A DNA stretch of 38,860 nucleotides from Planctomyces sp. (GTDB lineage Bacteria; Planctomycetota; Planctomycetia; Planctomycetales; Planctomycetaceae), in NCBI GenBank assembly GCA_005798445.1, contig SYJG01000015.1, forward strand, positions 1 to 38,860, given 5' to 3'. Position 1 is the stretch's first letter; every line of letters starts with the position of its first letter. The notes under the pieces are model-generated. The model ran no database searches. It was not told where the DNA came from and was given only the letters and a program-made list of their open reading frames with translations. Positions 1 to 38,860 of this stretch are shown one piece after another. A program made the translations under genes and the position numbers.

Positions 1-601
1 AGGCGTAGGCCGGTTGCCTCTCGTTCGGCGACATCGCGGATTGAATCGCTCCGACCGTCAGGCCGAGTCCCAGATGCGACGGCCCCATCCATTCCATGTC
101 CCGTTTGGCGAGGTAGTCGTTGACCGTGATGATGTGAACTTTTCCGGCCAATCCGTTGAGAAACGCCGGCAACGTCGAGACGAGCGTCTTCCCTTCGCCG
201 GTCACCATTTCGGCGATCATCCCTTTGTGCAGGATGTAGCCGCCGACCATCTGCACGTCGTAGTGCCGCATCTTGAGGTAGCGTTTGCTCGACTCACGCA
301 TCGCCGCGAAGGCGTCGGGCAGGATGTCGTCGAGCGTTTGGCCGTCAGCGAGCCGTGCTCGGAATTTGCTGGCCGACTCGCGTAGTTCAGCGTCGGAGAG
401 CCGTTCGTAATCCGGCTCAAGCTGATTGATCCGCTCCAGCACCGAACCGGGCCGAATGTTCGACGAGCCATCCTTTTCACGGATGAAACCGATGTCGCGC
501 ACGCGGCGTTCGTTCGACGAGCCAAATAGCTTCGTGACGAAGCGCTCAACCTTACCGGTCGCCATGCTGAAGACTTCGCCGACGGTATCAAGAATATCCA
601 T
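1..601 (-). CDS. secA: Protein translocase ATPase SecA, N-terminal part (cut by window edge)
   Basis: SecA is the cytoplasmic ATPase that pushes preproteins through SecYEG. The frame reads from an ATG at 601 down to the left edge without a stop, giving the first 200 residues. Visible SecA hallmarks are the N-terminal stretch ending in [17 protein letters not shown] (about residues 68-84), the [11 protein letters not shown] segment (111-121), the Walker A TGEGKT at 134-139, and the nucleotide-binding-domain signature [14 protein letters not shown] (155-168). Compared with the E. coli protein there are about 25 extra residues near position 35-60. The residue before the Walker A is Val ([10 protein letters not shown]), where many SecAs have Lys or Arg. 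An AAAGAG sequence lies about 10 bases upstream of the ATG. The gene is transcribed in the same direction as the cluster at 932-6081, but 330 bases separate them, so it probably has its own promoter. Confidence 0.95.
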
Positions 602-931
602 TGTTTGTGATCTCTTTGGGTGACCGCCTCGCTCCGCGAGACGCAACACGCACGCTTTCTAAAATTCGAGGCCGATGAACGGAGTAACCACCGTCGGCCA
701 AAGCAGGCTCATCCCGCACCGCGAGGAAGCCGAAACTTGGCACTCGGCACGGCAGACATCCTGTCTCCTGGGTGAGGCGACGCGCCGAGGCATCGGTCTT
801 TCGTTCCTCGTGGCGTTCTCTTGAGCACAATTTGGCCGAGCCACAACGGCCTCCTGCCGTTGTCTAACTCGTGACGCCAACGCCGTTTGATGAACAATGC
901 GGGCGGAGTCTAGGTGGCTGACTTTTGAGGG
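602..931. other. Intergenic region upstream of secA with small hairpins
   Basis: No gene is supported here. The short open frames overlap each other in different phases and have no ribosome-binding site. The stretch should hold the secA promoter and the 3' end of the transcript from 932. It contains short palindromic segments, including the clean hairpin at 843-863 and a smaller one near 754-766 (AGACA/TGTCT arms). I could not identify a convincing -35/-10 pair. Confidence 0.5.
843..863. repeat. Hairpin with perfect 8-bp arms
   Basis: ACAACGGC and GCCGTTGT flank a 5-base loop. It lies between the 3' end of the FG-GAP gene and secA. It has no T-run, so it is not a canonical intrinsic terminator; it may be one of the small dispersed palindromes seen elsewhere in the window. 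Confidence 0.6.
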
Positions 932-2884
932 TCAATGGCGTTTGGGAGGCGCTAGGGGCATCACGGCAATACCGAAATTTTCCTCTTCCTCGTCACCTTC
1001 GAAGTCACTTTTTGCCACGTCGATCTTTGGTTCAACGACCTCGTTGATGGCATTCAATTTCACGTTTTCAATCTTTTGTTTCGCTCCCCCAGGCCAAACG
1101 ACCTCCACGCGATCGACCGCGTTGGCATCACCCAATCCGAAGTGAATGACCCGAGACGACTGCGACAAATAACCGGAGGCTGCCTGAACCTGGCGAGTCA
1201 TGATTCGGTCGCCTTGCCAAACACGAATCAAGGCTCCGATCGCATCGCGATTGTTCTGGCTGCCCCGCAATCGAAACGCCAGGTAATGCTGGCCTGGCGA
1301 GTCGTTTGCAAAAAAATAAGGCTTGTCGTTGAAGTTGTTCACAACGATTTCTTGGCGTCCATCTCCATTGAAATCGCCTGTTGCGGCACTTCGAGAACTT
1401 CGCGCGGCCGGATAATCCACAATCTTGTCGGGTAGATCGAACCCGTGGCGTGGCGGCTCAATACCTGCTTGTGTGGCTTGATTCTGAAATCGTGCCCCTC
1501 CCTGATTCATCAGCAAATAATTGGGCCAATAGTAGAAGGGAAATCCCATTCCAGTAGGCAGGAACAAATCCTCATCGCCATCACAGTCGAAATCACCGGT
1601 GGCAATCCCCCAAGGCCATAAAGTCTCCAAGCCGAGGGGATCTGAAACTTCCCTGAACTTGCCACCTCCCTCGTTGTGAAAACAGACATTTCCAAAAATG
1701 ATCTCCTTGTGATCATAACCCACTTGGCGAGCTAACTGTTCCTCGTCTTGGGGCAGAGATCGTCGCTTCTCCAATTCTGGGCCCCTTCTGAAACGAAACT
1801 TCGTGGTTTCATGCTTGCGAGCGAGATCCAGCGTCTTCTGCCCGAAATCCAATCCCATCCACATGTCCGAGTGCATGTCGACAATCAACAGATCAAGACG
1901 TCCGTCATTGTCGTAGTCAATGGTTCGAACCCCCAGTCCTCCCCATGACGTTCGCCCCAGCACCTCCAACGTGACGTCTTGAAATTTTCCGGTGCCATCG
2001 TTTTGGTACAGTTGACTACGGCCAAACATGGAAGTCACCACGAGATCCATGTCTCCATCTTCGTCGTAATCGAAGGCGGTCGCGTCGCCAGCCCAGCCAC
2101 GACCGCGCAAACCTGAGTCCTCCGTCACGTCCTCAAAGACTCCGTTGTGATTGCGGTACATCGAATTGAATTCCTTCGGGCTAAGAATCACCTGACTGAA
2201 TCCGTCACCACCCTTGCCCAGAAAATAGTGGGAAGCGCTGTTGAACTCATCTTCGGTCCAATTGGCGGTATTCGGCACGAAGAGATCCAGGTCGCCATCA
2301 TTGTCCGCATCAAAGAAAACCGGTGTTTGCGAGTGTCCGACATGGGTCAATCCAACATCCGCAGTGACGTCCACAAACCGACCTTCGCCCACGTTTTTGA
2401 AAAACACATTTCCACCTCGCGTGCTCGTCACGAAAAGATCCTGACTGCCATTATTGTCATAATCGACAAAGGACGCCGCGACGCAGACACGGTCACCCAA
2501 TGCGACGCCGGCGGCCTCCGTGACGTCTTCAAAAGTTCCGTCGCCACGATTTCTGAACAGAGCATTGGGGCCGAGTTGATTCAAAAAATAGATGTCGTCA
2601 TGTCCGTCGCCGTCATAGTCGGCGACCACGACTCCAGAACCGTGGTCGTATAAATTGATCTTGAATGTGGCCCCTTGTTCGCCGGGCAAAAAACGCATTT
2701 GCCAATTCAAGCCGACTTCTTCGGCGCGGTCGCTAAAAAATGGTGACGTGGATTTCTCTGCCATTGGTGGCGGTGATTCCTCAGCCGGACGATTCACCAC
2801 GAACAATCCAATGGAAACTGCGACGACCATCACAATGGCCAGCAACCATCGGAAAGACAATTTGATCTTGGGGAGTAACGACAT
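932..2884 (-). CDS. FG-GAP/VCBS repeat protein with C-terminal ASPIC/UnbV domain (CRTAC1-like)
   Basis: Membrane-anchored, extracytoplasmic beta-propeller-type protein of 650 residues. A hydrophobic segment at about residues 12-31 anchors it. Seven FG-GAP/VCBS-type calcium loops of the DxDxDG kind are visible near residues 89, 141, 192, 272, 323, 431 and 504 (for example DYDGDGHDD, DADNDGDLD, DYDEDGDMD). An ASPIC/UnbV region follows at about 535-612 (GALIRVW, GYLSQSS, HFGLGD, VEVVWPGG). The tail is acidic (DEEEE). I chose the ATG at 2884 because AAGGA lies 9 bases upstream; an ATG at 2893 directly abuts the AAGGA, and longer frames would run into the preceding gene. It is the last gene of a minus-strand cluster, 67 bases after the metallo-beta-lactamase-fold gene. 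FG-GAP/ASPIC proteins are expanded in Planctomycetes; the biochemical role is unknown. Confidence 0.88.
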   Translation of the reverse strand: MSLLPKIKLSFRWLLAIVMVVAVSIGLFVVNRPAEESPPPMAEKSTSPFFSDRAEEVGLNWQMRFLPGEQGATFKINLYDHGSGVVVADYDGDGHDDIYFLNQLGPNALFRNRGDGTFEDVTEAAGVALGDRVCVAASFVDYDNNGSQDLFVTSTRGGNVFFKNVGEGRFVDVTADVGLTHVGHSQTPVFFDADNDGDLDLFVPNTANWTEDEFNSASHYFLGKGGDGFSQVILSPKEFNSMYRNHNGVFEDVTEDSGLRGRGWAGDATAFDYDEDGDMDLVVTSMFGRSQLYQNDGTGKFQDVTLEVLGRTSWGGLGVRTIDYDNDGRLDLLIVDMHSDMWMGLDFGQKTLDLARKHETTKFRFRRGPELEKRRSLPQDEEQLARQVGYDHKEIIFGNVCFHNEGGGKFREVSDPLGLETLWPWGIATGDFDCDGDEDLFLPTGMGFPFYYWPNYLLMNQGGARFQNQATQAGIEPPRHGFDLPDKIVDYPAARSSRSAATGDFNGDGRQEIVVNNFNDKPYFFANDSPGQHYLAFRLRGSQNNRDAIGALIRVWQGDRIMTRQVQAASGYLSQSSRVIHFGLGDANAVDRVEVVWPGGAKQKIENVKLNAINEVVEPKIDVAKSDFEGDEEEENFGIAVMPLAPPKRH

Positions 2885-2951
2885 GCACTTCATTCCTTGA
2901 ATAGCGAACGAAAGTCGCCAGTCTGACAGGAGAGAGCCACGAAATCCGCGA

Positions 2952-4547
2952 TTATCGGAGCAATGCTTGCCGATTTTGTTCAAGGATTTCCTGCCACTCC
3001 GTGTCGTAAAGGTTCGCATTGCGACCCTGGATGGGAATTGCCGGTAACCAGAGATCGGGCCGAAGATTGCTGAATGTTCCGAGAGACTGCAAGTACTCGG
3101 TAACACCGCCTGGCCGTGAATCCGGCAGACGGTGCAATTTCTCGATCGCCGAAATGCTGGGCCACACAGGAATGTGACCCGATATGAGAATTGACTTTTC
3201 GTCCGCTCGAATCAGATAGGCCAATGACGCTCCATGAGGGCCTGCAATCGGGATGGCTCGGATTGGAAAACCGCCGATCGAAGTCAGCTCCTCTTCGGTG
3301 AGCCAGTGCGTTTCCTCCGAAAAGCGTTGTCGAAAGAGGTTCATCGCGGCCTTCGGGACGACCACTCGACATTTCGTTTGGCGTACCACTTCCGCAAGTC
3401 CAGAGCTGGACTCTCTTGCTGCGGATGTCATGAGGATTGCGACAATTGGCTGAGGCGATCTTCCTAGTTGTCGCCATCTCTCGGACACGACATCGACCAG
3501 GCTGTTCTCTCCAGGCGCATCGACGACCACCAAGCCTTCAGAAGTGGTCAAACAGTAAAGCCCCAGTGAGCCGATATTGCCGAGGTAATCCAGTCCTTTG
3601 AGCAATTCTCGCGGAGTTCCGTCTAAGAAATTCGCACCATCGACTTCGTGCCGAGCAGCCACCTGTTCCAACTCCGAGATTCCGACATCGAGCAGCGCCT
3701 TCCACTTCGCGTCCGTCAGATGCGGGTTCTGCGGGATCTCGTCCATTTGTGGATGTCCCGGAAGAATCAAGTCCGGAAGCGGCATGGCGCGGAGTTGCTT
3801 CAATGTTTCCAAATAGTCGGTTGCGTTTCCTCCAAACATGGGAGGCAGGCTGGCGATGTAGGTTCCCATCCTGCCGCGACTCGGACGGCTCAAGTTTTGA
3901 ACCACATCTCCCGTGAACAAGACTCGCAGTCCATCTCTTTCCAGCAAATAGCAGAGTCCGCCGGGGGTATGGCCGGGGGTAGCGATGACCGAGAATCGAG
4001 TTTCCGCGAAAGCGATCACTTCGCCACCATTGAGTTCGACGTCAACCGGAGTCGCATGGATCGCAATTGGCATTTCAAACGTGCTCAGGAACGCTTCCAG
4101 CGAATCTGCGGCGCGAAGCTTTTCTGCATCGGCGCGACCTGAGTAAATCTTGGCGTGAGTCAATGACTTCAGATGGGCGGCGCCCAGGCTGTGATCGGCA
4201 TGAACGTGCGTGAGCAAAATGGCCTTCAGATTCTCGATTTTCAGCCCCAGCGTTGCGACCTGCTGCTTCACCGAACTCGCATCGGACTCCAGGCCACTGT
4301 CGATCAGGACGAGCCCCTCGGAAGTCTCCACCAAATACACAGCAGCGGGCGAGGATCTGCCGAGCAGATAAACGCCCGGAGCGACAGCGATCACATCCGG
4401 AAGCAGAACCTTCGCCAGCGGAAAGTGCTGAGGTGAAAATGGTGCCCACACTTGAAACCACAACAGCCCACCCAAGGCGATCACTGTCAGACCCACGAGA
4501 ACGAGTTTTTTGATGATCTGAAATCTGTTTGTGCCAGCGTTGGACAT
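2952..4547 (-). CDS. Membrane-anchored tandem metallo-beta-lactamase-fold protein, second domain degenerate
   Basis: 531 residues. A single transmembrane segment lies at about 13-33. The first MBL domain (about 50-300) is complete: HVHADH at 114-119, PGHTPGG at 181-187 (His183), FTGD at 201-204 and LPGHP at 252-256, the ligand set for a dinuclear metal centre. A second MBL-like unit (about 318-531) keeps the fold pattern (GLYCLTTSEGLVVVDAP, ILISGHIPV) but the HxHxDH site reads TSAARESS, so it should not bind metal. The architecture is a hydrolase paired with a pseudo-hydrolase half. The substrate cannot be read from sequence; L1-type lactamases, lactonases and thioester hydrolases share these motifs. 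The start at 4547 follows AGAGG by about 6 bases; upstream extension has no signal and enters the cytochrome gene. It is the middle gene of the cluster, 103 bases after the cytochrome. Confidence 0.85.
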   Translation of the reverse strand: MSNAGTNRFQIIKKLVLVGLTVIALGGLLWFQVWAPFSPQHFPLAKVLLPDVIAVAPGVYLLGRSSPAAVYLVETSEGLVLIDSGLESDASSVKQQVATLGLKIENLKAILLTHVHADHSLGAAHLKSLTHAKIYSGRADAEKLRAADSLEAFLSTFEMPIAIHATPVDVELNGGEVIAFAETRFSVIATPGHTPGGLCYLLERDGLRVLFTGDVVQNLSRPSRGRMGTYIASLPPMFGGNATDYLETLKQLRAMPLPDLILPGHPQMDEIPQNPHLTDAKWKALLDVGISELEQVAARHEVDGANFLDGTPRELLKGLDYLGNIGSLGLYCLTTSEGLVVVDAPGENSLVDVVSERWRQLGRSPQPIVAILMTSAARESSSGLAEVVRQTKCRVVVPKAAMNLFRQRFSEETHWLTEEELTSIGGFPIRAIPIAGPHGASLAYLIRADEKSILISGHIPVWPSISAIEKLHRLPDSRPGGVTEYLQSLGTFSNLRPDLWLPAIPIQGRNANLYDTEWQEILEQNRQALLR

Positions 4548-4650
4548 GAACGCCTCTTTGAAATCGGCTTCCCGAGGCGAATTTCGCACCGGGGGTGAAT
4601 AGGGAACCAACAACGGACGCCGCTTTTTTGCGGAGCCCCGGTTTGGCAAT

Positions 4651-6081
4651 CTAACGAGGTCCGCCTGATTTCCCTCCCACCTTCGATGCTTCGGGCTGCG
4701 GCTTGGAAAGTCGTTGGAGCACGTTTGTGGTTGTCGTCGGCCAGACTTGAATCCGATGATCTCGCATCTTTGGAATCGGCATGGAATCCTGCCCCGGACG
4801 GCGAATGTCCGCGTATTCCACCAACGGCATGTGGCATTCGATGCACAAGCGATCGATGGCCTCGCCGGTGAGTTTGCGTTGATGGCAGTCATCGGGTTGG
4901 TGGCATTTGAAGCAGCGGTCCACCAAGAACATCTCGTGACCTCGCTCATTCCGATGTGGATCATGGCATGTGAAACACGTCATTTCGGACTGGCGAAAGC
5001 ACGCACTTGTTTCGAGTCGTCTCAGTTGATTGGCAGCGTGCGGATCGGGGATTGAATTGTCGATCTCGAGGTCGGCACTGTCCTGAACGAGATACTCCGC
5101 AAGCGGATGTCCCGGTTGATAGCGGAATCCCGTCGTGACCAACTCCGCTTCTCCGGAGTGACATTGGGCACAGACTGCGACAGCGAGGTCGCGAGTGAGC
5201 TTGGCGGGGTTGGCGATCGCGTGAGGGTCCGTCTCATTGGGGTGGGCCTGATGATGTGCAACGTGCTCACGACCGGAGCCGTGGCAACGTGAGCAGGTCA
5301 CTCCCAACTGGAATTCGTGGCGAGCAAAACGATTGAGCGTCTGTGGGACACGCTCGAACCAAGTGGCGTGACAATCCAGGCATCGCTCAGTAATCGGTCT
5401 CGCAAAATTGAAATTCTCATCCGTGAAGTCGACGCCCGGACTGTGTCCCCAGCGAGCGCCGTCCGTGAAGTAGCTCACCGGCAACTGGTGCAGCGCATCG
5501 TTGGTCCAAGACAAGAAGCTCTGTCCCAACTTGCCCGAACCAAGCACCAGGTCCATTCGCGCTTCGTGAAGATACGACTGCCCCTGATACTCAATGAGGA
5601 GTTGTTGATAAAAACCGTTCGGCTTGGCAACCACTTCAAACCAAGCTTGCGGATGAAACGTTTTCACGCGGTTGTCAGGCGGCTCATAACTCCCCGGTGT
5701 GCCTTCGCGGGATGGTTCGCTGGACGTTCGAAAATGCGGAGACTGCTGGAATTCGCTCCAATGTTCCGCGTGGCACTGTCCACACACTCGAGGTGGCACA
5801 ATCCCAACATCCTGCGAATGCTTTGCCGCCGCGATTCCTTGCACTTCAGCGGCTCTCGGCAAGATCACCGTTCCCATGAGTTGATCTCTGCGAATGATCT
5901 CATGAACTTTTGAGTATTCCTCTGTCGAAACCTCTCTGACCCTTGGCCACTTCCGGATCGACAGATACTCATTGGCGCTCCCCAGGCGAGGATTGTCACT
6001 TTGCCAAATTGCAAAGATCACGACAAACACGGCGAGCGTGCCAACGCACAAAAGACTCCAAATCAGCCACGGATTCTTCAT
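4651..6081 (-). CDS. Membrane-anchored multihaem (seven CXXCH) cytochrome c
   Basis: 476 residues with an N-terminal signal anchor (about 5-26) and seven covalent haem c motifs: CGQCH (100), CLDCH (234), CSRCH (263), CAQCH (304), CFTCH (369), CFKCH (390) and CIECH (413). The 130-residue haem-free stretch between the first and second motifs contains the segment GQSYLHEARMDLVLGSGK and a Trp/Tyr-rich part. A DHRI motif near 441-444 follows the last haem, as in several cytochrome c554/NrfB-like proteins, and could supply a distal ligand. The protein should face the periplasm and transfer electrons. It is first in the minus-strand cluster, followed by the MBL-fold and FG-GAP/ASPIC genes. No strong Shine-Dalgarno is seen before the ATG, but the signal anchor starts right there. 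The exact redox partner is unknown. Confidence 0.9.
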   Translation of the reverse strand: MKNPWLIWSLLCVGTLAVFVVIFAIWQSDNPRLGSANEYLSIRKWPRVREVSTEEYSKVHEIIRRDQLMGTVILPRAAEVQGIAAAKHSQDVGIVPPRVCGQCHAEHWSEFQQSPHFRTSSEPSREGTPGSYEPPDNRVKTFHPQAWFEVVAKPNGFYQQLLIEYQGQSYLHEARMDLVLGSGKLGQSFLSWTNDALHQLPVSYFTDGARWGHSPGVDFTDENFNFARPITERCLDCHATWFERVPQTLNRFARHEFQLGVTCSRCHGSGREHVAHHQAHPNETDPHAIANPAKLTRDLAVAVCAQCHSGEAELVTTGFRYQPGHPLAEYLVQDSADLEIDNSIPDPHAANQLRRLETSACFRQSEMTCFTCHDPHRNERGHEMFLVDRCFKCHQPDDCHQRKLTGEAIDRLCIECHMPLVEYADIRRPGQDSMPIPKMRDHRIQVWPTTTTNVLQRLSKPQPEASKVGGKSGGPR

Positions 6082-6160
6082 GGTGAGAACGTTGGACTCA
6101 ATGACCTTCTGGGAACTGATAACGCAATTTCGACATGCCGAAGGATTGCGCGTGCGAGGT

Positions 6161-6810
6161 TCAGAGTGGGACTGATGGTTTGACTAGGAATCGGTTGCTG
6201 AGAATCAGGCCGCAGGCCTGGGGATTGGCGGCGGCCGCCGCCTCGAAGTCGGTCGGCGAGACGTAGCCCAATGACGAATGCAGGCGTTCGCGGCTGTATA
6301 CCTCGCACGTCCAGATTTGGGACTTCTGAGCGGCAAGGCGCTAGCCGCCGGTCTCGGCCGCACTGATGGACCGGCGGCTAGCGCCGTACCGCTCAGAAAC
6401 ATCTCACCAATGGCCGTACGAGGTATAAAACACTTCGATGTACTCGAACAGGCTCGCACGAGCTTCCGTCCGAGTTTCATCAACTTCGTGATGCACCAGT
6501 TCCTTCTTTAAGGTGGCGAAAAAGCTCTCGGCCGGAGCGTTGTCCCGGCAGTCGCCGCGGCTGCTCATGCTACAGGTGACCGAAGCCCCGCCTCACGCAT
6601 CACCTTCCTCACCGTCTTGCGATCGCACTTCGTCCCACGCTGACCAAACGCGCGATGCGCACGCACCGCGCCATAGTTCTCACGGCTGAGGTGATGCACC
6701 TCGCGAACTTCCTGAGCCAACGCGGTACGCCGCGCGGCCATCGTACTGGGCGGACGATTCCGCCAAGAATAAAGCTCGCTGCGAGGCACCGTCCTGGCCG
6801 CCACCACACC
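6161..6810 (-). pseudogene. IS3-family transposase OrfB remnant, internally deleted and interrupted
   Basis: The upstream part (6568-6810) encodes the HTH_21-like N-terminal region (ELYSWRNRPPS, SRENYGAVRAHRAF, CDRKTVRKVMREAGLRS) and then stops. A second piece beginning at 6568 in another frame encodes the end of the integrase core, CRDNAPAESFFATLKKELVHHE, including the last catalytic Glu. The middle of the rve domain with the first two Asp residues of DDE is missing. After EVFY the frame is broken by the palindromic element at 6299-6425. Beyond it the other frame continues as RERLHSSLGYVSPTDFE and ends at 6161. No orfA and no clear terminal repeats are visible. The copy is inactive. Confidence 0.85.
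6299..6425. mobile_element. 127-bp palindromic MITE-like element with TA target duplication
   Basis: The element begins TACCTCGCACG and ends CGTACGAGGTA. About 50 bases at each end form an imperfect inverted repeat whose best-conserved part is CTGAGCGG...CGCTAGCCGCCGG. It is flanked by TA on both sides (6297-6298 and 6426-6427). Deleting the element plus one TA restores the IS3 OrfB frame across the junction (EVFYSRERLHSSLGY), which shows it is a discrete insertion with TA duplication. TA duplication is typical of IS630/Tc1-mariner transposition, so an IS630-family transposase elsewhere in the genome probably mobilised it. It has no coding capacity. Confidence 0.8.
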
Positions 6811-6879
6811 ATCCTTGCCAACGCAGCTTTTCAACATCAACGTCAGCTCATACAAATCACAACCAACCATCCATACGTC
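6811..6879 (-). pseudogene. Possible fragment of an IS110-type transposase N-terminus
   Basis: The residues DVWMVGCDLYELTLMLKS resemble the start of the RuvC-like DEDD domain of IS110-family transposases, in which the first catalytic Asp follows a VG(C/M) segment. The frame runs directly into the IS3 OrfB remnant, suggesting a junction of two decayed elements. The match is short and made by eye. Confidence 0.3.
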
Positions 6880-7284
6880 TGACATCCTCCACGCTCTTTG
6901 CAGTCGTTTTGGAAATGGAGTTTGAAAACTCTCCATCCCAAGTTCACGTTCCTGGAGCAATATTTCAAACCTCCCACAGAGTGACTGGCACGCCGGGCTG
7001 TTTTTGGAACCACTTCAATCCATTTCTCGCGTCTCGCGAAAATTGCCGAAGTCGCGTTGACACGTTTTTGCGATTCGGTCTATCAATCGCTCGCTTGCTC
7101 GCCGCACGGCAAAATAAGCATCCCTTCTGGTGCCTCCCCTCCGCCCGTTCCGGGCAACTCCCCATGCAGTGTCGCGAACTTCGCTCCACTGCATCCTGTC
7201 TGAATTCGCCCTTCCCCTCCTTGAGTCAGCTTCTTGCATCCCCTCGTGACGGCATTCGTCCGTCGGAACCCCCGTCTGACTTTC
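6880..7284. other. Intergenic region upstream of the flagellar operon
   Basis: About 400 bases with no supportable gene; the overlapping short frames on both strands show no start signal. It should contain the promoter of the plus-strand flagellar genes. A TGGCAC at 6986-6991 recalls a sigma-54 -24 box but no matching -12 GC follows at the right spacing. No other element was recognised. Confidence 0.4.
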
Positions 7285-8772
7285 ATGGATCACGCCATGC
7301 ACTCAAGCCCATTCCGTCCCGACTTTTCATCCACAGGAGCAGTTGCTGGCCGACTGCCCTCCACCGCTCGCGTTTTGACGTGCATTTCGCACGCACCAAT
7401 CCGCTCGGCGATCGAGAGCTTTGCCGGAGCTGGCATCTCCTCCGAGCCGAATCGCTCGCTGGATCAAGCCACAGCACTGCTGCTGCGAGAGCCAACGCCG
7501 TTGGTCATCGTCGATGAGGCCACGTTGGCCGTCGCCAGTAGCACCGACAACGGATCGCGACCGATCCGAGATTTCGCGGCCGCCGTGCTGGGTAACAGCG
7601 GCTGCACGCAGTTGATTCTGATCGCCGCATCGAGCGACGCGAACTTGCTGCCAATCGGCCTCCGTTCTGAAGAAATCGCCGAGCGGTTGACGGTGCTCAG
7701 CGAACAAGAACTTTCCGGCACCGCGTTGAAGTCGATCATCGCGATGGCGATCCGACACGCCGATGCGCACCAATCACAACGTCAAACCGCGCGTCCGCAG
7801 ACGCAGGCCCATTCGCTTCGCGAAGTCCTGGGCGGCAGTCCCCGCATGGAAAAACTGTTCGAGTCGATCGACGCGGCAGCCGCATGCGACACGCCAATTT
7901 TGATCTGTGGCGAAGCGGGCACCGGCACCAGCTTGTTGGCGAACGCGATCCACGACGGCAGCTCGCGAGCGGCTCAGCCGTTCGTCCGAGTTCACAGCCG
8001 CTCGCTAACGCTCGAACAACTCAACGATTTGCTGTGCGTCGACGTCTCCGATACCGAAGTCGCCACGCTGCCACTCGACACGCCGACGCGACCTGCGGGA
8101 GGGACGCTGTTTCTCGACGAGTTCGACGAGTTTCCGGTTGCGTTGCAGAAGCCGCTCTGTCGCTTCGTTGCTCGACAACAGGAGTTGGCGGAAGGGTCGC
8201 AAGGTCGGCATCGCTCGATCGTCCGCATCATTGCATCGACGCATCAGAATCTCGATCTGCCGACGCGACAAACGCTCGGCCTGGAAATCCTCGTCCGTGG
8301 ATTGAACGCCGAGCGACTGCTCGTGCCGCCGGTTCGCGAACGTCCGGAAGACATCGCGCCGCTAGCCGAGCAATTCTTCATCCGCTGGGCGTTGCAGGAA
8401 GATCAGCCCCGCCCGCGACTGACCCGCAACTCGCTGGAATTTCTCAAAGAGCACCTCTGGCCCGGAAACCTCCGCGAGCTGTACACGGTCTTGCGAAACA
8501 CCGCGATCGTCGCGAACGGCAACGACATCACCGCCGACATGCTGCAAACGTGGCTCGCGAAAACCGAGACCCCGGACGGCACCGAAGTTCCGCGCATGAC
8601 GCTCGCCGACATGGAGCGGCAGCTCATCGAAACCACGTTCACTCGCTGCGGCGGCAATCGCGAGAAGACCGCCAGCTCACTCGACATCGGCCTCCGCACA
8701 CTCTCCGGCAAGCTCCGCGAATACGGCTACCCGCCGCGCGGTGGGCCAGGGTCAAATCTCAAAGCAGCGTAG
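7285..8772 (+). CDS. Sigma-54 activator-like AAA+ protein with Fis-type HTH, degenerate ATPase motifs
   Basis: 495 residues from the ATG at 7285 (an upstream in-frame ATG at 7234 is possible; neither has a clear Shine-Dalgarno). Residues about 28-160 look like a receiver-type fold without a clear phospho-Asp pocket. Residues 181-425 are the AAA+ core: GEAGTGTS (209-216) in place of GESGTGKE, so the Walker A Lys is Thr; GGTLFLDEF (272-280) as Walker B; RERPEDI (351-357); and WPGNLREL (392-399). The GAFTGA sigma-54 contact loop is missing; the segment before Walker B is short and unrelated. Residues about 438-482 are a Fis-type HTH (GGNREKTASSLDIGLRTL). It resembles FlrC/FlgR-type flagellar regulators by position, first in a flagellar operon, but probably cannot remodel sigma-54 holoenzyme. 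It may act as a DNA-binding regulator only. Confidence 0.85.
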   Translation: MDHAMHSSPFRPDFSSTGAVAGRLPSTARVLTCISHAPIRSAIESFAGAGISSEPNRSLDQATALLLREPTPLVIVDEATLAVASSTDNGSRPIRDFAAAVLGNSGCTQLILIAASSDANLLPIGLRSEEIAERLTVLSEQELSGTALKSIIAMAIRHADAHQSQRQTARPQTQAHSLREVLGGSPRMEKLFESIDAAAACDTPILICGEAGTGTSLLANAIHDGSSRAAQPFVRVHSRSLTLEQLNDLLCVDVSDTEVATLPLDTPTRPAGGTLFLDEFDEFPVALQKPLCRFVARQQELAEGSQGRHRSIVRIIASTHQNLDLPTRQTLGLEILVRGLNAERLLVPPVRERPEDIAPLAEQFFIRWALQEDQPRPRLTRNSLEFLKEHLWPGNLRELYTVLRNTAIVANGNDITADMLQTWLAKTETPDGTEVPRMTLADMERQLIETTFTRCGGNREKTASSLDIGLRTLSGKLREYGYPPRGGPGSNLKAA

Positions 8773-8825
8773 GACGGACACTCTTGTCCGCCCTGATTTT
8801 TCGGACGGGCAAGAATGCCCGTCCT
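8771..8825. repeat. Bipartite palindromic (REP-like) element between regulator and fliF
   Basis: Two small hairpins (CGGACA-CTCT-TGTCCG and GGACGGGCA-AGAA-TGCCCGTCC) are themselves arranged as an imperfect inverted repeat of about 23 bases with a short AT-rich spacer. The last two bases of the upstream stop codon are the first bases of the element. Such GGACGG/CCGTCC doublets look like a dispersed planctomycete intergenic family; only one copy of this type is in the window. Confidence 0.65.
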
Positions 8826-8883
8826 GCCAACTGGCCGTCACGGACGACGGCTTCACCCGACCAGGCTGCAGGGCAGCGCGTTC

Positions 8884-10596
8884 ATGGACGAATTGCGACG
8901 ACACGCGGCCCCACTCGTTGATCGTTGGCAGCGACTCACTCGCGGCCAACGGATCGCGATGGCCGCCGTGCTCGTCGCCAGCGCGGTCGGGTTTTCCTTT
9001 CTACTGAGCCGCCCCGCCGAAAACTGGCAGCCGATCGCCGATGGCCGCGAGTTCTCCACATCGGAGCTTGCTGCCATCCAGTCCGCTTGGAAACAAGCTG
9101 GCCTCAAATCGTTTCGCCGAGATGCTCGCAAATTGCTCGTGCCATCAGCGGACGTGGCCCGCTACACGGCCGCACTTCCGAAATCTCATCGCGACGACGA
9201 TGACTCTGGCGACGAACGCAGGCCGTCATTTGCGAAGGCCAACCTCTTCGCCAGTCACGAGCAACTTGAGCAACTCAAAGATCACGATCTGCGCGACACT
9301 CTGCGGCGACACCTCAAGGCCATTCCCGCCATCGCCGATGCCGACGTGATTTGGGCACGCGGTAAAGGTCGCTCTGCTTTCGCGAGCCGCTCCAAAGTCA
9401 CCGCCACGATCAGCGTTCTGCCGCGAGACGGACACGACCTCACGCCCGAACTCGCTCAGTCGCTCCGCACCGCAGTCGCTGGCATGGTCCCTGATCTAAG
9501 CGCCGACGACATTGTCGTGCTTGACCAATCAACCGGTCTCACCATTTCCGATGACTCCAGCGTTGTGATCGCCGAACAACGCCGCCGACAGCACGAGCGA
9601 CTCGCTCGACAACTCGAATCGCGGATCGCTGCAGCTCTTGCTCACATTCCCGAGACGACCGTGCAAGTCAAGCTGGTCGAAGTGCCTCGTCCGACGAACC
9701 GCCACACAACTGCGAAACCGAACTTCGGTTCGGCAATCGTCTGGGCCACCGAATCGTCCGACAATTTCGTCGAGTTCTCGCCGCTCATCGATGCGGGCAA
9801 CGACACAGTTCCGAATTCAACCGTGGCTGACTTCGCGACCGCATGGCATGTCGAGATTCAGATCCCGCAAGCGTCATTCGATGCTCGCGTCGCTCAACAA
9901 CTGCTGACTGCCGAGCATCGGATGACCAACCCCGATGCTCTCTGTGACGCCGAGTACGCTCGACTGCAACTGCTCGTCCGGAACCAGCTCCCGCCCGACG
10001 CGACGCTCGCCGAGTTGTCGATCACTCCAATCACCGTCACACCGGCGACAACTCCGCAAGTTGCTCCGTTCACTGCTTGGCCGCACGTCGTCTGTGGATT
10101 CTTCGCTGTCCTGTGTCTCACGATGACTGTCCGCAATTGGCGAGCGGAGGGTGTCAACCCTCCGATTAACGATTCGACATTGGTGATCGAAGACCTCGGA
10201 GGGTTGACACCCTCCGCTCGCCAGGACGAAGTCACGATCCTCGCACCGCCCCGACCGGCCGAATCGCTCACGGACCTCGCACGCCTGCAACAGCTCGATC
10301 CGCAAACCCTCGCCGATGCGCTGCGTCAAGAGCGTCCGCAAGCCATCGCCGTTTTGCTAACTCGATTTCCAACGCGGCTCGCCTCGGCGTGTTTGTCGCG
10401 GTTTGCGTCGTCGCTGCAGACCGACGTGATCCGTCGGCTCAAGTCGCTCGTCGAAGTCCCTGAAGAACTCGTCGCGGAAATCGCCCACGCCGTCTGCGAA
10501 CGGATGACTCCCGCTGCCGAGCCGATCGCACACGAACCGACCAACCGCATCGCCCACCTGCTGCCCGAAACTCCAACGCAGAGGGCCTTCGCATGA
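8884..10596 (+). CDS. fliF: Flagellar MS-ring protein FliF fused to a FliG middle domain
   Basis: 570 residues. A transmembrane helix at about 24-42 is followed by two ring-building motif regions of the YscJ/FliF type: about 45-95, then about 120-225 with ADADVIWARGKGRSAF, ATISVLPRDGHDLT and VPDLSADDIVVLDQSTGL. A more variable periplasmic region and a second helix (about 398-415) follow. The cytoplasmic tail does not end as a FliF: residues about 465-541 read as a FliG middle domain (LQQLDPQTLADALRQERPQ, then AVLLTRFP and VIRRLKSLVEVPEEL), with ERPQ at the position of the EHPQ motif that contacts FliM. The FliG torque domain is absent. A palindromic repeat is inserted in frame at residues 419-447. 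The start at 8884 has AGGGCAG upstream; a longer frame from 8815 would begin inside the palindromic element. The stop overlaps the fliH start (ATGA). Confidence 0.85.
   Translation: MDELRRHAAPLVDRWQRLTRGQRIAMAAVLVASAVGFSFLLSRPAENWQPIADGREFSTSELAAIQSAWKQAGLKSFRRDARKLLVPSADVARYTAALPKSHRDDDDSGDERRPSFAKANLFASHEQLEQLKDHDLRDTLRRHLKAIPAIADADVIWARGKGRSAFASRSKVTATISVLPRDGHDLTPELAQSLRTAVAGMVPDLSADDIVVLDQSTGLTISDDSSVVIAEQRRRQHERLARQLESRIAAALAHIPETTVQVKLVEVPRPTNRHTTAKPNFGSAIVWATESSDNFVEFSPLIDAGNDTVPNSTVADFATAWHVEIQIPQASFDARVAQQLLTAEHRMTNPDALCDAEYARLQLLVRNQLPPDATLAELSITPITVTPATTPQVAPFTAWPHVVCGFFAVLCLTMTVRNWRAEGVNPPINDSTLVIEDLGGLTPSARQDEVTILAPPRPAESLTDLARLQQLDPQTLADALRQERPQAIAVLLTRFPTRLASACLSRFASSLQTDVIRRLKSLVEVPEELVAEIAHAVCERMTPAAEPIAHEPTNRIAHLLPETPTQRAFA
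10138..10223. repeat. Perfect 28-bp inverted repeat inserted in the fliF reading frame
   Basis: Arms 10138-10165 and 10196-10223 are exact reverse complements, separated by 30 bases. Each arm carries its own small palindrome, GGAGGGT-GTCA-ACCCTCC. The element is translated, giving residues about 419-447 of the FliF/FliG protein, just after the second transmembrane helix where the two domains join. Its structure is the same kind (doublet of hairpins) as the intergenic element at 8771-8825, though the sequence differs. Confidence 0.85.
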
Positions 10597-11174
10597 CCAC
10601 CACCACACGCATCCTCAAAGCCGATCCGCGTAACAACGTCGCAAGTCGAGTCCGATTGACCGACCTTTCCGAGCCGATCGGCCCGCGTTTCGACTCTTCT
10701 GCCTTTGAGCCGTTGACACTTCCAACCGGACTGTCGCCGCGTTGCGAACCACGTGCGGATACCCGACTGGAGTCCGCACTTGCCGCGCTGCAACTTGCCG
10801 CCGATCGACTGCACGCTCAACGAGACCATTGGCTCGATCAGAGCCAACACGAGGCCGTCCGACTCGGAGTTGCCATCGCCGAACGCCTGCTCCGTCGGAC
10901 GCTCGACGTTCAGCCCGAATCTATTCTCGATTTGATTCGCTCCACCCTCGATTGGTCCGTCGGCGAGGATCGCCTGCGAGTCCGCCTACACCCCGTCGAT
11001 GCGGAACTGGTTGCGTCCGCGACACAACCACTCGATGCGAACCGCGAAATTGAATTCCTCCCCGACGACTCACTCGCGCGCGGCGATTGCGTGGTCGAGA
11101 CACCGAGCGGCCAGACAGACGCACGGCTCGAAGTCGTTCTGCAACGTATCGCCGACGAACTGCTCGCGGAGTGA
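10593..11174 (+). CDS. fliH: Flagellar assembly protein FliH
   Basis: 193 residues. FliH is the peripheral stalk of the flagellar export ATPase, binding FliI and the export gate/C-ring. The call rests on position (directly after fliF/G and before fliI), on an alpha-helical stretch at about 55-110 (RLESALAALQLAADRLHAQRDHW, then HEAVRLGVAIAERLLRR) and on the FliH/V-ATPase-E-like C-terminal half with LHPVDAELV, FLPDDSLARGDCVVETPSG and TDARLEVVLQRIADEL. The ATG overlaps the preceding stop by four bases, implying translational coupling. The N-terminal 50 residues are poorly conserved, as usual in this family. Confidence 0.85.
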   Translation: MTTTTRILKADPRNNVASRVRLTDLSEPIGPRFDSSAFEPLTLPTGLSPRCEPRADTRLESALAALQLAADRLHAQRDHWLDQSQHEAVRLGVAIAERLLRRTLDVQPESILDLIRSTLDWSVGEDRLRVRLHPVDAELVASATQPLDANREIEFLPDDSLARGDCVVETPSGQTDARLEVVLQRIADELLAE

Positions 11175-11182
11175 ACTCAACC

Positions 11183-12487
11183 ATGCTCGCCTTTGCCGAA
11201 CGAGTTTCGGAAATCATCCCGGTCGGTCTGACCGGCCGAGTGACCCGTCTGAGCAGCCTGACCATCGCCGCCGCTGATTTTCCCGTCCCGGTCGGTGCGT
11301 TGTGCCGCGTCCATCGTGGTCCACAACGACTCGCCGAAGCGGAAGTCGTCGGCTTTCGCGAACAAGAAACGTTACTGCTCCCGCTCGGCGACATCTCCGG
11401 CCTGCGTCGAGGCGATTCCGTTTCGCTGAGAAACTCCGCACCGCAAGTCCGCGTCGGCGAGCAAATGCTCGGCCGAGTCTTCAACGCTCGCGGCGAGATA
11501 CTCGATGACGGCGACAAGCCTGCGCTGCCACATCGCCGTTCGCTGTACGGCACACCGCCCGCGTCGATGAGTCGGCCACGAATCACCGAACCGCTCGGCA
11601 CCGGCATCCGCGCGATCGACGCGCTGCTGACCTGCGGCAAAGGTCAGCGCGTCGGACTCTTTGCCGGCAGCGGCGTCGGCAAGAGCACCTTGCTCGGCCA
11701 AATCGCTCGCGGCAGCCAGGCGGACGTCAACGTCGTCATACTCGTCGGAGAACGTGGCCGTGAAGTCCGCGAGTTCCTCGAAAAAGCTCTCGGCCCCGAC
11801 GGCCTGCGTCGCAGCGTGGTCATCGTTGCAACGGGCGACGAAGCGCCGACGCTCCGCTTGCGAGCCGCGCAGTTCGGCACGGCCGTCGCCGAGTTCTTCC
11901 GCGATCAAGGCCGTGATGTGCTACTGCTGGTCGATTCGCTGACTCGCTTCGCTCATGCTCAAGGCGAAGTCGGCTTCGCCGCCGGAGAACCTCCCGCCGC
12001 TCGCGGATTTCCCCCCAGCGTTTTCAGTGTCCTGCCAAAGCTCGTCGAACGCACCGGCTACTCGGAGTCCGGCAGCATCACCGGCCTGTACACGGTCCTC
12101 GTGGACGGTGATGACTTCAACGAACCAATCGCCGACGCCGTTCGCGGTCTGCTGGACGGCCACTGGGTCTTGTCGCGACGCCTCGCCGAACAGGCTCATT
12201 GGCCGGCCCTTGATGTTCTCGCCAGCATCAGCCGCGTGATGCCCGACATCACTTCGCCCCAGCATCGCGCCACCGCTGACCAGTTCAAGCGAGCCCTGGC
12301 TGCGTATCGCCACCACGAGGACATGATCTCGGTTGGAGCCTACCAACCCGGCTCGCACCCACTGGTCGATGCCGCCCTCCGTGAGCGACTTCGCTGGACC
12401 GAATTCCTCCAGCAATCACTCGACCAGCCGACGGAACTTTCCGACACACTTACTTGGCTGCGACAGCTTGCCAGCAAACTCTCTTGA
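11183..12487 (+). CDS. fliI: Flagellum-specific export ATPase FliI
   Basis: 434 residues, close to the normal FliI length. It hydrolyses ATP to energise docking and unfolding of flagellar export substrates at the membrane. Visible signatures are Walker A GSGVGKST (162-169), GERGREV (189-195), Walker B VLLLVDS (246-252), GEPPAARGFPPSVFS (268-282) and GSITGLYTVLVDGDD (297-311), the T3SS-ATPase pattern rather than F1 beta. The ATG at 11183 is preceded by GGAG at 11 bases and lies 8 bases after the fliH stop; the longer in-frame start at 11087 would overlap fliH by 88 bases. The phase is intact and all catalytic residues are present. Confidence 0.95.
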   Translation: MLAFAERVSEIIPVGLTGRVTRLSSLTIAAADFPVPVGALCRVHRGPQRLAEAEVVGFREQETLLLPLGDISGLRRGDSVSLRNSAPQVRVGEQMLGRVFNARGEILDDGDKPALPHRRSLYGTPPASMSRPRITEPLGTGIRAIDALLTCGKGQRVGLFAGSGVGKSTLLGQIARGSQADVNVVILVGERGREVREFLEKALGPDGLRRSVVIVATGDEAPTLRLRAAQFGTAVAEFFRDQGRDVLLLVDSLTRFAHAQGEVGFAAGEPPAARGFPPSVFSVLPKLVERTGYSESGSITGLYTVLVDGDDFNEPIADAVRGLLDGHWVLSRRLAEQAHWPALDVLASISRVMPDITSPQHRATADQFKRALAAYRHHEDMISVGAYQPGSHPLVDAALRERLRWTEFLQQSLDQPTELSDTLTWLRQLASKLS

Positions 12488-12510
12488 AAACTCTCTTCGG
12501 GAACTTTGCG

Positions 12511-12963
12511 ATGTCGTCGTCCTCGCCTTGGTTGGCCACTTTGCTGCGAATTCGCGAGTATCGCCGAGGCACCGCAATGCAGTCGCTCGCTCAAAGCTTG
12601 CAAGCGGCCACGACGATTCGCCACACGAGCAACAGCGTTGAATCCCTGCTCTCATCTCTAGGGCAAGTCCAGCAGAAGATCGGCCACGCCGGACGGCTGG
12701 ACTCAGAGCGGTTGCAGCAGATTCGCCAAGACCGCGATGATTTGAAATCACGATTGGCGGATATCCGCAGCGAGCAGAAAGTCGCCGATGACGCAGTCCA
12801 AGAAGCTCAGGCCCACGCAGCCACCAAAGACGCAGAAGCCGAAGTCCTGCGGCGTCTGCAAGATCGGCTCGACTCCGCCCGCCGGCAGGCTCAACGACGA
12901 CGCGATGAACAATCTCCGCTGGAGGCCGTCGCTTCACTTTGCAACGGGCGGCATTCCGGCTAA
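12511..12963 (+). CDS. fliJ: FliJ-like coiled-coil flagellar export chaperone
   Basis: 150 residues, mostly charged helix. Residues about 10-135 form a long coiled coil (LATLLRIREYRRGTAMQSLAQ at the start, then repeated LxxIRxxRDDLKSRLADIR and LRRLQDRLDSARRQAQRRRDE). FliJ is the gamma-like central stalk of the FliH/FliI export complex. Sequence conservation in FliJ is low, so the call depends on size, coiled-coil character and its place directly after fliI (23 bases). The start at 12511 has CGGGAA upstream. It is the last flagellar gene visible in the operon. Confidence 0.75.
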   Translation: MSSSSPWLATLLRIREYRRGTAMQSLAQSLQAATTIRHTSNSVESLLSSLGQVQQKIGHAGRLDSERLQQIRQDRDDLKSRLADIRSEQKVADDAVQEAQAHAATKDAEAEVLRRLQDRLDSARRQAQRRRDEQSPLEAVASLCNGRHSG

Positions 12964-13010
12964 ATTCCCGCCCCCATTCAACAACCACGAATTCCAAAAG
13001 AGGAAATGAC

Positions 13011-13109
13011 ATGGCCAAGAACAATCGCAAGATTACGAAAGCGAACCACGGTGCTCGCCCCTGTAGCGGTCACACTCGCCGCAAGTTGCGTGGCAAGCCG
13101 AAGCTGTAA
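13011..13109 (+). CDS. 32-residue basic protein resembling ribosomal protein bL37
   Basis: A very small gene with a strong Shine-Dalgarno (AGAGGA, 7 bases before ATG) and a perfect terminator right after it, so it is very likely expressed. The protein is extremely basic (MAKNNRKITKANHGARP, then CSGHTRRKLRGKPKL). KANHGxRP near residues 10-17 matches, from memory, the KANHGKRP segment of the 24-residue large-subunit protein bL37 described from the mycobacterial ribosome. Here the C-terminus is about 15 residues longer. An rRNA-binding role is inferred. It lies 47 bases after fliJ and may share its transcript, or have its own promoter inside fliJ. Not a shadow: no other frame is credible here. 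Confidence 0.75.
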   Translation: MAKNNRKITKANHGARPCSGHTRRKLRGKPKL

Positions 13110-13137
13110 GCTGCGACGTTCGCTCGGACAACTGACA

Positions 13138-13171
13138 AAAAAACCGGTCCAGAATTCTGGACCGGTTTTTT
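13138..13171. terminator. Perfectly palindromic bidirectional intrinsic terminator
   Basis: A 34-base exact palindrome: A-run, then ACCGGTCCAGAATT and its complement, then a T-run continuing to T13171. With A's on one side and T's on the other it can stop transcription from both sides. That fits the convergent genes 13011-13109 (plus) and 13233-13601 (minus). Confidence 0.95.
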
Positions 13172-13232
13172 GTTTTGGTGTCGTACTTGGCGAAATCTCG
13201 TTCGTGCGAAGGCCTGGCACGAACATCCGTTG

Positions 13233-13601
13233 TTAGTGGCGGTGATGACGATGGCTGTGACCATGATGGTAGCTGCGACCGCCGCCGAATCCGCCTGAGC
13301 TGTAGCCGTATCCGCGATAGCCAGAGCCGATCGAGATGCTCAGGCCGGGACGACCGTAGTAGAATCCAGACGACGGATAGCCGTACCCGTAGTTTGAGCC
13401 GTACCCGTAGTTTGAGCCGTAGCTGTAGACCGGAGCGTAGTAGCTGCGAGAGTAGTAGCTCGGAACATAGCTGTATCCGCCGTAGTAACTCCCGCCGTAG
13501 CTGGGACCGCAGCTATTCCAATGGTCCGCCTTCGCTTCGGAAGTCATGCTCAGGGTCAATGCACCGACGGCCAACATCGCGAGAAGAATCAGCTTTTTCA
13601 T
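13233..13601 (-). CDS. Secreted Gly/Tyr/Ser-rich low-complexity protein with His-rich tail
   Basis: 122 residues. A classical signal peptide is present (KK at 2-3, hydrophobic 4-18, likely cleavage after SEAKA near 25). The mature part is almost entirely Gly, Tyr and Ser (YGGSYYGGYSY, SYGSNYGYGSNYGYGY), and the last residues are His-rich (YHHGHSHRHHRH), which could bind metal. GGAG lies 7-8 bases before the ATG, a strong start. The composition suggests an extracellular, possibly self-associating or surface-coating protein; Gly/Tyr-rich small exported proteins are common in planctomycetes without known function. An exact 18-base tandem repeat lies inside it. It ends towards the shared terminator at 13138-13171. 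Confidence 0.8.
   Translation of the reverse strand: MKKLILLAMLAVGALTLSMTSEAKADHWNSCGPSYGGSYYGGYSYVPSYYSRSYYAPVYSYGSNYGYGSNYGYGYPSSGFYYGRPGLSISIGSGYRGYGYSSGGFGGGRSYHHGHSHRHHRH
13383..13418. repeat. 18-bp exact tandem duplication in the Gly/Tyr-rich gene
   Basis: GTACCCGTAGTTTGAGCC occurs twice in direct succession and encodes two GSNYGY units. Slippage could change the copy number. Confidence 0.8.
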
Positions 13602-13994
13602 GGTCAGGCTCCTTTTTCCTGCGGGTGAACGACGGAGGGAAGTGGTTTGGTTTCCGGGAAGTCCGTTCGTTCGTGTTTACTCTGGCCGAGTGATAGGCAG
13701 TCGCAGTGCCAAGTTTTCAAAAATTTCGCTGATGTCAAACTTTCTGTGATGAGCGACAATTTCCAGCCAGAAATCGCGAAACGAGCCAGCCAGAGACTTC
13801 AGAGACACGTCGCTGGTTGCCTTGCCATGATCTCGTCTGTCATCCCGAAGTGTCACCGGTCATCGTCCTGACGACGCTTTCGAAGGCAAGCCGAACAAGA
13901 ACGTGGGGCACTCAACGAATCAGGTTCGATTCGCGTAAACTCTTCCGTGGCTCGCAGTGATCGACGGGCCGCCTCTGAATCAAAAGGACCAACC
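13602..13994. other. Intergenic region between two divergent genes
   Basis: 393 bases between the minus-strand Gly/Tyr-rich gene and the plus-strand zinc protease gene. It must hold both promoters. The short frames inside lack start signals. I see no clear promoter motif, repeat or RNA gene. Confidence 0.4.
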
Positions 13995-14684
13995 ATGTTT
14001 TTCGGCTTCAAACTGCTGATCTTCACGTCCCCTGCGATCCTGCTGATGTTGTGGGCTCAATGGCGAGTCAAATCGGCCTACCGCCACGGGATGCAAGTTC
14101 CCGCGCCGCTCAGTGGAGCCGCAGCGGCGCGCCACATCCTCGATAACTCCGGGTGCCACGAGGTCGGCGTGGAGGTCGCGCAGGGCTGGTTGTCGGACCA
14201 TTATGATCCGAGTTCGCGAGTACTCCGACTCAGCCCTGAGGTTTATGAAAGCCACACGGCCACTGCCGTCGGTATCGCTGCTCATGAAGCGGGACACGCA
14301 ATCCAGCACGCGAACCACTATGCCCCTCTTGTTGCGAGAAACTTCGCCGTTCCAGCGGCTCAGTTCGGTGGCCCGGCCTTTATGATCCTGTTGATCCTGG
14401 GAATCGCACTGTCCAGTCTCAAATTGATCTGGCTCGGTATCGCCTTCTTCGCTTGTACGACGCTCTTTCAGATCATCAATCTGCCCGTCGAGATTGACGC
14501 CAGCAACCGTGCGAAGCGACTGTTGGGACAACTCAGCATCGTCGATGGCGAGGGGGCAATCGCCGTCCGTAGCGTTTTGAACGCCGCTGGCTGGACCTAC
14601 GTTGCCGCGACGCTGGAATCGTTCCTGACTCTGATCTACTACCTGATCCGTTTCGGCGTGCTGTCGAGTTCTCGCGACGATTGA
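13995..14684 (+). CDS. YugP-like neutral zinc membrane metallopeptidase
   Basis: 229 residues, the usual size of the YugP family (Pfam Zn_peptidase_2). The zinc site HEAGH is at 97-101 after GIAA, and the third ligand is probably Glu166 in NLPVEIDASNRA. Transmembrane segments are seen at about 4-21, 125-160 (two helices) and 205-222. The order is the family pattern: N-terminal anchor, soluble catalytic part with DHYDPSSRVLRLSPEVY, then the membrane bundle. AAGGA is 6 bases before the ATG at 13995. Substrates are unknown for the family. The 3' end is only 15 bases from the end of the convergent methyltransferase gene. Confidence 0.9.
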   Translation: MFFGFKLLIFTSPAILLMLWAQWRVKSAYRHGMQVPAPLSGAAAARHILDNSGCHEVGVEVAQGWLSDHYDPSSRVLRLSPEVYESHTATAVGIAAHEAGHAIQHANHYAPLVARNFAVPAAQFGGPAFMILLILGIALSSLKLIWLGIAFFACTTLFQIINLPVEIDASNRAKRLLGQLSIVDGEGAIAVRSVLNAAGWTYVAATLESFLTLIYYLIRFGVLSSSRDD

Positions 14685-14699
14685 TGCGACAGCGAAAGA

Positions 14700-15761
14700 T
14701 CACTTTTGACCGCCCACGACCGCACAATGCACGAGCGTTTGCGTGATCGGAAGCAAGCTCAGTCCAACCTCGACCAGCCAAGATTGGAACTCGCGGGCCG
14801 AGTACGCTCGACCTTCCGTCAACGTGAACAAGGCTGTCGAGTACAACGCGATCGGCAACGGACCGCCGTGATCGTCGTTGAGCAGCACGTCATGAATCAA
14901 CAGTCGGCTGCCCGACGGCAATGCCGCCGCACATCGCCCCACGAGCCTTCGACATTCCGACTCGTCCCAATCGTGCAGGATGTTCGACAGCAAGACGACG
15001 TCTGCCGATGGGACCTGATCGACGAACATGTCGCCGGGCACGCACTCCAGCCGATCCGCAACGCCGTATTGCCCGGCCATTTCGCGAGCGACTTTCAAAA
15101 CCTCCGGTCGGTCCCACACAATGGCTCGCAACTCCGGATGCCGACGTAACCACGCGATGCTGTAGATGCCCGACCCACCTCCAACGTCCAACAGCGTTCG
15201 CACACCATCGAGCGGCACTCGCTCAGCCAACACTGGCGCGACATTCTTGGCTCGACCAGCCAACGACAGCGTGAGGAATCTTGCCGATGCTTCCGCTTCC
15301 ATCGCCGACTCGGTTCCTTCGCGGTAGATGAACGCCGTCCCTTCGTCGGGTTTCGAGGCTCCTGCTGGCCGATTCGTCCGCAACCGCTCGATTATCTCGC
15401 GCACACCGGGGCTTTGTTCGGCCAGAGCGATGTAGCCACTGACATCGAACTCGGTTCCCGGTACCAGATGCTCACGACTCTGGGCTGTCAGCATCAGCCG
15501 CCCGTCTCCATCCGTCGATAACAATCCCATCGCTCGCAAAGCCGTGAAGAGCACGACCGCCGGTCGCCGTTGCAATCCGATCTCCTCGCGCAGTTCATCA
15601 AATGACTTCGGCTGTTCAGCCAACCGGCCAAACAGATCGAACTCAACGACGGCCGCCGTCAATAACTCGGTGCCGTAGCTGCCGCGAAAGGACTCGAAGA
15701 TCGCCGTTGGATCTGTGGTTGGCACGTGAAGCGGTTGCGGCGGCATGGGGACAGCTTTCAT
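14700..15761 (-). CDS. SAM-dependent O-methyltransferase (Methyltransf_2 family)
   Basis: 353 residues from the ATG at 15761. The N-terminal winged-helix dimerisation region spans about 20-100 (ELLTAAVVEFDLFGRLAEQPKSFDELREEIGL). The SAM motif LDVGGGSG is at 191-198, an acidic loop DRPE at 217-220, and the catalytic-His segment SNILHDWDE at 259-267 (His263). EGRAYSAREFQSWL is near 316-329. These match the hydroxyneurosporene/hydroxyindole/plant-type O-methyltransferase family, which methylates hydroxyls of small aromatic or polyketide compounds; the substrate here cannot be read. The start overlaps the stop of the site-2 protease gene by four bases, so it is translationally coupled to a membrane protease, an odd partnership. 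Confidence 0.88.
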   Translation of the reverse strand: MKAVPMPPQPLHVPTTDPTAIFESFRGSYGTELLTAAVVEFDLFGRLAEQPKSFDELREEIGLQRRPAVVLFTALRAMGLLSTDGDGRLMLTAQSREHLVPGTEFDVSGYIALAEQSPGVREIIERLRTNRPAGASKPDEGTAFIYREGTESAMEAEASARFLTLSLAGRAKNVAPVLAERVPLDGVRTLLDVGGGSGIYSIAWLRRHPELRAIVWDRPEVLKVAREMAGQYGVADRLECVPGDMFVDQVPSADVVLLSNILHDWDESECRRLVGRCAAALPSGSRLLIHDVLLNDDHGGPLPIALYSTALFTLTEGRAYSAREFQSWLVEVGLSLLPITQTLVHCAVVGGQK

Positions 15762-16396
15762 GGACGATGAGACGAAGGCGTCTGCAAGAACCAGTGGATG
15801 AGGTTGAAGTCGGTGACGAATTGCGGAATCAAGATCAGGGCCAACAACAGGACATAGCCGAATCGGCTGAACGAGTTCCACAGCGGTCGCCAGCCAGCAG
15901 GCATCAGGGAATCGACCACGCGGCTGCCGTCGAGCGGCGGGATCGGCAGCAGGTTGAAAAATGCGAGAAGCAGATTCAGCGCCATCACGTTCGACAACCC
16001 TTCAAGAATCTCTGCATCACCGAATTGAGCAGCCACCAAGAGCTTCAGCAGCAGCCAGCAGAGTCCCGCGAGACAGAAATTCGAGATCGGCCCCGCGATC
16101 GCGACGATCAGAACTCCGAGCTTCATGCTGACGTTTCGGCGAAATCGGATCGGATTGATCGGAACCGGCTCGGCCCAACCGAACGGGATGCCCAGCAGAG
16201 GCAACAGAACGGTGCCGACCGGGTCGATGTGTGCCAGCGGATTGAGCGTGTTGCGGCCGAGCAGCCGGGCCGTGTCGTCTCCCAGCCACGAGGCGCTGGC
16301 AGCGTGTGCCCACTCGTGAACCGTGATCGACAGGACCAACGGAATCCACCAGATCAAGCGTTCGATGATCAAGTCCTGCCACACGGAGCACCTCAC
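15758..16396 (-). CDS. Site-2 protease family (M50) intramembrane metalloprotease, short form
   Basis: 212 residues, no PDZ domain. HEWAH at 27-31 in the first helix gives two zinc ligands and the catalytic Glu. The second motif, NLLPIPPLDG at 148-157, supplies Asp156. GPISN at 102-106 is also family-typical. Four or five membrane segments are visible (about 10-30, 58-75, 92-122, 137-155, 178-195). The enzyme cleaves transmembrane segments of substrates inside the membrane, typically in regulated proteolysis. It starts inside the stop of the FtsH-like gene (ATGA overlap, 16393-16396) and its own stop overlaps the methyltransferase start, so three genes are coupled. Confidence 0.9.
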   Translation of the reverse strand: MRCSVWQDLIIERLIWWIPLVLSITVHEWAHAASASWLGDDTARLLGRNTLNPLAHIDPVGTVLLPLLGIPFGWAEPVPINPIRFRRNVSMKLGVLIVAIAGPISNFCLAGLCWLLLKLLVAAQFGDAEILEGLSNVMALNLLLAFFNLLPIPPLDGSRVVDSLMPAGWRPLWNSFSRFGYVLLLALILIPQFVTDFNLIHWFLQTPSSHRP

Positions 16397-17916
16397 GCAA
16401 AGCTCGGCCCACGTCCGAGACTGCGATCCACCTTCACGTCGTCAGCGGTGATGGCCGTCGTACCGTCAAGCGTTTCCATCTGGATGACTTGTCCTTTCGG
16501 AATCACAGTCGGCTGCCCATCACTGGTCCGACGCAGTTTTAGGAAACAGGGATCAACCCAGACGACTTCCCCTTCGACGGTGGAGTTGTCCTGGAGGGTC
16601 ACTCGGACAACCGCCCGCCCGGTCGGTTCCGCGAGCTGCGTGGTCGCCTCGAACAGCACGGCATCGAAGGCATCAATCGACTTTCGATGCTGCCGTCGCG
16701 ACTCGAGAGCCTGACGAAAATCGTCGAGCTGAATCTTGGTCGGCTCGCCGTTACCGCGAGATCGTCGTACCGCGAAGAGAGCCGCGTCGTTCGCTAGCCC
16801 TTCGAGGTCCGCACCGGAGCTGCCGTCGGTCCAGTCAGCGACTTCGCCGAGCGGCAGCCCCTCGGCCAGCGGCTTCGACCGCACATGAATCTGGAGCACC
16901 GCGACTCGTTCTTCACGAGTGAGCGGCGGAATCGGAATGCGGCGGTCGAAACGGCCGGCTCGCACAAGGGCTTTGTCGAGAATGTCGGCCCGATTCGTCG
17001 CCGCGATGACGACCACACGATCGAACGCCTCGAAGCCGTCCATGCAGACCAAAATTTGATTCAGCGTTTGCTCGCGTTCCTCGTTTGCAAAGCCGGCTCC
17101 CGATCCACGCCGCCGTCCGATCGCATCCAGCTCGTCGATGAATAACACGGCCGGAACGTTCTTCTTCGCCGTCTCGAACATGTCCCTCACGCGAGCCGGG
17201 CCGACACCGACAAACATCTCCACGAACTCCGACGCCGACGTGTAATAGAACTTCGCCTCAGTCTCCCCTGCGACCGCCTTCGCCAGCAACGTCTTGCCGC
17301 AGCCCGGCGGACCTTCCAGCAACACGCCACGCGGCAACCGAGCACCCGCATCAATCCACCGCTGTGGTGACTTCAGAAAATCCACGAGGTCTGACAACTC
17401 CTGCTTCGCCTCGACGCACCCGCCAACATGGTCGAACTTCACCTTGCTCGTTTCCTCCGCCAGCCGAGCCTTGCTGTTCCGCAACGCAAAGATGTTCTGT
17501 CCCTGAGCACCGCCGACCTTCTTGATGAACCAGAACAATCCAACAAAGATTCCGACCAAGAGAAGTCCGTAGATCGCCAGCTCTGTCCAGGGATTCGATG
17601 ACGGTCGCTGAGACACGCCATTCTCCGGCGGTTCGTAGTAGGCGTCCGCTTCTGCGAGTCGTTTCATCAGGTCGGCGTTGTGCCTTGTTGCGGTCAAAAA
17701 CCGGCCGGGCTGATCCAGCTTTCGGAAGACGATTCGGCCTCGGTCCAATGTCCAGCTCTCGATTTCCTTTCGGTCCAGTGCCTGTCGAAAGAACTCGTCG
17801 GAGACTGGAGTCGGGGTCTCGCGTTCCGTCTTCGCTCCGCGACTTGCGACGAGCACCACAAACAATCCGATGAAAAAGCACCAGAAAAGAAACGTCTTCG
17901 ATTTCGATTTCATCAT
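16393..17916 (-). CDS. FtsH-like membrane AAA+ ATPase lacking the M41 protease, with a C-terminal Sm-like barrel
   Basis: 507 residues. FtsH topology is kept: helix at about 8-24, extracytoplasmic domain 25-108, helix 112-131, then the AAA+ module with Walker A GPPGCGKT (202-209), pore loop FVGVG (235-239), Walker B VLFIDE (257-262), ATNRAD and arginine fingers in RAGRFDR (319-325). After the AAA lid (about 400) the HEAGH zinc-protease domain of FtsH is absent. Instead residues about 434-483 read like an Sm/LSm fold: L-x-D at 441-443, VEGEVVWVD (447-455) and LKL as Sm1, then IPKGQVIQM (472-480) as Sm2. It is therefore an unfoldase or extractase without its own protease. The start at 17916 lies 30 bases after the esterase gene; only a weak AGAAAG is upstream. 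The C-terminal fold is inferred by eye; an SH3-like barrel is the alternative. Confidence 0.85.
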   Translation of the reverse strand: MMKSKSKTFLFWCFFIGLFVVLVASRGAKTERETPTPVSDEFFRQALDRKEIESWTLDRGRIVFRKLDQPGRFLTATRHNADLMKRLAEADAYYEPPENGVSQRPSSNPWTELAIYGLLLVGIFVGLFWFIKKVGGAQGQNIFALRNSKARLAEETSKVKFDHVGGCVEAKQELSDLVDFLKSPQRWIDAGARLPRGVLLEGPPGCGKTLLAKAVAGETEAKFYYTSASEFVEMFVGVGPARVRDMFETAKKNVPAVLFIDELDAIGRRRGSGAGFANEEREQTLNQILVCMDGFEAFDRVVVIAATNRADILDKALVRAGRFDRRIPIPPLTREERVAVLQIHVRSKPLAEGLPLGEVADWTDGSSGADLEGLANDAALFAVRRSRGNGEPTKIQLDDFRQALESRRQHRKSIDAFDAVLFEATTQLAEPTGRAVVRVTLQDNSTVEGEVVWVDPCFLKLRRTSDGQPTVIPKGQVIQMETLDGTTAITADDVKVDRSLGRGPSFA

Positions 17917-17946
17917 CCGGCACTTTCTGAGTTCGATGCGTTCGGC

Positions 17947-19449
17947 TCACGGCTTCGCGGCCGACAAATACTTCGCCACCATTTCCGCTCGCAGCCGGCC
18001 CATCAACTGGGGCGTCAGCAAGCTGCCGTGATCGTGGCCCGCGTGCATTTCGATGACGGCATCGCTGTCGAGTTTCTTCAAGCTCTCACCGAGCAATCGC
18101 GTTGCCCCTTCGAGGTAGAACGTGTCGAGGTCGCCCATGTGAACGTGCAGTTTGCCTCGCAGCTTCGGGCCAAGCGTTGACCAGTTGCGTTCCAGGACGA
18201 GCCGAATGTCGTAAGGTTCCCAGGCCTTCGCAGCGTCGGCGTTGACCGCACCCGACTGGCGATTCCAAACACGAACCGGCTTACCGTCGGAACCGCGCGG
18301 ACTGAAGGCGGCCTCGAAGCTATGAAGCTGACCGCCGGTGCCGAGTGCCTCTTCCATCACGTCGAAGTCGCCGTACCACAGGAGCACTTGTTGCCCGCGT
18401 CGCGCGATCGGACGGCGTTCACCGGCTCGGCCCGAGTACATGTTGTCGGTGCCGCCGTAGAGATTGATCCGCTGGAAGTCGCGGAAGTCGACTGGGTCGG
18501 GTGAGGTGCTCCATGTCCCCGCGAAGTCGTCGGGATGCGAGACCATCACCCACATGCTCGACCAACCACCAGAGGAATGTCCTGTGAGGAATCGTGCCGC
18601 TGGTCGCGAGTCCGTCCGAAACGCCTTGTCGAGTTCCGGGATGAACTCCTTCACGAGTGCCGTCCCCCACGGGCCGTTGTTCGCCGAGTCTGCGAAGACG
18701 TGATGCCCCAGCGGACAGCTCGGATCGAGCATCAGCCGAATGAACTCGACCCCTTGCTCGTTCTGTTCGTTGATCGGCTCAGCCCGCACACCGTCAAAAT
18801 GAGTGCCGCCGAAACCGGGGATCGTGAAGATGACCGGATACTTTCGCTCCGGCTGCTTGTGGTAACTCGCCGGCAGCAACAAGGCCGCTTGCAGGAAGAC
18901 GTCCCGTTTGTGGAACTCGCTGAGCAACTTCGATCGCACGCGCAGCAGTTTGCACCAGTTGTTTTCCGGGAACTGTCGCTCTGGAATCAACTGCGTGATC
19001 GGCAAGTCGATTGTGCTCGCGTCGCTGGACACAACCGCCGTCGCCGAAAATCCATTGCCCGCGCCATCGCCGACCTTTCGTTCCCACGAATTGAACCGCG
19101 CGACCGCTTGGACCTTCCAACCGGCCAAATTGAGTTGATCGATCGGCTTCGGACAGGTCGTCGTTTCGTCCGACTTGTGGCTGTCGATGACGAGCGGCTC
19201 ACCCGGCTTCCAGTCGGTCACATCGCGACCGATCAGAATTTCCGGGTTGAACCAACTCAATCGCTCGCGCGGTTGCTGCCGTGTCTGACTGAGGTACAGC
19301 ACAACACGGCCAGAGAACGGCTCGGTTTGGACCTCCTTCGGGAAGCTCACCCGAAACTGCCATCGCGGGAATTTCTCGTCCGCGCGGCTCACTGTCGCGA
19401 TCAACAGGACCAAGCAAAACGCACGAACCATTGACCGACAAATCTGCAT
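17947..19449 (-). CDS. Secreted putative esterase (alpha/beta hydrolase, esterase D-like)
   Basis: 500 residues. A signal peptide at about 1-23 (CLVLLIATVSRADE) directs export. An N-terminal beta-rich domain of about 150 residues (VSFPKEVQTEPFSGRVVLYLS) precedes the hydrolase. The catalytic domain has YPVIFTIPGFGG (204-215), a nucleophile elbow GHSSGG with Ser292, and a C-terminal AGHDHGSL that should provide the His. This layout matches the PF00756 esterase group that includes feruloyl/acetyl-xylan esterases and enterochelin esterase, so a polysaccharide- or small-ester-directed activity is likely. AAGGAGC lies 7 bases before the ATG, the best start signal of this operon. It heads a four-gene minus-strand operon with the AAA ATPase, site-2 protease and O-methyltransferase. 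Confidence 0.88.
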   Translation of the reverse strand: MQICRSMVRAFCLVLLIATVSRADEKFPRWQFRVSFPKEVQTEPFSGRVVLYLSQTRQQPRERLSWFNPEILIGRDVTDWKPGEPLVIDSHKSDETTTCPKPIDQLNLAGWKVQAVARFNSWERKVGDGAGNGFSATAVVSSDASTIDLPITQLIPERQFPENNWCKLLRVRSKLLSEFHKRDVFLQAALLLPASYHKQPERKYPVIFTIPGFGGTHFDGVRAEPINEQNEQGVEFIRLMLDPSCPLGHHVFADSANNGPWGTALVKEFIPELDKAFRTDSRPAARFLTGHSSGGWSSMWVMVSHPDDFAGTWSTSPDPVDFRDFQRINLYGGTDNMYSGRAGERRPIARRGQQVLLWYGDFDVMEEALGTGGQLHSFEAAFSPRGSDGKPVRVWNRQSGAVNADAAKAWEPYDIRLVLERNWSTLGPKLRGKLHVHMGDLDTFYLEGATRLLGESLKKLDSDAVIEMHAGHDHGSLLTPQLMGRLRAEMVAKYLSAAKP

Positions 19450-19554
19450 TCGAAAGCTCCTTGAAAAGCGGGCCGCGAGCGTATCGCAATGGGAATCGCT
19501 CGACCACCAATCGCTCGCTCTCGTCAGCGACGAGCGGGTCGCGGGCGATCCGTT

Positions 19555-19746
19555 TCACCACCACGATCCCTGCGGTTGATGTGGCATTCCATTCTGAAGC
19601 AGCCACGAGAAATCCGTCTGGCTTTCGCTGATCACATCTCGAACGATTCGGACTTCATCGGCAAGATGATGCTCGGTGCCGGTGAGTCGTTCGACGTGTT
19701 GTGCACGTGTTGACTCGGATACCGATGCTCGCGTGGGCTTCTTCAT
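19555..19746 (-). CDS. Possible small hypothetical protein (63 aa)
   Basis: An ATG frame upstream of the esterase gene, same strand, 105 bases before it. The product is polar with an amphipathic helix (EHHLADEVRIVRDVISES) followed by FSWLLQNG, which looks more protein-like than the other short frames here. There is no Shine-Dalgarno and no family I recognise, so it may be noise. Confidence 0.35.
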   Translation of the reverse strand: MKKPTRASVSESTRAQHVERLTGTEHHLADEVRIVRDVISESQTDFSWLLQNGMPHQPQGSWW

Positions 19747-20202
19747 GCAAAGAAGAAAGGGAGCCAGACGGCCGCAAAAGGGAACGGTTCGTCAACTGGC
19801 AGTCGGTGCCGACCGGTTCTCGCCCGATGATCCAACGAGAATCGTTTTTTGAGCAACGCTGAAGAGGCGTCATGTCCGCGTTGCCGATCACAAGGGCTTT
19901 CCCGCGAAATACCGGCGGCTAGCGCCTTGCCGCTCACTTAGGTATGTGCCACTGCGCTAGCTCGTTTCGGCTCATTGGCAAGCCGCGCAGTTTTTTCTTG
20001 TGATCCGTATGACACCTGCCACTCTGCAAAATCACGGAAAACTGACACGGCAACCAAAGCCACATTGCGACCTCCGAGAGGCCCTGATCTCGACACCCAC
20101 CTGTAACGCTTCCTGCGAAACCGAAAAGCAGAAGTCTTCGACAGGACCATCAATCTCGGAGAGAAGTCGCTTTGTCACGCTCTCGCTGAATTTGATGCTC
20201 GC
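19747..20202. other. Intergenic region after the giant gene
   Basis: About 450 bases between the stop of the giant minus-strand gene and the small frame at 19555-19746. It contains the 26-base palindrome half described separately and a weak inverted repeat (CTGCGC at 19952, GCGCAG at 19985) followed by six T's on the plus strand, which could be a poor terminator. No convincing terminator for the giant gene and no RNA gene were found. Confidence 0.4.
19911..19936. repeat. Second copy of the MITE arm (26-base exact match)
   Basis: The 26 bases starting ACCGGCGGCTAGCGCC are the exact reverse complement of 6327-6352 inside the MITE at 6299-6425. Only this arm is present, without the second arm or the TACCTCG ends, so it is a remnant or a related shorter member of the same dispersed family. 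Confidence 0.8.
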
Positions 20203-23200
20203 TTAGGGAAAGGCCGTGAGGAGGTCCTCGAGACGTGTGAAGAACACCACATCGTTGAACAGGCCGTCCTCGTTCTTTTCACCAATCGCGGGGTTGATGA
20301 AGGAATCGAGTGCTTGTCCGCCCAACAAGACGTCGGTCCCGGTGTCCCCTTGAAGGCTGTCGATGCCCTCCTCGCCTGACAGGATGTCGTTGCCGTTGCC
20401 GCCGATGAGTTTGTCTTTCCCTGCTCCTCCGAGGACCGTGTCGTTGCCGTCCTGGCCGTTGAGCTGATCGTCGCCGGCACCGCCACTGATGATGTCGTCG
20501 CCGCGCGAACCGAGCGGATCCGTTTCGAGATCGCCGGTCCCTCCCAGGATCGTGTCTTTGCCGTCTTCGCCCAGCAGCACGTCGTCGTCCGCTCCGCCGT
20601 CGATGGAATCGTTCCCGGCACCACCTCGGATCGTGTCATTACCGGCCGAGCCGAAGATTTTGTCATTGTCCGCTTCGCCGTGCAGGCGGTCATTGCCCTC
20701 GCCGCCGACCATGTTGTCGTGTCCGGCTCCGCCGCGCAGTTCATCGTTTCCACTGCCCGCATCGAGACGGTCGTTACCGGCTCCACCCAGCAAATTGTCA
20801 GCCCCGCCGTTGCCCGTCAGCACGTCATTTCCCGCGCCGCCATCCAGCAAGTCGTTGCCCTCTCCGCCAACCGCCTGGTCATTGCCAACACCGCCCAGGA
20901 AGTGATTGGCACCGCCGCCTCCCAAGAAGTTGTCGTTCCCAGCTCCGCCGTCGAACGTCACCGCGAAATTCACGCGACTTGCATCCAAGCGATCCGCACC
21001 ATTGGCACCCTCGAATCGGAAGCTCTCCGAGTAGCCATTGAGCGAACTATCCAGGACGACCACGTCCGCCGCACTGCTACCGATAATCTGCACGCTCGAA
21101 ATGCCACTCACGGGTCGTGGTGTCATCACCTCCGTGCCGTTGGCTTTGCGGATATGCAAATTGTCATTCACTTGCAGGACCGTGAACGGGCCTCCGGACT
21201 TTGGCAACGTGACCACCAGAGGAGTGCTGGGGATCACCTCGACGGGATCGAGCGGATTCAAGCCACCTGGCCCTGGGTTGTTCGAACCGCTCGGTGGTGG
21301 GTCAAAGTTCCCCACCAGTGGAGTCGCAATCCTCGAGCCGAACTGCGCGTACAAATCCACGCCTAGCGGCTTCGGAGAGAATTGGTGGTTCAGTGCACCG
21401 GCCGTTCCGGCAGCGGCGTCGGCCGGGATTGACTGGAAGATGTAGAACTCGGACCCTGCATTGTTGGACGAAACACCGTCGCGGTGCGGCACCATCAGGC
21501 CGATGTCGTCGATACCGTCCAGGTTGAAGTCACCGGCGAACGGTCGTTCGAGAACACCAGGGAACAGCGGTGTTTGCCCCAACGCCACGGTCGCATTGAA
21601 TTGAATGGTGTAGTCCGAGTTGCCGTCGCGAACTCCGGGTGTCCCGTCCGCTGCTGTCGTGAGGTCGAACGCAAACACGTTCGTGTCCGCGCGGTGGACA
21701 CCGAGATCATCCAAGCCGTCACCGTCAAAGTCGCCGACGATCGGCAAACCACGCAAGTTGCCGGTGAATCTCTGGTCGCTGGAATCAATGTTGTTGTTGT
21801 TGTTCGTGTCGAAGTACCAGGTCGTCCCGTCGAACAACCCGATTTCATCACCAACATGCGCCAGGTTGAAGTCGCCAGCGATCGGCCGCCCGTTGATCTG
21901 CAATCCACTGACGACCGAATGATCTGGCCGGCCGTCATTCGTGAAATCGAGCAGCCAGCGATACTGGTTGTTCAGTTTTCCGTAGGCACCGATCCGATCG
22001 AAGCCGTCCTGCGTGACAGCCCCTGGCAAGTTGAACTTGCCGGCGAAGAGGGCATCCGTGTTGACGCCCATGTCGAAGACGAGATCGCGATTGACGAAGT
22101 CCGTGTTGGTCGGATCGAAGTGGAAGTTCCCGTTGATATCGATGCTGGCTCCACCTTGTCCGACGCCGCCAATTTCCACACGGCTGTCGATCGTGAAGCG
22201 GGCGATGAAATCGCCACCTGGCTGGCCGTCGCCGCTGGGGAACGTGGGTGTTTCCAGCGGTTGGGTCGCATTGCTTTCGCCATCCAACTTGTTCCCCACG
22301 TCGTCCACGACATCGTCGTTGATCGTCAACGTGTAGCGGTCGTCGAGCAACGGAGAGTCGAACGTCAACAACACGCGGCCCGTGGCCAAGCCGGGGGCCG
22401 TCAGATCGTCAATGAACGTGATCGTCGAGATGGGGACGATCCCGTTCGCATCACCGCGCAACACATAGTGTCCGGGGTTCTCAGCAACCAGCGGATTGAG
22501 GGCCGGGTTCGGGAATCCCGTCGTGCGGCTCGGGAAGTCGCGGAAGGAAATCGTGAGTCCGTCCGTTCGCGGTGTCGGGACCGGCCGTGGTATCTGGCCC
22601 ACAAGGGACTTCGGATCGAACAGGTCGTAGGCCAGTGCCGACGTGATTTGCACGTTCGTCACTTGCGGACCCTGCGTGTCGACGAAGATATCGAGAGCCT
22701 GTGCCAGCACCGGGGCCGCAGGATTCAGATTACCAGCCACGTCTTCCGCCGTGACGAGAATTCGTCGCAGGCCATCGACCGGGAAGAACGTCGGATTGTT
22801 CAGATCAACGGTGCTGGTCACTCGCCATTGCCCGTTCGGGAATTGGTTCGTGCCGTCTTCGGGCAGCGCCACCGTCAGCCCCAACAGGACGTCGAAGTTA
22901 TCGATCCCATCGGCGGGCGTCTGGTCAGCAAACACACGGATGATCGCGTTCGCTTCCGCCGTCCCCCAGAATGTCGGCGTCTGGTCGTTCGTCTTGTTGT
23001 CGATGAAGAACGTCGGTTGCGGGATCACTCCTTGGTCGGGAATCATGCCATCGTCAGCGATTGCGGAATTCCCGAAGAACACTGGCGGAACGATCGTGTC
23101 CACCACGATTTCCAGCGGCTGGCTACGGTCACCGAAGCCGGTATCCGTCGGCGTGGCCGGGTCGACGATCTGCACTTTGGCACTGATGAAGTGGCTGCCG

Positions 23201-26200
23201 TCGGTCAGGTTGCGATCGGCGGCGGAAATCGCGTCGTCAAAATCGAATCGATAGACGCCGTTGACCCCCGCGACCTTCGTAGCGAAACCAATCACGCGTT
23301 GTGGATCGACCGTCGGCTGTTGCGGGTCACCTTCGATGAAGATCGCTACGCGATAGCCCGGCGTCGTGCTGGTCAGAGTCAGATCCGTGTTGAACGGAAT
23401 CGGAATGTTCTGATCCGGCGGCGTTCCGGCGGTGCTGTTGCCCGGAAGGTCGTTCAGGAATTTCGCGTCATCCACGCGGAAGAAGATCGTCGGCGAGTTG
23501 TCGCGCGTGATGTTATCGACTTGTGAGCGCCCGGTGTCGCTGTTGGCCGGCGGCGGATCTCCCACCGGGGTATCCTGCAACTCCAGTGCATACGGGACTG
23601 GTGCCGGATCGTTGATGATCGTCATCGTGTAACCATTGACGGCATCCACCGCTCCACCCAGCACGCGGATGAAGTACGTCTCGCCCTCGACGGCCGGGAT
23701 GCGAACTCGCTCGTCGGAATCGCCCGCTCCTTCATTCGACCCGAAGGCTCCGGTACCAGCGATCACGGTTCCGTCGGAATCGAGCACTCTGAGATCAAGG
23801 TTGCCGTTACCTGGCACCAAGCCGTTGAGATCCTTGAAGTAGACCTGCACATCGAGAGTGCCCGTCGTCTGGGCCACGACTCGGAAGTAATCCGTGTCCT
23901 GCGGCACGCCGACGTGCTCGGACGAATTCGGGAAGATGGCCAGGTTGTCAACACTGATGTTGCGACCCGATCCCAGGAACGTCGCCGTGGTTCGGAATTC
24001 GTTCGATTCCGAGTTGTCCGGGCCGAGGATGAGGAGATTCGCATCATCGACATCGGAGTTGGTAAACGGCACGTTGGCCGTCACAACCTCGGTGTTCGTG
24101 TAGGCGATGTTTGGGCGACGGACGCTGTTCTGGTAGACGAGGACATTTCCCGCGTCCGGAGTCCGGCTTTGTCCGACGATCACGAAGTCCGTGGCCGCGA
24201 GGGAAATCGGATTACCCGCACCATCGAGGTTGGTAATTACCAAGGCGTCACTGGCCTGCGGCGATCCGCCGTCGATGTCGATGAACAACCCGTTGCCGAC
24301 CGCTGCGTCCGGCACGACGTGGAAGGTATCACCACCATCGCGTCCCTGAACCCTGACCGCTTCGATGATGCCGCTGGTCATGCCGGCCGGAAGCGCCGCG
24401 ACGTTGTTGTGCAGCGTCACATCTCGCAGTGAGGCAACGACCGCCGCTGGGAAGCCGAAGCTCTGGACATCAACAGCCACGACGCGGGTCAGGCTGTTGA
24501 CGCGGATTCGATCGCTGCCATTCGTCCCTTGAACAATGACCTCGTCGGCGAATCCGCCCGCGCCCAAGAGGCTCGCGGCACCACCGCCGCCGGTGATCGT
24601 GAACGTGTTCGTGCCCTGGACCACATTGTCGAAGTGGAACACCGTCGAGATGCCGGCGGCCGTGAAGGTGCCGGAATCGGTGTTGGTCGGCGTATAAGTG
24701 ATGACGTCATCCAACCGCGTGCCCGCCACGAACAAGTCTTCCGTAACGGCGTTGATGTTCGCGGTTTCGATTCCCGAGAGCGTCACCGCTCCCAGACCCA
24801 CCTGCCGGATCGTTTGAGTCACATCGGCAACGGTCGTGTTGGAATCCAATTCGACGACGATGTCGTTCGGACCTGCATCGAGAGTGTTGCGGGTGAAGTT
24901 GAGCGTGTCGCTCGCGCCCGGTCCCTCGCCGGCCACGGTGATCTCCACCGTCCCCGTTCCATCGTCCACAGTGAGATCGATAATCGGTGTGATGTTGAAT
25001 CGGTCATCGCCATCCAACCCGGACAGAATGAAGTTCTCGACCTGCGTCGTGGTCAGTGGGATGCGGTTATTGAGCAGGAGGCTCGATGTGCCGGCCACGC
25101 CAAACGTGTCGCTGATTGGTGTGCCGAGAGCGATGAGTGTGTCGTCGGTGGCACCGTCGCCATCCAGTGCCGTCGAACCGGTCGCGCCGAGATTGGTGTA
25201 GTCGATCGCCAATAGCGAATTGACCGCCACCTGACCGGCGTCCGCCACCACGGCGGGCGTGTGCAGGAACACATCGTTGGCCGCTGTGCCGTTGACGGTC
25301 AGCGTTTCGTTGTCCGTTTCGCCGCTGTAGCTCAAGTGCTCGGATTCCACGATCGTGATCGTGACTCCGGCGACCGTGAACGTGCCGCCGTCCGCGGCCG
25401 TTGGCGAGTACACCGGGGCATCCACCGTGCCATCGATGCCGGTGATCGAAACCGAATCGCCGCCGCTGGACGCCGGCAGGTCGCCATCAATCGTGATGGC
25501 CGTGCCGAGGTTCGCGACGTTCACATCCACATCGATGTCGTCATCGCCCGACGAGCCTGACAGCGTGACGCTGACAAAGTCGTTGTATTGGAAGGCCGGG
25601 CCATCGTTCACGCTGACGCTGAAATCGTTGACCCCAGTTCCGATCAACGTGAGATCGTCATCCGCGTTGGTTCCATTGACGGTCAGAGCGGCACCGGCCG
25701 GAACGGCCGTGATCGTGCCCCCTTCGATTTCGTCGAAGGTGATGTTTGTTGACGCGGTCGTGGCCACGACGAACGATCCGGAATCGACATCTGGTCCCGG
25801 CGTTCCAACGACCGAAGCCGGAGTCGTGATCGACAGCGTGTCGCCGACGGCCCCAATCGGGTTACCGCCCAGCACCGTGTAATCCAAACCGCCTGCCGCC
25901 AGCAGAGTCAGGCTGACCGTGTCGGAACCATCACCGGCTTCGACACGCACCTGTTCCATGTTGCTGATGTTGTGCGTACCCGCCGACAAACCACCGGTCA
26001 CTGTGGCGGTTCCCGTCGTATGGACGACACCCAGCGTTTCGCCCGCGGCCGTGCCGCTGACGAGGATCGTGTCGGTGTCGGTACCGCCGTCGATCGTGTT
26101 GACGCCACCGCGGCCGTCGATCACGTCGTCCCCCGCGTCACCGTTGATCGTATCGTCACCCGTGCCGCCGATCAGCGTGTCATTTCCCGTCCCACCAATC

Positions 26201-29200
26201 AGCGTCGCATCGGCCGACAGGTAGTCGTTCCCCTGGCCACCGGTCAGCGAGATATTGACCTCGGCTTCCACGCCGCTCACTGCCTTGATGTTGTCGTCAC
26301 CGTCGTTGCCGTTGACGGTCAACGTGTCGTTGCCCGCTCCGTCGAGCAGATTGTTGACCTGCACGGTGTAGGCCAGGCCCACGACGTTGACCGTGTTCGA
26401 GCCAGCCGTCGGCGTACTGATCAGCAGGGTGTCGTTCGCGTCCCGACCGTTGACGATTACCGAATCCGCGTCGCCCGTGGTCACGTCGATGACCAATTGT
26501 TCGAGTTCGGTTTCCGTGACGTCGTTGACTGTGATCGTGTCACCGCCCGTGCGGCCGGTCACAAACACCTGTTCGACGCCGTGCGTATCGACCGTGGCAG
26601 CGCCCAGAGTCGTGTTCAGGTGCGTGCCCGCCGCACCTCCCGTGACCGTGATCGCGTCGGCGGTCGCGTCGCTGCCGAAGAACCGCAGAATGTCTGCGCC
26701 ATCGTCACCGCCTTGCACCACGTCGCTGCCGTCAAGCGGTTCCCACACGAACTGGTCGATGCCGTCGCCGCCAAACATAAAGTCCGCGCCCGCATCGTCC
26801 GCCGTGCCGTTGCCAGCCGTCGTCGCATCGCCGAACAAATCGTTGCCAGCTTCGCCATATTCGTGATCCGCGCCCGCACCACCGATGATCGTGTCGTTGC
26901 CGTTGCCACCGTAGATCGAGTCGATCACGTTTCCACCCGTGAGCGCGTCATTCCCGTCCCCGCCGAAGATCGTCATCGCAGCCGTCACCGTCGCGTCCGC
27001 CGTCACCGTGTCGTTGCCAGATCCCGCATCGACCGTCGTGCCCGTTGTCACTCCCGTCAGAGTGATCGTGTCATTCCCGTCGCGGGAATTCACGACCAGC
27101 GATTCCGACGATCCGTCGTAAGTGATCGTCTTGAAGCCGGTGTGGCTGATCGTCGTCCCCGTGACGGCGATCGTGTCAGCGATCGAGGTGCCGTTGTAAA
27201 CCAGCGTGTCCGCCGCGCCCGCGCCGCCGGCCACCGTCAGCGTGCCGCTGGTCGTGGCATTCACAACGGGCGACAGGCCGTTGGCCTGAATCGTGGCCGT
27301 ATCCGCCAGCGTCGAGGAATTCACTGTCAACGTGTCGTTGCCGTCTTCTCCCTGGACCGTGATCGCGCCCGCACCGTTCGCCACGTTGGCGACTTCCACA
27401 CCGCTCAGATTCACCGTACCGAGTGCGCCGCCGCTCACTGTCGCGTCCGTTGTGGTCACCGGGATGATTCCCAGTGTGGCAGTGACTGCGGTCCCGTCGC
27501 CCGTCAACGTCGCCACGTCCGTGTTCGACGGGGATCCGCCATTCAAGTTCACCGTCGTGTAACCGTGACCGCTGCTGACCGCGAACGAGTCGTCTCCCGC
27601 CAGACCATCCAGGGTCAACGTCGCCAAGTTCGTCCGAGTGATGTTCACCCGGCCGTCAACCGTCAGATTCGCCGCGCCCAACACAAACGCGTTGTTGCTG
27701 TCCGTCCCGTGAGCCACCAGGCTCGCACCATCCAGGTTCAACGTCTCGCCTGAGCCCAAGTTCGTGAAGCCAATCGGCAGTGAGTCCGCCAACAATGTTC
27801 CCGATCCCGCCGCCGCGCCGGGCGTGTAGTCGTAGGCCGTCGAGCCCGTCACGGTCAGGGTGTCCGTCCCACCCAATGCGTCGATCGACAACGATTCCAA
27901 CGTTCCGTAGGTAATCGCGGCCGAGGTGCCCACCGTGATTGTCGTCCCCGTCACCGCGATCGTTTCACCAGCCGTCGTCGCTTCCACCTGCAACGTATCA
28001 CCAACGTTCCCCGTCGGGCTCTGACCATTCACCGCCACCGTCGTCGTCAAATCCGTTCCCGTCAGGTAGCTCACCGTCACATCATCATCACCAGCGCCAC
28101 CATTCAGAGTCGCCGAGTTGAAGTCCGTGAACGTCACCGTTTGGCCGTCCACGCTCACAGTGAAATCATCCCCGCCCGTCTGAGTCAACGTGAGGTCGTT
28201 GTCCGCGGAATCGCCGTTGATCGTCGCCGCATTGCCAGCCACAGACGTGCCGTCCACCGTCAACGATTCCACATGGTCGAAGCTCACCAAGCCTGTGGCT
28301 CCCCCAATCGTGAAGCTCCCAGAATCCGATTCCGGCCCCGCGTCAAACGTCACACTGTTCGCGCCCGCAGAAATCGTCAACGCGTCACCAGTGCCAATCG
28401 GATCGCCGCCATCAAAACTAATCGGAATCGTGATGGCACCGTTGGTGCTGTCCACCGTGAGGCTGTCGCTGCCGGCCAAGCCTTGGACCAAGATCTGTTC
28501 AACGCCGGAAGTTGCGATCGGTCCTCCGAGGAAATTGGTGTAGGTCGTCGTCAGGCTGTTGATCGTTTCCACCAGATGACCGGTGGCGTTGAGCGACAGT
28601 GAAATCGCATCGGTGCCCGAGGTACCGCGAGAGAGAATCACGTCGCCTAAGGTCGTTCCAGCGCCGATGGCATCGGTGCCGCCACCGCCAACGAATGTGT
28701 CATCGCCCGCGCCGCCATCCATCGTGTCGTTGCCGGCACCCCCTTCCAAGAAGTCGTTTCCGTCGTTGCCGTTGAGCGTGGCGTCGGCAGACAGGTAGTC
28801 ATCCCCCTGGCCGCCATTGAGCACGATGTTGACCTCGGCTTCCACGCCGCTCACTGCCTTGATGTTGTCGTCACCGTCGTTGCCGTTGACGGTCAACGTG
28901 TCGTTGCCCGCTCCGTCGAGCAGATTGTTGACCTGTACGGTGTAGGCCAGGCCCACGACGTTGACCGTGTTCGAGCCAGCCGTCGGCGTACTGATCAGCA
29001 GGGTGTCGTTCGCGTCCCGACCGTTGACGATCACCGAATCCGAATCGCCCGTTGTCACGTCGATGACCAATTGCTCGAGTTCGCTTTCCGTGACGTCGTT
29101 GACCGTGATCGTGTCACCGCCCGTGCGGCCGGTCACAAACACCTGTTCGACGCCGTGCGTATCGACCGTGGCAGCGCCCAGAGTCGTGTTCAGGTGCGTG

Positions 29201-32200
29201 CCCGCCGCACCTCCCGTGACCGTGATCGCGTCGGCGGTCGCATCGCTGCCGAAGAACCGCAGAATGTCCGCCCCATCGTCACCCCCTTGGACAACGTCGC
29301 TGCCGTCACCCGGTTCCCACACGAACTGGTCGATGCCGTCACCGCCAAACATGAAGTCCGCGCCCGCATCGTCCGCCGTGCCGTTGCCAGCCGTCGTCGG
29401 ATCACCGAACAAATCGTTTCCGGCTTCGCCGTACTCGTGATCCGCGCCCGCACCACCGATGATCGTGTCATTTCCGTTGCCACCGTAGATCGAATCGATC
29501 ACGTTTCCACCCGTGAGCGCGTCATTCCCGTCGCCGCCGAAGATCGACAACGCGACCGTCACCGTCGCGTCCGCCGTCACCGTGTCGTTGCCAGATCCCG
29601 CATCGACCGTCGTGCCCGTTGTCACTCCCGTCAGAGTGATCGTGTCATTCCCGTCGCGGGAATTCACGACCAGCGATTCCGACGTTCCGTCGTAGGTGAT
29701 CGTCTTGAACCCGGTATGACTGATCGTCGTCCCCGTCAGCGCGATCGTGTCCGCCACGTCCGTGCCGTGGTACACGAGGACGTCGCTCGTGTCGGCACCG
29801 CCCGCCACGGTCAAGGCAGCGGAGGTCGTCGCTCGCACCACAGGCAGCGCACCGTTGGCTTGCACCGTGGCGGTATCGGCTGTCGCCGATGGCGTGACCA
29901 CCATCACATCATTGTCTCCCGTGCCGCTGACGGTCACCGCGTTTGCTCCGCCGGCGACGATCAGCGACTCAATTCCCGTGTACGTCGTGTCGGGAGTGGC
30001 CGCCGTCGAAGCGTCCTCGATCGTTCCCGAGCCCAAGTTCACCGTCGTCGCTCCCGCCGACGTGAATGTCAGCACGTCGCTGCCGCTGGCCGGGTCGCCG
30101 CCGTTGACATTGAAGATCACACCGGCCGCCGATGTCACCGTGACCGTATCGTCCCCATCACCGAGATTGGCGACGATCGTTTCCGCGTCCGCCAGAGTGA
30201 ACGACTGGCCGTTGACGGTCGCGTTCGTGCCCGACAGCGACACCGTGTCATTGTTCGCCGAGCCGTTGACGACCAGCGTGTCGGCCGCACCTTCGGTGTC
30301 CACGGCCACAGTTTCGAGGCTGGTGAAGCTCAGTCCGCTGGAGGCACCCACGCGGAGTGTTCCGCTGGCGTTGCCGGCCGGATTCAGGACGACGGTCTCG
30401 GCATTGGCCGTGCCGTTGAGCGTGGCCACATCGACTCCGCCCAGGCCGTCGATCGAGACCGCTTCGATGGCCGAGAAGTTCGTCGTCACAGCGCCGACCG
30501 CGACTGAACCGGTTCGCACATCGGTGGCACTCGGCGTGTAGCCGATCGTGTCGATCGCCGTGGTGCCGCTGACCAGCAGCGTGTCACCTTCCGCCGTATC
30601 TCCGCCATTGACCGTGACCGTCGCGATGCCCGTCAAGCCTTCCGCTTGCACGCTCAACGTATCGCGGCCGAAGCGGCCATTGAGCGTCACGCCATCGAAT
30701 GTGGCCAGCGTGACCACCGGGCGTTCATTCAACCAGACGCGATTGGCACCACCGGCACTCCCCAACGTCATCGTGTCATCGCCCTGCGTTCCCTGCACGA
30801 CAACGTCGTCCGTGGCCGCCGCACCCGTCAGGCTGACCGAATCGACTCCGACAAACGTCGTGGTCCCATCGGAGCTGCTGGTGAAGGCCCCCGCGTCGTT
30901 GGTCGTTCCCGCCGTCAACGTGTTTGTCGCTGCGGCCGTCGCTAGAGTGATCGACAATCCGTCGCTGCCACCCGCTCCGCCATCAACCACCAGTGCCGAA
31001 CCACCGGTTCCGGATACGTTGACTGTGTCGTTGCCGACGCCGCCAGAAACCAGCAGGTTCTCGCTGGCTGCCACGACGTTGACCGTCGTTGCGCCGAGTC
31101 CGGTGACTGCGGTCGTCGCGGCTCGAACCACACCGATCGTGTCGTTGTTGCCGGTGCCGTTCACCGTCACCGTGTCGATGCCGGTACCGCCGTCGGCATC
31201 CACTGTCGTCGCCGAGGTAAAGGAGATCGTCGCGCCGGAATTGATCGTCGCAGTGCGCGAGGATGGGTTGATCGACAGCGAATCATCGCCGGTACCGCCA
31301 GTGATCGTTGGAGTGCCAGCGCCCGTGAGTGCCACGGATTCCGTGCCGGTGTAGTTGACCGCACCCAGGCCCGTCACTGTGACGGCACTCGACGTGACTG
31401 CCGCACCCGTCGCTCCGTTCGCGACGCTGACCGTATCGCTGCCGGTTCCGCTCTCGACATTGAAGACGACTCCCGCGGCGGGTGTGACCGTCGTCGCGTC
31501 ATCGCCGCTGCCGGAGTTCACCGTGATCGTTCCCATGGCAGACGTCGCAACCGTGGCTCGGCCGGCGACCAACACCGAGGCCGCACCGGCCGTGATCGTG
31601 TCGTTGCCACTCGTGCCGTTCACGGTCAACGTGCCGGCACCCGTGCCCGTCAGCGTGACCGTGTCGCCCGCACCGTAGTCGACGAACGAAACCGGAGTGT
31701 TCGCACTATTGATCGTCCCTTCGTCCACTTGCGCACCCGGACTCACGGCGTAGTCGGCCGATCCGGTCAAAGTCAGGCCGGTGCTCAATCCTTCCACGGC
31801 GGTGATCGATTCGACCGTGCCGTAGTTGATCGTGACGCCCGTCGCTGCGTTGGTGATTTGCGTCCCACTGATGGTCAGGTTCGCTGCAATTCCGCCGCGC
31901 ACCGTCAGACTGTCACCGCTCGCATCACCGCCATTGAGATTGATCGTGGTCAGACCCGTGGGTTGATCGCCGTTGTTGACGCTCAAGGAATCGCTGCCTC
32001 CCTGTCCGTTGACGGTCAGCGCGGTCTTGTTCGAGAACTCGTAGGACTCGAAGCCATCGACGGTTACCAAGCCGGTGACGTCGGCTCCGAAGATGCCCCC
32101 GCCCGCACCGGCGGTATAGCTGATGGCGTTGTCCGCGCCCGTCGCGTTGATCGTCAACGTCGCGGCCGGAGTGTTGTCCTGGACCGGTTCAAGGTTGTGG

Positions 32201-35200
32201 AAGTCCACCGTGAGTTCGGTGCCCGCGACGGCGGTGTCGTTCATCGTGATGCGGCCTTCGGTGATCGCGGGGCCGACGTTGTAAACGACGTCATCAATGG
32301 ACGAGAGCGCGTTGCCGGCCAGTTGCAGCGTGTCGCTGCCGGTGCCGCCGTCGTAATTGACCGGCACGCCGACCAACGCACCCGTCGCGGCTTCGGCCGC
32401 GATTCGCAGCGTGTCATCGCCACCTTGTCCGTAGATGTTCAGCGAGGTGTTTGGAACTCGGTTGGCATTGCCGGTGACGACGATCGTATCGTTCCCTTCG
32501 GCTCCGTCGATCGTCAGCGTCAGCAGATCACTCGATGTCGGAGTGGCTCCGGCGACCGGCGTGAAGTGGGCGAACGATTCGACCTGCATCAACTGTGTTC
32601 CGCCAGCGGAATCCACATCGACCAGCGGTCCGGTGGCATCGTTGCCGGCGTTCGTGAAGTTCACGTTGATCGAGTCAGCCGCGTTGGATGTCACCAGCGT
32701 GAACGTGTCGATGTCCCCCGCCGTGTTGTCGTTCAGATTGACGCTGACGTCTTCCAGTCCGGTGAGGTCGATCGTGACCACGCCATCGACCGTGAGTTGG
32801 CCCGCACCAGCGGTGCTGCTGACTTCGAGGATGACATTCTCGGTCACTCCCCCGACGCTGCCATTGGGAGTGTTGTCCACGAACACCTGCCCCGGTTGTC
32901 CGGTGGCGGCGGTCAAGTCGCGCACGGCATTGCCGTAGAATAAGTCGTCGCCGTTGGCTCCGTTGGCACCGCCGTCGTAGCGAACGTCAATGCCCCAGCC
33001 GCGTGCCGTGTTGTCGGCAAACGGATCGACCGTCAGGTCGTCGTCGTTCTCAAATCCGAAGACGTTGAGACGCTGTGTATTGAGGACGAAGATTGGGTTG
33101 CTGCCGTTGATGAGCAGTGCGATTTCGTTGGCTCCGTCGCTGTCGCCGCCCGTGCTGAAATCCACGTCCTGGCCGAAGACCATGAAGCGGTCGTCTTGAT
33201 CGGCACCTGGCGCGTTGCCGTTGTCACCCAGCAGGTTGACGGTGTTGTTGCCCGGCGTGACCGTGAGCAGTTCGATGTTGTTGTAGGTGGCGGGCTGTGT
33301 CGTCACACCGGCGATGGACGAAGTGATCGAGACGTTGGGCGGAGTCGCCAGATCGCTGAAGATGTTGGCCTCGTTGGGCGTCAGCACGTTCAGTCGATCG
33401 CCGACAAGCGGCGGAGCACCTGGCAGTGCCGGAGCACCACCGTTGATTTGGAATTGGTAATTCGTCGAGAGCGTAACCGTCACATCATCCGCCACAACGC
33501 CGAGTCCGACGCCGAACGTTCGCACGCTCGCCTCTTCGCCAGTGTTCACGGTGATCTCTGCGGTCCCGTCGGCGGTAGTGAAATCTCCGGTGCCATAATT
33601 GACCTGCAACAGCAGGCCAGACACTTGGTTGGTGATGGAGACATTCGTGTCGGTGATGGTGATGGTGTCAAACGCGTCACCCGCCGCGCGGACGGTCGAG
33701 CCGCTGCCGAAGGCATTCCCCAACCAACCGGCCGCAGTACCGGCACCATTCACGGCTTCGGTTGGTGCATTGACGACCAATCGGTCCGCAAACGCGGCGG
33801 CACCGTTGCCATCCACGCTCAGCCCGGTATTGATGATGCCGTTGATGTTGATGTCCGGTCCCGTGCTACCACCGGCCAGACCTGGCAGGTTGGTCGCGGG
33901 AGTTCCCGGAGGCAGCGTGAGCATCGGGCCTCCGTTCAAGAAAACGTTGGCCGAGGTGGCCGTCAGCGGCGTCACCGCCAGCACGTCATCCACTCCCCCG
34001 ACACCTTCCACGAGCATCGTGTCATTGTTGCCCGCATCGCCCGTGTAGTTGATTTGCTCCACCGTGTTGATGTCGATGAAGCCGCCCGCGCCCTTCAGTC
34101 CGCGAACGTTCACGTCGCCGCTGCCTGGGGACTGGTACGTCATGGTGATGGCTCGAGCCCCATCGCCCGCTTCGTCCGCTTCGAGATTCACGACGTCGCG
34201 ATTCGTCGGGTTGGCAGCGGGATCATTGCCGTTGATCGTGAAGGTGTTGCCGCCTCCCAGGCTGAACCCGGCTGCCCAGCCAAAGGTAAACGTGTCGTCG
34301 CCGGTGTTGCCGTTGAACGTGTTGATGGTGCTGGCGAAGAAGCTGGCCTGGAGGTCGGCGGATCCCGCCGTGTCATCGTCGGCCGTGAACGTGTCGTCGC
34401 CAGTGCCGCCGGTGATCACAAAGTTTTCCAGTCGATTCAGCCCAGCCGTGCCGAGTTGCGTCACGTTGAACTGAATGTCGATCGCGGCAGCGCCATCGCC
34501 AAACAGAATCTGCGTGGCTGGTGTCGCGAAGCCAAAGACATAGTTGTCACCGTCAGCATCGCCGCTGTCGGACAGGTTCAGATCGTCCCGGCCACCATCG
34601 GTGTTGATATTGAGCTGACCGTCGATCGCGTCCAGGTTGCCGGTATTCGTCGGCGCGTTGCTGGAGACGTTGACCGTATCATCGCCGGCACCACCGGTCG
34701 GATCGGTATTGAGGTTGTACACAGTCCCGCTGAGCGTGCTTTGAACATTGAACGTGTCGTTGCCTGAACCCAGGATGAACTGCACGGTTTCGGTCAGGCC
34801 ATAGGTGATCCCATTCGCCATGTCCAAACCGGTGATCGTCGTGCTGGTGAGCAGGCCGGTATCTCCCGACGCATCGCTGCTGTCGTCGAGATTTAGCGTG
34901 TCGTCGAGCAGGCCACCAGACACGAGAATCGGACCATCGACCGGATCGAGGTTGCCGTCCGCGACGACGGCGAACTGTGCCGTCTGATTGCCGATCGTGA
35001 TCGTGTCCGCTCCGCCGGCCGCATTGGCGACAGAGTCACCGGTAATCCTCAGTGTCACGGTCGTCGGCAGCGAGAGCACGTCGATGGTATCGCCGAACGC
35101 ATCGGTTGACGTCGTATTTTCTCCGGACAGGGTCATGTCGAAGATCGGATTCACGGCCGGAACGCCAGCATCGACACCGGCTCCCATATCAATCGCGTTG

Positions 35201-38200
35201 AGCGTGATGAGTTCGGAACCGTCACCGCCGCGGACGATGACCGTTCCATAATTCGCAAAGCGAGTCGATTCGAAACCGCCATCGCCGACCACAGCGGTCA
35301 CGCCGTCATTCAGCCCCGACGCGCCGAACAATGCCGCATACGCCACGGCGAAGTTGAAGTCGTCGTCCACCGTCAAGGTCGTGGTGGCCGCCGTGCTGGT
35401 GGCGTCGATGACCAACGTGCTGGCGACACCGGCTCCCAGGAAATCGAGCGGAGCGAACTCGTCGAACGAGAGCGTGAAGATCCCGTCCACATTCACAACA
35501 CCGCTGTTGGCTCCGCCAACATCATCCGAGAAGTACGACACCGTTCCCGCCGTGGTGCGGGTCAGACTCAATGAGTCCACTCCGCCATTTCCCTCGAAGT
35601 GAATGCTGACATTGCTGGGGCTTAAACCAGCGGCGTCCGCCGCATCAAACGCGGCGTTCGTGTGTCCGCCGTCTGCCAGGCCGACGGTGGAACCCAAGAG
35701 CGTCGGCAACCCGGCGGCCGTCTCGACGATCGAGAATTGGTCGGCGTCGGCATTGCCGAGGAACCGCAGGTTGCTCAGGTTGGCTTCCAGTTCGGTGTAG
35801 ACCAAGACCCCTTCGACGCGGACTTCGATGGTCTTGTTTCCACCCCCATCCACGTTGCTGCGGACGTCGACCGAGTTCGCCACGCCAGCACCATTGGAGT
35901 CCAGGAAGCTCAGGTCGATCACGACATTGACCGGCACTCCGACGTTGGTCACGGTCTCGATGCTGGTCCAGTTGAAGGCCACATGACCCGACGTGTTTGT
36001 GTATGTGGCGTTGCCAACAGCCGTCGGTGTGATCGTGGGATCCGAGACTCCCGTCGAGTCAATGTTCAACACATCGCCCGGCAGGCCCGGGAGTACCGGA
36101 TCGTTGCCGTTCACCGTGAGAGCGGTCGTCACACCGGCCGTGTTCGCCATGCTGATGTTGAACGTGTCGCCCGTCGTTCCTGCCGCGTCGTCATTGCCGT
36201 TGATGGTCAACGTGCCCGTGTTGTAAGTGCCGTTCAACGTGAAGGTGGCCGGCACGCCGGCATCCGCATCCGTCTGTGTCCGACCATCCAGATTGATCGT
36301 AATCGCTCCGCCCGCGATGGAAGACAGGGTCGAGGTGGCCGTCATGACCAGCGTATCACCCGCGTTGAACGTCAGGTTCGCCGAGGTATCCTCGACAGTG
36401 ATTCCCGCGTTGACGGTGATGTCGTCCGCTCCGAGGGAATCGCTCGACGTGTAGGTCATGCCACCGGTCGTGGACGCATTGCTCGCAAACGTCAACGGGC
36501 TGTTGGCGCGAATCTCTCCGCCACCACCGACTCCATTCACGGCGTTCGCGTTGGGGCCACCCAAGTCGGTCAGAATCAAGCCACCCGCGGTGTCCGTGAC
36601 AAAGATGGCACCGGTCGTCGAATTGCTGACATCCAGATTCGTCACGGCGACGTGAATTCGCGCTCCGGTCACGCCAACACCATCCACCGCCGTCAGCGTC
36701 AGATCCGTGGCCGAGATCTCGTCCGCGCCATCGCCTTCAAAGTCGCTCATGGCACCGGCCGAAGTGATGATGCCAGTCGGAGCACTGCTCGTCGCCTCGA
36801 ACGCCGTGCCGTCATTTTCGGTGATATTCGCCGTGCCGGTTGCAGTGAATCTCAAGGAACCGGCCATGAAGTTGTCGGTGCCAGTATCACCGATCGTGAT
36901 ATCCGTGCCGTTCAGGTCGGCCAGATCGGTCACGACAATACTGGCAGTCGCGTCGTCAGAGATCGCACCCGTCGAATCCAGGTCCGCACTGTCGGCCGTG
37001 TTCACACCGACGATGTCCATGTCCGAACTTTCGCTGATCGTGACCGAACCGGTCGCGTTAAAGGTCAGCGTGTCGGCATCAAATGTTCCACCGCTTTGCG
37101 TGATGTCACCAGCCGTGGCGGTAAGGTCTGCTAGGCCACCCACACTCACCGCACCGCTCAGGTCGATGCTGTCCGCGTCCACCGTCTGGTTTGTGGTGGT
37201 TGTCACCGCATCCAAGGTGATGTCGTCCGTGTCCACCAACGTGGCATTCACCGCGCCGGTGATGTCCACCGTCGTGAAGTCGTTGCCAGCTGCGTCCAAC
37301 GTGATGTCAGTCGTCGCCGACAGAATCGTGTTGCCCGTGACCGCGATCGTCCCGCCGCTTTGCGTGATCGCGCCCGACGTGGCGTTCAAGTCCGCGACAC
37401 CACCCACACTCACCGCACCGCTCAGGTCGATGCTGTCCGCGTCCACCGTCAGGTTTGTGGTGGTTGTCACCGCATCCAAGGTGATGTCGTCCGTGTCCGT
37501 GAAAGTGGCGTCATTGGCAGAAGTGATGGTGACCGCTCCACCGAAGTCGTTGTCCGCGTGGGCTAGGGTGATCGTGCCGGCGGCACCGGCATCGAGCGTG
37601 GTTGTTCCTGTCACGGTGACGGCACCGGTTTGGTTGATTGTCTCCGCAGTCAGCGACAAGGCACCTGTGATGGCTAATCCACCGGCGACATTGAGACTAA
37701 TTGTGTCGCTGCCACCACCACCGTCGATCGTCAGGTCCGTATCTGCGTTCAGAGCCAACGAAGTGATCGTAATGGTTTGGCCATTGGCACCCATGTTGAT
37801 GGTAATCGAGCCACCCGCGGCCGGGATGGCGAAGTCGGTATCCTCGAACGTACTCGCGGTGGACTCCAATCGAGCCATGCCACCACCAAGATCCGCAAGA
37901 GTGATCGTCGCGTCCGCGACACCTGGCAGATTGAAGATAATGTTGTCCGCCGTGCCGTCGTTCGTGACTGGTTCCAGGCCGGTGTAGTTCACCGTGCCAT
38001 AGGCCGTCATCGCGACACTGCCGTCATTGGCGTTGTTGTAGGTGTAGGTCACATTCCCTTGTGTACCGCCAGTAATCACCAACTCGTCGTTGCCACCGGC
38101 ACCGCCGTTGAAAGTGATCCCACCCGCTGGGAGTAACTCGTTCGCGCTGAGGTCGACCGTAACCGTGTCATCCTCACCCGCCGCGCCGTTGATTGTCAGC

Positions 38201-38860
38201 GTGTTGATGTCCGCCGTTGGACGCGTTGACAGGAGCGGTCCGGCGGCACTGCCCGAACGGATTTCGGTGTTGCCCCCGTTGATGACCACAAAGATCGAAT
38301 CCGCACCATTGCCAGTCGGAGCCGTAAACGTTGCTTCGGTGGCCGTATCGTTGTCGTTGATGGTTCCCGTGCCGGTGTCGAGCGTGTTGATCAATCGGGT
38401 GCCTGTGGGGGTTCCAATGTTGACCGCCAGTCCGGGGGTGAAGTCATGGGCACCTTCGAAATCAATGTCGTCGAAGACTGCCACGGTCACCGTTTTGTTA
38501 GCGGTGTCGAGCGCCCCAAACGAGACGGTATCCAGTGCATTGTCGAAGTCCGTCCCAAGGCCCGCCACCGCGCCGCCCGCCGCCGTGCCGTCGGTGTAGG
38601 AGACATCGATATCCACGGGGACGTCGACCTGGCTATCCACCGAGACCGTGAAGGTCATCGTCCCGTCCGCTTCGTTCACGGTGACGTTGTCGATCGAGTA
38701 AATCGCCGTGTCATCGTCCGTGATGTCCGTCGAGTCGGTGTCCGTGGCCGTGATGGAAGCGCCCAGCGTCGTGCCGCTGATCGCCATCGCGACGACGGCG
38801 GTCTCGGTGGCTTCCACGATCTGGTCGCCGACGATGGTCAGGTTGAATGTCTTGTCCGCC
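20203..38860 (-). CDS. Giant Calx-beta/RTX extracellular protein, at least 6,218 residues, N-terminus outside window
   Basis: One uninterrupted frame from the right edge to a TAA at 20205-20203. A GTG at 38817 is not the start: the frame upstream reads KTFNLTIVGDQIVEATETAV, a Calx-beta end, and stays open to the edge. Order from the visible N-terminus: Calx-beta domain(s) (38347-38706 and before); filamentous-haemagglutinin-like repeats rich in LTVDADSIDLSGAVSVGG (about 36700-37700); thousands of residues of Thr/Asp/Gly/Val-rich beta repeats of the TVNGNDGDD type with short RTX islands; a bacterial pre-peptidase C-terminal-like domain; Ig-like domains; an FG-GAP-like segment; and a terminal RTX array of about 23 nonapeptides. 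Cys and Lys are very rare. These features indicate a calcium-binding surface or secreted adhesin, probably exported by type I secretion, but no transporter gene is in the window. The C-terminus ends FFTRLEDLLTAFP. Confidence 0.9.
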   Translation of the reverse strand, partial: ADKTFNLTIVGDQIVEATETAVVAMAISGTTLGASITATDTDSTDITDDDTAIYSIDNVTVNEADGTMTFTVSVDSQVDVPVDIDVSYTDGTAAGGAVAGLGTDFDNALDTVSFGALDTANKTVTVAVFDDIDFEGAHDFTPGLAVNIGTPTGTRLINTLDTGTGTINDNDTATEATFTAPTGNGADSIFVVINGGNTEIRSGSAAGPLLSTRPTADINTLTINGAAGEDDTVTVDLSANELLPAGGITFNGGAGGNDELVITGGTQGNVTYTYNNANDGSVAMTAYGTVNYTGLEPVTNDGTADNIIFNLPGVADATITLADLGGGMARLESTASTFEDTDFAIPAAGGSITINMGANGQTITITSLALNADTDLTIDGGGGSDTISLNVAGGLAITGALSLTAETINQTGAVTVTGTTTLDAGAAGTITLAHADNDFGGAVTITSANDATFTDTDDITLDAVTTTTNLTVDADSIDLSGAVSVGGVADLNATSGAITQSGGTIAVTGNTILSATTDITLDAAGNDFTTVDITGAVNATLVDTDDITLDAVTTTTNQTVDADSIDLSGAVSVGGLADLTATAGDITQSGGTFDADTLTFNATGSVTISESSDMDIVGVNTADSADLDSTGAISDDATASIVVTDLADLNGTDITIGDTGTDNFMAGSLRFTATGTANITENDGTAFEATSSAPTGIITSAGAMSDFEGDGADEISATDLTLTAVDGVGVTGARIHVAVTNLDVSNSTTGAIFVTDTAGGLILTDLGGPNANAVNGVGGGGEIRANSPLTFASNASTTGGMTYTSSDSLGADDITVNAGITVEDTSANLTFNAGDTLVMTATSTLSSIAGGAITINLDGRTQTDADAGVPATFTLNGTYNTGTLTINGNDDAAGTTGDTFNISMANTAGVTTALTVNGNDPVLPGLPGDVLNIDSTGVSDPTITPTAVGNATYTNTSGHVAFNWTSIETVTNVGVPVNVVIDLSFLDSNGAGVANSVDVRSNVDGGGNKTIEVRVEGVLVYTELEANLSNLRFLGNADADQFSIVETAAGLPTLLGSTVGLADGGHTNAAFDAADAAGLSPSNVSIHFEGNGGVDSLSLTRTTAGTVSYFSDDVGGANSGVVNVDGIFTLSFDEFAPLDFLGAGVASTLVIDATSTAATTTLTVDDDFNFAVAYAALFGASGLNDGVTAVVGDGGFESTRFANYGTVIVRGGDGSELITLNAIDMGAGVDAGVPAVNPIFDMTLSGENTTSTDAFGDTIDVLSLPTTVTLRITGDSVANAAGGADTITIGNQTAQFAVVADGNLDPVDGPILVSGGLLDDTLNLDDSSDASGDTGLLTSTTITGLDMANGITYGLTETVQFILGSGNDTFNVQSTLSGTVYNLNTDPTGGAGDDTVNVSSNAPTNTGNLDAIDGQLNINTDGGRDDLNLSDSGDADGDNYVFGFATPATQILFGDGAAAIDIQFNVTQLGTAGLNRLENFVITGGTGDDTFTADDDTAGSADLQASFFASTINTFNGNTGDDTFTFGWAAGFSLGGGNTFTINGNDPAANPTNRDVVNLEADEAGDGARAITMTYQSPGSGDVNVRGLKGAGGFIDINTVEQINYTGDAGNNDTMLVEGVGGVDDVLAVTPLTATSANVFLNGGPMLTLPPGTPATNLPGLAGGSTGPDININGIINTGLSVDGNGAAAFADRLVVNAPTEAVNGAGTAAGWLGNAFGSGSTVRAAGDAFDTITITDTNVSITNQVSGLLLQVNYGTGDFTTADGTAEITVNTGEEASVRTFGVGLGVVADDVTVTLSTNYQFQINGGAPALPGAPPLVGDRLNVLTPNEANIFSDLATPPNVSITSSIAGVTTQPATYNNIELLTVTPGNNTVNLLGDNGNAPGADQDDRFMVFGQDVDFSTGGDSDGANEIALLINGSNPIFVLNTQRLNVFGFENDDDLTVDPFADNTARGWGIDVRYDGGANGANGDDLFYGNAVRDLTAATGQPGQVFVDNTPNGSVGGVTENVILEVSSTAGAGQLTVDGVVTIDLTGLEDVSVNLNDNTAGDIDTFTLVTSNAADSINVNFTNAGNDATGPLVDVDSAGGTQLMQVESFAHFTPVAGATPTSSDLLTLTIDGAEGNDTIVVTGNANRVPNTSLNIYGQGGDDTLRIAAEAATGALVGVPVNYDGGTGSDTLQLAGNALSSIDDVVYNVGPAITEGRITMNDTAVAGTELTVDFHNLEPVQDNTPAATLTINATGADNAISYTAGAGGGIFGADVTGLVTVDGFESYEFSNKTALTVNGQGGSDSLSVNNGDQPTGLTTINLNGGDASGDSLTVRGGIAANLTISGTQITNAATGVTINYGTVESITAVEGLSTGLTLTGSADYAVSPGAQVDEGTINSANTPVSFVDYGAGDTVTLTGTGAGTLTVNGTSGNDTITAGAASVLVAGRATVATSAMGTITVNSGSGDDATTVTPAAGVVFNVESGTGSDTVSVANGATGAAVTSSAVTVTGLGAVNYTGTESVALTGAGTPTITGGTGDDSLSINPSSRTATINSGATISFTSATTVDADGGTGIDTVTVNGTGNNDTIGVVRAATTAVTGLGATTVNVVAASENLLVSGGVGNDTVNVSGTGGSALVVDGGAGGSDGLSITLATAAATNTLTAGTTNDAGAFTSSSDGTTTFVGVDSVSLTGAAATDDVVVQGTQGDDTMTLGSAGGANRVWLNERPVVTLATFDGVTLNGRFGRDTLSVQAEGLTGIATVTVNGGDTAEGDTLLVSGTTAIDTIGYTPSATDVRTGSVAVGAVTTNFSAIEAVSIDGLGGVDVATLNGTANAETVVLNPAGNASGTLRVGASSGLSFTSLETVAVDTEGAADTLVVNGSANNDTVSLSGTNATVNGQSFTLADAETIVANLGDGDDTVTVTSAAGVIFNVNGGDPASGSDVLTFTSAGATTVNLGSGTIEDASTAATPDTTYTGIESLIVAGGANAVTVSGTGDNDVMVVTPSATADTATVQANGALPVVRATTSAALTVAGGADTSDVLVYHGTDVADTIALTGTTISHTGFKTITYDGTSESLVVNSRDGNDTITLTGVTTGTTVDAGSGNDTVTADATVTVALSIFGGDGNDALTGGNVIDSIYGGNGNDTIIGGAGADHEYGEAGNDLFGDPTTAGNGTADDAGADFMFGGDGIDQFVWEPGDGSDVVQGGDDGADILRFFGSDATADAITVTGGAAGTHLNTTLGAATVDTHGVEQVFVTGRTGGDTITVNDVTESELEQLVIDVTTGDSDSVIVNGRDANDTLLISTPTAGSNTVNVVGLAYTVQVNNLLDGAGNDTLTVNGNDGDDNIKAVSGVEAEVNIVLNGGQGDDYLSADATLNGNDGNDFLEGGAGNDTMDGGAGDDTFVGGGGTDAIGAGTTLGDVILSRGTSGTDAISLSLNATGHLVETINSLTTTYTNFLGGPIATSGVEQILVQGLAGSDSLTVDSTNGAITIPISFDGGDPIGTGDALTISAGANSVTFDAGPESDSGSFTIGGATGLVSFDHVESLTVDGTSVAGNAATINGDSADNDLTLTQTGGDDFTVSVDGQTVTFTDFNSATLNGGAGDDDVTVSYLTGTDLTTTVAVNGQSPTGNVGDTLQVEATTAGETIAVTGTTITVGTSAAITYGTLESLSIDALGGTDTLTVTGSTAYDYTPGAAAGSGTLLADSLPIGFTNLGSGETLNLDGASLVAHGTDSNNAFVLGAANLTVDGRVNITRTNLATLTLDGLAGDDSFAVSSGHGYTTVNLNGGSPSNTDVATLTGDGTAVTATLGIIPVTTTDATVSGGALGTVNLSGVEVANVANGAGAITVQGEDGNDTLTVNSSTLADTATIQANGLSPVVNATTSGTLTVAGGAGAADTLVYNGTSIADTIAVTGTTISHTGFKTITYDGSSESLVVNSRDGNDTITLTGVTTGTTVDAGSGNDTVTADATVTAAMTIFGGDGNDALTGGNVIDSIYGGNGNDTIIGGAGADHEYGEAGNDLFGDATTAGNGTADDAGADFMFGGDGIDQFVWEPLDGSDVVQGGDDGADILRFFGSDATADAITVTGGAAGTHLNTTLGAATVDTHGVEQVFVTGRTGGDTITVNDVTETELEQLVIDVTTGDADSVIVNGRDANDTLLISTPTAGSNTVNVVGLAYTVQVNNLLDGAGNDTLTVNGNDGDDNIKAVSGVEAEVNISLTGGQGNDYLSADATLIGGTGNDTLIGGTGDDTINGDAGDDVIDGRGGVNTIDGGTDTDTILVSGTAAGETLGVVHTTGTATVTGGLSAGTHNISNMEQVRVEAGDGSDTVSLTLLAAGGLDYTVLGGNPIGAVGDTLSITTPASVVGTPGPDVDSGSFVVATTASTNITFDEIEGGTITAVPAGAALTVNGTNADDDLTLIGTGVNDFSVSVNDGPAFQYNDFVSVTLSGSSGDDDIDVDVNVANLGTAITIDGDLPASSGGDSVSITGIDGTVDAPVYSPTAADGGTFTVAGVTITIVESEHLSYSGETDNETLTVNGTAANDVFLHTPAVVADAGQVAVNSLLAIDYTNLGATGSTALDGDGATDDTLIALGTPISDTFGVAGTSSLLLNNRIPLTTTQVENFILSGLDGDDRFNITPIIDLTVDDGTGTVEITVAGEGPGASDTLNFTRNTLDAGPNDIVVELDSNTTVADVTQTIRQVGLGAVTLSGIETANINAVTEDLFVAGTRLDDVITYTPTNTDSGTFTAAGISTVFHFDNVVQGTNTFTITGGGGAASLLGAGGFADEVIVQGTNGSDRIRVNSLTRVVAVDVQSFGFPAAVVASLRDVTLHNNVAALPAGMTSGIIEAVRVQGRDGGDTFHVVPDAAVGNGLFIDIDGGSPQASDALVITNLDGAGNPISLAATDFVIVGQSRTPDAGNVLVYQNSVRRPNIAYTNTEVVTANVPFTNSDVDDANLLILGPDNSESNEFRTTATFLGSGRNISVDNLAIFPNSSEHVGVPQDTDYFRVVAQTTGTLDVQVYFKDLNGLVPGNGNLDLRVLDSDGTVIAGTGAFGSNEGAGDSDERVRIPAVEGETYFIRVLGGAVDAVNGYTMTIINDPAPVPYALELQDTPVGDPPPANSDTGRSQVDNITRDNSPTIFFRVDDAKFLNDLPGNSTAGTPPDQNIPIPFNTDLTLTSTTPGYRVAIFIEGDPQQPTVDPQRVIGFATKVAGVNGVYRFDFDDAISAADRNLTDGSHFISAKVQIVDPATPTDTGFGDRSQPLEIVVDTIVPPVFFGNSAIADDGMIPDQGVIPQPTFFIDNKTNDQTPTFWGTAEANAIIRVFADQTPADGIDNFDVLLGLTVALPEDGTNQFPNGQWRVTSTVDLNNPTFFPVDGLRRILVTAEDVAGNLNPAAPVLAQALDIFVDTQGPQVTNVQITSALAYDLFDPKSLVGQIPRPVPTPRTDGLTISFRDFPSRTTGFPNPALNPLVAENPGHYVLRGDANGIVPISTITFIDDLTAPGLATGRVLLTFDSPLLDDRYTLTINDDVVDDVGNKLDGESNATQPLETPTFPSGDGQPGGDFIARFTIDSRVEIGGVGQGGASIDINGNFHFDPTNTDFVNRDLVFDMGVNTDALFAGKFNLPGAVTQDGFDRIGAYGKLNNQYRWLLDFTNDGRPDHSVVSGLQINGRPIAGDFNLAHVGDEIGLFDGTTWYFDTNNNNNIDSSDQRFTGNLRGLPIVGDFDGDGLDDLGVHRADTNVFAFDLTTAADGTPGVRDGNSDYTIQFNATVALGQTPLFPGVLERPFAGDFNLDGIDDIGLMVPHRDGVSSNNAGSEFYIFQSIPADAAAGTAGALNHQFSPKPLGVDLYAQFGSRIATPLVGNFDPPPSGSNNPGPGGLNPLDPVEVIPSTPLVVTLPKSGGPFTVLQVNDNLHIRKANGTEVMTPRPVSGISSVQIIGSSAADVVVLDSSLNGYSESFRFEGANGADRLDASRVNFAVTFDGGAGNDNFLGGGGANHFLGGVGNDQAVGGEGNDLLDGGAGNDVLTGNGGADNLLGGAGNDRLDAGSGNDELRGGAGHDNMVGGEGNDRLHGEADNDKIFGSAGNDTIRGGAGNDSIDGGADDDVLLGEDGKDTILGGTGDLETDPLGSRGDDIISGGAGDDQLNGQDGNDTVLGGAGKDKLIGGNGNDILSGEEGIDSLQGDTGTDVLLGGQALDSFINPAIGEKNEDGLFNDVVFFTRLEDLLTAFP
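20300..20949 (-). repeat. RTX nonapeptide array at the C-terminus of the giant protein
   Basis: About 23 units of GGxGxDxLx type (GGAGNDVLT, GGEGNDRLH, GGNGNDILS), broken once by an insertion GDLETDPLGSRGDD. Each unit pair binds Ca2+ to form a parallel beta-roll. Such an array just before the C-terminus is the usual arrangement of type I-secreted proteins, where extracellular calcium triggers folding. Confidence 0.9.
21480..22010 (-). other. FG-GAP-like segment within the giant protein
   Basis: Contains AGDFNLDGIDDIGLMVP, VGDFDGDGLDDLGVHRAD, AGDFNLAHVGDEIGLF and LLDFTNDGRPDHSVV: four propeller-like calcium-loop repeats between the Ig-like part and the RTX array. Boundaries are approximate. 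Confidence 0.7.
23610..23990 (-). other. Pre-peptidase C-terminal (PPC)-like domain within the giant protein
   Basis: The pattern DTDYFRVVAQTTGTLDVQVYF, then LDLRVLDSDGTVIA, then GETYFIRVLGG and NGYTMTI, is the PPC beta-sandwich layout found in secreted bacterial proteins. It is followed toward the C-terminus by Ig-like repeats (about 22330-23600). Confidence 0.75.
26205..27180 (-). repeat. Intragenic duplication, copy A (about 970 bp)
   Basis: Near-identical (about 95% by eye, no gaps) to 28779-29754 at a constant offset of 2,574 bases, i.e. 858 codons. It encodes a short RTX island (GGNGNDTIIGGAGADHEYG) plus GGDDGADILRFFGSDATAD and TVNGNDGDDNIKAVSGVEAE. Confidence 0.9.
28779..29754 (-). 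repeat. Intragenic duplication, copy B (about 970 bp)
   Basis: Partner of 26205-27180. Differences are scattered single bases, mostly synonymous, and cluster somewhat toward the ends. Weaker similarity continues into flanking codons (for example DTATxQANGxxPVVxATTS in both), so the original duplicated unit was probably the whole 858-codon module. Confidence 0.9.
37136..37234 (-). repeat. 99-bp intragenic repeat, copy 1
   Basis: Matches 37400-37498 with one mismatch at a 264-base (88-codon) offset. Encodes the segment around DDITLDAVTTTTN and VDADSIDLSGAVSVGG. Confidence 0.9.
37400..37498 (-). repeat. 99-bp intragenic repeat, copy 2
   Basis: Partner of 37136-37234. The single difference changes the residue after TTTTN (Leu here, Gln in copy 1). 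Confidence 0.9.
38347..38706 (-). other. Calx-beta domain of the giant protein
   Basis: YSIDNVTVNEADGTMTFTVS, then VDVSYTDGTA-type strands, then FDDIDFEGAHDFTPGL and GTGTINDND give the complete Calx-beta layout (about 120 residues). The end of another Calx-beta-like unit (VGDQIVEATETAVVAM, then TDDD) precedes it and runs to the window edge, so at least two lie in tandem. Confidence 0.8.

Follow-up and report, generated by a model that had tools for sequence, protein, structure and literature searches.

What is the function of a membrane-bound, FtsH-like ATPase that carries no M41 protease domain and ends instead in what is likely an Hfq-type Sm barrel? This question is raised by a gene on a 38,860 nt stretch of DNA from Planctomyces sp. 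(contig SYJG01000015.1 of assembly GCA_005798445.1), which was analysed at its full length and is termed the window. The gene encodes a protein, termed AAA-Sm here, in which an FtsH-like ATPase is joined to an Hfq-like barrel (Table 1). It is directly followed by a gene for a putative M50 (site-2-type) intramembrane metalloprotease.

Table 1. Features of the AAA-Sm gene and its M50 neighbour, in window coordinates.
Feature	Position	Strand	Details and basis
AAA-Sm coding sequence (FtsH-like ATPase and Hfq-like barrel)	16393..17916	-	507 aa, ATG start; ORF and profile scans
Transmembrane segment 1, residues 5-29	17830..17904	-	Hydropathy; model helix 3-26
Extracytoplasmic region, residues 30-108	17593..17829	-	Hydropathy; weak FtsH_ext match
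Transmembrane segment 2, residues 109-137	17506..17592	-	Hydropathy and model
AAA+ ATPase core and lid, residues 154-405	16702..17457	-	PF00004, PF17862; key motif residues retained
Long predicted helix from lid to barrel, residues 397-428	16633..16728	-	Model; conserved stretch in 4/4 orthologues
Hfq-type Sm barrel (likely fold), residues 434-484	16465..16617	-	Profiles, model and Foldseek
C-terminal tail, residues 485-507	16396..16464	-	Model confidence mostly low
M50 (site-2-type) intramembrane metalloprotease, 212 aa	15758..16396	-	PF02163, E = 3.4e-12; HEWAH, NLLPIPPLDG

The ATPase portion of AAA-Sm follows the plan of FtsH (TIGR01241, M41). The two proteins share a pair of hydrophobic segments, located in AAA-Sm by hydropathy, as well as an AAA+ core (Pfam AAA, E = 4.4e-42, plus AAA_lid_3), which is ~49-59% identical to the FtsHs listed in one comparison, and the key ATPase and pore residues. 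A motif script placed Walker A (GPPGCGKT) at residues 202-209, the pore loop (MFVGVG) at 234-239, FIDELDA at 259-265, ATNR at 306-309 and RAGRFDR at 319-325. An alignment with 21 FtsH rows shows the key positions of Walker A and B, the pore loop, sensor 1 and the arginine fingers to be invariant; the rows are a low-redundancy pick from 65 sequences taken from the best 80 of 302 loci. The part between the hydrophobic segments gives a weak match to FtsH_ext (PF06480; residues 12-80, E = 0.033, 14.8 bits against a cut-off of 25.5). In contrast to FtsH, AAA-Sm has neither an M41 domain nor its zinc site. The TIGR01241 model covers residues 23-403 only, scoring 398.2 bits where 600 are needed, no HExxH motif was found by the script, Pfam reports no M41 (PF01434) match, and the C-terminus is occupied by the Hfq-type barrel. 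A displaced M41 domain was sought in the adjoining proteins, and the Pfam scan found none; the neighbouring protease belongs to M50. The original prediction of an FtsH topology with intact AAA+ motifs, lacking both HEAGH and an M41 domain, is borne out by these results.

That prediction had also placed a Sm/LSm-type barrel in the position of M41. When isolated, the C-terminal domain matches Pfam Hfq_1 (PF21979) with 27.2 bits (E = 4.3e-6; cut-off 27). Within the whole protein the same family matches residues 436-478 with 23.8 bits (E = 4.9e-5), which is under this cut-off, and NCBIfam Hfq_rel_Cyano (NF047718) gives E = 2.6e-4 and 21.2 bits versus the 52 required. Because both profiles match, the likeness goes beyond mere motif resemblance, of which PKGQ at residues 473-476 (located by script) is a part. 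A model of the full-length protein, whose alignment holds as its 21 other rows FtsH stretches ending before M41, predicts strands at 436-441, 446-455, 458-461, 470-473 and 477-482, with confidence there mostly 47-78. In this model a continuous helix (397-428) runs from the AAA lid towards the strands, and its second half lies at what we take to be the position expected of the Hfq N-terminal helix. The linker stretch E-[AS]-T-[ST]-Q-L-A-E-P-T-G-R-A is common to all four orthologues described below.

Folded alone from its single sequence, the barrel is predicted to form five consecutive strands, with low confidence (mean pLDDT 52.8, pTM 0.41). A Foldseek search of this model against the PDB ranked an Hfq first (E ~0.015, probability 1.00), with no match at E 0.001 or better and modest TM-scores. 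The first-ranked chain is Caulobacter Hfq, and cyanobacterial Hfq is 17th. One Hfq superimposes over 45 columns at 1.4 Å, and most Hfq rows have an rmsd of 5-8 Å or more. By itself, this structural evidence for the predicted fold is moderate. Profiles, model and Foldseek results taken together indicate that the C-terminus of AAA-Sm is likely an Hfq-type Sm barrel, in line with the original prediction.

To establish how widely this architecture occurs, we used the barrel tail as a query against 170 genomes of the family. Five genomes match (the window's own, G033, G160, G162 and G119), and an order-level search (170 genomes) returned the same five. Intact AAA-Sm proteins are encoded by four of them, two of which belong to one genus (G160 and G162), while G119 holds a 112-aa fragment of the barrel region (L088/L098). 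The tail is absent from all 11 congeners. The window protein shares 49-52% identity with its three intact orthologues. Pairwise identity among the four orthologues is 63-82% in the AAA part and 40-56% in the barrel, and the extracytoplasmic part is fast-evolving at 16-39% (over residues 25-110). Third codon positions differ most in all six orthologue pairs and in both domains, a pattern that fits purifying selection, with the third positions being far diverged. In a tree of 36 rows that includes 12 of the 80 fetched loci and carries long-branch warnings, the AAA cores of the four proteins group in a single clade (support 99/99), separate from the two clades of family FtsHs. Because the architecture recurs in three other genomes, an assembly artefact is excluded.

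In the samples searched beyond the family, no further AAA-Sm protein was found. Among 357 genomes of the class, a full-length profile scored the four AAA-Sm proteins at 847-916 bits and the next match at 398.5. In this set, further congeners of G160 and G162 gave FtsH-level matches only, and the distribution is patchy. The original prediction had proposed a search for the architecture across the phylum; it recurs in three more genomes of the family, and the full-length profile found no member beyond the four in 352 phylum genomes. The barrel profile likewise revealed no new AAA-Sm protein among 392 genomes of the phylum or 297 of the class, its three weak class matches being other barrel proteins; these class and phylum samples overlap, and at most 4-28 candidates were scored per genome, such that single cases may escape. 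Outside the family, genome contigs were covered by a profile scan that is dominated by the ATPase part and yielded 302 loci, the best 80 of which also constitute the whole of the barrel search in other phyla. An HExxH motif is present in the matching frame of 79 of these 80 fetched loci. The exception (L082), from which ambiguous residues had been dropped, groups with Lysobacteraceae FtsHs, and the barrel profile matches none of the 80. No relative was found on viral contigs, and plasmids gave no barrel match and 191 full-length matches, each at less than 60% identity. The AAA-Sm gene is real, is conserved with its neighbour and is rare in the sampled genomes.

The M50 gene was absent from the original prediction, and its presence changes the functional reading of the locus. 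In the window, the two genes overlap by 4 nt, where the M50 GTG start meets the ATPase stop codon. The gene lies directly downstream of the ATPase gene in all four intact cases, with a gap of ~200 nt in G160, and the two genes form a conserved pair. Like other M50 site-2 proteases (RseP, M. jannaschii S2P), the neighbour has HExxH and NxxPxxPLDG motifs and hydrophobic segments (by hydropathy). It differs from these enzymes in that a Pfam scan found no PDZ domain and in being paired with an AAA+ gene, and its activity is predicted from motifs. Proteases of the M50/S2P type are described in PMC12067869.

Members of this M50 subfamily (E<=1e-10) are present in six of the 170 family genomes, namely the four with an intact ATPase plus G062 and G063, and the catalytic HExxH and NxxPxxPLDG motifs are complete in all six. 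The overlap between genomes with the ATPase tail (five) and with the M50 gene (six) would arise by chance with a probability of 4.5e-7, a figure that treats the 170 genomes as independent, which they are not, and that serves as a guide only. In G062 (L127) and G063 (L126), the 11 kb fetched around the M50 gene contain no ATPase relative; these M50 genes may either reflect an ancestral state without a partner or have lost the ATPase. In G119, no M50 match was found in the genome and no ATPase relative upstream of the fragment in the fetched stretch; the 112-aa fragment is probably the remnant of a lost pair.

The explanation we favour is that AAA-Sm would form a membrane-anchored, FtsH-derived AAA+ ring that pulls on proteins in or near the membrane and unfolds them. 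Such a role is suggested because the ATPase is intact, the pore loop is of the protein-threading type and the protein has a membrane anchor. The M41 protease ring would have been exchanged for the Hfq-type Sm barrel, which on the cytosolic exit side would most likely bind proteins as a collar or cap and stabilise the ring. Peptide bonds would be cut in trans by the product of the adjoining downstream gene, the small M50 site-2-type protease, and the ATPase and M50 proteins together may constitute a two-gene, ATP-dependent membrane proteolysis unit. We assign this explanation as a whole a probability of roughly 0.45, slightly short of even odds. The data establish the domain order, the intact ATPase motifs, the loss of M41 and the conserved gene pair, and they make the Hfq-type fold likely; the hexamer, the stacking of the barrel ring, the contact with M50, the delivery of substrates to it and the nature of these substrates are all inferred.

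More tentative is the proposal that the pair is a split, ATP-powered intramembrane protease in which an FtsH-derived unfoldase, its M41 ring traded for an Hfq-type protein ring, feeds a separate M50 enzyme. The favoured explanation draws on the invariant ATPase residues, the separate clade, the adjoining M50 gene in four of four cases, its overlap with the ATPase gene in the window while other neighbours differ, the co-occurrence of the two genes over the 170 genomes, the complete M50 motifs in six of six, the lack of an M50 match in G119 with its barrel fragment, the evidence for the barrel and the precedent of Hfq docked on PilB1 (below). Evidence against it includes the M50 genes without ATPase in G062 and G063, the ~200 nt between the genes of G160, the small number of intact cases (four, two of them in one genus) and the modest scores for the C-terminal fold in model, Foldseek and Hfq_1 comparisons. 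Also, an exit-side Hfq collar by itself gives a substrate no path to an intramembrane active site, which also counts against the favoured explanation. Site-2 proteolysis is usually described without an ATPase, and we know of no M50 protease that needs one.

The M50 gene could instead be a co-regulated neighbour and nothing more, with AAA-Sm acting on its own, and without proteolysis, to dislocate membrane proteins or to drive translocation, in the manner of plant FtsHi/Ycf2. The absence of M41 and the intact ATPase motifs are consistent with such a motor. In a Foldseek search of the full model, E. coli FtsH ranks first and chains of the Ycf2-FtsHi motor occupy ranks 2-4. FtsHi1-5 and the Ycf2-FtsHi motor resemble AAA-Sm both in this structural match and in being FtsH-derived ATPases without protease activity, and FtsHi proteins act in ATP-driven chloroplast import according to PMC11266112. 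However, most FtsHi proteins retain an M41 region with altered zinc-site residues, as that article shows, whereas AAA-Sm has no M41 match; a table in the same article shows little M41 region left in FtsHi3. Furthermore, all four genomes have no neighbouring gene in common but that for M50, the others differing among them when ORF lists are read by eye without family scans, and the M50 gene overlaps the ATPase gene in the window. To our knowledge, FtsHi proteins have no M50 partner. We regard a motor acting without proteolysis as the leading alternative, but an unlikely one.

Little weight can be given to a second alternative, in which AAA-Sm would be a regulatory subunit that enters mixed hexamers with ordinary FtsH and there either dilutes the protease activity of FtsH or directs it. 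Mixed hexamers do occur among plant and mitochondrial FtsH relatives, and M41-bearing FtsH genes coexist with AAA-Sm. The window genome, which the original prediction had proposed to check for a separate FtsH, has M41 matches at three places, two of which are FtsH-like frames cut by contig ends (one still with part of the AAA domain), and M41 was found in all seven other genomes tested. But the AAA part of AAA-Sm is 45-56% identical to family FtsHs, two very divergent AAA rows aside, and falls in its own clade; the barrel takes the place of the M41 contacts; and the pairing with M50 would be left unexplained.

The third M41 place in the window genome is a short M41-like ORF with HEAGH and without an ATPase domain (L003, G000:C115). 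Similar ORFs are found in two congeners (L116 and L118 in G001, L117 and L119 in G004), the frames being 162-205 aa long, with L117 in a 365-aa frame. None of them is among the matches of G003, G033, G119, G160 or G162, and they accordingly do not track with the AAA-Sm fusion. G033 also carries a third, very divergent FtsH-like gene (L115, G033:C4), which has a HEAGH motif and sits on a long branch of the tree.

We consider it improbable as well that the C-terminus is some other small β-barrel (SH3-like or Rpp29-like) with convergent likeness to Hfq, serving as a generic adaptor domain. The low confidence of the barrel model (pLDDT 52.8) and the modest TM-scores leave room for such a domain, and 14 of the 50 Foldseek matches listed are not Hfq, including Rpp29 at rank 2, Tudor and designed barrels. 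Hfq chains make up the other 36 of the 50 listed, many of them from one entry. The remaining barrel copies, from the three other orthologues and the G119 fragment, score 17.3-19.4 bits against Hfq_1 (E 0.0012-0.0052), under the cut-off of 27, but Hfq_1 is the best Pfam family in all five copies and has no match in three other small-barrel proteins, although these three were scanned at full length and not as excised domains. The only match of the barrel profile among PDB sequences is Anabaena Hfq, at an E value of 0.27 that is not significant alone, with a shared VLW-D stretch. By sequence, cyanobacterial Hfq (PF21979, NF047718; 3hfn, 3hfo) thus appears to be the nearest type, as judged from NF047718 and this PDB match; it differs in being a free protein, whereas the AAA-Sm barrel is fused to an ATPase and its hexamer is conjectural.

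The collar had originally been conceived as binding RNA or peptide. The lysine-histidine pair of Sm2 belongs to the proximal RNA site of Hfq; in AAA-Sm the residue after the lysine is G in the window protein and H, S or A in the three orthologues, such that histidine is present in one of the four. Because this residue varies, and because cyanobacterial Hfq is reported in PMC10989914 to be without RNA-binding residues and to function in pilus formation with PilB rather than on RNA, RNA binding by the barrel is unlikely, and the RNA half of the earlier idea is weakened. A membrane-tethered, RNA-handling AAA+ machine, whose Sm ring would substitute for a missing Hfq, draws on the barrel's matches to Hfq families and on the result that none of the eight genomes searched has a PF17209 (Hfq) match above the Pfam threshold (one weak match in G162, E = 0.425), but with the same variable residue, the same report on cyanobacterial Hfq and a pore loop of the protein-threading type against it, we regard it as very improbable. 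With the barrel tail as query, a second copy turned up in none of these eight genomes.

PilB is a ring-forming ATPase. The closest functional parallel to AAA-Sm is the docking of cyanobacterial Hfq on the secretion ATPase PilB1, as reported in PMC4390875. FtsH-type AAA+ domains outside a protease context, planctomycetes included, are also found in the two-domain ATPases of vWA-MoxR ternary systems (eLife 2020, PMC7159879); these differ from AAA-Sm in having two AAA+ domains and vWA/MoxR partners, and the terms Sm-like, LSm and Hfq are absent from that text. The original prediction knew of no Sm fusion of this kind, and our search of the open-access literature (titles and abstract openings) found no description of the AAA-Sm fusion or of the ATPase-M50 pair.

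If AAA-Sm is an FtsH-derived unfoldase with an Hfq-type collar and an M50 protease cutting in trans, then the FtsH protease ring would be replaceable by an unrelated module compatible with six-fold symmetry, Hfq-type rings could serve AAA+ motors purely as protein collars, and site-2 proteolysis could be coupled to an unfoldase. We know of no earlier example of an AAA+ motor that is dedicated to a site-2 protease, nor of an Sm ring integrated into an AAA+ membrane motor; AAA-Sm would then be the first of each. The ATPase-M50 gene pair is small enough to be expressed and tested as a unit.

Several other observations were made on the window and on related proteins. An anti-phage role for AAA-Sm was considered; the PADLOC matches (IetA, TRIP13) are confined to the ATPase region. 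The window also encodes a putative neutral zinc metallopeptidase at 13947-14684 on the plus strand (PF04298, E = 5.4e-72). At 7234-12963, on the same strand, ORFs that by eye resemble a sigma-54-type regulator, FliF, FliH and FliI would make up a flagellar gene cluster. A 6204-aa ORF on the minus strand (20203-38817) has long repeat runs and, near its C-terminus, repeats of the GGxGxD type (hemolysin-like, calcium-binding) when read by eye, and its product is likely a giant secreted protein. Finally, three large proteins that look secreted by eye (L091, L092 and L093) contain internal small-barrel segments with weak likeness to the Sm profile and without Hfq_1 matches.
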